A stretch of 64,000 nt of DNA from Microcyclospora pomicola (lineage: Eukaryota > Ascomycota > Dothideomycetes > Capnodiales): the NCBI GenBank assembly GCA_002786065.1, contig NHNY01000029.1:267219-331218 (forward strand), written 5' to 3'. The position numbers and the translations under genes are program-made. Below are positions 1-64,000 of the stretch, piece by piece (positions within the stretch are counted from its first letter, which is position 1; each line of letters starts with the position of its first letter). The notes below the pieces were generated by a model. It made no database searches. It was not told the DNA's origin and was given only the letters and a program-made list of their open reading frames with translations.

Positions 1-1045
1 TTCGTGTATTACAGCGCACGTGCCTTCGAAGGAGTCATCAGACCGGCCTCTGCTTTAACGACGCTTACTTAATCATACGAACAGATGTCGGAGCTATTTA
101 GGAAAGGAAAAAGGCGATGATTCTAATATCGAGTAGGCTTTTTACAATCTTAGCGCTCTGTATATCGACTAGGGAAAGATGACAGAAGCAGAGGATATGT
201 ATACGCGAGCGCTACAAGGGTACGAGAGAGCGTTAGGAGCAGATCACATATCAACGCTCGACACTGTTAACAATCTTAGCGTTCTATACCGCGACTAGGG
301 AAAGATGACAGAAGCAGAGGAGATGTATATACGAGCGCTACAAGAGAAAGAGAGAGCGTTAGGAGCAGATCATATATTAACGCTCGACACTGTTAACAAT
401 CTTAGCGTTCTATACTGCGACTAGGGAAAGATGACAGAAGCAGAGGAGATGTATATACGAGCACTACAAGGGTACGAGTAGGCGTTAGGAGCAGATCACG
501 TATTAACCCTCTATACAGTCGACAATCTTAGTAACTTGTACTATAACTAGGGAAAGATGACAGTAGTAGAGGAGATGTATATACGAGCAGTACGAGGGTA
601 CGAGTAGGTATTACTAGCAGATCACAAATCGACGCTAAACACTATGAACAATCTTAGCATCCTATACTACAAACAGGGAAAGATAATAGGAGCAGAGGAG
701 GTGTATAAGCGAGCGCTATAAGGGAAAGAGAGAGCGTTAGGAGCAGATCACATATCAACGCTCTATACTGTTTACAATCTTAGCACTCTATACTACGACA
801 AGAGGAATACGATAGTAGTAAAGAACATGTATATACGAGCGCTACAAGCATACGAGAAGGCGTTAGGAACAGAACACACGTTAACGCTCGACACTATAAG
901 CAGTCTTAGCAATGTATATTACAAACAGGGAAAGGTAACTAAAGCAGAAAAGATGTACATACGAGCGCTGCAAGGATACGAAAGGGCTTTAGGAAGAGGT
1001 CACACGTCAACGCTTAATACCGTTAAGAATCTCGCCTTAGCTTAG
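1..1045 (+). pseudogene. Degenerate tetratricopeptide (kinesin-light-chain type) repeat array
   Basis: About eight 126-bp (42-codon) units run through this stretch, each decoding to a TPR of the kind A-E-x-M-Y-x-R-A-L-Q-x-x-E-R-A-L-G followed by H-x-x-T-L-x-T-V-x-N-L. This TPR_10/TPR_12 type is usual in the C-terminal half of fungal NLR (STAND) proteins. Most units carry in-frame TAG at fixed places (the Gln of the Y-x-Q-G-K turn, or Trp), as expected from RIP. Only the last two units (827-1045) are open, ending in TAG after N-L-A-L-A. The 5' end is outside the window, so the parent gene cannot be seen. It is not a functional gene; the identity of the repeats is clear. Confidence 0.75.
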
Positions 1046-1084
1046 GCGGCTTTAGATAGGTAGAAAAGGCCTCCGGCATGATCA

Positions 1085-1880
1085 ATTCCTAAGAGTATGT
1101 GCGAGAACGAATCCTGTCGAGGACGGTGTTCGGCAGGAAGCTAGAGCACGTAACACATTTCATTGCGGAGATCGAAGTCCTTAAGCGGCTGAAATACCGC
1201 TATATCGTGGAACTAGTCGGGAACAATACGGCTCCGAAATATATCGTATTTACTATGTCTCCAATCGCCGAGATAAGTCTAGACACGTAGCTCTAACGTG
1301 CTGATGCTTCCTAACAAGGCGAGCTACGTACCTTCTTCGGCTGTCTTGCGACAGGCCTAGCGTTTTATTAAAGGCAGAACGTGCGCTATAAGGACACTAC
1401 GCTGCGCAACATCTTAGTGCGCTACGGAAGTGTGCGGTTTACGGATTTCGGCACTCCTTCGACTTAGCGGATGTAGAAGATAAGCACTACAACCGGCATA
1501 ATTAATTAGGTTACTAGAAATTACTGTGCCTCGAAAGGCACACTAGAAGAACCTCGCAACACGTCGTCGGACGTCTAGAGTCTTAGTGTAGTGTTTCTCG
1601 AGACGATAGCAGTCCTAAACATAGATCAATAGAAGAGATGTACGAATATATCTGCGAGCACGAGTCGTGGCAGATGTTTTTCGTACGAACCGGCTGCAGT
1701 TAGCGACTTTATACAAGAGCTACAGAGTACAGGCGTCCTATTAGACGACGTAGCGCTTAAGTAGGTGCAGTATATGCTTGTAAAGCTGTAAGGACAGCGT
1801 CTAACAGTAGGGTCGCTTGTAACGTCGAACATCACGACGTGTAGGAGTAGCGGTAGAGCGGTATTGTTCTACAGTATTTG
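1085..1880 (+). pseudogene. Degenerate serine/threonine protein kinase fragment
   Basis: Reading through stops gives the landmarks of a fungal kinase of the type often found beside NLR genes: EIEVLKRLKYRYIVELVG (subdomains III-IV) at about 1150-1220, a catalytic-loop remnant ending in NILV near 1410, DFG near 1447, a mutated APE region (Y-C-A-S in place of Y-C-A-P) near 1525, and S-S-D-V-x-S-L-x-V-V-F-L-E near 1565-1605. The HRD motif has decayed to Y-K-D. The glycine-rich loop is absent, so the fragment is 5'-truncated. Several TAG/TAA codons break it. It starts shortly after the TPR array on the same strand and may be from a neighbouring gene rather than a fusion. Confidence 0.7.
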
Positions 1881-2349
1881 CTGTGTGCTAGGAGATAACG
1901 ACTATGTTCCGGATAATAAGCATAAGCAGTAATGTACCTCGTAAGCAATGGCTTTAACGAAACCGAACCGACTGAACTATATCGTAGACTCGTGTGAAAA
2001 CTCACGTACTACGCTATATATATTGCCGACATTATGTTAGAAAGCTACTCTATAAACATAGCGCGAGCGATAATGTAGGCTAACCTCATTGCGGTAGATA
2101 AGCTCGGCCGAGTCGGCTAATAGCAGGCTCGCTAGTAACCGAATCTTCGAGCTTTGTTTATAGTACATCTTGAGCAATTATCTTCTTACTCTTAAAATAG
2201 AGTCTATATAACCTACATTAGCTGCAAAGTTGGTCGTCAAATGTAACCTATAGAGCAAGCTATTAGCTAGACTATATTTTGTTCCTTCTAGTGTATACAA
2301 ACATGCTATAGCGTATAGTGAAGATTCGGCGCAAGAACAGTAACTTAGT
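1881..2349. other. Degenerate intergenic DNA, no gene seen
   Basis: This stretch links the kinase remnant to the inverted NB-ARC copy. I see no readable domain on either strand; TA-rich, stop-dense sequence suggests RIP decay. Confidence 0.5.
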
Positions 2350-3622
2350 CGATGCATTTCCTAAGTCTATGCGTTGTATATAACAGACACAAACAAGAAG
2401 TTGCGTAGCAAGACGATGTCCTCTTCGAAGTCGGAGGCATAAGGGAACTCCTTGTCGTCCTTAACGTATGCTTAGAGCAGTCTCTCTAGCATAGCGACCT
2501 AGTCATAGAAGCTCATAAACGACAGCAGCTCCGCGGCAGACTGTTGCATCTAGTAGATGTGCTCGAACAAGAGCTGCTATGTTAGTAGCACTAAGTTGCT
2601 CGCGTCTTTGTAGCGGTTCGGGAGTAGGACATAGCGGCGTAGGAGACTCGTCCAAGACTGACGGCTCTGCTCGATCTCTACGTAATACTGCTGCACTAAG
2701 CACCGCGGCTTCTGTGTGCGAATGTACGCCGCTGCTTAGGTGATCGCAAGTAGTATGTACTCTAGTGCATGTACGAGCGGTAGAACATCTTCGCTCGGCT
2801 GTTTTAGCTTGCCTGTAAGTAGCGCTTCGGCCTCCGCTTCGCTTATTAGCATCACCTTAACGATGTCGTCTTCATACATGTCTAGCTTTAGCGCCTCGCT
2901 CTTACTCTGTGACGTGACCATCATGCGTCTGTAGTCGCAGACTAGAAAGTAATCCATACGCCGTTTCGCTAGCTGCTCTGCGTCTAGCGTCGCTAGCGGC
3001 TCGAGAAGGAACCTAGCATCGTCTGCGTTGTCTAGCACTACTAGCTAGCTTCCTTTGCGCTAGTCTAACAGCCAACTTCCGACAAGCCCGAGTATATTGG
3101 CCTTAGGATCCTTCCTTCTATAGAGCTTGAGCCGATCGGCGACCTCGCGCACGCTCTCCTCGAACCGCGCTACGTTGCTCGCGTAGATCTAGAGCACCTA
3201 CGTTTCCGCTAACTAACGACGGACCTGCTACGCATGCTCGATCGCGAGCTGTGATTTTCTTGTTGTAGTATGTTAGCAATGCTACAACAGCGATCATCGC
3301 ACTCGTACGCCTACCCTACGCCCCCGAGCCCGATCAACGCGACTCGTCCTACTAGCATAGATAACCTTGTGCTAATCTGCTCCGTCACTGTCGTCCGCTC
3401 TACGAAGTCTAGATCGCGCTAGTATAGCACGTTAGCAAAGGGTGTGGGCAGGGTCTCAGATCGTGCTAGTGTCGCGTCGCTGTTAGCATTTCATAGCGGA
3501 TCGCGCGTAGTCGCTAGCCTTGACTTACTAGGCGCGATGTGGATCGGACCATAATTGATCCCTATTTGTAGCCTATAGTTATCGTCGCCGAAAGCGATGT
3601 CTGTGTAGGGAGGCGCTATCGT
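2350..3622 (-). pseudogene. NB-ARC domain NLR pseudogene, left inverted copy
   Basis: On the minus strand this copy reads from the linker before the P-loop (about 3620) through NB-ARC motifs: a Walker-B-like VVLDNADD near 3030, T-S-x-S-K-S-E-A-L-K-L (ITSR motif) near 2900, and an A-L-E-Y-x-L-L-A-I block near 2745. The longest open part is 2736-3038. It matches the plus-strand copy at 6690-7966 almost base for base, so the two form long inverted arms. No TPR array follows it on the minus strand, so the gene is truncated at its 3' end. Its N-terminal domain seems to lie at 5560-6450, cut off by the transposon remnant between. Stops are TAG/TAA, consistent with RIP. Confidence 0.72.
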
Positions 3623-3639
3623 ATCTTAAACGCGAGATG

Positions 3640-5560
3640 TCGAGTTTAGAGGCATTTATTAACGCATCCGCTATCGAAGGTCATGATCCGGAGCTAGCCT
3701 AAGACTCTATAACAGTAAGCGCTAGCCTGTGATTCGCCTAAGCCTGATGCGGCTTCCTAAACACCGCTATTTATGGATTTTGGTGACTCTTTTGCTCTTA
3801 CATATCGTGTTCTTCGCCTCTATCGTAGTGTCTTCTGCCTAACATTAGGACACACCTTAAGTAGAAGACGACCTAATTAGCATCGTAGGACAGATGAGCA
3901 CGAACATAATTATAAGCCTAGACGAGCTACCTCCGACTACTAGATAGTATCGTCTGTATAGACGTCTATCGCGAAGAGACAAAGCTACGAAGCAGCAATA
4001 TCTTTCGGCACTAGAGGAGAAGGCTCTTGCTAGATTTATGCTCTACATAGCCTATAGTCGTCGTCCGCTCCTAGTGAAGTCATTACGAGTCCTTACGCAG
4101 ACGATTCGTCGTTAAAGATCTTCTATGTTCTAAATGCCTGTAGCTAATGATATGCCTTTACTAGGGAAGAACTAGCCGCAGGGCTTCTATAAGTGCCATC
4201 TAGAACTAAAGGCTCGCCGAGCAAAAGCTATCGACTGTGACCAACATAAGTACAACATCTATAAGAAAGTCTCGGAGTAGTTCTCTATTATTAGGGAACA
4301 GCTGAACTACCTATCGATCTTAGAAGAGAACGTATATAACATAGATGAGACTAGCGTGCTTTTAAGCGTGCTTAGCTTGTTAAAAGTTTTAGTTGACCGT
4401 GACGAGCTTTATGCAGCACGGCCATCGAGTGTGTAGCGGACGTTAATTACTGCAATCGAATACATCTCTGCTAACGGTAGGTATCTTAACCCTCTGATAA
4501 TTTAGCCGGCTGCTACCTACCGCAGCACATAGACAGCCTTACCTACGCCTAGTTAGCACTTCGCTTGTTCCAAGTCTAGGTATACCGACACTGCGATTAG
4601 CTTGTACTAGGTGCAGTATGTGTTCGATACTCTTACCCGAGCTCGAGCAAAAGGTCGACCCTGTCTGCTTATTAGTAATAGCTTTAGTACACATGAATTA
4701 CTCGAAGTCTTGACCTATTACTTCTAGAACAACATTATCTTATGTAGACTGCCCTTACATACCTCCTATAAACTTTAGCTATATAACATTAGTGTGTTCG
4801 GACCGCTTAAGACAGTATATCGCGAGCAGGTCGAGCGCTTGTATCGCGGTAGTACGAACAAGATTAGTAAGCAGCATTTTACATCGTGTTATTAGAAGGC
4901 CTAGTAAGCTGCCTTAACGTCGCGCAACATCTATACAAGCTAGGCCAAAGCAGGTCTCTTCCTATTCAACCCGGATCGTGTGCTCGGTAGAATGCAGCGT
5001 CCTGTAGTAGCATCTAAGACTAGAGGAGACATGATAATAGATCATGCATCGCCTACCCCTAAGCAGATCTTACGGACGCCGACTACAATAGTAAGTTTCT
5101 ATAATGTACGACGTAAACTAGAGAAGTAGCTAGATCTGCACGATAGTTAATCACGATAGTATCTTAAGAAAATTGCACATGCAGCAGAGAAGGTGTTTGC
5201 TAATCGAGCTCTCCTCTTCGACGAAAACAAGCTCTTATTCGAGCAGAATAATAAGAAAACAACGCGGGAATCGACGCGGGTAACGATAGTTAGAAGAGCT
5301 AAGGTGATATCGTACAACGATATCGTCGAAGCACAGAGGAAGCGTGACGAGAAGGAACTAGGAAAACCATTCATAAAGAAGGCGACTAAGATGCCTTAAG
5401 TGCCTACGGCTATAATGTTAAGCTCGGCTAATTAAGAGGCTCTAGAAGCATAGCGAGAGATAGAAACCTTAGGGTTGCTATAGTACTGTTATGTCTTAAA
5501 CTTGAATAGAGATCGTTTAATGTGATAGACACACATACAACTTCTACATATTAAGACTAA
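3640..5560 (+). mobile_element. Degenerate pogo/Fot1-type DNA transposon (Tc1-mariner superfamily)
   Basis: Plus-strand reading through many TAG codons gives a DDE_1-type transposase: an N-terminal helix-turn-helix-like stretch at about 3900-4150, then EENVYNIDET near 4327 (first catalytic Asp of the family), R-P-C-L-L-I-S-N-S-F-S-T-H near 4655-4690 (second motif, usually D-N-H-x-S-H, here with D lost to N/S), then an F-G-P-L-K-x-V-Y motif near 4798. The remaining open part (5193-5399) is a Lys/Arg-rich tail. I could not fix terminal inverted repeats, so the limits are approximate. It separates the NB-ARC part of the left NLR copy (2350-3622) from its putative N-terminal domain, which makes it an insertion in that gene. 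Confidence 0.65.
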
Positions 5561-6450
5561 ACTCTATATTCTTACTTACTGCTCCACGTCGAAGAACTAT
5601 AGTTAATGCCTATTTGTATGCTCTTGTTATATTCGCTAAACCTAATCGATATTCCTTTGCTCCTCTCCGCTGCTTTTACTACTTCTTCTTAGCAAGACTT
5701 CGATAACAATTTAGCAAGCAAAGTTCGAGCTTGCTAGAGCGCTTCTACAAGTTCTTTAAGGTTTATAATAGCAGCATCTCGATCGTCGTCACCCTCGTTA
5801 GTAGATTCATCTGTTAGGTTAATCTGTACTTCTGCTAGAGCACGCTCGATAGTTACGATCTTATTTCCTATGCTGTTACTAGCAGCTTTAATGCTGCTGT
5901 GCTACAACTTAACAGCTCTGCGCAATTCTTCTATTATACAAGTATTGCAAAAGGAATTATACCTTTATATAGTAACTTAGTACACGTATAGCTAGTCTAC
6001 GTCTTATTCGAACACTTACAAGGTAGCTACGCCTACGACCGAATTCAGCGTAAGCTTGTATGTTTGTAATTAGATAGACAGTGCTTTCAACTAGTGCTCT
6101 TTGAAGAAGCTAACGTTCATCTGATCAATCTACGACAATTTATTTCCCTTAGAGCGTTTAGTCTAACGCGATACATCGCCACGAATAGCATCGCACGCAG
6201 CTCTACAGCTTAGAACAGTAGCTTTCGATTAACTAGCAACTGCAGTACCTAACGTTGTCTATATAGCTTCTTCGACGTCCTTAAGCAAGCTCAAAGTCGT
6301 AGTAACAGAGCTAACGTCTTCTTTCAATCTAGCTATCGCTGCTAGTGCATCTGTGACTCTCTCGAGGTCGTTAAGTAGAAGTCAGGCCCTATGTAGTGTA
6401 GGCACAACAATGCTAACGACCCTAGTAGCTATACTTAGAGGGTCTGCTAT
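5560..6450 (-). pseudogene. N-terminal domain remnant of a fungal NLR/STAND protein
   Basis: Reading minus from about 6450 gives a helical domain of the kind at the N terminus of fungal STAND proteins (PigL_N / fungal N-terminal STAND type): D-L-E-R-V-T-D-A-L-A near 6370, a C-R-A-A-C-D-A-I block near 6205, an I-D-x-M-N-V-S-F-F-K-E-H stretch near 6110, and Y-K-L-T-L-N-S-V-V-G-V-A-T-L near 6030. A polar, Glu-rich helix follows to about 5640. It lies upstream of the minus-strand NB-ARC copy and on its strand, so I infer it is the 5' part of that gene, now split by the transposon. TAG/TAA stops break it. The domain name is from memory of the family pattern. Confidence 0.5.
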
Positions 6451-6689
6451 GCTAGTATAAAGGGCTATATAAAGAAGAACTAGACTATGTTCTGCTACGC
6501 GTTTACAAATATAATGTTACTTAACTAGATGAAAACAGAGGTGGAGAGCTAACGACAAACACGGCTAAGGTAGGGACGAGGCTAAGTAGGCTAAGGGCAA
6601 TACGGCCACGCTGCTTTAAGAGCTTACAGAATCTCCTCTATAGAAATCATAGTCTTCTAAATATAGGCAAGGTTGACATATTACTTCGG

Positions 6690-9600
6690 GCGATGGCGCC
6701 TCCCTACACAGACATCGCTTTCAGCGACGATAACTATAGGCTATAAATAGGGATCAATCATAGTCCGATCCACATCGCGCCTAGTAAGTCAAGGCTAGCG
6801 ACTACGCGCGATCCGCTATGAAATGCTAATAGCGACGCGACACTAGCACGATCTAAGACCCCGCCTACACCCTTCGCTAACGTGCCATACTAGCGCGATC
6901 TAGACTTCGTAGAGCGGACGACAGTAACAGAGCAGATCAGCACAAGGTTGTCTGTACTAGTAGGACGAGTCGCGTTAATCGGGCTTAGAGGCGTAGGGTA
7001 GGCGCACGAGTGCGATGATCGCTATCGCGGCATTGCTAACATGCTACGACAAGAAAATCACAGCTCGCGATCGAGCATGCGTAGCAGGTCCGTCGTTAGT
7101 CGGCGGAAACGTAGGTGCTCTAGATCTACGCGAGCAACGCAGCGCGGTTCGAGGAGAGCGTGCGCGAGGTCGCCGATCGGCTTAAGCTCTATAGGAGGAA
7201 GGATCCTAAGGCTAACATACTCGGGCTTGTCAGAAGTTAGCTGTCGGACTAGCGCAAAGGAAGCTAGCTAGTAGTGCTAGACAACGCGGACGATACTAGG
7301 TTCCTTCTCGAGCTACTAGCGACGCTAGACGTAGAGCAGCTAGCGAAACAGCGCATAGATTACTTTCTAGTCTACGACCACAGACGCATAATAGTCACGT
7401 TACGGAGCAAGAGCGAGGCGCTAAAGCTAGACATGTATAAAGACGACATCGTTAAAGTAATGCCGATGAGCGAAGCGGAGGCCGAAGCGCTACTTACAGG
7501 CAAGCTAAAACAGCCGAGCGAAGATGTTCTACCGCTCGTACGTACACTAGAGTACATACTACTTGCGATCACCTAAGCAGCGGCGTACATTCGCACACGG
7601 AAGCCGCGGTACTTAGTGCAGCAGTATCACGCAGAGATCGAGCAGAGCCGTTAGTCTCGGACGAGTCTCCTACACCGCTATGTCCCACTCCCGAACTGCT
7701 ACAAAGACGCGAGCAACTTAGTGCTGCTAACATAGCAGCTCTTGTTCGAGCATATCTACTAGATGCAACAGTCTGCTACAGAGCTGCTGTCGTTCATAAG
7801 CTTCTATAACTAGGTCGCTATGCTAGAGAGACTGCTCTAAGCATACGTTAAGGACGACGAGGAGTTCCCTTATGCATCCGACTTCGAAGAGGACATCGTC
7901 TTGCTACGTAACTTCTCGTTTGTGTCTGTTATATACGACGCACAGACTTAGGAAATGTATCGACTAGTGTAGGACGCGTCGCAGATGTAGTTAGAAGAGC
8001 ACGATCGAGTTAAGGAAGTGCTGAACCGGTTTGTACATGGTCTAGATGCGTTGTTCCTAAACGGAAACTATAAGAACTAGGCAGTGTGCTATATACTGTT
8101 GCCGCATACTAAAGGTGTCGTGCGACACTAGCCTAAAAGCGAGAGTAGACGTCTAGAGTAGGCATCGGTAATGTATAAGTGTGCATAGTACACGCATACG
8201 CAAGGGGCGTATAACGAAGCTCTTGCGATAGCGTCGTCTTCGATGACTATATAGTCGGTATAGGCTAGCGATGAAAGCTAGCTAACTTTATAGAGCATAG
8301 CGATAGTTGCTATAGTGTATCGGGATTAAGGGCGATAGAAGAAGGCAGAGGAGCTAGAGGTAGTAGTAATAGAGACAAGGAGGAGGGTGCTTAGCGAGGA
8401 GCATCTAGACACGCTATCGAGCATAGCTAATCTAGCGTCGACATACTACAATTAAGGGCAATAGAAGGAGGCGGAGGAGCTCTTTACGACAGTAATGGAG
8501 ACGATAAGGAGGGTGCTTAGCAAAGAGCATCCTAACACGCTAACGAGCATAAACAACCTTGCTTTAACGTATGCTAATTAAGAAGGATAGGCAGAAGCAG
8601 AGGCGTTACAGGTAACAGTAATAGAGACAAGGAGGAGGGTGCTTAGCGAGGAGTATCCTTCGACGCTAATGAGCACAGGCAATCTAGGGTCGACATACTA
8701 CAATTAAGGGCGATAGAAGGAAGCGGAGCAGCTAGAGGTAACAGTAATAGAGACGACGAGGGGGGTGCTTAGCGAGGAGCATCCTAACACGCTAACGAGC
8801 ATAGCCAATCTAGCATTAACATACTACAATTAAGGGCGATAGAAGGAAGCGGAGGAGCTATTTGTGACAGTAATAGAGGCGACGAGGAGGGTGCTTAGCG
8901 AGGAGCATCCAGACACGCTAGCAAGCATAGCTAATCTAGCGTCGACATACCGGAATCAAGGGCGATAGAAGGAGGCGGAGAAGCTAGAGGTGACAGTGAT
9001 AGAGACGATAAGGAGGGTGCTTAGCGAGGAGCATCCTTTAACGCTAACGAGCATAGCTAATCTAGCGTCGACATACCGCAATTAAGGGCGATAGAAGAAG
9101 GCGGAGAAGCTAGAGGTAACAGTGATAGAGACGAGGAGGAGGATGCTTAGCGAGGAGCATCCTGACACGCTAACAAGCATAGGCAATCTAGCGTCGACAT
9201 ACTGCAATTAAGGGCGATAGAAGGAAGCGGAAGAGCTAGAGGTAACGGTAATAGAGACGACGAGGACAGTACTCGGAGTAGAGCATCCTTCGACGCTAAC
9301 GAGCATAGCTAACCTCGCGTCGACGTACAGGAATCAGGGACGCTAGAAGGAGGCAGAGGAGCTAGAGGTGACAGTAATAGAGACGAGGAGGAGGGTGCTT
9401 AGTAAGGAGCATCCTTCGACGCTAATAAGTATAGCTAATCTAGGGTTAACATACTGTAATTAAGGGCGATAGAAGGAAGCGGAGGAGCTAGAGGTAACAG
9501 TAATGGAGACGAGGAGGAGGGTGCTTAGCGAGGAGCATCCCGATACGTTAACAAGCATAGGTAATCTAGCCTTAGTGTACCGAAAGCAGCGGCACTAGAC

Positions 9601-10240
9601 GAAAACAGAGGAGCTTAAGGTCCGGATAGTAGAGGGCATGAAGAAGATTCTTGGACACGAGCATCCTAACACCTTAATCGTCCTGAAAAATCTTGCGTTA
9701 ACGTACGCTAATCAAGAGCGGTAGGAGGAGGCCGAGAAGCTATAGGCGCACGTAATAGAGGCTAGCATCACAGTTTTTAGTCTAGGGCATCCGTCGACAT
9801 TAGGAAGCATAGGAAATTTGGCGCTGACGTACTGTGCTTAAGGAAGGTAGAACGAGGCCGAAAAGTTGTAGGTAAAGGTAATAGAGTCGCGAACAAGGAT
9901 GTTTAGGGATAAGCACCCTAACACGCTGTCGAGTATAGCTAACTTAGCTTCTACCTACACGCTCTAAGGGCAGTAGCTTGATGCTGCAGCTCTAGAAGAA
10001 ACAGTTATATAGCTGCGGAGACGAAAGATCAGAGCTAAGCATCCCGATACGTTACGAGCTATGCACAAATTAGCACTTACCTATAAACAGTTAATAGAAT
10101 TATAGTCGGCAGAAGCCTTAGGATTAGAAGTGCTAAGCACTCGAATGAAAGTTCTTAGACATACCTATCCCGAAACGCTAGATAGCGTGTCTACGCTAGC
10201 ACGGATACGCGATATCCAGAGGGAACAGAGCTATTCGTTT
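6690..10240 (+). pseudogene. NB-ARC-TPR NLR pseudogene, right copy
   Basis: The pre-P-loop linker reads R-D-L-D-F-V-E-R near 6897, then the Walker A region near 6985-7000 (A-L-I-G-L-R-G-V-G followed by a stop where Gly-Lys is expected). NB-ARC continues with A-A-R-F-E-E-S-V-R-E-V-A-D-R-L near 7140, VVLDNADD at about 7270, the SRSEAL-like block near 7405, and L-E-Y-I-L-L-A-I-T near 7550, then a winged-helix-like region. From about 8330 a long TPR array follows in phase. TAG/TAA codons interrupt it throughout; the longest open piece is 7274-7576. The Walker A lysine is lost, so it is non-functional. Such NLRs are thought to act in non-self recognition or cell death in fungi. Confidence 0.78.
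8330..10120 (+). repeat. Tandem TPR-coding repeat array, 126-bp period
   Basis: Roughly 14 units of 126 bp decode to the TPR pattern A-E-E-L-E-V-T-V-I-E-T-R-R-R-V-L-S-E-E-H-P followed by T-L-x-S-I-x-N-L-A-x-T-Y. The same codons are hit in unit after unit: the Gln of Y-x-N-Q-G (TAA) and the Trp/Gln two residues later (TAG). The units are the C-terminal ligand-sensor half of the NB-ARC gene. The last three or four are more divergent. Confidence 0.8.
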
Positions 10241-12720
10241 TTTCATAACGACTAGGTATCGATTCCGGAATCTGTATCCGAAGGTACAAACATAGCAGTT
10301 AGCGCTTCGAGCATAATATCTCTCTCTACTTATGATTAAGGAGCGTCGTTGATGATAGAGGACATCCTAACCTCTGATCTAAATTTGATTTCACTCTACA
10401 CATAGCTTGTAGGCAGTAATCAGACGCGCTTCCTACGGATGATAACAAAGCAGGTAAAATTACTATTTAATGATCTGCAAGTTAAGAGTCCTATGTTCCT
10501 TAAGCGTCACATTAATATCCTCTTTAGAGGCAAGAGACGGTAACAGTAGGTGTTATTAGGTATTTATAACAGACTGAAACTCTTTTAGGCTCCTACGAAC
10601 ATAGCTAAAGCATTGAACGAGGCATAGTCGGAAGAGCTAAGCACTAATACGATCTAGTAGATCGAGCATGTTTTAAGAACTTAGCGCTCTAAACTAGGAG
10701 GGTTGTTAGGTACAGAGTAGCCTAAGATTAATGTAGATGAAATTACAGATTCAGAGAGCGACGGTAATAATAGTGACAAGGAAGTTCACAAGCAATCTTA
10801 CGACAGGCTAGAATAAGCCAAATCTTTTGTTGTAGGGAGCTCGTCCCTTATCTTATACAAGTATAGGATAGTAATAATCATTGATCCGTACCTAGATAAT
10901 TAAAGAGTATTGATTCCAACTCTAGTAGTGCCCGACATAGCAATTAGGACTAAGGACAAAGACGACACAGCCTAGAATCCACTAACTATACACTCTTACG
11001 AGATGTTACTAGCGATTCCATTTAATAACAACGATAGCAATGGTTTTGCGCTTATCTACAATCTAGATAACTTGTTCTGTGGTGTGAATGTTCGTTATGC
11101 TACACTATGTGATAAGGCGGCACTCTAGCTACAATTTAAGACGCTAGTAAATGCCGCTGTTCACCATCATACGCGCGGCGATAATCTTGTCATAGATCTA
11201 GCTAGAATCTCTCTCCTTTACTATGCTCGGCTCTTAGCCCTCTTTATAAGGTTTGCAATAAGCTAAAGGGTTTCTATTAATAACGATGTTACTCTGTATA
11301 ATAACCCGAGACTTTTTCGTAGGGCCCTTATGTCTACGGATCAGATGATATACCCTATTACAAATATTCCTTATAAACAGGTCTAGTAGCTTAGTGTAGT
11401 CTTTCTAGAACTGCTCTCTTTTATCTTGCTAGGAACTTCGGGCGTCTAGCAATGTCGAGCTTTAAAAGTGGAACTACTCTAAGATTTTGTCATATAGGGC
11501 GGTCCTAAAGTACCTAGATCTAGGACACTGCCGAATATAACGAGATGGCTTAAGCGACTGTCTAGACTGGACCTAAGGGCTGCTGAAATTTCTACTATTA
11601 TTTAGGGCATGTTTAGATGGATACTAAGGAGATCTCTAATTGGCGACATCGTAGAGGCTTTAAAACTAGTAAGTCAAGCGAGCGGAAGGCTACGATACAT
11701 AAGTACTAATTATAGCATACTACTTAGTCTAGCTACTGTTAATTGTGGGATAGAGATCAAGTCATCTGTTTCTTGTAAAGAGAGTCTCTCCTACGACTTA
11801 CACTCTTAGACCGTTTTAAGCAGGCAATAGAAGGAACCCTGTACTTAAAAATTTAATAGTAGCCTTTTGTAGACGGATGCAGATCTTGTGCTATAAATAA
11901 CGCGCGACTATCTTGGATCGTAGGTCGTCCGTCGTTCGAGTGTTCGAGGTTTATGTACTAAGAAATTGCAGTGCTATAGAAAAGAAATGTCTGTAGATGT
12001 CTCGATATCTATAGCGCAAAGGTACAAAGCATCCTGTATAAATCTGTCGAAGACTTAGTAGCAGTTAGTAGCACACCCTGTCTAATAGTCCGCTAATAAT
12101 GTTTCTAGTCAGTTCTAACACTTAGGATTAGCGAAGAATTAACAATTAGGCATAAGTCTAGTAAGTTCGTAGTTGCGGCCTTATATGTCTACTAACAAGT
12201 CACATAACGTCGCAGTAACGAATCCTACTTCTACTAATGCTACTATGTAAGTAGTACAAACACCGCTCTAAGGTCGCATATACTAGTACGTTAACAGCTG
12301 CTAGCAAGAAATACAGAATACTTAGAGGGTAGAAATGAACATCGACACAATAGACGATTAAGCCTTTTTCAAGAATCTGAAATCTGAATATAACTGTCTC
12401 TAGGGATAGTAGGGGAAGTTATTCTCCCTTAGGTGCTATAAGGGCGTCGAGTTTATCTAGGTAAGCAAGTTTATTATAAGTTGTACTCTTTACGTTCTAT
12501 AGTTACTAATAGACGCACAGTTCTCCTACGAACATCCGATGCTATATTATGTTTACCGTATACGCGAGCAGCTCCTGCTACGCGATTAACAGTGTACAAC
12601 TTGCGATCCTTTATGCGCCTATACTTACTACTACGAAAAGAAAACGCTATGTAAGACGTCTATTGCAGAACAGACTTCGCAGCTCGCGAGTCTAGTAAGC
12701 AGATCTTAATCTAAATCATC
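10240..12720 (+). pseudogene. Unrecognised degenerate coding tract downstream of the NLR
   Basis: Codon-like sequence continues on the plus strand with scattered TAG/TAA. Near 10340-10560 it resembles the tail block found after TPR arrays or kinases in fungal proteins (short acidic region, then a helix with R-F-L-R-M and a K-R-H-I-N-I-L-F stretch). Further on there are hydrophobic/charged segments (for example 11609-11809, open) and a stretch near 12000-12660 with K-L-Q-C-Y-R-K-E-M-S-V-D-V-S and C-T-T-C. I do not recognise a named domain. It could be the C-terminal part of the NLR gene plus a second gene, both killed by RIP. No function is proposed. Confidence 0.35.
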
Positions 12721-14070
12721 CTCCTTATATTAATACATAACATCAATTCTAAACAACTGTCCTATAGCCTTATTTGCAAGGACAATAGTACCTTCCGCTA
12801 AAAGTACTAGCATAGGTATCGGCAGATATTACAGGGTAGTGAACGCTATATTAGCCTTCAGTTTTAAGGGTAGTAATCGAATAGTTAAAGAGTGCCTTCG
12901 TCTAGTAGAGCGTGTAGGAGAGATAGTGTCTTCGTCTCTACTACCTTCGCCTAAGAAATAATTATACATCGGTGTAGTGCCTAGCTTATGCTAATCGCAC
13001 GGAGACACACTGTCCTCGCTAGAGAAACTATCGTCCGTGAAAGACACCTAGCGAGGCACTAGACTAGCTATTATCCCCGATTATCCTACTGCTAGTTATC
13101 CTACTACTACGACCTCTGCTGCCTACTCTAACTACTACTCTAGAGCTAGTGCGCATAGTCGTATTAGCCCCTTATCCGTAGCTCTTCTACTAAATCGAGG
13201 AGTCTCGCTAGAGTAGTCTACCGTGCTTAGTCGTAGTGTAAAGCTAACTCGGAGAGATCTCGGGCGAGATTGTAGGTAGAGGGTAGAAGTCGCAGAAAAA
13301 GATTATCGCATGCCAATAACGACAATGTTTCGTATATAGTAGTTATCGCAAGTTATGTAGGAGGTTTGTCTAGTAGCTAGTTATTCGAAAACGGCGTAGA
13401 GAATGTGCAAAGCATAGAATCGATTTCTATACATTAGCACTAGTTTTAGTGTGAGGTCTAGACCTACGCGACGTTAGTATACTAACGTAGGTCAGGGTTA
13501 GACTTTGGTACTTAGTGCTAAGGAAGCCGCCGATTCTTCTGTTACTATTACAATAATTAAATATAAGTAATATTAGGTATCTGTTTATTATCTTTGTACC
13601 TATATATAACTATTTATCTAACTTAGTATAGTATTATATATAAAGAAATATAAACTTTACTTATACTATTTCTCTATATTTACTCTATACTATTAGATTT
13701 TAGAGATGAATTATCTAATATAAAAGATTATCTACTAAGTTTATTATCTATAATATCTTTAAATTATAGTAATTTATAACTATTGTATAGTAATTGTTTA
13801 ATATAAATACTTATATATAGACTAAGAGTAAGCTATAGCTATATAATTATATAAATAATAACTATAATATTAAAAACTAGTATTATATTAGAGATAATAT
13901 TATACTAATTATTACTATATATAAACTAGATAGAAAGAAGTAGCTAGAGCTACTCTAACCTTAGGAATACTAGTATATAATTAGTTAAGCTCTTCCTATA
14001 CTAGTAAACAACTAAAATCTCGCTTTAAGAATTACCTTATCTTAGTAATTCCACGTCTTTCGCACACACG
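12721..14070. other. RIP-degraded, increasingly AT-rich DNA without a gene
   Basis: Up to about 13540 the sequence is stop-dense and of moderate GC; from 13540 to 14040 it is strongly TA-rich, with short TATA/TTA runs typical of heavily RIP-mutated repeats. No domain is readable. GC rises abruptly near 14050-14070, the left border of the gene island. Confidence 0.6.
13461..13493. repeat. Palindrome with 18-bp perfect core
   Basis: Positions 13471-13488 are a perfect palindrome (half-site ACGTTAGTA). It is flanked by GACCT on the left and AGGTC on the right, which can also pair, with a 5-base bulge on the left. It sits in decayed DNA and may be a transposon end. Confidence 0.55.
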
Positions 14071-14154
14071 TGCTTCAGGGCGCCACTGGTCGTCATCCGC
14101 CCCCGCCCGCGCGCTTTATCCACATGGGCTAGTCCGCCCGCTCGTACTACCTAG

Positions 14155-14246
14155 GGCCACTTCCTGGGTGATGGAAAAAGTAACTCAGCCGGCATCTTCA
14201 CACACGCGGGAGCTGAGTCACTTTTTCTTTCACCCAGGAAGCCACC
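14155..14246. repeat. Long stem-loop / MITE-like inverted repeat
   Basis: A 35-bp arm at 14155-14189 (starting GGCCACTTCCTGGGTGA) is repeated in inverse at 14212-14246 with about five mismatches, around a 22-bp loop. It is a GC-normal hairpin exactly at the border between the RIP desert and the gene island. It could be a miniature transposon or a paired regulatory element; no target duplication was evident. Confidence 0.65.
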
Positions 14247-14904
14247 TTGGCCACCACTGTATTTACGCTGCTTTACCGGATGAGCTTGTGCCGTCCACTT
14301 GCACGTGGTTAAAATAAGATCATGCCTCCGTTTCCGTTGTTGGCCTCAGGCCACTTTGACCCGTGCGTCTTGGCACGTAGGTCTTCTTCCTCCCTGCAGC
14401 TAGATACATGTAGTTTGTATCACACATCATCGATCCACACACCACACCGTGAATGCCTGTAACGCTAGCGCCAACATACATGTATGTTGGCGTGCAGCAA
14501 TCACATCAACTCAAGCTTCAGCTTTCCAGGTCCCACCGATGCAGCACTCCCACCCTCCATTCCATTCTATGGATTCCTATGGCTACGCCGGCATGTGTCG
14601 CTTAATGTAAAGTTCGTAATGGGGTCAAGACCCTGCTTCCCACGCATGCCCGTGCCGCTAGCGTCAATGCAGCCGTCCATTCCAACACATGAGGGGCGAT
14701 AACAAACCGTCCTCAGCACTCCAGTGTCCGCCGCTGCAGCTGTGCCGATGCTACATGACATGGATGTCCGAGATCACATTCAGTGCACGCAGGTGTCTCG
14801 AATCCTTAGGCGGCGCAGCATGCTTACAGTGCCTGCAGCAAATATCATGGCTTTAGTCGCCATGGAGGTGCCTGACCTTAGACTACCTAAGGTAGTGCTC
14901 GATC
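14247..14904. promoter_or_regulatory. Upstream region of the first regulator gene
   Basis: No supported gene. Several overlapping short reading frames here have no family resemblance. The stretch contains the 24-bp palindrome at 14469-14492 and is the likely 5' regulatory region and leader of the Zn2Cys6 gene. An in-frame TAG at 14893 just upstream of the ATG at 14905 closes the reading frame. Confidence 0.4.
14469..14492. promoter_or_regulatory. Perfect 24-bp palindrome upstream of the regulator
   Basis: Half-site CGCCAACATACA is followed at once by its exact reverse complement; symmetry stops after 24 bp. A spacerless palindrome of this length about 410 bp before the regulator start could be a dimer binding site or a cruciform; the role is inferred. 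Confidence 0.5.
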
Positions 14905-16210
14905 ATGCTGGGAACCTGGACAGCAAGCGGAGGCCGAGAGACGCGCCCTTTCAGTCAATATACGAGCGCCATCCAGCAGCCACGGTCGCTAAGACGTAAT
15001 AACGCTCGACGAGCATGCTATCTCTGTAGGAGAAAGAAGGTAACATGCCTCCCTCTTATACTTCAAGCTAGACCTAGGGCTGATTCGTTTGCAGCTCAAA
15101 TGCAGCGGTGAGGCTGGAAGCTGTAGTCGATGCTGCAGTTTGGCCACCAAATGCATTTATCCGCCAGACGTCGAGCAATACAGAGGCCGGGAACACACCG
15201 CACATCTCGTCGAAGCTCGCCCACAGCGTAGACATCGTTCTGATCCTAATCAGCACGTTGATGCTTCGCAAGACACATCGGCCTATGAGACGGCTCAGTC
15301 CAGCGTAAACGAAAATGAAGACACCCACAGGCTCAGCAGCCCGAAGCACAGAGCGGAGCAGGTTCCAACCGATGGCTGCGTAGATATCGATCACATCAAT
15401 GGTGCAGCTGGACGGGCACACGCAGGCACTGGGCTACTCGCTGACATACCAGGCACTGGAACATCGGAATCGGGTATGTTGGAGAGTCTATGAAGCGCCG
15501 AGCGTCGGCTTACACATGCAGTAGGGTTCGACAACTCCTTAGTTGAGAGCTTGATTGGAGATCCCTACTTCACGCCTCTGAGCACCAGGACATGGGCTCC
15601 GGGGCGTACGGAGACTACAAGGTCGTACAACCATGGTTCATCACCTACTTCATGGACCCTTGAGCCCGCAATGATATCAGGACCGGATGAAGGCGAGGAT
15701 TTCATGCTTTCCGACGACCACCCCTTTGAAGCATGTGAGTGCCTGCAAATAGCAGCGCAAGTCTTGCACGAAGTCAGTGCGCACGCCAGCTCCGCGAGTT
15801 CAGCAAGGAGGCCGAGTCTTAGTCAACATCTGGAACTGTTCGGCACCAGTACACGCCGTCTCCAATGTATAACACGTTGCACATCCTGCATGTTCCGTAC
15901 CGAGAACATGATGATCAATGCCATGGCATTGCAGCAGCTGTGTAGCGTGTGCGAGCACATGTCGAGCATACCGGAAATCGACCTCTATAACACAAGATCT
16001 CCAATCGACATCCGCATCGGACAGTCGCAGATTAATCTTGGGAATGACGGAGGTCAAATCTGTCGTGCGATCGTGGCTTCGCAGCTGAATGTCTTCACAA
16101 ACCTGGTGGAGGATTTCAAGATGATGTCGACAAGCATGCCCACCCCTTTCGCATTGCTTCAAGGGATCGGAAACAGAATTGTCAACATGCGTGCGGCGGA
16201 CCGTACATGA
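14905..16210 (+). CDS. Zn2Cys6 (AflR-like) pathway transcription factor
   Basis: Three exons (14905-15039, 15095-15473, 15522-16210) give 400 residues. Intron 1 (55 bp) splits the zinc cluster: exon 1 ends in ACYLCRRKK and exon 2 begins LKCSGEAGSCSRCCSLATKC, giving C-x2-C-x6-C-x6-C-x2-C-x6-C. Intron 2 (48 bp, GTATGT...CAG, phase 1) removes the in-frame TGA at 15491. The C-terminal part has features of the aflatoxin-regulatory-protein family: a CLQIAAQVLHEV helix, a Cys-rich stretch (CITRCTSCMF), ALQQLCSVCEHM, and a final helix ASQLNVFTNLVEDFK. Length is close to AflR-type regulators. It lies 471 bp upstream of the PKS on the same strand, so it is probably the cluster activator. The ATG is the first after an in-frame stop; an upstream exon cannot be excluded. 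Confidence 0.82.
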
Positions 16211-16681
16211 GGCTGCGGATGTTGATAGACCCAAAGCGACCGTCAAAATGCCCGAATATACCGAGCTACTTTTCGTCTGGGGTGCTTGTACATGCTCAGT
16301 AGATACGAGATAACGATACTTCAGCGCTTCTCGAGCAAGGCCACCCTAAACAATGTTCCAAGCGGCAAGTCCATGTCTATTTGCGGATGCATCCTTCCAT
16401 CATGCTGCTATAGAAATGCCTCAAATCCTGATCAGCTCCATCAGTCGGACTTCCCGTTAGAGCTTCCGAGCCAAGCGTCCAGCATGACTACATAGAGGGA
16501 AATACCTTCTCGTGCCACCAACAATCCTGCGGCGCACCTTTTACGGCAAGTCTTGATCTGGTGTCTCGACGAGGCTTAAGTACGTGCACACTATAAGAAA
16601 TAATATAGTCCTCAGTAGGGAAACCCTACACACCGCAGTCGAACGCCTTACCCCGAGCTCTAATCCGGGATATATCGAAAG
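16211..16681. promoter_or_regulatory. PKS promoter / intergenic region
   Basis: No gene supported. A TATA-like element (CACTATAAG) lies at about 16588-16596, roughly 85-95 bp before the PKS start codon, preceded by a small dyad CTCGACGAG near 16565. The region separates the regulator stop from the PKS start and is the natural place for regulator binding. Confidence 0.4.
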
Positions 16682-19600
16682 ATGGCACCACGCGTGGTCG
16701 ACCACGATGCTACTCAGCTATCTTCTGGCCAATCGGGTTCGCAGGTCGACGATCTCATTGCTGTCATCGGCATGAGTTGCAAGTTCCCAGGCGATGTTAA
16801 TTCTCCTACACGGTTGTGGGACCTTTGTAAGAGCGGTAGAAATGCGTGGTCAGAGATACCATCTGCGAGATTCAACGGCAAAGCTTTTCACGACCCAGAC
16901 TATAGAAGTCCCGGCATGGTACGACCGTATAGTACTCTCATGCTGGCCTAGGTTGACTCGTCACAGATCAATGCCGCAGGCGGACATTTCATCAACGAAG
17001 ACATCTCAAAGTTCGATGCCTCGTTCTTCAATGTCACCAACGAAGCTGCCAGTGTTTGTTGCTCATTCACGGATGATGCCCAGCATGAATGCTGACCGCC
17101 GGTTCATAGACCATGGACCCGCAGATCCGCCTGCAGCTCGAGTCGGTCTTCGAAGCTACCGAAGACGGTAAGTCATTAGTACGAGCTTCAGGAAGTCATA
17201 CTTATTAGATCAGCTGGACTTCCGATAGTGCGACTCGCAGGCAGTAACACTTCTGTCTTTGCTGGCTGCTTCACGCGCGACTACAACGATGGGCTCATCA
17301 GAGATCCTGACAACATACCACAGACCATTTTGACCGGAAATGGCGCATCTATGGTATCGAACCGGACCTCTCATTTCTTCGACCTCACCGGCCCTAGCAT
17401 GACCATCGACACAGCATGCTCAACGAGCTTGACCTGCCTACACTTGGCATGCCAGAGCCTGAAGTCAGGCGAATCTATCATGTCCATCGTCAGCGCATCA
17501 AATTTGATACTGTACCCACCCACCTTCGTTGCACTGGGAAACCTTGGGTAAGTGCTTGGCAGAAACTTGGACATACGCCATGCTAACAGGCATCGAGATT
17601 GCTGGGTGATTCGGGGAAGTGTTATGCTTGGGACGATCGTGCACATGGATATGGTCGAGGAGAAGGCATCGCTACGTTGATCATCAAGCCACTCAGCCGA
17701 GCAATCGCAGACAAAGACAATATTCGAGCTGTCATACGAGGATCAGCACTGAACCAAGATGGCAAAACCCCAACGATAACATCGCCGTCTGTATATGCGC
17801 AGATAGCTCTCATGCGCGACTGCTACCGAGCCGCTGGCTTGGATCCCAAGGATACTCCATACGTTGAAGCGCATATGACAGGTACGTATCTGGAGTACAA
17901 AAACCACGTCACGACAACACTGACGTCTATCAGGTACGCAGGTAGGCGACCCTGTCGAGGCCGAGGCCATCAGTACGGTCTTTGCAAGAGATCGTTCGCC
18001 CGGCGACCCAGTTTTGGTGGGATCAGTCAAGACAATCATTGGACATACTGAAGCGACGAGCGGTCTCGCAGGAGTCATGAAGGCTGTCCTTGCAGTGGAA
18101 ACGGGACTGATTGCGCCAAATGCGAACTTTGAACGACCAAATCCGGCCATTGATCTTCAAGGCTGGAATCTCAAAGTACGTCATGAGTCTGGGACCTCCT
18201 TTATCTCCAAACCTCATAGAGGAATTTATGGGTCTATATGGTACTTCACCGGATGTAATCACTGACAGCAACAGGTGCCAACACATCTTACCGAATGGCC
18301 GCAAGGTGCCGCAAGGCGGGTCTCGGTGAACAACTTCGGCTTTGGAGGCACGAATGCACATGTCATTGTGGAAGCATTCGACTATGGCAACACCCATAGG
18401 CAAATCTCGAATACAGCGGCCTCGACGAATGGCGTGAATGGCGTGATTGGCGTGAATGGCACGAGTGGCGTTAATGGAGTGGATGAAATGATTACAGCAG
18501 ACACCGAGCACGCCACAAAGACACTGAAAACCGCAACGACTGATTCTAATAGCCTTGGCAATGGAGTCAGCAACGAATCAGCAAACGGACTTCTTCCGCT
18601 CAACTTGAGATCGAATGACAGTACGAACGCGCCATCGAGAATCTTCATCCTCAGCAGTAAGGACAGCAGCGTCACTGACAGCATGCGTTCAAATCTTGCG
18701 CAGTGGCTTGATGATAAACGAAAAGCTGGAGAAGTAGTCGATCTTGCAAGCCTCTCGTATACACTGGCCGAACGTCGATCCTGGCTGCCATATCGCTCTG
18801 CAGTGGCTGCCGACAGTGTGGACAGTCTCATTACTGCACTGAATGAGACCAAGAAAGCGACCATCACCCGCGATCCTCCACGTATTGGCTTCGTCTTCAA
18901 CGGCCAAGGTGGTCAATGGTTCGCCATGGGTCGAGAACTGTTTGTCTACCCAGAGTTTGCACAAGCAATGCAGGAAGCCGACGCCATTCTCAGGGAATTG
19001 GGAGCAAGTTGGTCGCTGATCGGTAGGTTTGAGAATGCTTTTGGGATGAGCATATACGCTAACGTGTTCAAGATGAACTGCATCGAGACGAGAAGACAAC
19101 TCGAGTACAGCAGCCAGCATATAGCCAGCCACTATGCACAGCCTTACAGCTGGCATTAGTGAGGCTGCTCAAATCTTGGGATATTGAGCCTCACGCCGTT
19201 GTCAGTCACTCGAGCGGCGAAGCAGCAGCAGCGTATTGTGTTGGTGGTCTGACTTTCTCGGAAGCACTGGGCGTAATCTACTTTCGTGGTCTACTGACCC
19301 AAAAGTATCAGCATGCCTCTGACAAAAAAGGCGCCATGTTGGCTGCTGGAATATGCTCCTCTGTTGCAAAATCATACCTTGAACCTCTCGGAAGCGGCAA
19401 GGCAGTCATTGCCTGCATCAACAGCCCAGAGAATATCACATTCTCCGGCGACGAGGACACCATCATGGAGATCGATGAATTGCTCAAGCAGGATGGCCAC
19501 TTTACGCGCAAGCTCAGGGTCGAAGCTGCCTATCACTCACATCACATGCTTGCCATGGCTGACGAGTACATGGGTCTGTTGAGTCAGACGATCGAACCGA

Positions 19601-22600
19601 AACATGGCAAGATTGACAAGATATACGGTTGCCCAGTGACCGGTGGCCGTCTCTATGAGCACGGAGATCTGGGACCAGCTCATTGGGTCCAGAACCTAAC
19701 GCAGCCAGTGCTATTCTCACCTGCGCTTGAAAGCATCTGCCTTGCCAAGGAGGCATCCTCTTCAAAATCCATCGACTTCCTGATCGAAATTGGACCTTCT
19801 GGCACTCTTGCAGGTCCTATCAGGCAATGCTTTCATTCTCCCAAGTTGTGCGATCGCACTATAGCCTACGCTTCGTGCCTGACAAGAAACAGCAACGCAA
19901 TCCTTACGATGCAGCGAACCTTGTGCACTCTGGCATGTAGCGGGCAGGCTGTGAACCTGGGTGCCACAACACCGGAGTCGGACAAGGGTGAACGACGTGT
20001 GCTCAACGACTTGCCACCGTACCCTTGGAACCATACCACATCTTACTGGAAGGAACATCGAGTAGCGAGAGCGCATCGTTTCAGAACCGACGCGCCAAAC
20101 GAGCTGCTGGGCCGTCTGGAACCAGGATGCAATTCCTTGACACCCATATGGCGGACGTTCCTCAGATCTGCAGACTTGCCATGGCTACGAGATCATATCG
20201 TGCAGTCGGAGATGGTGCTACCCGGCGCCGGGTACATCAGTATGGCTATTGAAGCCATCAAGCAATTGTTGGAGCCTGTCGAAGAGACATGTGCAGGATA
20301 TATGCTGCGAAAGGTGGAGATTCGGCGTGCACTGATCGTACCAGACACAGACGAGGGCATCGAGGTGCAGCTTACACTGAGTCCCTGCGCAGACTCTGAG
20401 CTCGATGGGCGAGGATGGTGGACGTTTCACGTCTATTCGGTAGCGCACTTCGACAGTTCCTGGATCGAGCACAGCAGCGGATACATCGCAATGAAGCCAA
20501 AGGTATCAGTGACTGCAGAGAACAGTTTCGACTCCATTTCTTCGCTGTTTGAAGACAGATGGAATCAAGCTCAGTCCCGGGTCTGGAACAGGTTTGATTG
20601 TGAGGAAGTTTTCATGAAACTTCGAGAGAGTGGTATAGCGCATGGTCCTCTCTTCCGGAACCTGGTGGACATTCGAGCTAGTGCGCCACACTCATCGACA
20701 ACTTTCTGGATCCGAGACTGCAGAAGTGCGAAGATGGATCAGCCATCTGAACTTGTTGTGCATCCCACAACTCTCGACTCAATGTTCCAAGCGGCATATA
20801 CTGCACTAGAGCCTGATGCATTAGAGGGATGTATGGCCTTGCCACGCTCGATCGAGCAGATATACATCTCAGCAGACATTCCACGGGTTGGGAACAGTAT
20901 CCTTGAAGCCCGAGCAGAAGTCAGTACTCCTGGGCGGCGAGGGTTTTCCAGCACACTGTCGGTCGTTACCAGTGATGCCACAGGAAACGAGCCTGTAGCT
21001 CGCATCACGGGCCTTTTCTGCCAGGCTGTACCCAAGGGCTCAGTAAGAGAGCAGAATGACACTTCTCGTGTATGTTTCGAGTCGATATGGAGACCGGACT
21101 GGACATCCCTACCAAGTACTGCGCTCAAGCGACCTGTGACCTTCTTGGCCAATGCCTCTGAAGTAGAGACGGGCAAGAAAATCATCCGAGCAACGTATCA
21201 CTTCATACACGACACCCTGGCCAGACTTACAGCACATGATGTGCAGGCTTTGGACCCGCATCAGCACAAGCTGCTGGACTGGATGCGCATCCAGGATCGT
21301 CTCGGCGCTGAGGGAAAACTGGGAAAGAACAGCAGTTCATGGGCCAAGAGTAGCCAAGGACTCAAACAGCTCCTTCTGGATGAGGTGGGCGCCGCAAGCG
21401 TTAACGGTCGCCTGCTTTGCCGTATCGGTTTGTCTCTACTTGATATTCTGCGCAGGAAGGTGGCACCTCTTGAGCTGATGATGGGCGACAATCTACTGTA
21501 CGACTTCTACGACAATTCTCTACGCACTGCCCGCTCCGGTGCGCAGGTTGAGCATCTCGTAGCTCACTATACCCATAAGACGCCTCACGGACGCATCCTT
21601 GAGATCGGCGCTGGTACTGGATCGTGTACAACTCGCGTTCTCAAAGCGTTGTCCAGCAATGGCTCCACAACTGCCGCCTTACTATCACGTTACGACTTTA
21701 CTGACATAAGTTCAGGCTTCTTCGAGCAGGCTAGGACGAAGTATGCGGCATGGAATGATCTCGTCAACTATCAAAAGCTTGACATCGAGTCCGATCCCGC
21801 GGCTCAAGGATTCGAGTTGGGAAGCTACGACCTTGTTGTTGCGTGTCTAGTTCTCCACGCTACCAGGGATTTAGAATACACTATGGCCAACGTACGCAAG
21901 CTCATGAAGCCCGGTGCGAAACTGATCCTGGTCGAGACGACTCGGGATACAATCGACACTCAGCTCTGCTTTGGCACACTTCCCGGCTGGTGGTTGGGCA
22001 AGGATAGGGTCGACTCGCCGAACATCTCTGTTGAAGGGTGGCAAAGAGTCTTGAAGGCAACAGGTTTCTCGGGCGTTGACGTTGAGCTTCGCGACTTTGA
22101 AGACGAGAACGAATACTCAATCAGCACAATGTTGATCACAGCCTCTCAAATTCCAAGGTATCCAGAGACACTGTCAATTGTGACCACTGATACCAGTCCA
22201 CAGCAGTGGCTTCAGGGTTTTGCAGCGTTGCTTAGACAACAGACCGGCATCGACGTTTGTATCAAGTCGCTTGACTCGCTTCAAGGGGACCAGCATTGCA
22301 TCTTTCTTCTCGAAATGGAGCGGCCGCTGTTATCTTGCATAGACGAAACGACATTTGATCATTTACACAGGGCTCTCATCAGCGTACAAAGTGTGTTGTG
22401 GGTTACCAATGGCGACATTGCGAACGGAGTGAATCCTGACTATGCTCTACATGCCGGTCTGCTGCGGACCTTACGGCTAGAGGACCCTCGTAAGCGGCTT
22501 GTCGCTTGTGATCTAGCGACTGCCAGGAATCCCTGGACTGAAGCGAATACGAGCATCCTGGTCGAGCTGGTCAAGAAGTCCTTCAATCTTGAGCAGTCTC

Positions 22601-25028
22601 CTGGTGACATCGACACCGAATATGCTGTGAGAGATTCACAAATTCACGTCGCTCGCGTCTATGAGGACATGATCGCCAACGATGCTACAATGGCGCTCTC
22701 CAAGAGTACCGAGCCACGACTTCAAGCTTTTGCCGACCCCCAAATCCCACTACGCATTGAAATTGGCACGCCTGGCTTGATCGAAAGCCTGGTGTTCGTG
22801 GAGGACCAGACCATGTGCAAGCCACTCCCTGATGACCACATCGAGATCGAGCCAAGGGCTTTTGGCCTGAACTTTCGGGACGTGTTGTGCGCACTTGGCC
22901 ATATCGACGGAAATACCATCGGCTTCGAGTGCAGCGGCATCGTCACAGGCATAGGGTCGCATGCACACCAATCAGGACTCAGCATTGGAGATCGTGTATG
23001 TGCCATCATGCTCGGTCATTTCGGTACCAAGGTGCGTGTACACTGGACCTGGGCCGCACGCATACCAGAGACAGCAAGTCTAGAAGAAGCCGCAACAATT
23101 CCATTGGTGTTTGCTACCGCGCACCAAGCACTCGATGTATGCGCTCGTCTTCAGGAAGCCGAAACAGTGCTCATTCATGCTGCCAGTGGCGGTGTAGGTC
23201 AGGCCGCAATCATGATGGCGCAGCTTAAGAAGGCCAGAATTTTCGCCACGGTGGGAACCCAAGCGAAAAAGCAGTTCATACACGAGACTTATGGCATTCC
23301 ACTAGATGACATCTTCTCAAGCAGGAACGATTCTTTTGCCTCTGCAGTCATGGCCAAGACAGATGGTGCTGGTGTCGACGTTATCCTCAACTCTCTCGCC
23401 GGTAATCTGCTCAAGGCATCTTGGGAGTGCATTGCACACTTTGGGCGCTTCATCGAGATTGGACGGCGCGATATTGAGCAGGACAAAGCTCTGAGCATGC
23501 TACCCTTTAGCCGAGTAGCCACATTTGCGACCGTTGATCTGAACTACCTCGTCAGACTGCGCCCGAACATGGTCAAGCAGATGATGGAAGCGATAACGCA
23601 GCTATGGCGAGCTGGAGACATCAGAGCTGTGGCACCAGTGACCCAATTCTCGATGTCAAACATCACCGCTGCATTCCGATTGATGCAGTCTGGAAAACAT
23701 CTTGGCAAGATCATTCTTACTCCCCAACCCGGAGATGAGGTACAGGTATGCAGCTCAATACGTCGCACATCTTGTTGCTGGCAGGATACTGACCAGATTC
23801 CAGGTTCTGGCATCAGTCAAGCACTTCAAGTTTGCTCAAAACGCCTCCTACCTCATCGTTGGTGGTCTTGGTGGTATAGGTCAAAGCCTAGCACGATATC
23901 TCGTCAACATCGGCTGCCAGCATCTCATCATGCTATCCAGGTCCGCAGCACAGCACAGTGAAGCCGACAGTCTCGTTCTGGAGCTCAAGTCCCGTGGCTG
24001 TACTGTCAGCATCAGAAGTTGCGATGTTTCTGACACAAAGATGCTCGATGCTACAATTGACGACTTGAAAAGAAGCGGCGTACCACCAGTCCGCGGCGTG
24101 ATTCAAGCTGCAATGGTTCTACAGGTAAGTCTTGCCTCCGTGAGCTAGACTGAAGACTGATCGAAAACAGGATTCAATTTTTGAGACCATGGATCATAAG
24201 GGATGGCAAGCAGCTTTGAAGCCAAAGGTTGCTGCCACCTGGAACCTACATAATGCCTTCAAGGACCTCGACTTCTTTGTAATGCTCGCCTCGATCGCTG
24301 GAGTGGCGGGCAGCCCAGGTCAATCAAACTATGCGGCAGGCTCAGCCTTCCAGGATGCCTTTGCTCGATACAGAGCACGTCACAATCTCCCAGCCATTTC
24401 CATCGACCTTGGCTCCGTTAGCAATGTCGGCGTTGCTGCGAAGACCGAAGGGGTGATAGAGCGACTGAAGGGGCTCGGATTCGAGCCAATCGCGGAGCTA
24501 CAGACGCTGCGAATTATTGAGATGGCCATGTGTAGCCCGCCTCGATCCGTCGACTCCAGTCAGCTCATTACTGGCTTCACCTTGTGGGACGAGTCCATGA
24601 ACGTGGCATGGGCACCTGACCACCGATACTGGTCTCTCAAGCGGAACTCAGTGTCTGGACTTCAGCATGACGAGTCTGTACGTGCGAAAACAGGACCACT
24701 TGGCGATCTGAGAGACGTCATGATTGGCGCCAAGACGTGGGAAGAAGCAGTCCAGCGCTGTCTCGATGCTCTGATGCGCAAAATGCAGGGCATATTTGCC
24801 CTGTCAGCAGACGCGATAGACGCCTCTCGTCCGATGATCGAGTACGGAGTTGACTCATTGATAGCTGTAGAACTCAGAAACTGGCTCGCATTGTCGCTTC
24901 AGGCTGACGTCTCGATCTTCGACATCATGCAATGCGCCTCACTGCAAGTGTTTGCGGAGAAGGTGGTTGAGAAGAGCCCAATCATAAGTGAGAAGGGAAT
25001 AAAGAGGGCTGTAGAAACGGCCGAGTGA
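16682..25028 (+). CDS. Highly reducing type I polyketide synthase, KS-AT-DH-MT-ER-KR-ACP
   Basis: Ten exons (16682-16918, 16967-17053, 17110-17167, 17214-17547, 17598-17881, 17934-18175, 18275-19022, 19073-23745, 23804-24124, 24171-25028) keep frame and give about 2613 residues. [10 protein letters not shown] (Cys196), EAHMTGT (His331), GHTEA (His371). AT: GQGGQW, SHSSGE (Ser710). DH: H1038 in [10 protein letters not shown] and Asp1232 in LDSMFQ. C-methyltransferase: LEIGAGTGS near 1506. [11 protein letters not shown] near 2032. KR: GGLGGIG near 2240, Tyr2382 in SNYAAG. ACP: GVDSL (Ser2557). All main catalytic residues are present; no thioesterase or reductase follows, so release needs a separate enzyme. 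A low-complexity NGVNGV linker lies between KS and AT. It should make a reduced, methyl-branched chain. Weakest calls: the acceptor at 17597 (GAG) and donor at 17054 (GTTTGT). Confidence 0.9.
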
Positions 25029-25301
25029 GCAGGAAGTCAAAGAAGCGATGCCGATCACTCAATACTGCAGTAGCAGTATGTACGTCCAGAGATGGAAGTC
25101 TGACCACCTTATGATTAGAAGAATGTAGGCGTTGGCTCAGTATTCTCATTGAGTTGAGGGTTTATCCGGCTACTTACTTACACACCACCTTTGTTTCTTT
25201 CAACTCACTGTAATCGTCTGTGCTGGGTTGAAGCACTTCGTTGTCCACATTTGAACCCGACATCTTTTTGTTCACGAGGGCTGATATAGATACTTTAGCG
25301 T
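25029..25301. other. PKS 3' flank
   Basis: No gene is seen. The stretch probably holds the PKS 3' untranslated region and terminator; it ends at the target duplication of the TIR element. Confidence 0.4.
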
Positions 25302-25306
25302 GAGAG

Positions 25307-26058
25307 GACGGAGCTCAATTCCGCCATGTGCTAACACATCACAATCACAATCTCGAGATCTTAATCTCTAGAGATTATTTATTAACAACCTTATCTATAC
25401 TACTATATTGCTATTAGTTTGACCTATAAATCAATTCCCTTACTATTTTACTATTATACTTACTACTATACTTACTACTATTCTATTAATAGCTTTATTA
25501 GCTACTAATCTTAAGCTATTTTAGGAATTTATTATAGATTCTATTAGTAATAACTATATCTATATAGAGGTTATAGACTAATTAAAAGAGCTATATAGTA
25601 TAGAAGTAAATCTCTATATACTCTAGTAGAGACTAATAATATAAAGTATAGTATTACTACTTTTAGAACTACTAGATATATCTAAGTTATCTACTTTTAT
25701 ATTATACTATTTTATATTCTCTAGTTTATAGATAAATAGAATATATATCTTTTAAGCTATAAGAGTTATAATTAGCTTACTATAAGATTATTAAGAGTAC
25801 TATAAGTAAAGCTAGATACTTAATTAGTATATTATTATATTTACTATAGTACTTATTATAGTACTTATAATATCTTATAATAGATATTTATTAAGATCTA
25901 TATAGAGATTATCTTTATAATATAGCTACTAAGCTAGATCCTACTAGTCTTAAGCTATATACTTATAGAGCTATTAATAATATAGTAGTAAGTCATTAAT
26001 GTTATTGATGATAGATGATCTAAATGTTCTAAGATACATAGCGGAATTAAGCTCCGTC
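25307..26058. mobile_element. 752-bp TIR element, AT-rich, non-autonomous or RIP-dead
   Basis: A 22-bp terminal inverted repeat (GACGGAGCTCAATTCCGC at the left end; its complement with two C/T changes at 26037-26058) bounds a very AT-rich interior with no readable protein. The flanks carry a 5-bp direct repeat GAGAG (25302-25306 and 26059-26063), a plausible target-site duplication. The interior is heavily stop-filled, so it may be a MITE or a RIP-erased larger transposon. It sits between the PKS and the rest of the cluster. Confidence 0.7.
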
Positions 26059-26255
26059 GAGAGCGAGCCCGGCTAGCGCCTTCTTTCGAGTCGCTGCGCT
26101 ACACCACTTTCGATTAAATCATAGACACTTCTTCACTCGCCTCATCTACTGACCTGAACGATCACGTTGCACACCTCTATCTGATGAAGCGATGCCACCA
26201 CAACGGCGCATATTGCGTCGACTAGAGCGGAGCTGCGCGTAGCTGGTTTGATGTC

Positions 26256-27240
26256 ATGGAAGCCACTTTCTGGAACAGGTGGGAATGGATCCATGTGGAG
26301 GGCAAAGGCATGGCATCACCAGCAACTACGAAAATCGCTGACATTACTGCCCCTGCTGAGACAGCCGCTGTCGACGAATCTTTAGACGAACACGAAGTTT
26401 GGCAACATGACCAGAAGAGCGCTCTCTCTTGGACCGTTTGCAAGGTCTCAGGGGTTATTGGCTTGAGACTTGAGCGCTTCGTCGCAGCAGAAGTATGGAC
26501 ACATCTGAAGATGACTTGGGGTCCATACGAGAGAGAGGTCGAGGAACGCTTCCAAGATTACCCCTTCGATGGCGATCGCGACCAGATCAAGGAGCGGACA
26601 GCTGTCTTTGAGTTACTCGTTCGCGAGCATCAAAAGATCGGCATGCCACTCCGCTATGACCAACAGCTCCACATCTTCGTCAAGAGACTGGCTCCTTTCT
26701 TCACGACTTGAGCTCTGATTGAGTGACGAACACTGGAAAAGCAAGACTCATCTCACATGACTGATGATTAGCTTCAAGAACTGATCACTTCCATACACGC
26801 AGAAGCCAAGTCTCCCATTGAGTCGTCCTCTGCAAGCCACACCACTCCTTCCTCCAAATCGAACTCGGCCAAGTTCAGCTTGCCAAAGAAGAAAAAAACA
26901 AAAGCAAGGCTAGCAACAAGATCAAAGACGCTTTTGCACCCGACGGCATACTCATTCCAGTCTGCTCCTACTGCAGCAAAGGACGACATTCTGTTGACGA
27001 ATGCTATACGAACGATTTTGAAAAGAGACCTCAGTGGATGATAGATCAGCAGAGCAAGAAAGATACATCCTCTGGCACAGATGCTCCACAACACAAGGGT
27101 TTCGCTGTTAGTGCTTTTCACAGTACGACTGAAGACTGGAATTATGACACTGGCGCCTCAGAGCAGCAACTAAGGCAGGCGAGTGTAGGAGCTCCCTGCT
27201 CCATTCTTCTACTACCAATTTCCACGAAGTCGATATGAAC
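26256..27240 (+). pseudogene. Ty1/copia retrotransposon gag-protease remnant
   Basis: The open piece 26256-26711 (151 residues) resembles a copia Gag: a W-Q-H-D-Q-K-S-A-L-S-W-T-V block and F-V-A-A-E-V-W-T-H-L-K. After its stop, another frame carries a Lys-rich linker and a CCHC zinc knuckle, CSYCSKGRHSVDECY, at about 26965-27010, then W-N-Y-D-T-G-A-S-E, the retropepsin active-site region, at about 27137. At least one frameshift and a stop divide these parts, and integrase and reverse transcriptase are missing. It is not RIP-saturated, unlike the flanking deserts. Whether the 151-residue piece is still expressed is unknown. Confidence 0.62.
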
Positions 27241-27834
27241 GAAGTTATTGACAGCAGATGACATGACTTGAGTGCCTCGGTCTGAGCACAGGGCAAGCCA
27301 ACAGTTTAAGCAGAAGGAACTTGTTGGATACTCGTTTCTAACTGCTGCTTCTCACACTACCTACATCAGTCCTCGTGGAAAAGGTATTGTCCGAATCTGG
27401 TATGGACAACGAAGTGTGCCAAGCCATTATGGACGCTTGTAGTCAGTGAGAAGTGTTGTTTGAGGTTATAGGTTGCTTGATTGATCCTATCTGACAGTGG
27501 GGATACCATGGTCTTATGTCTCACTCGGGGTCACAAGGTGTGGGTTTAGGCGCACTAACAATTTCAACACATCCGACTTAAGCTGCCTCTTGCATCTGTG
27601 ATCCTCCTTCTCCGAGGACCCAATCATCAATTGCAGGATGACCTTCTTGGACGTGGACGATATGGCAGCCTATGCAGCCATATAGGAGTCGAGGGACATG
27701 ACAAGAGGATGCAGCTACCTGGTGAGATGCCAGAGCGCAGCAGAAATGAACTTTTGATACAAATGATACTAGAACTGCCTGCAGCTGCTCTCATATGAGC
27801 CGTACTCGGAAGCTTTCCCAATCCCAATGATTCC
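27241..27834. other. Intergenic, no gene seen
   Basis: No coding sequence supported on either strand. It holds decayed sequence after the copia remnant and the 3' flank of the exporter gene. Confidence 0.4.
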
Positions 27835-29640
27835 TCAATTGACACCCCTGTTTGCAGCCTTGACGCTCTTCCACTCACATACCAAAGCTCCTACGATGCT
27901 GAGTGTGGCCATGACGACTGCGGTATACCATGATTTTATGATAGCATCATTGAATGCTTCGAGTATTCGCATAAGGAGCGGTGCTGGAACTTGGTCCCTA
28001 TAAGCGGTTGCGCCCTGAGCAATCGCAAACTTGGCAGCAGTCGATCCAAGTATATCGGTCAGTTCTGCGAGCAGTTTGTTGAAGAAGACGCTCTGAGCGA
28101 TTCCTATCATGATGGCTCCACCAAGTGATTGCATGAACGTTATCAGTCCGATTCCAGCCGGTATGTCTTCTGGCGGGAGCACGGCCTGAACGACTACCAG
28201 TGGTGCCTGCGCAATGAGGCCAAAGCCAAGACCGTAGAGGACTTGATAGCCAATCCACTCGGGTCTGGTCGTGCTAACATTGAAAAGAGTCAGACAGCCG
28301 GCACCAGTTGCGCTGAGTATGGATCCTAGGATCAAGACAGGGTTGTAGTATCCAACCACAGTGATGAAAGCGCCTCCGAGCAACGAAGCCAGAACCGCCG
28401 GCAAGATTGCGGCCAGCATGTAGATACCAGACTCTTGTGCTGATACGCCCAACACGCTTTGGAACCAGACGGGAATGAAGTACACCAAGATCCATGCAGC
28501 GCCACTGTTACAGAAGGCGAACCAGCATGCGCCTGCTATAGTCCTCTGCCGAACGAGTCGGCGCGGAATTGTGGCGTGCTTGTCGTTCCAGTACTGTTCT
28601 GCAACAAAGCCCAGCAGGCAGGTGATGGCTATCACCAGCAAAGCGATGATGACACCGCTATTCCAATCATGCTTGGATCCTCCCCAGGTCAGCACAAGGA
28701 ACAGACAGATTACACCACCTAGCAAGATCAGCGAGCCCAGCGGATCTGTTTCCATGATCTTTCCATGGAGTCTAGTTTGACGTTGCAATATTCGAGGCGG
28801 TGATTTGTATAATAGGATGACCATCAGAACAGCAACTGCACCCATGGGTAGATTGATCCAAAACTAGGTGATGGTCAGTGAGGGTATATCGGACTTGAGG
28901 TTCCTGACTCACACACCAGCGCCATGAGACATAGGTGCTCAAAGCGCCGCCAACTGGTGGACCTGCGACCAGTGCAATGCCAAAGATGCCACTGATCACA
29001 CCGAGGAACAACGGTCGCTTCTCAAGCGGCACAGCGAACCCAACGATGGTGAAACTTCCACCAACGACACCAGCGCTTCCAATGCCAGCGACGGCTCTTC
29101 CCACAATAAGGGATACAGAAGTGGGCGCTGCGGCACAGATTGTAGATCCGATCTCGAAGACGACAATCGACGTTACATATACCCACTTGATGGGATACAG
29201 GGCATAGAACTTGCCAAACGGAAGCTGAGTTGCGCAGATGGTGAGTGGATAAACGCCGGCGTACCAGGCAATATCGTCAGTGCTGCCAAAGTGATCGGTG
29301 ATGGTTGGGATGGCTGCTGCCAGGATCGTGGTATCCTAAGATTGCTCAGTCACGGCCGGTCGGGCGACGACAACAGATGTGCCATACGTACCAGCGCTAC
29401 AGGCAACACTGCCAAGCACAGTGCGATTGTGATACTAATCAGAGCTGGCAGAGCTGGGTACTCAACTTCAGCGACTTCGGATCCTCTTGGCAAAGGACCA
29501 GCTTGTGTGGACGTCTCATTCTTTTCATTCGTCATCGTCGTCCTTTCAGAGGGAGGTGATTCCCTCTCCCTGCTGTTGGTGATGGTCGTCTCGAGCGCGA
29601 TCGCGCCTTGCTGTTCGTTCATAGCTATTGATCTGGACAT
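27835..29640 (-). CDS. MFS exporter, DHA2-like 14-TM (toxin efflux type)
   Basis: Three exons on the minus strand (29640-29392, 29335-28913, 28863-27835) give about 566 residues. Introns are 56 bp (GTACGT donor) and 49 bp (GTGAGT donor), both phase 0. The N-terminal 60 residues are hydrophilic. Family landmarks: LDTTILAAAIPTITDHF at the first exon junction, V-G-R-A-V-A-G-I-G-S-A-G (motif C-like region), GPPVGGALS, and W-R-W-C-F-W-I-N-L-P across the second intron; about 14 hydrophobic segments follow. Length and motifs fit fungal efflux pumps such as those in aflatoxin or gliotoxin clusters. It probably exports the cluster product across the plasma membrane. It is divergently transcribed from the second regulator over 636 bp, suggesting shared control. 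Confidence 0.85.
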
Positions 29641-30276
29641 TCGATAAGATCCAAAGCTGGAGATTATGTTGAGAAGTTGTACCTTACAAGAAGTGTCGCT
29701 CGCACGGTAATGCTATGGTCAGTAGAGTGGAAAACAGGGGGAAGAGCAAGTTCTGGTTGCCTGGAACACCATGTTGGATCGAGAAAGTGGTCGGGCAATC
29801 CTTCGGGTGCACCAAGGTATAGATTGGCGATGAATGCACTTCCCCTGCTTTGCACTACGGCGAATGGAGACATGCTCATCGCGGGCTACGCACTACGATG
29901 AATGGGGGCATCCTCATTACTGTCTACGCACTACGACGAATGGAGGAATTGGCGTCTCATGCATACTGTATGTAGCACTTGGGGCAGAGATCGAATGAAA
30001 CTTTCGAGCTCTGACCAACAGCCAAGCCCAAATCTTGCCTCCCATTCCACTCTATCCACATCATCCTTGCAATCAAGAAGAACACTCTTTTGCAGCCCAT
30101 CTTGTACGTGAAGGAGTCAGGATGTCTTCCGCATGCATACTATGATAAGATCCCATCGGAGGTCAGTATCTTGAGAAGGCGAGACTCACAGATCGCAACC
30201 CAGAGGCCACAATAGTTGTATCTCACCTACTGCATCTATTGCTGTTAACCTCGATAGTGTCACTGCATCACGCAAC
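29641..30276. promoter_or_regulatory. Divergent promoter between exporter and second regulator
   Basis: No gene supported. The region separates two genes transcribed away from each other and holds the 38-bp tandem repeats at 29852-29965. It probably contains both promoters. Confidence 0.5.
29852..29965. repeat. Three tandem 38-bp repeats in the divergent promoter
   Basis: Units start at 29852, 29890 and 29928, exactly 38 bp apart. Each opens with GCACTACG, two variable bases, then GAATGG; the tails diverge. The regular spacing (near 3.6 helical turns) and the shared core suggest repeated protein-binding sites rather than a coding repeat. A weaker related GAATGCACT lies just upstream near 29832. 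Confidence 0.65.
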
Positions 30277-31452
30277 ATGGCCGAAGAATGCTGGATACGT
30301 GGTAGAGCATGCCAACGATGCTATACTCAGAAGCTGAAATGCAGAAGGTCTTCAGGACAAGCCATCTGTGTGCGTTGTGCTCGACTTCGCACACAATGCC
30401 GGCCGCGACCACGGAGGGACCGTTTTGAAAGAGACAGCACCGTCAACCTTGCTTCGCTGCATAGCATCGACTCAAATATCACACAGACACTCTCCTTTGA
30501 GCCTTCGTCGAACACCGAAGTCAGCGATATCTACCCATTGACCCTCCTGAGGCCGGCGGCGTCATCAACAGACACACCAATGAGTCTCTCTGACCTTGAT
30601 TTTACGGCATCAGGAGACAGTGACGGTTGGCAAGACTCGTTCATGCTGCCGACATTTCCAGCAGATACGTTGGCAGCCTTGGCCACGCATCAAGCACCAA
30701 ATCTAGATCATGCAGATCTGCCTGTGTTGCTTGACCTCGGAGCGCAATCTGCCGACAGCAAGCAATCACCTCTTACTGAATGGATCAATAATATTGCTCG
30801 ACTCAACAGCAGCATCTGTGCATTCCAGCAACGACCAGATGCTCGGGATGAGTTGACCCAACCTGTCAAATCGGAGTTTGAGAGGATATTCCACATGGCT
30901 GTGACCTTCTCAGCACTTGTATCTGCCCTACACGTTGAGCGTCCAGGATCAGCATTTCCTCGATCCCCCAGTGGAAGCAGCCAAACACCTTGGTATACTC
31001 CAGCTTTGTCAGACCTAACACCAACGAAACATCAAGTAACGCAGATCCTGAGCGACACGTCCAACATCCTGCTTTTGACGTCAGTTTATGGTCGACTACT
31101 TGGTCTCTTCCACGCTATCATCAGTCGTGGCCAGTCCAATCCGACCTTGCCTCAATTGGGTCTGAGTCTAGGTCTTTTTGATACTGGCGAGAGGCCTGTG
31201 GTGCAGAGTTTCATCTTAGTCAACGTGATTGAGCTGTTGGTCCGTCGTATGGATCACATGCTGGAACTGGCCAATGATGAGGCAGACATCTCGGGCTTAC
31301 AACATTTCTGCTTCCGCAATGGTCGTCGGCAACACGAGGATCGAAGCAGAGGATTGAGCATGGTCCTAGATGTGACGAGAAAGCAGCAAAAGGATCTGCT
31401 TGAGACGATTGCTAATCTAAGGACTGAACTCCTCTGTGCCACCAGCTGGTGA
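30277..31452 (+). CDS. Second Zn2Cys6 transcription factor (AflR-like)
   Basis: A single open frame of 391 residues. The zinc cluster is near the N terminus: ACQRCYTQKLKC, then C-V-R-C-A-R-L-R-T-Q-C after an eight-residue loop (C-x2-C-x6-C-x8-C-x2-C-x6-C), followed by a basic R-P-R-P-R-R-D-R linker. The rest is helical with a Leu-rich core (I-L-L-L-T-S-V-Y-G-R-L-L-G-L-F and V-I-E-L-L-V-R-R-M-D-H-M), as in fungal secondary-metabolism regulators. The start ATG is preceded by CAAC. Downstream, another frame at 31451-31549 reads E-A-A-R-M-I-K-A-N-L-R-N-L-W, similar to the end helix of such regulators, so the true C terminus may differ. It shares its promoter with the exporter and probably regulates the exporter or the releasing enzymes. 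Confidence 0.82.
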   Translation: MAEECWIRGRACQRCYTQKLKCRRSSGQAICVRCARLRTQCRPRPRRDRFERDSTVNLASLHSIDSNITQTLSFEPSSNTEVSDIYPLTLLRPAASSTDTPMSLSDLDFTASGDSDGWQDSFMLPTFPADTLAALATHQAPNLDHADLPVLLDLGAQSADSKQSPLTEWINNIARLNSSICAFQQRPDARDELTQPVKSEFERIFHMAVTFSALVSALHVERPGSAFPRSPSGSSQTPWYTPALSDLTPTKHQVTQILSDTSNILLLTSVYGRLLGLFHAIISRGQSNPTLPQLGLSLGLFDTGERPVVQSFILVNVIELLVRRMDHMLELANDEADISGLQHFCFRNGRRQHEDRSRGLSMVLDVTRKQQKDLLETIANLRTELLCATSW

Positions 31453-32307
31453 GGCAGCGAGGATGATCAAGGCGAACCTTCGTAACCTTTGGCTCCATCT
31501 GCTTTCAAGCTTCGGTACTGTAGCTAGCCCACGCAGAAGATGCAATTAATGTTGAGTCGGGTCCTCTGCTTTGAGTGCTTGCAAGATGGCACTTGGTTTG
31601 ATCTCAAACGGTCTGATCTTGATCTCGGCATCTCACATATATTGTGCGAATGGTGTGGTCCGCATTTAGATCGATCCAATTGTGCAGAAAAGAGTTCGGA
31701 CGAGCTTGGTATCCAGACAGATTGGCTATTGTCGCACACTGAATTACGTATCGACCAACAACTACAACCTCAATCTGGCATTGCGCATGTATAAGCTGAA
31801 GAACACGCCGAGAGCTTTCAATTGATGCAGCAACCACCTCGGTCGGGTCTTGGACCGATCGAGATGCCGACAAGTAAAGCTCTGAGAGCATCTAGAGAGG
31901 GCATGACCACGCGGAGTGCAAATCTGGAGATACCTCTGACCGAGGTGGTATCTGAAGCCTCTGAACACGATCCATGCTCCCGAATTGGGTCTCCGACGCA
32001 GATTGTTCCTAGTGTCTCTCGCATTCGGCCAAAAGGCGTATATGGTCATGTGACCGGAACTCCATCGCTGGAGGCTTGACTTTTATCCTTTTACAGCAGT
32101 CCGTACTTTTGCCGCGTAGCCATGCGTACAACAAGATGCAGGTGCGGATATTTGATCCTTCAGATGTTCGGACTACAGTAGGATGCAAGTACGGACAGTT
32201 GTTCCTCCAGAACGACCGGAAGCTGCATCGGAGCAAGACTGTGCTGCCGTGATTTCGTGTATAAACGGTCGTGCTGACAATGGAAGTCTCCGCGGAGGCC
32301 CAACGCC
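31453..32307. promoter_or_regulatory. Intergenic region upstream of the oxoamine synthase
   Basis: No gene is supported. Near 32133-32150 and 32176-32196 an imperfect direct repeat occurs (ATGCAGGTGCGGA and ATGCAAGTACGGA). The 3' part is likely the promoter and leader of the oxoamine synthase gene. Confidence 0.35.
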
Positions 32308-34862
32308 ATGGAGGTTATCAGTGATATTGTTGTACGAGCTGCAGATGTCCCGGCACGTTACGTGCAAGGTGGACCGGCGAAGATCGATTTTGCAAGACCA
32401 AGAAAGCTGCAGGCTTCTCTCGAAGAGAGAATTCGAACGGTTATTTGGTTCGTGTCAATTGTATTGACGCAGCTATGGCACGACCTATTGGAACGTCCTC
32501 GATCGTTGGGGACTATTACTATGACCGATCTCGCAGCGCGACTTCTCGTACGTCAGAAAGCATCTTTCATGAGCATTACTGACTTATTGACAGTTCTTGA
32601 ACATGGCTCGTGGAGTACCGCGCCTTGCTACTGGAGGCCCTTATGAGAGCATCACGATCCTCGAAGTGCCTTTGAACAAGGGGAACACATATGAGACAGA
32701 TGCAGATGTCTTCAACCTCAAAACAAGACAGATCATCAATTGTGCCAGTAACAACTATGCTGGCTTCTCAAGACTCGAAGGCGGTTCCGGAGAGCTAATC
32801 GAGCATACTATCAAGAAGCTACCATTTGCACCAGGTCCTCCTGAACTGGAAGACACGCTCAAGGCAGAATGTCTCAAACTCATGGGATTTGAATCTTGCG
32901 ACTTCATGCCATCTGGCTTCAGCTGCAATCTTCTCGCCTTCCGAGCAGTCCACCAGTATGCTCAATCTCAATCAAGAACATGCATATTCTTGTGCGATGC
33001 AGACTGCCATAACTCACTGCTCACTGGAGCATATACCAATGGCAGAGTCAAGGCTGCAGTATACAAATTCAAGCACAACGACCTCACTGATCTGGAGGAA
33101 CGACTACAGATACTGAAGCAGCAGCTACCAGATGCCTACGTATGTGTCGTTGTTGAGGGTATCTACAGTCTTGAGGGTACCTCGGCACCAGTCCCAGCAA
33201 TTCTGGCACTCAAGAAGATCTACAATTTCTGCTTGCTAGTCGACGAAGCACACTCTTTCATGTCTCTTGGCCACTCTGGACGTGGATCCTTCGAACATTG
33301 GCAGGACCTGGGATATGAATGTCCACTCGATGAGTGTAATATCATGACCTGTATGTTTTCGAAATCTGCTGGCTGCACTGGTGGCGTAGTTCTCGCACGC
33401 GGTGGTCTTGCAGCGCAGCTCAAGATAGAGGGTACGAAGGTGCTAGATCGTGGCGCAGAACGACTTGCAACATGTATCCTTGCTCGTCTGCTCAACATCT
33501 TCCGCAAGCCAGAGCTGATTCAACGACGTATGGCTATTGTCAAGGAAAAGAGCTTGTACGCTTCTCGCATGCTGAAAAAGGCTGGTTATCAGGTATTGTC
33601 CTTCGATGGTAGTCCTATTATCTGCTTTCCACTCGGCAGTCTTCGTCAGATTGCACAATTTCAGAAAGACATCCACCGCTCAGGTCTCGCTGTCGCAATA
33701 GCTATCCCTCCTGCAACAACGGTCTGGGACTCGAGAGTCCGTATGAGCATTTTCGCGACAATTCCCTGGGCCGATATCCGGACTGCTCTCCGGCTACTGA
33801 TTCAGACTGGCGTCAAATTCAACCTCACAGGAATTAGGAGCGCTGATCTGTATGCGGAGAAGCTTCCTGCTGAAGAAGACTTCACTGTTGTTGCTGAGAA
33901 GTATCGTTGCGTTGATGAAGAGCTTATGCGTCATGTCGACGATCTTGCTTTGAGGCAACCTCGCTCATCTGGTGTCGGCAGTCATCCAGCAGTCGTCCAG
34001 TCTGCTCTGCAGGCTCTGAGGCGACACGGTATCGGTCCTTGCTCCGCTCGTTGGTTCTATGGTTCCTTCGACACCTACATCGTTCTTGAGCAACGACTGG
34101 CTAAGCTATATCCTTCCTTGACGCAGCAAGCTGGCCCATGCAGAGGTAATTTCAAGCGTCGATACATTTAGACTGAAGCTGACCCTTACAGCAATGGTTT
34201 GTGGTGATGCCGATGTCACCATTGGCTCTTCTTTTGTCGCTCGCTGCGCGGTCTCGATGTATACCAAGTCGACGCACTTTGTCCTCGTCAAGCGTACAGC
34301 TGCGCCCTTCATCCACGAATCTATTGCCGCTACAAAGGAATCGCTAAGCAGGCCACTGATCTACTACGATTCAGAAAGCGATATCTGTCAACTTCTCGAG
34401 CAGCAGCTTCCGAGAACCCGTCCAAGCATGGTAACCCTTTACCTGGAAACCGTCAATGCAGCCGGTCAGCCACTCGACATCATTCCTATCCTCAAGACGC
34501 TCGGCAAGCTCTCAAGCTCGAAGTTGAAACGAGCATGCCTCTTCCTCGACGACCGCAATGGTCTAGGTGTTCTGGGAGCGAAGCGTTTGGGTTACTTGAA
34601 CTACTTGGAGGACGTGTACGGAAAGAATGTTTTCACGGACAATCTTGGTGCCTACTCGAAGAATATCGAAATCGATGTGGCAGGCTCCTGGTACAATAGT
34701 TTTGGACACCAAGGTGGGTATGTCATCGGAGCGGGCACTGTCATCGAATCGCTCACCTCGAATGCACGAGCGTACTTTTTTTCGACACCACCAATGCCCA
34801 TGCAAACTGTCATGTCAAACAAGGCACTTGAATTGCTGCAAGGAGGAGTTCTTCAAGTATGA
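32308..34862 (+). CDS. Fused LCB2-LCB1-type alpha-oxoamine synthase (Fum8-like polyketide release enzyme)
   Basis: Exons 32308-32547, 32594-34145 and 34192-34862 (introns 46 bp each; GTACGT and GTAATT donors) give about 820 residues, near the roughly 840 I recall for fumonisin Fum8. Residues 45-60 form a membrane segment (VIWFVSIVLTQLW). The first half (about 90-430) is LCB2-like: D-E-A-H-S-F-M-S-L-G-H-S-G-R-G and the PLP lysine in FSKSAG (Lys337). The second half is LCB1-like: R-R-H-G-I-G-P-C-S-A-R-W-F-Y-G (the conserved Cys kept), F-L-D-D-R-N-G-L-G-V-L-G, and N-S-F-G-H-Q-G-G with no lysine. Such enzymes condense an acyl thioester with an amino acid, with loss of CO2. With a PKS that lacks a release domain, its likely substrate is the ACP-bound chain. 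A final extra exon after the GTATGA at 34858 cannot be excluded. Confidence 0.88.
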
Positions 34863-35007
34863 ATTGGGCTCACCGATGGATTGATAGCATGATTTCAGTT
34901 CAGTAGATGGAACTGTAGCAAAACTGTACGGCCAAACAATTTCCACTCTATCAGGCGCGTCTTGGCTAGAACTCGCTCACCACTCCATCCGAAGTTTTAC
35001 TCGACTG

Positions 35008-36090
35008 CTATCTTTTTGCTGCCTCTTCCTCCACTATGCTGTCGAAATGTATCCGGACAATCGGCCAGACGAGCGACATCAACAGTCCTAATAGCCAGTC
35101 CGATATCGGCCTGACCTTCGGACTGCAACCACGCATGTTATTCAACAGCAGTCTAGTCTGAAAGTCTGTTGTCACGAAATACTCTCCACGATCCAAGCCC
35201 TTCAATATCCTTTTAGCGACCTCCTTCGCATCCATACCACCACCGTTACCCTCGCTTCCCTCGAGTCGCTTGCACAAATCTGGCTTCTTTTCTTGCTCGC
35301 GATAAAAGCTGTCGGTATAGATAGTTCCGGGGAAGGAGCAGTGTACACGAATATTGACTGTCGAGCTGTACAGAAGAGCTTCTTGTCGAAGCACATCTGC
35401 TAGTGTACGAATTGCTGCTTTGGAAGGACAATATGCGTCGTATCCAGGCAAGGATATCAACGCTGCTGTACTGGCTGTAAAGACTAGGTGACGGTCTTTG
35501 AGTGCTGCTGGAGCTGTCAAGCTGCATGCAATCCAGCGCTTCCACACTGCTTGCGCCAGGTATGTGGAAGAGTGGTAGTTCTTGTCCATACACTGGCGCA
35601 TGACGTGTCCAGGTATGTCACAGAAGAAGCCAAGTTCGTGCTCAGTACCACCAGCAACACAGAAGACTGCATCCGGTACATCATTGTCATGCAGTTGAGA
35701 GATGTACTCTTCCACCTGTGTACTCGTTAGTAGGTAAGTAGTCGCGATCGCTCTCTCTCACCGACCAGCGTGTTTTCGAGCAGATCTAGGCTCTTGGCGG
35801 CGATGCGCTGATCTTGAGAGATTCTGCTCGAGTTCAACAAGTTTTGAGCTTTCTTCAGAACAGCCTGGTCGCGAGCCAAGATTGTAACATGGGCTCCTGA
35901 ACGACCGATGAGTTGAGTGACGATCTCTCTTGCTGGAAGTTTTGCCTACCACGAGTCACCAATTGTAGTGCAAGCTCTCGTCCAAGTCCCCTTGAACCTC
36001 CAGCAACGACGACATGCTATTTGTTCGTCAGCTGCAATCCTTGAAGTCTCCAAACACACACACCTTCTCTCGAACATCAAAGTGACCCAT
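35008..36090 (-). CDS. 3-ketosphinganine-reductase-like SDR (Fum13/Tsc10 type)
   Basis: Minus strand, four exons (36090-36064, 36016-35950, 35896-35766, 35715-35008), about 310 residues. Exon 1 encodes nine residues, MGHFDVREK; exon 2 continues HVVVAGGSRGLGREL (TGxxxGxG-type NADPH site). Exon 4 has VPDAVFCVAGGT, Ser157 in FTASTAALIS, Tyr170 and Lys174 in YCPSK, and a hydrophobic C-terminal anchor (WLLGLLMSLVWPIV), as in ER-bound 3-ketodihydrosphingosine reductases. The predicted role is reduction of the 3-keto group left by the oxoamine synthase. It is convergent with that gene, with 145 bp between stops. The third intron needs a GTC donor to keep frame; the better GTGAGA site two bases on would break it, so RNA data should settle this. 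Confidence 0.82.
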
Positions 36091-37438
36091 TGCCCTCTTC
36101 TGAGCGACTATACACGACCTCACACGCTCGAGGATCTCTCTCTATATAAGCACTCAACATGTTCGGCCAGCGGATATGCACGTTCGGATTCACGTGTTTT
36201 GCGTTCGGACTTTCACTCAAAGTTCTCGATCGGGCATAGCAGGTCAGTCTATGTGCATCCTGCTGCCTTTTGGCATATTGACAGCGTATACCATGGCGAG
36301 TCACAAGCGAATAATGAAGTAGGCGGTGGCGCTTCATCATTGATGACGATGCTCCTTGTCCATTGCGCCGCGCTCGGGCTGGTCATCTTATACATGGGTG
36401 TCTCAGCTTGTTGTAGCTCAGGATTGTGCCGCCCATTACTTTTCTCTCTTTGTCTTTCACCTTCCTTGGGAGCGACAGGAGCAATGACGGCCTTGGAGGA
36501 GGAGGAGGAGGAGGAATAAGCTGTGGTGTGTCAGACAACGTTGACATTCGTGGGTAAGCCAGGCCTGTTCGATATGCTCGATGACTCCTAATGAAGGTGT
36601 GAACGAATTATGTAGCTCCAGATATCGACGACAGGCCTCACGCAGAGCAGTTGCGACAACACCTTCCAGAGGCATGGTCGCCAATAAGACTTCAATCGCG
36701 TATGCAGTGGTCAAATCGTTGCCAAGACGCATCGACGCCCTCATTATTGCGCAGGGATAGCAACCGGAGTGACTTGCCCAGGCTTGACCTTGGAGACAGA
36801 TTTGGAGCTCTTTACAACACCGAACTTACGTGTACAGCGATCGCTCAGGATTTGTGTGTGCCAGAAAGGCATTCATACGAACAGCCTTCTATCTATCAAT
36901 AGCTATAGAGACTCCTCGAAGATTCGAAAGACGCGATGCTGCCAGGAAGCTTGCTTGGTGACATCTTGAGCTTATGGGCAGGGTGTCTGAGTTTTGAAGG
37001 ACATGCACATAGTGTATGCATCGCCATTCATATGAAATTGATAGACATGTTAATGACAGACGCCAGAACTATGGAGCATATCAACCATTTTCTGCAGTGA
37101 AGATCATCCTCCAGCCGACTTCGAGCGCCACGTCAGACCAACAGAAGTCTCACCCAAGAGATTTACCACGCGACACGTATCTCAATCGGTCGTACATTGT
37201 GGCTTGATGACGACGTGGTTGGACAAGTCCTCTGTTGATCACACAGCCTGAAGCATGGGCGAAGGAAAGGCCGTTGTGGCCGACATCGACTTCGGATCAG
37301 TTGCAATGGAGGGCAGAGACGACAGAGACGTGGATAGGCGAGCATTTGTGCTGGAACGACACCATCTCACCTTTCGGCAGTCGATTTGCCTTCAGTCAAC
37401 CTAGATCCGCTGTACGAGCCGGGAGACGGATTTACAAA
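36091..37438. other. SDR upstream region; no supported gene
   Basis: Several short frames occur but none shows a family pattern. A minus-strand frame at 36457-36744 has codon-like sequence of unknown type and could be a gene remnant. A GGA trinucleotide run lies at about 36494-36513. The first part is the SDR promoter. The stretch may hold decayed coding sequence. Confidence 0.35.
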
Positions 37439-38256
37439 GAGCCCAGACCGCACAGGAAGATCGTTCCTATCATCCTTATGAGCTAGTTCGCTTCCTTGTC
37501 TCGCATTCTTTCCATCAGCATTTTGTTAGCTTCGCCTGAAGTCGTTGAAACGTGTCACAACACGGGAGCAATCTTGAACCTCTCCAACGCCCTGTATCTC
37601 ATCTCCGTGGGTTTTGCGCCTTTCCTGTACGGGTTGCTGGATTCGACGCATGACCTGGAGTGGCCTCACGTATTTAACATCGTCACCTTCACAGCGTTCA
37701 GTACTGGCCCAGCGTTTGCTCCAAATCTGCCGTTGTACTTTGTCTTCCGCTGCCTGACAGCCTCCTGGGGTACCGCCTTCCGCATCATTGGCGGTACAAT
37801 CATCGACGACATCTAATGACCTGTTGAGTGTGGCACCGCGTACTCTTGGTTCCTCTCGGGAGGACTGATCGGCCCAGCTGCTGGGCCAGTTGTGTCGGGC
37901 ATCATGGTGACCTACGTCGAGTGGCGCTACATCTTCGTGCTACAAACCGCCTTGTCTTCTATTGCTATTGTTGCGGTCATCTTCGTCTTGTCAGAGACGA
38001 TCTATCGTGCGCAAAAGGAGGACTTTAACGGCCTGACCGGCATGGAGCGAGCGAAAAGATGCTATGAAACTGGGTGACGCCACGTGTCATCTTGCTCTTC
38101 CGCTACTCTAAGCTGCTGATCATCGGCATTGCTAGCAGTAGTCTGATGTGGCACATGTATGGCCTGTGTTGAATCTACGCTTGGGTTTGACCACGCCATT
38201 ACAGTCTGGCTTGTTATACCTCGCCCCTGGCTGCGCGTATCTTGATAGATGGACAC
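37439..38256 (+). pseudogene. Broken MFS multidrug transporter (DHA1 type)
   Basis: The plus strand reads P-H-R-K-I-V-P-I-I-L at about 37466, then a transporter N-terminal half (37496-37816: N-L-S-N-A-L-Y-L-I-S-V-G-F-A-P, Y-F-V-F-R-C-L-T-A-S-W-G-T). Two successive stops (TAA TGA at 37814-37819) are followed in the same frame by G-T-A-Y-S-W-F-L-S-G-G-L-I-G-P and T-Y-V-E-W-R-Y-I-F, motif C and the next helices. After a further stop near 38078 the frame shifts and L-L-F-R-Y-S-K-L-L-I-I-G and L-T-T-P-L-Q-S-G-L-L-Y-L-A-P-G can be read, then it ends. The rest (helices 8-12) is missing. It is a dead paralogue of fungal drug-H+ antiporters at the border with the right repeat desert. Confidence 0.75.
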
Positions 38257-38387
38257 TCACCTAAAGCAGCTGGTTCAGTAGCATAGACTGAATGAACAGA
38301 TATCTTTTTCGGTGGTCTGCAGGTACTATCATACGTAAAAGGCTTGTCATTTGAGGTGCGGAGAAGCGGACACCTCCGAGGGAGCGG

Positions 38388-39610
38388 ATCCTAAGATTTT
38401 GGTAAGAACCTCACTAAAATCGTAGGTTACACACCCACTATCCAGTCTATAGTCTTGTAATAAATCTCATTTTGAAGCTTAGATTTTTCTCCTTCGAGGT
38501 GTTAGTAACAATTAAGGTTAGTAACTATATAGCTATTACTAGTATATATAATAGTATAAGTAAAGGCTCTTTTTAAAGATACAGACCTTAATAATATAGC
38601 TATTACTAAGTGTACTAGTGTAATATACTAGACAATAGCTTACTAGCGAAGGTATTATAGGTTAACTAGTAGCGATTATATAATGCCTTTAGTTACTAAA
38701 ATTAGTAGACTAGTAACCTTTATAAGAGAGTAAGAAGAGGTATACCTTATAGTTACTTTACTACTATTTTATTAGTAAGCTAACTAGTTAATCTACTAGT
38801 AGATCCTCTCCTTTCTTAATAAGTAACTAACTATATATCTTAATAAAGTAGCTATTATACTATATAATAAGTTTAAGATTAAAGTAATACTAGATCTTAT
38901 TAGCTATACTTTATATAAAATAAAGTAGTCTTAAAAGGTTACTAAGAGGAAGGTTCTCGAGACTAGTAGACTAATAAGAGACCTTTAGTCTATAAAAGTA
39001 GCTATATAGTCTCTTAACTAGCTAGTCTTTATTAATAAGAGTACTACTAATAAGTGTACTAGCTAGCGAAAGAGAGGTTAGTTACTAAAGAGGATATCTT
39101 ACTTAGTATTATAAGAGATAAAAAGGTCGAAGAGATAGTTAATTTTACTAGCTCTAATAGTTAATAGTTATCTAAGCAACACTATATTAATCTACTAAGG
39201 TAGCATTAATTATAAGCTCTTTATATACTAGCTTAAAGAGAAGGTTCTACTAAAACTATAAGCTAGTTATTATATCCTTATAATAGATAACTACGCTATC
39301 TACTATAGTATAGAGGTCGTTAATCTATATATAGAATATAGCTTTAAGATCTAATATCTCTCTCTATATTCTCTAGATCTTAACTCTATTAAATATATAT
39401 TTAATACTCTTAAGGTATAGATTAAACACTATTTTCATAAGTATAAGTAATTTAAGGACTTTAGACGCTTCTTAAGGTACGTAATTAACAGCGTAATAGC
39501 TAGTAGTAGTAGTACTAGTAGTATAGGCATTACTAAGCTATATTTTTGTTACTATAGCTATATATATAGTATTATAAAGGTAGGTTAGTCTAGCTAAGAT
39601 TTAGGTATAG
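38388..39610 (+). mobile_element. RIP-degraded Tc1/mariner-type transposon
   Basis: In very AT-rich sequence the plus strand still decodes, through stops, the C-terminal DDE_3 transposase pattern: I-L-I-I-D-N-Y-A-I-Y-Y-S near 39278 (usual D-N-x-x-I-H), then L-Y-S-L-D-L-N-S-I-K-Y-I-F-N-T-L-K near 39370-39415 (usual P-P-Y-S-P-D-x-N-P-I-E), followed by a basic tail. Pro-to-Leu/Ser and Glu-to-Lys changes are what RIP produces. Possible terminal repeats begin CCTAA at about 38389 and end TTAGG near 39605, but they are decayed, so the limits are approximate. Confidence 0.6.
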
Positions 39611-39615
39611 TTTAT

Positions 39616-39914
39616 TCGATAGGACAAGTTAGGAGAAGGAGTTTGTAATAGTTAAGGTAGATATTTAACCTAGGGTAAAGATTATAACATAAATTAAGTA
39701 CAAACTCCTAACTATCTATAAAACATTGTTTATTATATATAAAGGAGATTTGTGCCTACTCTATCTACTCTATCTACTCTATACTAAGATTACAAAGAGT
39801 AGCTAGAGTAGCTATAGTCCTACTCTATACTAAGCCTTACTTAGTAACCTAGAGTAGTACTATAGATACTATAGTTAGGCGTAGTATATATTACGACTCT
39901 AGTAGTCTATAACA
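39616..39914 (-). repeat. 3' LTR of element A
   Basis: This region is homologous to the 305-bp LTR at 57223-57527 (shared cores GACAAGTTAGGAGAAGG, AACTCCTAACTA, AAAGGAGAT) but far more TA-rich. It ends in TATAACA before the purine tract complement, as LTRs of the other elements do. The 5' end TG is not preserved. Confidence 0.65.
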
Positions 39915-40049
39915 CTAGCTTCCTCTTCTTAGGAACCTTGCTCTAAGGTTTGTTATCCTTTCTCTAATATAGCTTCCTTAGTAAAAAGTAATACATTAAC
40001 TAAAACTTCCTATAGTTCTAAACAAAAGAAAGCTTCTATAAATAGTACT

Positions 40050-40560
40050 AAACATTAAGAGATTTTAGCTACATTTATTAAGAAAAATAGAGACATTATA
40101 CCTCGAGTATACTCTAAATATCGCAAGTATCGTAGGGTATATTAGGTCTATGTTCGATCTAGTTAATATAGATAGTATAATATAACTAACTCGAAGTACG
40201 ATATTCGAATAACTAAGAATAAGTAGAAATAGTTAGAAGAAGAGCATTAGAAACTAATAGACGCTCTAGAAGTAGTATAAGAGGAAACCTCTTAGGTAAT
40301 TGTAAAAGAATAGTATCTTCTTATATAACTAGATCTAGTAGAATAGAGGGTTAATAACATATAAGTAGTAGACGCTCGCGAGAATACTAAGGTAGAGCTA
40401 GCTAAACAACTAGAGGATTAAGTGTCCTTAGTATTGTCGCCTTTTACCTAGTTAGCTATAGAAGGGATACTAGATGAATTCTTTACTATAGGTCCTCTAG
40501 ACTTCCTTCTTTCTAAGTCTAGCCTAGTAGATAGGGTCTTATAAAGTCCTATAACGCTCT
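40050..40560 (+). pseudogene. Antisense ORF remnant of element A
   Basis: The plus strand, opposite to pol, still reads I-P-R-V-Y-S-K-Y-R-K-Y and, further on, K-Y-D-I-R-I-T-K-N followed by a charged helix (L-E-E-E-H, L-I-D-A-L-E-V-V) with many TAG. Tyr residues stand where Cys is expected from the D copy (TGC to TAC). It has the same place and order of parts as the antisense ORFs of B, C and D. Confidence 0.5.
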
Positions 40561-42802
40561 ATTATAGTTAATAAGGTTCTTCTATAGTTTCTATGTATTT
40601 TCTAAACTTAGGTAACTCTTCTATTTTATAAGGTACTATATAATTCCTTTACTAACTCTTCTCTATAGTATCTTTTTAATCTTATATTCTATTTTAACAA
40701 AATTATTATCGATATCTAGAGATGTTATCTATAATAGGGTTTCTTTATAGACTAGTTTAAGAAGTAATATATAGAAGTTTAGGTAGATCTTCATTGTTTT
40801 TAGTAGATCTAACTCGAAGTTTATAAGTTCTCTTTTCTTCTTAATTTTAAATAGTTCTAGTTTTGTAAAATCTAGTTTGTTACTAGGTCTTTTAGTTTAG
40901 ATATTTTGTTAAAGAAGGTAAACTTTGTCTCCCTTCTTAAGAGTTAGTCCCTTAACTCTCTTCTTATTAGCAAAAAACTCTATTCTAGAGCGAAGGAATT
41001 ATAGGTCCTTCTAAAGATTTATATAAAGAACTTTCTAATTATCTACATACTATAGAGCTTTAGTAGCTAGGTTAGTATCTTTAAGAGATAGTAAGTCTTT
41101 TAAAGAGAGTTATGTTACTTATAATAGAGACAACCTAGTAGCTCTAATAGACGAGTTATAGCTATATTACGCTATAGGTAATAGCGATACCTAATTATCT
41201 TGCTAATAGTTAATATAGTAGTATAGATATTGTTCTATAACCTAGTTTATCTACTTAGTCTATCTATCTATCTAAGAATCAAACAATGTAGATAACTTAT
41301 ACTTAATACTAAGTTATCTTATTAGAGATTTCTAGAAGTTAGAAGTAAATAGCTTATCTTAGTCTAAGACTAATTACTATAGGACTCTATAATTCGCAAT
41401 TACTATATAGTAGAAGATGTAAGCGAGGTCTTCTATACTAGAGCTCTCTCTAAACAGAAGGTAGTAGGCGAACTTAGAGAACCTATTAATAATAACAAGT
41501 ATCGAGTTATACTCGATTCTAGATACTAGTTCTTTAGACTTAGGTAGTTTAATAACAAAGTCTAGAGATACTAACTACTATAGTCTATTAGGGACTAGTA
41601 GGGATTAAAGTAATCTATAGGGTTTATATTAGGAGTGCTTTATATGTTAATAAGTAGTATAAGCATCGATATAGTTCGAGACTACTTTCTAAATTCCTAG
41701 GATTATGTAATTCTACATAATCTAGGTAATAGTCTTTTCGATTCCTTTATAATCTATACTAAAAGAATCGTAGTATTGTTCTAAGATGTCTCTATAACAA
41801 GTCTTAGGTACGTACACTATCTCTTAGAATAGAAGTAGCCTATTGTCTTGTTTCTATTTTAGCTAGTTCTTAGCTAGGTTACTAATAATGCCTTTCGCGA
41901 AAGTGTTATTATCTAGCTTAGATTAGATCTTAGTAAGGATGTTGTATTATATAATCGATGTTGCTATAACTATAACACACTTAAGGGATCTATCTAAGTC
42001 TATCTAGAAGATTAGTCTCTTAAGCTTAACTTCTTCTTTAACGAAGTTACTACATCGACTTAAGGTATTAGCTCGCGTATTCTTAGATCCCTTCTAATAC
42101 TTAATATAGAAGTTGTAGTATACGAGTTCTTAAGACTAGCAAACATGTTAGCAACTTAGTTCCTTTGTAGTTATAAAATACTATAGGTTCTTATAATCTA
42201 TATATATAAGGGTCTTATATATCGATTCTTTAAGGTAATGCTTCTAATACTTAAAAGCTTCGATTATCGCTAGGAGCTCCTTATTGTAAATCTTATAGTT
42301 AAGCTCTACTAACAATAGTTTCCTTAGGTAGTACGCTACTAGGTAGAGTTTACTATTATTACTAGTCTAGCTAATGCATCTCTCTAGCGCTTTATTATAT
42401 AAGTTAGTCTTAATAATGCTTATCTTGTTTAGGTCGAATATAGTAAGAATTAGTTCTTTACTAACTATTCTCTTAAGTTTCTTAAATAGCTTCTTATGTT
42501 CCTTTGTCTATTTAAAAGGAATATCTTTCTTAGTAAGGTCTATAAGAGGTACTATAATCCTTAAATATCCCTTAATAAAGATTTAGTAGAAGTTTATAAA
42601 CTCTAAAAAAGATAAGACTTCTTTTAGCGATCTAGGTTAAGGCTAGGTTATTACTACCTCGATCTTTATAGGATCTATATAGAGACCTTTATTAGATATA
42701 ATAAAGCCTAGGAATGCAACTTCCTTCTAGTAGAATTCACTCTTCTTAGAGTAGACGCGTAGTCTAGCCTTCTAAAGTACCTTAAGTACTGTCCTTATAT
42801 AG

Positions 42803-43103
42803 TATTAAGACCTTTCTAAGTCTTATTAGATTCTTCTAAATAGAGGACGGTTAAAGCGTATAAGGTAGGAAGTTATGTTATTCTAATTACTAAGTATAAA
42901 TAATAAGTTATACATAATTCTATCTAATAAGACTAGCTACGCTATATATATAGGAGAATCGTATGTATCTACATATGCGATAGTAAGCAATAGTTCGCTC
43001 TTAGTTATGTTATATCGCTCTAATATAGAGGAGCGACGTCTATGTAGGCGTAGAGGCTCGTCGCTTACTTAGTAAACCTGCTACATGTAGTTAACCTATA
43101 ACA
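42803..43103 (-). repeat. 3' LTR of element B
   Basis: 301 bp, homologous to 49369-49668 and to the C LTRs. It starts TATTAAGACC (TG decayed to TA) and ends CTATAACA. Left flank TATAG. Confidence 0.78.
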
Positions 43104-43192
43104 ACTATCCTCTTACTACATAGAATCGTTCTAATTCTTATTAAGTAACGTTCCTACTAAATGTTATAGCTATCGTCGTCCTATAAGCAACT

Positions 43193-43840
43193 ATGCCTAA
43201 GTCTTCTAAGAATAAAACTACAAAAGAATAGAAGGAGTTTCTTAAAGCTAGTATTCTAAAAAGTAGAATTATTATACTAACTAGGTACTATTATTACAAA
43301 AAGGCGAACAAGGTGTATATTGTAGATGCTCGCTCTAGTCGCTACGCCGAGTGTGCTAGTTATAGTTAGTCTTACAATCTATAAGTAACTTAAATCGAAT
43401 ATAAAAAGATCGTATAAGTTCGTAAGAAGGTAGCAAAAGAGTTAGAAGAGGCTAAGGAAGTAGAGGATGCTTTAACTTAGAAACTGTTAGAGTATCGCAT
43501 ACGTGTTTGTTAGCTACATAAGAGTTTAATAATAAAGGACAAGTTAGTAGTAGTAGTATAGAATAAGAAGGTTACGTCGATTACTAAGGCTAAAGCTATA
43601 GATCGCGAGATCGAGGCTTTATTCTTAGAATCTATTCTTATAGACCTTCCTTCGAACGACCCTTTCTCTATAGATAGTTGTGTTTAGATGTGTCCTAGCA
43701 AGTAGGACGTATTATCTGTTAGAACTAGTGTAGAGGGTTCTAGCAGTTTGTAAGGTACGTTATAGCTATGTGTTCTTTTATTAGTGTCTCTACTAATAGT
43801 CTATAAAGGCTTTAAATGTATCGAAATCTCCTAGTTTCTT
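43193..43840 (+). pseudogene. Antisense ORF of element B
   Basis: It begins MPKSSKNKTTKE on the plus strand, opposite to pol, just inside the 3' LTR. The Cys-rich block reads A-R-S-S-R-Y-A-E-C (one Cys changed to Tyr), then I-E-Y-K-K-I-V, then a Glu/Lys helix K-E-L-E-E-A-K-E-V-E-D-A-L. It is clearly the same protein as in C, with more stops. The end is approximate. Confidence 0.62.
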
Positions 43841-46800
43841 CTTTAGTAATAGTCCTCTTATTTAGAATTCTGTAGTTGTTAGTAGATTGGATTATATGTA
43901 GAAGCGCTTAACTTCTTCTATATACTCTTTAAGGTTTTCTAGTAGTTCCTAGGTGTTATTAGAATCTAGATAGTTTTTCTATTTAATAAGGTATCTCGAT
44001 CCATCCTATATAAGTATCTTTTCTACCTTGTATTTACTATCTTCTATATAGTAGTAAAACATGTCTTATAGTAGTGTTTCTAGGTTAGTAGGTTCTAAAA
44101 GTAATATGTAGAATACTAGGTAAATGCGTCCTATGTCTAGCAGCAAGTCGAGGAGGTAGTTAACTAGTCCCTATACTTCCTTAATTAAAAACAGACTAAC
44201 TTTAACTATATTAAGTTTCTTTATTAGTCTCTTTGTTTTCAAATTTTTAGTAAGAAGATATACTTTATTCCTCTTCTTAAGTTAAAGTATATGTTTTGAT
44301 TTCTTTACAAGCTATGTTATAATTAATTTCTATAATTTTAGGATATTATCGTATAGTTATATATATACTTTCTATAGTTATTCTACAATAATTAATCCTT
44401 TTTTAGCTTCGAGGCTAGCGAGGCTCTTATACTAAGTTATTAGGTACTTACTAAAGTTTGCGAAGAATAGCGTTTCCTTTGTTATCTTAGAGACGTTGTT
44501 GTTTAATACGACTTACGCTATTAGTAGTAATGATACCTAATTACTTTGTACATAATTAACATAATGTTATATATATACTTCGAGAGATTAGTTTATTCTC
44601 TTAGTTTGTCTATTAGTTTGTAGATAATAGGCTATAGATAGCTTATGTTATACGCCTAGCTTTGTAATTAGTGTTTTCTAGAAGTTTAATGTAAATAGCT
44701 TATCTTAGTTAGATATAATAACCTTTAGTAGTCTATAGTATCTAGCGAGTCTATCGAGAACTAAGTATAATAGCTGCTCTAAGTTTATTAATTCCTTATA
44801 TAGTATAAAGTATAAGTATTTCGTAAGTCTATTAATAATAATAAGTATTAAGTTATATTATATACTAGTAGTCGAGTCTATAGACTTTAGAAGTTTAATA
44901 ATGAAGTTTATTATAACTTGTTCCTATAGCTATATAGGAGGCATAGAGAATTAGATGTCTCTATATCTAGTATGTCTATCTAGCTTATCTTAGTAGTATT
45001 CTTTGCACTTCTTAATATATCGCTCGATATGCTTTCTTAGGTTCAGGATACTAAAATGTTAGCGAATTCGTTCTATAGTTCTTGCTACTCTAGGATGTCC
45101 TTCTATTAGATCATCGTAGTGCCTTTGAATGCAATCGCAGATTTGCTTTTTGTTTATAAGCTAATATTTTCCTTTTATAATTAGAAATTGTTTGTCTACG
45201 TCTTCTATGATTTGCATTATTACATTGAATTCTTATGTATTAGCACTTAACGATCTATCTAGGTTCCTCTTAAGGATCTATTAATTCATGTCTTCTTTCC
45301 TGTTTATATAGTTACTTCTTTAGCTAAGTACATCTATATAGCTGTTGTCTTTACCTAGCGTATACTAGATAGTAAACTTGTATTAGCCTAGACGCTCGAA
45401 CTAGTAGGTCTACCTTCGATTTAAGACCTTCGTTATTATAAAGTATAGTAGGTTCTTATAATTAGAGTAGATTGTAAGTCCTAGTGCTTCTTTAGTATAG
45501 ATCCTCTAGTATTGTAGAGCTATAACAATCGTAAGAAGTTCCTTATTATAGATGTCGTAATTCGCTTTAGTAGTTGTTATTTTCCTTAAAAAGTACATAA
45601 TAGGGTATCTCTTGCTATCGACTTCCTAAGTTAGGCATGCCTCTATCGCTAAGTCTAATGCATTAGTTTCGATTTGTATTAGTTTGTATATATCGAACAT
45701 AAGGAGTATAGGCTAATCTATATAGGCCTATTTTAACGCTTAGAACGCTCCTTCTTGTTCCTCTTTCTACTTATAGGGTTGATCTTTTTGTATAAGCTTA
45801 GTAAGTAGTATCGCGATCTTTAAGTAGTCCTAGATGAACTTTTAGTTATAGTTAGCGAGCCTAAGGAATGATTAGATATTTTTAACGCTTTATAGTGTTA
45901 GCTATTCCTAGATCGACTTAATCTTATCTAGGTCTAACTTAATTCTATATATACTAACAATGAATCCTAGGAACTTAACTTCCTTCTTATAGAATTCATA
46001 CTTATCGATACTTACCTTAAGGTTCCTAGAAGTAAGCTTAGTAAATACTTTCTTTATATGTTTCTAATGTTAAGCTAGCATGCTAGTAGTATAGACCATG
46101 ATATCGTCGAGATAGGCAACTACAAACACATCGAGGTACCCTCTAAGCATGTTGTTAATAAGTTCTTATATAGTTACTAGCGCATTAGTTAATCTAAAAG
46201 GCATAACTAAGTATTTGTAGAGTTCGTAGTATGTCTTAAACACTATCTTCTATTCCTCTCCTTTAGCTATTCTTACAAGGTAGTAGGCTTCTTATAGGTC
46301 GATAGCTATATACTAGTTTGCTTCTATAAACTAGATCTAAAGTTCTTCGATATTTAGTAAAGAGTGTTAGTTCTTAATTGTAATGTTGTTAAGTTTCTAA
46401 TAGTTAATGCAAAATCGTAATTTGCTGTTTTTCTTTAGTATAAACATTATTAGATATCTAGTAGAGGATGTAGATTTTCTTATCTATTCTTATGCTTCGT
46501 ACTTATCTAGGTATTCTTTAATAGTTTAGAGCTCTTTCTAAGAACAAGTATAGAGTGAACTATATGTAGGTTACTCCTCTAGTTCAAGTAGTATTTTATG
46601 GTTCTATAGCTAATGTATAGGTAACATTTTAGATGTTTCCTCTTCCTAAAAGAGCTACTTAAACTGTTCGTACTCTTTAGGGATTCTAGAAGGTTCGTGA
46701 TTCTCCTTTACTTTACTAACAATAGTTTAGTTAGCTTAGTCTCGTAGCTATACCTATTGTGATTATAAGTATAATAGTTTCGCTTTACTAGGCGACTATA

Positions 46801-49368
46801 AGTTGTTAAACTCCCTTATCTTATCTACTAACAAACGCTATTGTCGCGTAGGTTTAGTATAGCTTACGTAGCTACACTGTTTAAATCGAACTATCCCTAA
46901 TGTCTAAAGGATGGTTAGATTATGTAGTCTTAGCTAAGGCATACCTAAGACAAGATTGTAACTAGCTATAGACACGATATTAAGGATAATGTCTTCTTAG
47001 TACTTCTAAACTACTAGAGGTAGAAGTACTATCTCCCTACTTACTATTAGTAATAAGGAGCTATTAATAGCTACTAGTCCATAGCTTGTCTTCTTTTATT
47101 AGGTTACGATCCTAAATCGTTGTATATAATTACTAGAAATGAAATTTCTACCTATACTAGAATCTATTATAGCTATGATTTTATACTTATGTATAGTAAC
47201 TTATATGCAAAAAACTGCTAACTTTTAAGTGTTTATGTTGTTAACCTCTTAGCGACTACTTAAATCTCTAAGAGTCGTCCTTTTCCTAAGGATAATAGAG
47301 TAGATCGTTAGTAGAAGTATGTGTCTTCTTGTACTTCTACGATAATTCGTGCTTACTCTATCTTAGTTTGTTCCTCTAAGAATCTTTTATATAGTCCTAT
47401 AATAGCGACTTGTATTTCTCTTATAACAATAATGCCTTTCCTATAATAGTAAGATCTATCTAGCCTAAATATTGCTCCTAGTAGTAGCATCTTGCGTATA
47501 GTGTTTATTAACTTAATTAGTTTGTATATGCGAGGTACATTCTATATAGATTGTTGTAACTCTTAGAGCATTTCTTCGAAGGCTAATAGCACTACGTACT
47601 ATTATCCTACTATTTCCTTAAACATCTTAGTATAATACTTCTTTAGAATATATAGCAGTTTAAGTACAAGACCTAGTTATAGAATTGTAAGAAGAACTTT
47701 CTCTTCCTCTAGTTCTTCTTTAGACTTAGTAAACTCTTCTAATTTAGTTCTAGATCTAATATCTAAGTCTTCGATGATTTCTTCGATTTGTAGTAATATT
47801 ATGTTAAGTTCGACTATAGTGTTAGGTAAGCGTCTATTACAGCTTTGTATAGCTATATATACTTCCTACATATTAGATTCTCGTAACTCGAGGACATGCT
47901 AAACTTCTTCTTCTTATTTTAGAAGTTTAGGATTATTATTGTCTTCGCCTTGAGTAGTAGAGAAGTAGTTGTTAAGGTCGTCGAGAGCTTTAGTATATTT
48001 CTGTTTAACTACTACTAGTATGTTTTCCTAGTCGTCTACTCTTAGGAATATATCGAAATCATCTTTTGCATTAAAATGTTTAGTGCAATTGTTATTAGTA
48101 TATATAGCCTAATTAGTTATTATGTGTTCTAGAGCTTTCTATTTGTCTAGATCTAGCAAACCTTATAGGGTTTAGAGCTCGTAGCGTTCGACTATCAAAT
48201 TGCTACATTCTTTGTTATGTTCTTTATATACTTATATAACTTCTTCTAGATTGTAGTTATAATCGATTTGTATATGTATAGCTTGAATAACATCCATTTA
48301 TTGCTAGATTTCTTTAAGTCTTTAGGCTATGTTATCTATAATCAGTTTTCCTTGTTCTATAAGGTTAAACTAGACCTTTCTTATAATATTATTAAACTAT
48401 TAGAGTTATATATCCCTCTATTACTATTTAGAGCGATAGTCCCTTACAATGTAGCCTAGTTTACTATATACATAGTATGTTAGTTTTCCTACATCTTTTC
48501 TCTAACCTTTCCTTAATCCTAGCCTTTTCCTATTTCGAACTAGAGTAGTAGCGCTAAGGTCTATTAGGTTATAGTAATAGTAGCTTTTATTGCTTTAACT
48601 ACGATGTTTGTGTCTATGATTTAGTCGTAAGGTAAACGTGCTTTTCCTACTACTAACAGATTGTTTGTAAAGTAAATTGTTAATCTTGATTAAGAGCCTA
48701 ATTAATTACTCTAACATATCGATCGATGTTCTAATTTGAATCTGTATTAGTTCTTTCTTAACTAGTTCCTTTAACCTATACTCGAACATTACTATAAGAG
48801 CGTTGTTTCCCTATGTTGTTACCTATAAGTATTCCTAAAACTTAGTAGCATAGTTAGTAGCTAAAGTTTTCTAAGTAAGGTTTTAAATAACCTATAGTAT
48901 GTTGTTAAGTTTGTTACTAATACTAAAGATGTTCCTAAATTCTTTCTTAAAATTAATAAAATCTCTAAATATATTTATAATCATTAAGTTACAAGTTCCT
49001 ACAAAGTACTTATTAAGGTATAGTTTGATCTAATGCTAAGTAGGACCTCTTAAGTACATAGTTGCGAATAAGGCTTGTTTTTCTATAGGAACTTCGTTAA
49101 AGACAAAGTAAAGTTTCATCTAGGCTATCTAATCATCGAGTTTATATCTGTTACTAGAGTACATGTTAGGCTTAGTAGTATAGAACTTAGATGCCTTAGG
49201 CTTAGGGTCTTCGTCGTTATCGCTGTCTATGTCGACGTCCTATTATAGTAGACGTCTAATAGTAGACTAGGTCAGAGTTAGTTAAGGTTAGTAGGAGCTA
49301 CCTACTTCGCTAGGAGTAGGAGTCCTAGTAGTACTTCGTTTGTTACTTATCTTAAGAGTGTACAAAGT

Positions 49369-49668
49369 TGTTAAGACCTTCTAAGTCTTATTAGATTCTT
49401 CTAAATAGAGGATAGTTAAAGCGTACGAGGTAGGGAGTTATGTTATTCTAATTACTAAGTATAAACAATAAGTTGTACACGATCCTATCTAATAAGACTA
49501 GCTGCGCTATATACATAGGAGAATCGTATACGTCTATATGTACGATAGTAAGCGACAGTTCGCTCTTAGTTGTATTGTATCGCTCTAATGTAGAGGAGCG
49601 ACGTCTATATAGATGTAGGGACTCGTCGCTTACTTAGTAAACCTACTACATATAGTTAACCTGTAATA
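49369..49668 (-). repeat. 5' LTR of element B
   Basis: 300 bp, beginning TGTTAAGACC and ending CTGTAATA, followed by the TATAG duplication. Homologous to 42803-43103. Confidence 0.78.
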
Positions 49669-49742
49669 TATAGTAGATGTGTTCCTTCTTAGTCTTACTA
49701 TATACTAGTATATTATCTAAATATACAACAACAAAGATGTCT

Positions 49743-50047
49743 TATTAAGGTCTATTGCTAGGCCTAGTTAGATCTTCTAAATAGAGGACGGTTGAAGCTT
49801 AACGAAACGAGGATGTATTGGATTCTAATTACTAAGTATAAACAATGAGTTGTACACGATTCTATCTAATGAAACTAGCTACGCTATATACTAAAGAGAA
49901 TCGTAAGTGTCGCTATAAGCGACACAGTGCGGCGGTCCGCTTAGTGTCGCGCCTTATCGCTCTAATGTAGGAGAGCGATAGGCGTTGTTGCGTAGGGTGT
50001 CGTCGCTTAGGTCGGCAAACCTTCCTCAAGCGATCTAACCTATAACA
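49743..50047 (-). repeat. 3' LTR of element C
   Basis: 305 bp; the first bases are TATTAAGG (TG mutated to TA) and the last TATAACA. Only a few transitions separate it from 56033-56337. Confidence 0.85.
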
Positions 50048-50135
50048 ACTATTCCCCCTCTATGCGGAATCGTCCCGATTCTGCTTGCTACTATTTGCGC
50101 TAGATGTTATAGTCATTCTAATCTTGTAAGCTAAC

Positions 50136-50786
50136 ATGCCTAAGTCCTCTAAAGACAAGACTCTAAAAGAACAGAAGGAATTTCTAGAATCTAGTATCCT
50201 ATCGAACAGTATCGTTATGCCTACGAAATGTTATTACTACGAAACAGCAAATAAGACGTGCATCGCAGACGCGCGGTCTAGTCGTTGTTCGGAGTGCGCG
50301 AAACACAGTTAGTCTTACAACCTATAAGTAACCTATATAGAATATAAAAAGATCGTAAAGGTTCGAGAGAAAATTGTAAAGGAGTTAGAAGATGTAGAAG
50401 AAGCAGAGGATGCTTTAACCTATAAGTTGTTAGAGCACTATACTCGCGTTCGTTAGCTGCGTAAAAGCCTAAGGATAAAGGATAAATCGGTTGTAGTAGC
50501 ATAGGACAAGGAGGTTACGTCTATCGCTAAGGCTAAGCACATCGATTAAGAGATAGAGGCATTATTCAACAATCCAGTCCCTATAGATCTTCCTTTTAAT
50601 AAGCTGTTTCTAATAGACAGTCGTTTGTAGATGAGTCCGTCCTAGTAGGATGAGTTGGATCCTAATTTCCTAGACGTGTCGTAGGAGGTTCCTTATAACC
50701 TATAAGGTGCGTTTCTTATTGTGAAACTTCTTAAGTTGTCTGTCGCAATTTGTAAGGTGTTCGGGCGGTTCCTATGTGTTTTCTGA
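50136..50786 (+). pseudogene. Antisense ORF of element C
   Basis: It starts MPKSSKDKTLKEQKEF and keeps one frame for 217 codons with about ten TAG/TAA. It has a Cys region (C-Y-Y-Y-E-T-A-N-K-T-C and S-S-R-C-S-E-C), then V-T-Y-I-E-Y-K-K-I, a coiled-coil-like stretch V-K-E-L-E-D-V-E-E-A-E-D, and an acidic, Pro-containing tail. It lies between the 3' LTR and the chromodomain on the strand opposite to pol, and its 3' end overlaps the chromodomain C-terminus. The D copy has the same length (221 codons). The function is unknown; the Cys pairs suggest zinc binding. Confidence 0.65.
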
Positions 50787-53700
50787 TTCCGGATATCCTT
50801 TCTATTTAACTAAGTATTTCTAATCTTTCTTTTATAGGATTTTCTTAACTTCGTATTCGTTGTTGTCGAGTTAGTAGTTAAAGGCTATCGATATTAGCGT
50901 TTCTAGGTCAGCTAGTTCTAACAAGGATATGTGGAATACTAGATAGATGCGTCCTGCATTAGGTAGTAGTTCGAGGAGGTAGTTTACTAGTCCTCGTACT
51001 TCTTTAATCAAAAACGGACTGACTTTGATAGAGTCAAGTTTCTTTAATAGTCTCTTTGTTTTCAGATTTTTCGTAAGAAGATACACTTTATCCCCCTTCT
51101 TAAGCTAAGGTATGTTCTTTAATTTCCTTACAAGTCGAGTTGTTATCGAGCCTTACGATTTCAGAATATTAGCAGAGATTGTAGTATAAACGCCCTTCAA
51201 TTCTTTAACAGACATAAGTGCTTTATGTGCGTTAGGTCCTTAGAGAGCTATTATGAACATGTTCGGGTTCCTTCTAAAGTTAGCATAGAATAGAGTTATC
51301 TTTGTCGTTTCTGAAGTATTGTCGTTTAGTGCAATCTAAGCCATTAGTAACAAGGCGACCTAGTTGTTCTGTGCATAATTGACGTAGTAACGTAGGTATA
51401 CTTTAAGTAACTAGTTTATTCTTTCTGTTTGTCTATCGGTTTGTAGATGATACGCTATAGACATCTTATGTTTGATGCTAATAGTAGCGACTAAGGTTCT
51501 CTAATAGTTGGACGTGAATTTCACATCTCTATCTGTCACAAAGATACATAGTATCCCGTGATATCGTACTAGTCTGTTAAGGACTAAGAATGCTAACTAC
51601 TCTGTATTTATAGCTTCCTTATAGGGTACGAAGTAAGAGTACTTTGTAAGTCTGTCGACCATAACAAGTATCGAGTCGTACTGTACGCTAGTAGCCTAGT
51701 CCGTGGACTTTAGTAACTTCACGATGAAGTCTATAGTAACCTGGTCCTAAGGCGTCGTAGGTAGTTGACTGAACTGTATGTCTCCGTACTTAGCATGTCG
51801 TGCCGATTTGTCTTATTAGCACTCTTTGCATTTTTTGATGTACGTCTTAACATGCTTACGCATGTTCTTAATAGTAAAGAGTCGTCGGATCTTCTCTATC
51901 GTCCTTGCGACTCCTAGATGTCCTTATAACAGATCATCGTAGTGTCGTCGAATATATTCTGTAATCTGTTCTAGAGATGTAATTTCATATTTCCCTTGTG
52001 ATATCGGGAACTGTTCTTCGGTGTCCTTAGCTACTCGGAGTACCACATTGAATTCTTGTGCGTAACCGCTAAGGCTACTATCAGGATTCACCTGTAGAAC
52101 CTATTGTTCTATGTTTTCTTGTTAACTTATGTAGTTACTTCTTCGGCTAAGTGCGTCCGCTCTGCTATTGTCTTTGCCTAGCGTATACTAGATAGTAAAC
52201 TTGTATTACCCTAGGAGCTTAGACTAACGAACCTACCTTCGATTCAAGACCTTTGTCGTTGTAAAGTACAGAAGGTTCTTGTGATCGGAGTAGATCGTGA
52301 GTTTGGGTGCTCCTTTGGCATAAATCCTCTAGTGTTATAAGGCTGCGATAATCGCAAGAAGTTCCTTGTTGTAGATATCGTAGTTTTCTTCTACAGATAA
52401 CATCTTCTTTAAGAAGTATGCTATAGGGTAACGTCGAGCATCAATTTCTTGTGTGAGACAAGCTCCTATAGCTTTGTTAGATACGTTAGTTTCGAGTTGA
52501 ATTAGTTTCGTGGTATCGAACATTTGTAGTATAGGTTGTTCTATACAGGCTTTCTTTAGTGCCTCGAATGCTTTCTTTTGTCGTTCTCCCTAGGCGAATA
52601 TCGTGTCCTTTTAGGTAAGTTCTAATAGTAGTGTCGCGATCTTTAAATAATCTTTGATGAACTTCTAATTGTAGTTAGCTAGCCCTAGGAACGATTGAAC
52701 TTCCTTAACGTTGCTAGGCGTAGGCCATTCTTTAATAGATTTAATCTTGTTAGGGTCTAGTTTAATTCCTTCTACACTAACAATGAATCCTAGGAATTTG
52801 ACTTCCTTCTTATGGAATTCACATTTGTCAATGCTAACTTTAAGGTTTCGCGAAGCGAGCTTAGCGAATACTTTCTTAACATGTTGCTTGTACTGCTCGA
52901 GTGTGCTATTAGTATAGACCATAATGTCGTTAAGATACGTAACTACGAACACGTCGAGATACTCTCTTAGTGTGTCGTTAATAAGTTCTTGCATTGATGC
53001 TAGTGCATTAGTTAATCCGAAAGGCATTACGAGGTATTTGTAAAGTCTGTAGCGTGTTTTGAACGCTGTCTTCTATTCTTCTTCTTTAGCTATTCTTACA
53101 AGATGGTAGGCTTCCTATAGATCGATAGCTGTGTACTATTTTGCGTTTAAGAACTAGGTTTAGAGTTCCTTAATGTTAGGTAGTGGATATCTGTTCTTGA
53201 TCGTGATTTCGTTTAGCTTACAGTAGTCGATAACTATTTGTAATTTCCTGTTTTCCTTTAGAACGAACATAGTAGGGTAACCTGTAGGGGATATCGATTT
53301 CCTAATCCATCTGCGTACAAGGTACTTGTCTAGATATTCTTTAATAGTTTGAAGCTCTTTTGTAGAACAAGTATAAAGGGGTCTATGCGTAGGTTGCTTC
53401 TCTAGTTTAAGTAGTATTTTATGATCCTACGACTAGTGTTTAGGTAACATCTTAGACGATTCCTCTTCCTAAAAGAGCTGCTTGAATTCTTGATACTCTT
53501 TAGGGATCTTAGAAGGTGCGTGAAGTCCTTTACTAATCCTAACAGTTCGATCTGCCTTGCCCTTAGCAGTATCTGTCGGATCTGAAACATTAGTGTTAGT
53601 TTCGTTCGATTAGGAAATGTCGTTAATCTCTCTAATCTTATCTACTACGTTACTCTGAAAGCGCGTAGGTTAAGTGTTAGCTACGCAGCTATACTGCTCG

Positions 53701-54070
53701 AACCGGACAATACCTACTTACCACAGTATTGTAGGGTTATGCCGTTTTAGCTAAGGCATACTAAGTACGATGTTATGCTTAGCTATGCTAATAACATCTA
53801 GAACGATTTCCTCCTAGTGCTTCTATACGGTTAGTCGTAAGGGTACCGTCTCCTTACTTATGCTAGGTAATGTCGACCTATCGATAGCGACTAATCTGTA
53901 TCCTGCATATCCTTTACTACAGGTAGCTAGCCTATGTGTTTGTACAAAACTGCTAGAAACAAAGTTTCTACCTGCGCTAGAGTCTATTATAGCTGCAGTA
54001 GTGTATCTGTTTACAGTAACTTTCGTACGAAAAACTGCTATGTCTTGTTTTGAAGTTTGCATGTTATTAA
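50720..54070 (-). pseudogene. pro-pol of element C (protease, RT, RNase H, integrase, chromodomain)
   Basis: Protease at 53823-54062 (AIIDSSAGRNFVSS; the usual D-S-G-A is D-S-S-A). RT at about 53250-52660 with MPFGLTNA and the active site YLNDI (first Asp changed to Asn). RNase H at 52335-52523 with L-E-T-N-V-S-N where L-E-T-D-A-S-D is usual. Integrase near 51950-51400. A post-integrase region at 50871-51086 (F-L-I-K-E-V-R-G, H-I-S-L-L-E) is followed by a chromodomain remnant at about 50870-50735 (Y-E-V-K-K-I-L, G-Y-P-E-S-E-N-T). All key losses are G-to-A changes in the sense strand, typical of RIP, so the enzymes are dead. Confidence 0.8.
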
Positions 54071-55075
54071 GCTCCCTATAGTAACTTCCTACATAGGAGC
54101 TTTGCCTTTTCCCTATTATGGAGAGATAGGCGGTAAGATGAATTGTCCTAACCTATAGAGAAATGCTTTGTAAGAGGCGGCGTGTCGTCTGGCCTCCTTA
54201 AACTCTTATTTGTTGTTTGTCTGTAGTGCCTGTCGTTGCTGTTCCTCGACTAGGGCATACGATTCTTTGAGTTTCGTGACTGCAATTCTTATTTGTCGTG
54301 TGACCTTAAGTCCTAAGTTGGTGCTATAACTTCCATCGGAGTTAAAGACACATCTAATTAGTAGATAGTCCTAAACAAGGTCGTAGAGACGAAGTGTCGT
54401 CGGGACTTGCTTCATAGTCTAGACTGTCCTTCGGAAGTTGCGTAGCATTTCATCGAACATTAGTAGGTTAAGGCGTCTTTCCCTATTTACAATCGGCATG
54501 ATTGTGTCTACTGATTCGGCTATGAGCATGACGAGTTTCTTAACCTCTTTAGCAGTCTTGATTTTGAACTCTAAGAACTCGGGTTCTTCGTCTTCTTCCT
54601 TGTCATCATCATTATTCTCACTTCTATAGTAAGTATCTCCTTCTTTATCGGAATCGTCGACCTATACTCTATTATCGTAGCTAATGAACTTATTATCGTC
54701 TTTGTGGAATATAGTTGTTGTTACTAGGGTAACTAGCTCATTCGTTCTAAGGTCGTCGAGAATGTCGATAGTCGCCTAGTTCCTAGTTATAGTATAGTAG
54801 CAAGCGACAAGGTTGTCGGCGTTGTCTTATGTCTTGTCTTGTAGGGAGAGTAGTTCGTTTACCTCTTCCTTAAGGCTTTCGATGAAGTCGAGTAAGATGT
54901 TACGGACCTCCTAATAAGTGTCCTTGTTTAGAAATATTCCGAACAATTCCTTAAGTTCGTAATGCTCCTAGCAGTCGTCTGTCTAGCAGATAGCCTAGAC
55001 TTAGCTATCACACTCTGAATGTTCGTTTAGCTGTTCTTCGTCGATAGTGGTCGGTACGCGTTCCATAACGTTGAG

Positions 55076-55930
55076 TTACACCTTGCGTGCTATAGCATTA
55101 AACTGTCGGGGTTGTACATCCCCCTGTTGCCCCTTCGAGCGACAGTCCCTTACTATATAGCCTTCTTTGCTACAGGCGTAACAAGTTAGTTTTCCTGCTT
55201 TGTTGCTCTTAAACCCTTTTTTTGGTCTAGCGCCTTTGTAATAGATAGGAGTAGTAAGGCTAAGGTCTATTAGATCACTATAGTAGCCTAGATAAGAACG
55301 TCGAGCGTTCTTAGCGAAATAAGGAGTCCTTAGCATACCGGGTCCTCTTAGTCCACGTCCTTTCTCTATGCTTCTTTTATAGAGCTTGTCGTCTATCATA
55401 ATGGCTATCTTAATCAAGTCTTTAAGCACACCTAGCTCTTTTGGAAAGCGCATGAGTTCGTCTTTTACCTGTTCTTTTAATCCTCTTTTGAACATAACTA
55501 TTAGGGCATCGTTGTCCTATTCTGTAAGTTGGGCGTATTCCTGAAACTTAGTAGCATAGTCGGCTGCTAACGTTTTCTGCGTGACGGTTTAGATTATTCG
55601 GACAGCACTGTTCTTCTTGTTGCTAATCCCGAAAATGGTCCTAAACCTAGCCTTAAATCCTCCGAAGGACGAGAACATATGGATCGTATCCTAGTCGTTC
55701 TCTCTATCGAGAAATTTGTTAAGATAAGGCTTAATGTAATGCTAAGCTCTCCTATAGAGAAACGTAGTAGCGAACAAGGATTGCTTATTATCGTCGACAT
55801 TGTTGAACCTAAAGTATAGGGACATCTAGTTTAAGAAGTCGTCGAGCTTGTCGCGGTCTCTGTAGTACAAGTCTGGTTTAGCAACTATAGTCTTGGAGTG
55901 GTAGTTGTTAGAGGCGTTAGTTATCGTAAC
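55076..55930 (-). pseudogene. gag of element C
   Basis: Minus strand; the open part 55076-55495 has 139 residues ending in a zinc knuckle C-Y-A-C-S-K-E-G-Y-I-V-R-D-C, in which the His of CCHC is Tyr (CAC to TAC). Upstream, through stops, a Retrotrans_gag-like segment reads L-Y-Y-R-D-R-D-K-L-D-D-F-L and A-L-H-Y-I-K-P-Y-L. Capsid and nucleocapsid parts are in normal order. Confidence 0.75.
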
Positions 55931-56032
55931 GTCGGATGATGCTAGTTAGTAGCGCTGCGAGCTTCCTGCTTCGCTAGGAGCAGGAGTCCTACAGGTGCTT
56001 CGGTTGTTACTTATCTTAAGGGTGTATAAAGT

Positions 56033-56337
56033 TGTTAAGGTCTATTGCTAGGCCTAGTTGGATCTTCTGAATAGAGGACGGTTGAAGCTTAACGAAACGA
56101 GGATGTATTGGATTCTAATTACTAAGTATAAACAATGAGTTGTACACGATTCTATCTAATAAAACTAGCTACGCTATATACTAAAGAGAATCGTAAGTGT
56201 CGCTATAAGCGACACAGTGCGGCGGTCCGCTTAGTGTCGCGCCTTGTCGCTCTAATGTAGGAGAGCGATAGGCGTTGTTACGTAGGGTGTCGTCGCTTAG
56301 GTCGGCAAACCTTCCTCGAGCGATCTAACCTATAACA
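56033..56337 (-). repeat. 5' LTR of element C
   Basis: 305 bp, TGTTAAGG...TATAACA, followed by the TGTCT duplication. Equal in length to its partner. Confidence 0.87.
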
Positions 56338-57222
56338 TGTCTAGACATTCGCGAAGAATATTGTTAATATAGTTTTACTATATTGCTAGTATATTAGTAA
56401 GTCTAAATAGCATTACTAAATACTTATAGAGTCTAGAGAGTATTAGAAAAGCTATTTTCTATTTGTCTTCTTTAGCGATATGTATCCTATTAAACGTAGC
56501 TAGTATGTCGAATTTACTAAACATAGTAGCTTTCTAGAGCTTGTTTCTTAAGTCGCTAGCTAATAGTAATAGGTAGCTGTTCTTGATAGTAATATTATTT
56601 AGTCCTTAGTAATCTACGTATATACAGAATCTGTCTCCTTTTTAGACAAATAGTATAGTAGATACTATAGAAGATTTCGAGGGTCTAATAAGCTCTTTCT
56701 TTGTAGTATCTTTAAGGTTGTCCTTAAGTACTTATAACTTAATTAGAGAAAGTAGTCTTAGTTTATCCTTAGGTAGCTTACTACTAGGAATTAACTTAAT
56801 CTTATAATCCTAAGGTCTTCTTATAGGTAATAAGTTCGTCTTATCTAAGAGTTCGAATAACTTAGTAAAGTCCTAGTACTCTTTTAGTATCTCTAATATA
56901 ACTTCGCTAGACTTCGTAGTAGTAAGCTATATTGTATACACTTATTATAGTTTCTTACAAATCTATTAATCTATCTGTTTCGATATTATAAAACTAATAT
57001 TATCTACTTTCTAACCTAGCTTTATACTAGCGTTAGATAGTATAGTCTTAGGACCTTTAAATGTAAAGGCTCCTATAGTCTAGTCTATAGTTAGATTATT
57101 CTTTCTTAACTATAGTAACCTAAGCACTATATCGTACTCTAGTAGCGTGCTAGTAATGCTAAACTAGCATTCCTCTGTTACAAAGGTAGGTCGGCAGAGC
57201 CGAGATTTAGTGTACAGGAGTT

Positions 57223-57527
57223 TTGCACAAGACAAGTTAAGAGAAGGGGTTTCTAATAGTCTAGGCGATTAATAACCTAGGGTAAAGATCATAACATGAA
57301 TTGAGCACGAACTCCTAACTACCTATGAAAGATCATTCGTTATATACAAAGGAGATTCGTGTAATTAGTTAACGCTAACACGTGAGTCGGTCTGATCAGG
57401 TTGTGGATCAGACCGATTCTTATACTCGATTAGACTGATCACAGGTTGGGCCGCGCTAATCAGCTCGAGCACGTGCCTTTACTGCACGTGCTATGTCACC
57501 CTAGCTTCCTAGGGTTAGCTGTGTAAC
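57223..57527 (-). repeat. 3' LTR of element D
   Basis: 305 bp from TGCACAAGACAAG to GTGTAACA. It contains two hairpins: arms 57383-57397/57403-57418 (core CGGTCTGATC) and arms 57467-57475/57483-57491 (AGCACGTGC). It is homologous to the A LTR. Confidence 0.75.
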
Positions 57528-57622
57528 ACTATCCCCCTCCTAGGCTAGCGTCGTCCCGATGCTATACCTTAAAGCCTAGTGCTTCGTTATTCTGCTTCTG
57601 TTCTTTAACATAATATGTTCTA

Positions 57623-58285
57623 ATGTCGTCTACCGCTAATCAGAATCGCATAGCCTTAAGACGCGAACTTGAAAACAACAGACTCGAGATAGCGCCTTAC
57701 ACTGCCTGCTGTAAGGCAAAGACGAAACCTAGCCTCGTACGTCTAAAATGCATTGTTAGTACGAAATCCGGTCGCTGCTCTGAATGTGTCTATAAGGGTT
57801 ACTTAAAATGCGATGTGACCCTCTCTACGCTAGAGTGGACCCGTTTCCGCGACCTTCGCGAGCGGCTAAGGAAGGAGCTAGAGGATGCAGACGAGGTAGA
57901 GGTCTTACTGCTGTATAAGCAACAAGACATCCTACAAAAGATCCTCTAGCATAAGGCGAAGAAGATTCGGCTACGAAAGCAGCTACGCTTAGCTAGGGAG
58001 AAAACCGACTCGGCCGTAGCGCGCGAGTTAGAGGAACTGGAAACGGTCGACGCTATCGAGGGCGCCTCCGAGAACCCTATAGAGGAAGGCGTTGAAGCCC
58101 TTAAGGCGACTAACAGCTCTTCGTAGGAGATGCCTCCTATAGACTAGGTCGGGCTCTGCGACCCTTTCTTCCCTTTAGATAGCCTTAAGACGTTTCCCGA
58201 TAGTGTCGGAGGGCTATCTTTACGTTCTTTAGATGTTCTATAGGTTCCTATGTGTTGTCGGAGTGTAGGTACCCTTTCCACTTAA
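57623..58285 (+). pseudogene. Antisense ORF of element D
   Basis: The plus strand, opposite to pol, is open for 108 codons (57623-57949) and then continues in frame to a TAA at 58283-58285, with only four interruptions, all TAG, as Gln/Trp codons give under RIP. Features: MSSTANQNRIALRREL; C-C-K-A-K-T near residue 30; S-G-R-C-S-E-C-V-Y-K-G-Y-L-K-C-D-V (a CxxC plus a third Cys); E-W-T-R-F-R-D-L-R-E-R-L-R-K-E-L; a long charged helix with L-R-K-Q-L-R-L; and an acidic tail. The intact form was 220 residues. It lies between the 3' LTR and chromodomain and overlaps the latter antisense. Not a known Gypsy protein; function unknown. Confidence 0.65.
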
Positions 58286-61200
58286 CGAGATACTTAGTGA
58301 CCCGTCTACTAACTTAGTGTTGCAGTATTTCCTCGACTTCGTATTCCTCTGTAACGAAGTCCTCGTCAATTTCTAGAGGTATAGTTTGGAGTTCGGTGAA
58401 ACGATTTGCTAGTTCTAGCAAGGACACATAAAAGTTTAGGTGAATCTTCATTTGTTTCGGTAGATCCAATTCGAAGTTTACAGGTCCATTCTTCCTCTTA
58501 ATTTCAAATGGCCCTAGCTTAGTGAAGTCTAGTTTGTTGCTTAGTCGTTTCGTTCGAATGTTTTAGCAGAGGAGATAGACTTTATCCCCCTCCTTAAGAG
58601 TTGGTCCCTTAACTCTCTTCCGATTTGCGTAGTGTTCCATTCTAGAACGTAAGTATTCTAGATCCTTCTAGAGGTTAGAGTGTAAGTCCTTTTGTTTGTT
58701 AGCGTACTGTAACGCTCTTATAGCTAGGGCAAGGTCTTCTAACAGTAGCAAGTCCTTAGAGTCTAGCTGTAAAACCTAAAAAGGCGACAATCTAGTTGCC
58801 CCTATAGACGAATTGTAACTATACTATGCTATAGGTAATAGTGCGACCTAGTTATCTTGCTGATAATTGACGTAGCAGCGCAAGTATTGTTCTATAATCT
58901 AGTTCGTTCGTTCGGTTTGTCTATCTGTTTGTAGGTGAAAAGATGTGGATAGCTTATGCTTAACACTAAGCTGCTTTATTAAGGACTTCTAGAAGTTAGA
59001 TGTGAACAGCTTATCTCTGTCTAAGACTAACTGTCGCGGCATCCCGTAGTTGGCGATGATCGTCCTGCAGAAGACATACGCGAGGTCTTCTGCAGTTGAC
59101 TTTTCTCTAAAAGGGAGATAATACGCGAACTTAGAGAATCGATCTACAATCACTAGTATAGAATCATACTCGATTCCCGATACTAGTTCCTTAGATCTAG
59201 GCAATTTGACTATAAAGTCCAAGGACACTAATTGCTAGGGTCTGTCTAGGATCGGCAATAGTTGAAGCAGTCTATAAGGTTTGTGTCGCGAGTGCTTAGT
59301 GCGATAATAGATCGCACAGGCGTCAATATGATTCGTGACGGCTCTTCGAAGTCCTAGGAACATATAGTTTTCTGTGATTCGAGCGATTGTCTTTTCTACG
59401 CCTTTGTGTCTAGCTATAGGTTTATCGTGATACATCTTAAGGATGTCCTGTTAACATATTTGCGGTACATACACTACTTCTTTAAACAGTAATAGCCCGT
59501 CGCTGACCTTCTAGTGTAGCTAATAGTCGGCTAGATTCATTATTATCTGCTTCAAGAATGAGTTAGAATCTAGGTACGTCCGGATTTTCTAGAAAATGTC
59601 ATGCTAGACTACCGAAGTAGCAGCAATCCTAACACGTTTCAATGAACTATCTAGGCAGCGTTGTAGGATAGGTCCTTTAACCTTGACTTCTCCTTTAACG
59701 AAGTCGCTTCTCCTACTCAATGCGTCTACCTAGGCGTTTTCCGATCCCTTCTAGTACTTGATCTAGAAGTTGTAATAGGCAAGTTCCTACGCCTAGCGGA
59801 CTTGTCTTCGGTTCAGTTCCTTCGTTGTTATAAAGTACTAAAGGTTTTCGTGATCTGTATACACGAGCGTTTCGTGTTTAGACCCTTCGAGGTAATGCTT
59901 CTAATGTTTAAAAGCCTTAATAATAGCTAGGAGTTCCTTATCGTGGATCTCATAGTTGAGTTCCGCTAAATTGAGTTTCCTCAAGAAATAGGCTACTAGG
60001 TGGAGTTTGCTATCTTTGCCTGTCTAGCTAATGCATCCTCCTAGTGCCTTGTCGTATAAGTCGGTCTCTACTATACTCATTTTGCTTAGGTCAAACATAG
60101 TAAGGATCGGTTCCTCGCTTACCATCCGTTTAAGCTTCTCGAACAGCTCCTTATAAGCCGTGGCCTAACTAAATAGTACGTCTTTCTTCGTGAGGTCTGT
60201 AAGAGGTGCCGTGATCTTCGAATATCCTTTAATGAAGATCTAGTAGAAGTTCATAAATCCTAGGAAGGATAGGACTTCTTTTAGTGATCCTAGTCGAGGC
60301 TAAGTCTTGACTGCCTCGATCTTTGCTAGATCCATTCGGAGACCTTTATCTAATACGATAAATCCTAGGAAAGTAGTTTCTGTCTGGTAGAATTCACTCT
60401 TCTTAGGGTAGACGTAGAGTCCAGCCTTTTAAAGGGCCGAGAGTACTATCCTCACATAGTAGACGTATTCCTCCTTAGTCTTGCTATATACTAGTATGTC
60501 GTCTAAGTATACGATGACAAAGACGTTAAGATGTTCTCGTAAGATGTCATCTATGTAGTTTTGCTACGTCGCTAGTGTGTTTGTAAGTCTAAATAGCATA
60601 ACTAAATACTCGTAGAGTCCGGATAGTGTAAGGAAGGCTGTCTTCTATTCGTCTCCTTCCGCGATGCGTATCCTGTTAAACGTAGCCGGAATGTCGAACT
60701 TACTGAACACTATAGCTCCCTAGAGCTTATTTCTCAAGTCGTTAGCTAATGGCAATAGGTAACTGTTCTTAATGGTAATATTGTTCAGTCCTTAGTAATC
60801 AACGTACATGCGGAATCCGTCTCCTTTCTAGACGAATAACACAGCGGATCCTGTAGGAGACTTCGAAGGTCGTACTATCCCTTTCTTCGTAGCGTCTTCG
60901 AGGTTATCTTTTAACGCTTGAAGCTTAATTAGGGAGAGTGGTCGAAGTTTGTCCTTAGGTAGCTTACTGCTAGGAATTAACTCAATTTTGTGATCCTAAG
61001 GTCCTCTTACAGGTAGCGAATTTGTTTCGTCTAAGGGTTCGAATAACTCTACGAAGTCCTAGTATTCCTTCGGGATCTCTAGTTTGACTTCTCCTGATTC
61101 GGCAATCGTAGCCTATATCGCGTGTACTTGTTACGGCTTCTTGCGAATCTATCTGTCTATCTGCTTCTGTGATATAAAGCTAATGTTACCTACCTTCTAA

Positions 61201-61640
61201 CCTAGCTTCGTGCTAGCGTTAGACAGCGTAGTGCTAGGTCGTTTAAACTTGAACATTCCTGTAGTCTAATTAATGGACGGGTTGTTTCTTTTCAACTATA
61301 GTAGTCCTAACATTACGTTATATTCTTGCGGCGTGATTGTTATGTGGAACTAGCATTTCTCTTAGTAGCGTCCTATCTCGAGAGACACTTCCTGTGTTTC
61401 CGTGTTAACTATGCCCTAGTTAGCACTAACGAGGGTTCTATCGTAGTTCTGTAATTGGAACGGTCGTTTCATCCTCTAGGTTCTTATCCTCGAACGTTCC
61501 GCGAACTAGTAACTTATGAACAGTCTAGTCGCTCTAGAGTCCACTATAGCCTTAGCTATAAGTCCGGCAATTCGGACCTCCTTAATAAGGTGGCTGCTAG
61601 TATTAGCGGCAATCCTGCCTACCTCTTCGAGGTAGTGTCT
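58200..61640 (-). pseudogene. pro-pol of element D
   Basis: Protease region near 61600-61380 (D-S-R-A-T, usual D-S-G-A-T). RT with V-Y-L-D-D-I-L-V-Y-S intact near 60510. The integrase zinc domain at 59235-59435 (H-K-G-V-E-K-T-I-A-R-I, D-A-C-A-I-Y-Y where C-x-x-C is expected) is separated by a stop from the catalytic core at 58989-59228 (D-S-I-L-V-I-V-D-R-F-S-K; L-D-R-D-K-L-F-T-S). Chromodomain near 58370-58200 with E-Y-E-V-E-E-I-L and W-K-G-Y. Several TAG stops remain, so it is inactive as read, though better preserved than A-C. Confidence 0.78.
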
Positions 61641-62399
61641 ACCTGTAAGCGTAAGGCGCGGTCTTAGGCTAGTTCTTCGGGTTTTCCTCCCTTAGCTTCC
61701 TTTCCGCTGGATAGAGGGCTCGGGAGTTGGCTTAGGTCTTTGCCTATTACGGCCTAAGCTCGGTCTTTTCCTAATAGAATAGCGTGTCCCTAACGCGTCT
61801 GTTCCTCTATCGCGCAGTATCGTAGCTTGACTTCTTAAATGTTCTTTCAGAGAAACAGGGGTACTAGCAGCCCCTCTAGCGTGATATATCCGTTGTTAGA
61901 GAAGGTACTTCCGATTAGCGGACGTTCTGTAATAAAGGTCGCATAGTCGTAGTTCACTTCAACTAACAGGTGTCTCTAGAACATACTTCGAATGTTCTCG
62001 ATTATTTAGTCAAACTGATGTAGGTGTAAGAGTTGCTTGCCCGCTACTTTAGGAAAGACTTCCTCATTCTGTTGCATTAGATAGAGGATGATTTTCTTAG
62101 TTTCCTTAGCACAATTGATAGTTATCTTAAACGTAGGTTCAGGTCGTTCTATTTCTTCACTGTCGATTAAGAAATCGTTGTTATTATTAAAGAGGTCGTC
62201 CTCTAATGTCTCGGGTATACATTCCTATGCTGTCTTAGAGTCCGTATCTAGGATTACCTAGGACATAGTAGTAGCAAGGCGATACGTTACTAGCTTAGAT
62301 AGGAACTAACTAGCTTCTTCCTTAGCCGGCACATAAATAAGGCAAGCATTATTAAAGCATGCGGTCTAGGAGAGGCTGTCGTGCGCATTCTCCTAGGCA

Positions 62400-63155
62400 T
62401 CCTAATAGCCTCTACGACCTTGTTAGGTTATAGCGAGTTGCTTAGTCTCTGTAGTAGCGACTCGTCCTTTATCCTGTTTAGGGCTCTTGCATTCGTTAGT
62501 ATAGTGGCCTATCTTGTAGCAATTGTAGCATTCCACCTTGGATTTGTCCTTCTTAGGGCCGTCTCGCGGTCCTTTTTGCCCCTTTAATAGCTTCTTCTGT
62601 TGCTGTATTACATCAACATACATAGGTTAGGGTCCTAAGCCTTAGTAGTGTCCTAGGAAGTGCGGTTTCTTCTGCACTCCTATGTTAGCTCGGGGAACAA
62701 ATCCACCCTTCTTCTCTATTCGTCTTTTGTATTAGTACTAGTCGATACGGATGGCCTTCTAAAAGAACTCTTCTAGCTCCTTAGGCTAATTATCCTTAAT
62801 AAGTTCGTCCTTCACGATGTCCTTAAGCCCGATATAGAATTGATCCTTAATAAGCTCTAGCGTATAGTCGAGCTTAGCAATTAAGGTTTAGAAGTCGGTT
62901 AAGTACTTCGTAACTGAAGTAGTCTAGACGAGGAGGCGTAAGTCTCGTTTAGCCTCTCGTTTCTTATCGGAGTTCCTAAAGGCTCCTTGCATCCTAGTCT
63001 AGAGGGAGTTAGGTCTAGCGAACATAGCCTGAGTAGACTGTTTCGTGTTGCCTAAGTTCTCGTAGTCTAGGAAGTCCGCTAGGTAGGGCTCGATCTACTC
63101 GAAGGCGGCCCCCCTAAGGTAGGAAACTATAAACAGCATCCTGCTACGATTAGAG
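62400..63155 (-). pseudogene. gag of element D (5' end lost)
   Basis: From 63150 down the frame reads M-L-F-I-V-S-Y-L-R-G-A-A-F-E (Retrotrans_gag), F-Y-I-G-L-K-D-I-V-K-D-E-L near 62840, and at 62423-62623 a basic segment with a CCHC knuckle C-Y-N-C-Y-K-I-G-H-Y-T-N-E-C, intact here. TAG stops occur between. The N-terminus is cut off where the hAT element begins. Confidence 0.72.
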
Positions 63156-63243
63156 GCCACCACGGGGAGGGGATTCCCCAACCCGTAGGAAGTGGGTTGG
63201 GTTGGGGATTCGCCCCAAACTATAATTGGGGTTCTTCCTACTA

Positions 63244-63278
63244 TTTTGGGGCAACCCAATTTTTGGGTTGCCCCAAAA
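63244..63278. repeat. Hairpin near the hAT end
   Basis: Perfect 16-bp arms (TTTTGGGGCAACCCAA and complement) with a 3-nt loop. Confidence 0.75.
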
Positions 63279-63362
63279 ATTCCCCATGATTCCTCCTTTA
63301 GAATAGACTAAAACCGTTTAGGCACTAAATAGTGTAGATCACTTACATAATCGGCGCTTCGC

Positions 63363-63454
63363 TGCCAATCACCTGCCAATCACGTAACTGTCAAGATTTT
63401 GGTCTTGTAATCTTTACTAAGGGTCTTTAGAATGCCAATCACACTGCCAATCAC
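63363..63454. repeat. Four subterminal TGCCAATCAC repeats
   Basis: Direct copies start at 63363, 63374, 63433 and 63445: two pairs with spacings of 11 and 12 bp. hAT transposases commonly bind short subterminal repeats; these lie between the transposon end and the transposase stop codon. Confidence 0.6.
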
Positions 63455-63515
63455 ACTATTGTAAGATAACTGCAAGACTCGGTGTTCACGCTATATACGC
63501 TCTACACAATGAAAG

Positions 63516-64000
63516 CTAATCTTGGGAGTATCTTGAGCTACGTGGGGAGACGCGGCGCTGGGAACTTGATGGCGATGTCCTTCTTGTTTGGGTAGTCGAA
63601 GGGGTAAGGTGGCTTGAGAGTTCAGCAGCACGACGATCATCCTCGTCGTCGCTGATACAGTCGTGCGCTAGTATCTGGTTAAGATCTTTGAGTGTTTCAG
63701 TATAGTCCTGCTGAACATCATCCTGAGTAAGAGGATCGTCTAATAGCTTTTGCATCTCCTGGTCGATATCCTCTGCTGCTGCTATAAGACGATGGCGTGT
63801 CATCATAAGCGCAGTAAAGGTTACTGCACTGTACTTGCGGTTGTAACGAGACTGGTGTCGCGCAATACTGAACGTTCTCTCAACACCAACACTAGAAGCA
63901 GGAATACAGTGAATGTCCTGTGCCATCTTCGCAATAGTTGGAAACTCGCTAGTAAGCATTCTCCACATCTTCAAGACATCAGTAGTCTGATCTCGCTTAT
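63516..64000 (-). CDS. hAT transposase C-terminal dimerisation domain (partial)
   Basis: The minus-strand frame is open from the window edge to TAG at 63516-63518 (about 160 residues). It shows the hAT C-terminal dimerisation pattern: L-K-M-W-R-M-L near the edge, F-P-T-I-A-K-M-A-Q-D-I, then C-I-P-A-S-S-V-G-V-E-R-T-F-S-I-A-R and L-M-M-T-R-H-R-L. An acidic region follows and then a Ser/Thr/Arg-rich tail. No stops or RIP signs are present in this part, so the gene may be intact; the N-terminal zinc finger and RNase-H fold lie beyond the window. Confidence 0.8.
   Translation of the reverse strand, partial: KRDQTTDVLKMWRMLTSEFPTIAKMAQDIHCIPASSVGVERTFSIARHQSRYNRKYSAVTFTALMMTRHRLIAAAEDIDQEMQKLLDDPLTQDDVQQDYTETLKDLNQILAHDCISDDEDDRRAAELSSHLTPSTTQTRRTSPSSSQRRVSPRSSRYSQD

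Follow-up and report, generated by a model that had tools for sequence, protein, structure and literature searches.

Sphinganine-analog metabolites (SAMs) interfere with sphingolipid synthesis and include food-relevant mycotoxins and possible drug leads. Their clusters have been defined by the joint presence of genes for a PKS, an α-oxoamine synthase (AT) and an SDR, the PKS being placed in Reducing PKS Clade III (Kim 2020, PMC7376913). In the Fusarium clusters SAM3 and SAM5 these three are described as the sole known enzyme genes, and SAM5 was linked to AOD (2-amino-14,16-dimethyloctadecan-3-ol) through species distribution and deletion of the PKS gene; putative SAM clusters were also reported from 24 other genera (43 species), among them members of the Dothideomycetes and Lecanoromycetes (PMC7376913). 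In fumonisin biosynthesis, chain release is PLP-dependent and carried out by the oxoamine synthase (PMC4936691), and self-protection genes encoding ceramide synthases and a CoA ligase are part of the Fusarium FUM clusters (PMC11796371). Residue 580 of Fum8 has been tied to the choice of the amino acid: it is Ala in producers of the alanine-derived B fumonisins and Val where glycine-derived C fumonisins and AAL toxins are made (PMC7376913; PMC12821873), and site-directed mutagenesis in Fusarium showed that this residue decides between alanine and glycine (PMC12821873). Outside Fusarium, the PKS8-2 cluster of Mycosphaerella (Pseudocercospora) fijiensis contains a PKS, an α-oxoamine synthase, a ketosphinganine reductase, an MFS gene and a transcription factor (PMC4936691; PMC8550591); its genes were expressed during banana infection, and silencing is described as having shown no clear role (PMC8550591). 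The sphingofungin cluster of A. fumigatus is reported to combine a PKS lacking a thioesterase, an aminotransferase, a 3-ketoreductase and an MFS transporter.

The window analysed here, the whole stretch of 64,000 nucleotides, is the right end of a 331,218-base contig in a genome of 23.37 Mb and 58 contigs. It contains six gene models at 14905-36090 and two relics, listed here with coordinates and strand:

14905-16210, forward strand: TF1, a Zn2Cys6 regulator with an approximate 3' end, its zinc cluster split by an intron at 15040-15094
16682-25028, forward strand: HR-PKS with the order KS-AT-DH-MT-ER-KR-ACP and no TE, from Pfam, motifs and introns (16919-16966, 17054-17109, 17168-17213, 17548-17597, 17882-17933, 18176-18268, 19023-19072, 23746-23803, 24125-24170)
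26226-27238, forward strand: apparent retrotransposon Gag relic between the PKS and the MFS gene, with a zinc knuckle read by eye and no Pfam match
27835-29640, reverse strand: MFS exporter gene, introns 29391-29336 and 28912-28864, both in phase
30277-31452, forward strand: TF2, a Zn2Cys6 regulator with an approximate 3' end, CX2CX6CX8CX2CX6C by eye and its ATG checked
32308-34862, forward strand: fused LCB2/LCB1 α-oxoamine synthase (OAS) of the Fum8 family, introns 32548-32593 and 34146-34191
35008-36090, reverse strand: 3-ketosphinganine-reductase-type SDR, introns 36063-36017, 35949-35897 and either 35765-35716 or 35761-35709
37487-38077, forward strand: second MFS, a remnant with an in-frame stop that ends at the edge of an AT-rich region

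An earlier note on this DNA had placed a compact sphinganine-analog cluster at 14905..36090, and the six gene models confirm it as real, with the ATG of TF1 (14905) and the ATG of the SDR (36090) agreeing exactly with those limits. The components it had named were recovered one and all: an HR-PKS with MT and ER and without a release domain, by Pfam domains and motifs; a two-half LCB2/LCB1 synthase, both halves of which were covered in tblastn by full-length Fum8-family proteins (7/7); an SDR of the 3-ketosphinganine-reductase pattern, by its motifs and its match to TSC10; an MFS exporter, with Pfam MFS_1 in both halves; and two Zn2Cys6 regulators, recognised mostly by motif reading. TF1 has CX2CX6CX6CX2CX6C, read by eye across its in-phase intron 15040-15094, and a Zn_clus match under the Pfam cut-off (17.7 vs 21 bits); for TF2, whose motif was likewise read by eye, there was no Pfam match at E≤0.001. 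The genes and their domains and families stand in open frames with canonical introns, and the residue diagnostic for the amino acid is present. PKS, OAS and SDR thus occur together in one cluster, which is the SAM definition, and we consider it very probable that the locus is a SAM cluster in which the HR-PKS chain would be released by the OAS with an amino acid and reduced at C3 by the SDR, with reactions, amino acid and product class taken from the Fum8/Fum13/AOD precedent. The cluster is apparently intact and an example of an already described cluster type; no description of this particular cluster was found in the open-access literature covered by the search.

The borders of the cluster look natural because the flanks are RIP-like, TE-bearing and poor in genes. 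The composite RIP index runs from -0.7 to -0.9 across the genes, the Gag-like relic and the stretch at 36.1-38 kb. In the flanks, where reverse-transcriptase and hAT pieces were found, it reaches +0.8 to +1.5; GC is about 31% at 38-50 kb, and two 10 kb loci further left each contain a single ORF of at least 120 aa. Inside the island lies a 1.2 kb gap at 25029-26200 with a GC of 32% and a RIP index of +0.67. Such a setting invites the reading that the cluster is decaying or silent, its genes open and non-functional, stranded amid transposons. The RIP-like flanks and gap, the TE relics and the stop-bearing MFS fragment at the right edge speak for it, as does one KS His motif of the PKS, which reads EAHMTG. 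The usual form of this motif is EAHGTG. Nevertheless, the frames of all three enzymes are long and open, their motifs are conserved and their introns keep the frame, and the RIP index over the genes resembles that of ordinary coding DNA, so that we regard decay as unlikely. A GT-AG intron was predicted at each of the 17 modelled frame breaks (46-93 bp; one in TF1, nine in the PKS, two in the OAS, three in the SDR and two in the MFS gene), always keeping the frame, and a broken PKS frame was therefore rejected; the intron candidates 17052-17109, 17548-17589 and 35761-35716 were discarded as out of phase.

The PLP Lys of the OAS is residue 258 of the 32591 frame, and this Lys, the Asp and the His were invariant in all 22 aligned rows of alignment A1 (the window and 21 matches). 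The Pfam match covers the LCB2 half only, with none on the LCB1 half; in the PDB the best relatives of the OAS are SPT subunit 2 followed by bacterial SPTs, and the LCB1 half is weakly similar to SPTs and their relatives (best E 2e-5). The OAS ends well short of the usual LCB1 end. A truncated LCB1 half was considered and rejected, since the seven Fum8-family proteins align to about the same endpoint. Among the 120 listed of 138 matches, identity was 64% to P0001, 50% to Teloschistes, 49% to Coccidioides, 44% to Fum8 and 42% to ALT4. We calculated a tree from 20 of the 138 matches (120 listed), the window OAS and four genes of the same genome; short fragments and many metagenome matches were left out of all trees, and long branches were flagged for the genome's own genes in the OAS, SDR and PKS trees and for two Xylographa rows in the OAS tree. 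The window OAS falls with the Fum8 family and apart from the LCB2, LCB1, ALAS and KBL-like genes of the same genome. It pairs with P0001 (100/100), and both belong to a set of 13 rows (98/100) that also holds lichen fungi, Coccidioides, Xylogone and three Aspergillus species. A separate clade (99/100), from which the window OAS is excluded, unites Fusarium Fum8, ALT4, Bipolaris and Cylindrodendrum, with proteins of A. niger and A. sclerotiicarbonarius beside both groups; the root is unsure because the outgroup branches are long. The expectation of the earlier note that the OAS would group with Fum8 hence holds for the wider family and fails for the Fum8/ALT4 clade, an outcome that the note itself had named beforehand as counting against its reading.

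This placement bears on whether the locus could be the remnant of a fumonisin or AAL-toxin cluster that lost its tailoring genes. The three core enzyme types are the same, namely a fused OAS of the Fum8/ALT4 family, a 3-keto SDR and a PKS of the same domain order. However, the OAS lies in the other, 98/100 set, the PKS groups with PKSs that do not bear FUM names (best 120 of 2373 matches; tree), and the pieces scanned at 14.9-38 kb revealed no tailoring gene, in contrast to the FUM clusters, which have such genes. Compared with the shared core of 11 genes given for FUM clusters (PMC12821873), the pieces scanned at 14.9-36.1 kb show just a PKS, an OAS, an SDR, an MFS gene and two regulators, and no ceramide-synthase or CoA-ligase gene for self-protection was seen in the cluster; the ceramide-synthase domain PF03798 occurs at three loci of the genome, none of them on the contig of the window. 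With the OAS outside the Fusarium Fum8/ALT4 clade and tailoring genes nowhere seen, a remnant was rejected as the best reading, and we hold it to be very improbable.

As a SAM-type enzyme, the OAS allows a prediction of the amino acid. The position equivalent to Fum8-580 is Ala486 of the 32591 frame. In A1, where two rows do not cover this region, it is Ala in 16 of 20 readable rows (window included), Val in three (ALT4, Bipolaris, Cylindrodendrum) and Pro in one Xylographa sequence. Given this Ala, which the window OAS shares with the B-fumonisin producers (PMC12821873), the substrate is most likely L-alanine, by analogy, and the predicted product a 1-deoxy, methyl-branched 2-amino-3-ol. Human SPTLC1 and the LCB1 encoded elsewhere in this genome align across the same loop, where the position is Pro135, by count two residues past Cys133, and C133 mutations allow human SPT to use alanine or glycine (PMC3794620). 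Since the Fum8-580 position aligns near SPTLC1 Cys133, the amino acid is most likely selected by an interface loop that belongs to the short LCB1 half, as far as the alignment can tell. The enzyme set is just PKS, OAS and SDR, and a single residue gives a checkable amino-acid prediction.

The SDR has the features of a TSC10-type enzyme, i.e. the glycine-rich nucleotide motif (AGGSRGLG), the YxxxK site (in YDAYCPSK) and sequence kinship to TSC10, its sole PDB match at E≤1e-8. Of the C-terminal anchor that had been ascribed to it, the hydrophobic tail is present, read by eye only. The OAS and SDR genes are convergent and 145 bp apart. In seven pairs of OAS and SDR matches the two contigs are of identical length (SDR/OAS: P0253/P0013, P0256/P0007, P0266/P0006, P0279/P0003, P0289/P0016, P0246/P0023 and P0275/P0028), three of the seven with consecutive locus tags, and because of these pairs the two enzymes look like a recurrent neighbouring pair. 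We also calculated a tree from 37 of the 84 SDR matches, the window SDR and the KSR-like gene of the same genome. In it the window SDR pairs with P0241, and the family stands apart from the KSR-like gene. The seven OAS-paired SDRs occur on several different branches, so that the tree by itself gives no proof of a SAM-only clade.

Elsewhere in the genome lie genes for an LCB2-like protein (701 aa frame, 32%, labelled by eye), for LCB1 (580 aa frame, 38% along a short stretch, confirmed against SPT1 structures) and for a KSR-like protein (35%, labelled by eye). The genome search found no further close copy of either the OAS or the SDR of the window. Judged by these separate LCB2, LCB1 and KSR genes, the cluster is not primary metabolism. 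It is accordingly hardly credible that the OAS and SDR supplement the fungus' own sphinganine synthesis as a supply or self-protection module next to a PKS making another product, even though in A. fumigatus SphA is active as an SPT and SphF rescues a yeast tsc10 mutant (PMC10936153), since the genome has separate sphingolipid genes, Ala at the specificity position, against Pro in the own LCB1, predicts alanine over serine, and a PKS lacking a release domain depends on another enzyme to free its chain. The OAS family tree, the SDR-TSC10 kinship, the second LCB2/LCB1/KSR copies and the SAM definition give good support to the prediction of a sphinganine-analog product.

In the SAM pathway proposed here, the HR-PKS would build a reduced, C-methylated acyl chain, which would be kept on the ACP because the PKS has no release domain. 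The fused OAS would form a PLP carbanion from the amino acid, most likely L-alanine, which would attack the ACP thioester, and decarboxylative condensation would free the chain as a 2-amino-3-ketone. Reduction of the C3 ketone to the alcohol by the SDR would give a 1-deoxysphinganine-like, methyl-branched long-chain base without a C1 hydroxyl, which the MFS protein may export, and the two Zn2Cys6 proteins would regulate the cluster genes. The proposed product is similar in type to AOD, and the AT of SAM5 is likewise a predicted alanine user (PMC7376913). The earlier note had suggested a simpler and possibly new product, but SAM3 and SAM5 have no known enzyme genes beyond the three, so that simplicity alone is no sign of a new product. 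The sphingofungin cluster differs in its extra P450, monooxygenase and acyltransferase genes, and SphA, by the published description, is a homodimeric SPT to which aminomalonate and the polyketide precursor serve as substrates; a PDB chain named sphA (490 aa) matches the window OAS weakly (E 3.5e-7).

In the PKS, the domains KS, AT, DH, MT, ER, KR and ACP were all matched by Pfam when the open pieces were searched separately, and the motifs sought are present (KS Cys, two His motifs and Lys; [21 protein letters not shown]; [40 protein letters not shown]). Downstream of the ACP there is neither a thioesterase nor a reductase. The domain order is that of Fum1, as had been pointed out, but KS-AT-DH-MT-ER-KR-ACP is common among HR-PKSs and so says little about kinship with Fum1. 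Among the best 120 of 2373 matches, the PKS of Peltaster fructicola has 71% identity over 96% of the query and that of Zasmidium cellare 79% over 72%; next come metagenome proteins, Talaromyces rugulosus (49%) and Colletotrichum (~46-47%). The name Fum1 is absent from these 120, whose names were partly shown. By the names of the nearest PKSs, the source looks like a fungus of Capnodiales or Mycosphaerellales type with a small genome. In a quick SH-aLRT tree of 32 of the best 120 matches (2373 found), the window PKS and two PKS pieces of the same genome, the window PKS groups with the Zasmidium, Peltaster, Talaromyces rugulosus and Colletotrichum PKSs. Within this set (best 120 of 2373 matches; tree) it is not near a known SAM PKS, and the A. 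filifer PKS P0231, whose contig equals in length that of the OAS P0012 and which is the sole such case among the 120 listed, lies far from it. Zasmidium, Peltaster, Talaromyces rugulosus and Colletotrichum are missing from the 19 organism-named of the 30 Fum8-family OAS matches listed, which is weak evidence because the names are those of representatives of 90% clusters and only the candidates sharing most words were scored. The available text of the Peltaster genome paper gives 15 secondary-metabolite enzyme genes and does not mention fumonisin.

The PKS8-2 cluster shares with the window its PKS of the same domain order and its four other gene types, and differs by an extra sphingolipid hydroxylase and by one transcription factor where the window has two (PMC4936691). 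Its PKS was placed in a clade with Fum1p, at 40.6% to Zasmidium cellare (PMC4936691), versus 79% for the window PKS, and on the published description the two PKSs are therefore probably not orthologs. SAM PKSs are not always mutual closest kin, the SAM5 PKS being nearer to a non-SAM PKS, which gives a precedent for separate recruitment (PMC7376913). We thus put forward, tentatively and as somewhat less than an even chance, that the window holds an independently assembled SAM pathway, in which the recurrent OAS-SDR pair was joined as a portable 'release and reduce' cassette to a PKS of the Zasmidium/Peltaster/Talaromyces rugulosus/Colletotrichum lineage and yields a new 1-deoxy long-chain base derived from alanine. 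Were the PKS a separate recruit, the locus would show in what way release-and-reduce cassettes spread among polyketide pathways. By sequence, the novelty lies in the deep OAS branch within the Fum8 family together with a possibly independent PKS.

In the remainder of the window, no Rfam family at the gathering threshold, no tRNA gene and no double telomere hexamer was found. The MFS remnant at 37487-38077 is probably a pseudogene.

The ketosynthase histidine motif of the cluster PKS reads EAHMTG (window position 17866); in fungal ketosynthases this motif is usually EAHGTG. Outside the cluster, a Fum8-family oxoamine synthase and a 3-ketosphinganine-reductase-type SDR are also encoded under consecutive locus tags in Coccidioides immitis, as CIMG_01207 (P0003) and CIMG_01208 (P0279), respectively. 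Coccidioides is included in the SAM1 PKS tree of Kim 2020 (PMC7376913). A search of the genome holding the window (G000) for the ceramide-synthase domain identified three loci, which are located on contigs C23, C11 and C1, and none on the window's own contig.

At its right edge the cluster is followed by the remnant of a second MFS transporter interrupted by an in-frame stop, which may represent a former cluster member that has since been lost. The remnant lies at the border of an AT-rich, RIP-like desert (38001-64000) reaching the contig end, which carries the reverse-transcriptase, Gag-like and hAT pieces listed below.

Features of the two flanks
2346-3621 and 6691-7966: inverted repeat arms, 1276 nt each, 93% complementary, spacing 3069 nt
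37487-38077: second MFS transporter remnant
52665-53072, minus strand: reverse-transcriptase piece
55076-55516: Gag-like frame, read by eye
63516-63998: hAT dimerisation piece, at the contig end

In the left flank, each inverted repeat arm contains a 117-aa frame, neither of which matched a Pfam family. The same RIP-like flank carries two arrays of repeats with a 126-nt period (18-1073 and 8237-9922), whose copies, matched to a 300-nt reference (7 and 12 in register, respectively), are 63-87% alike.
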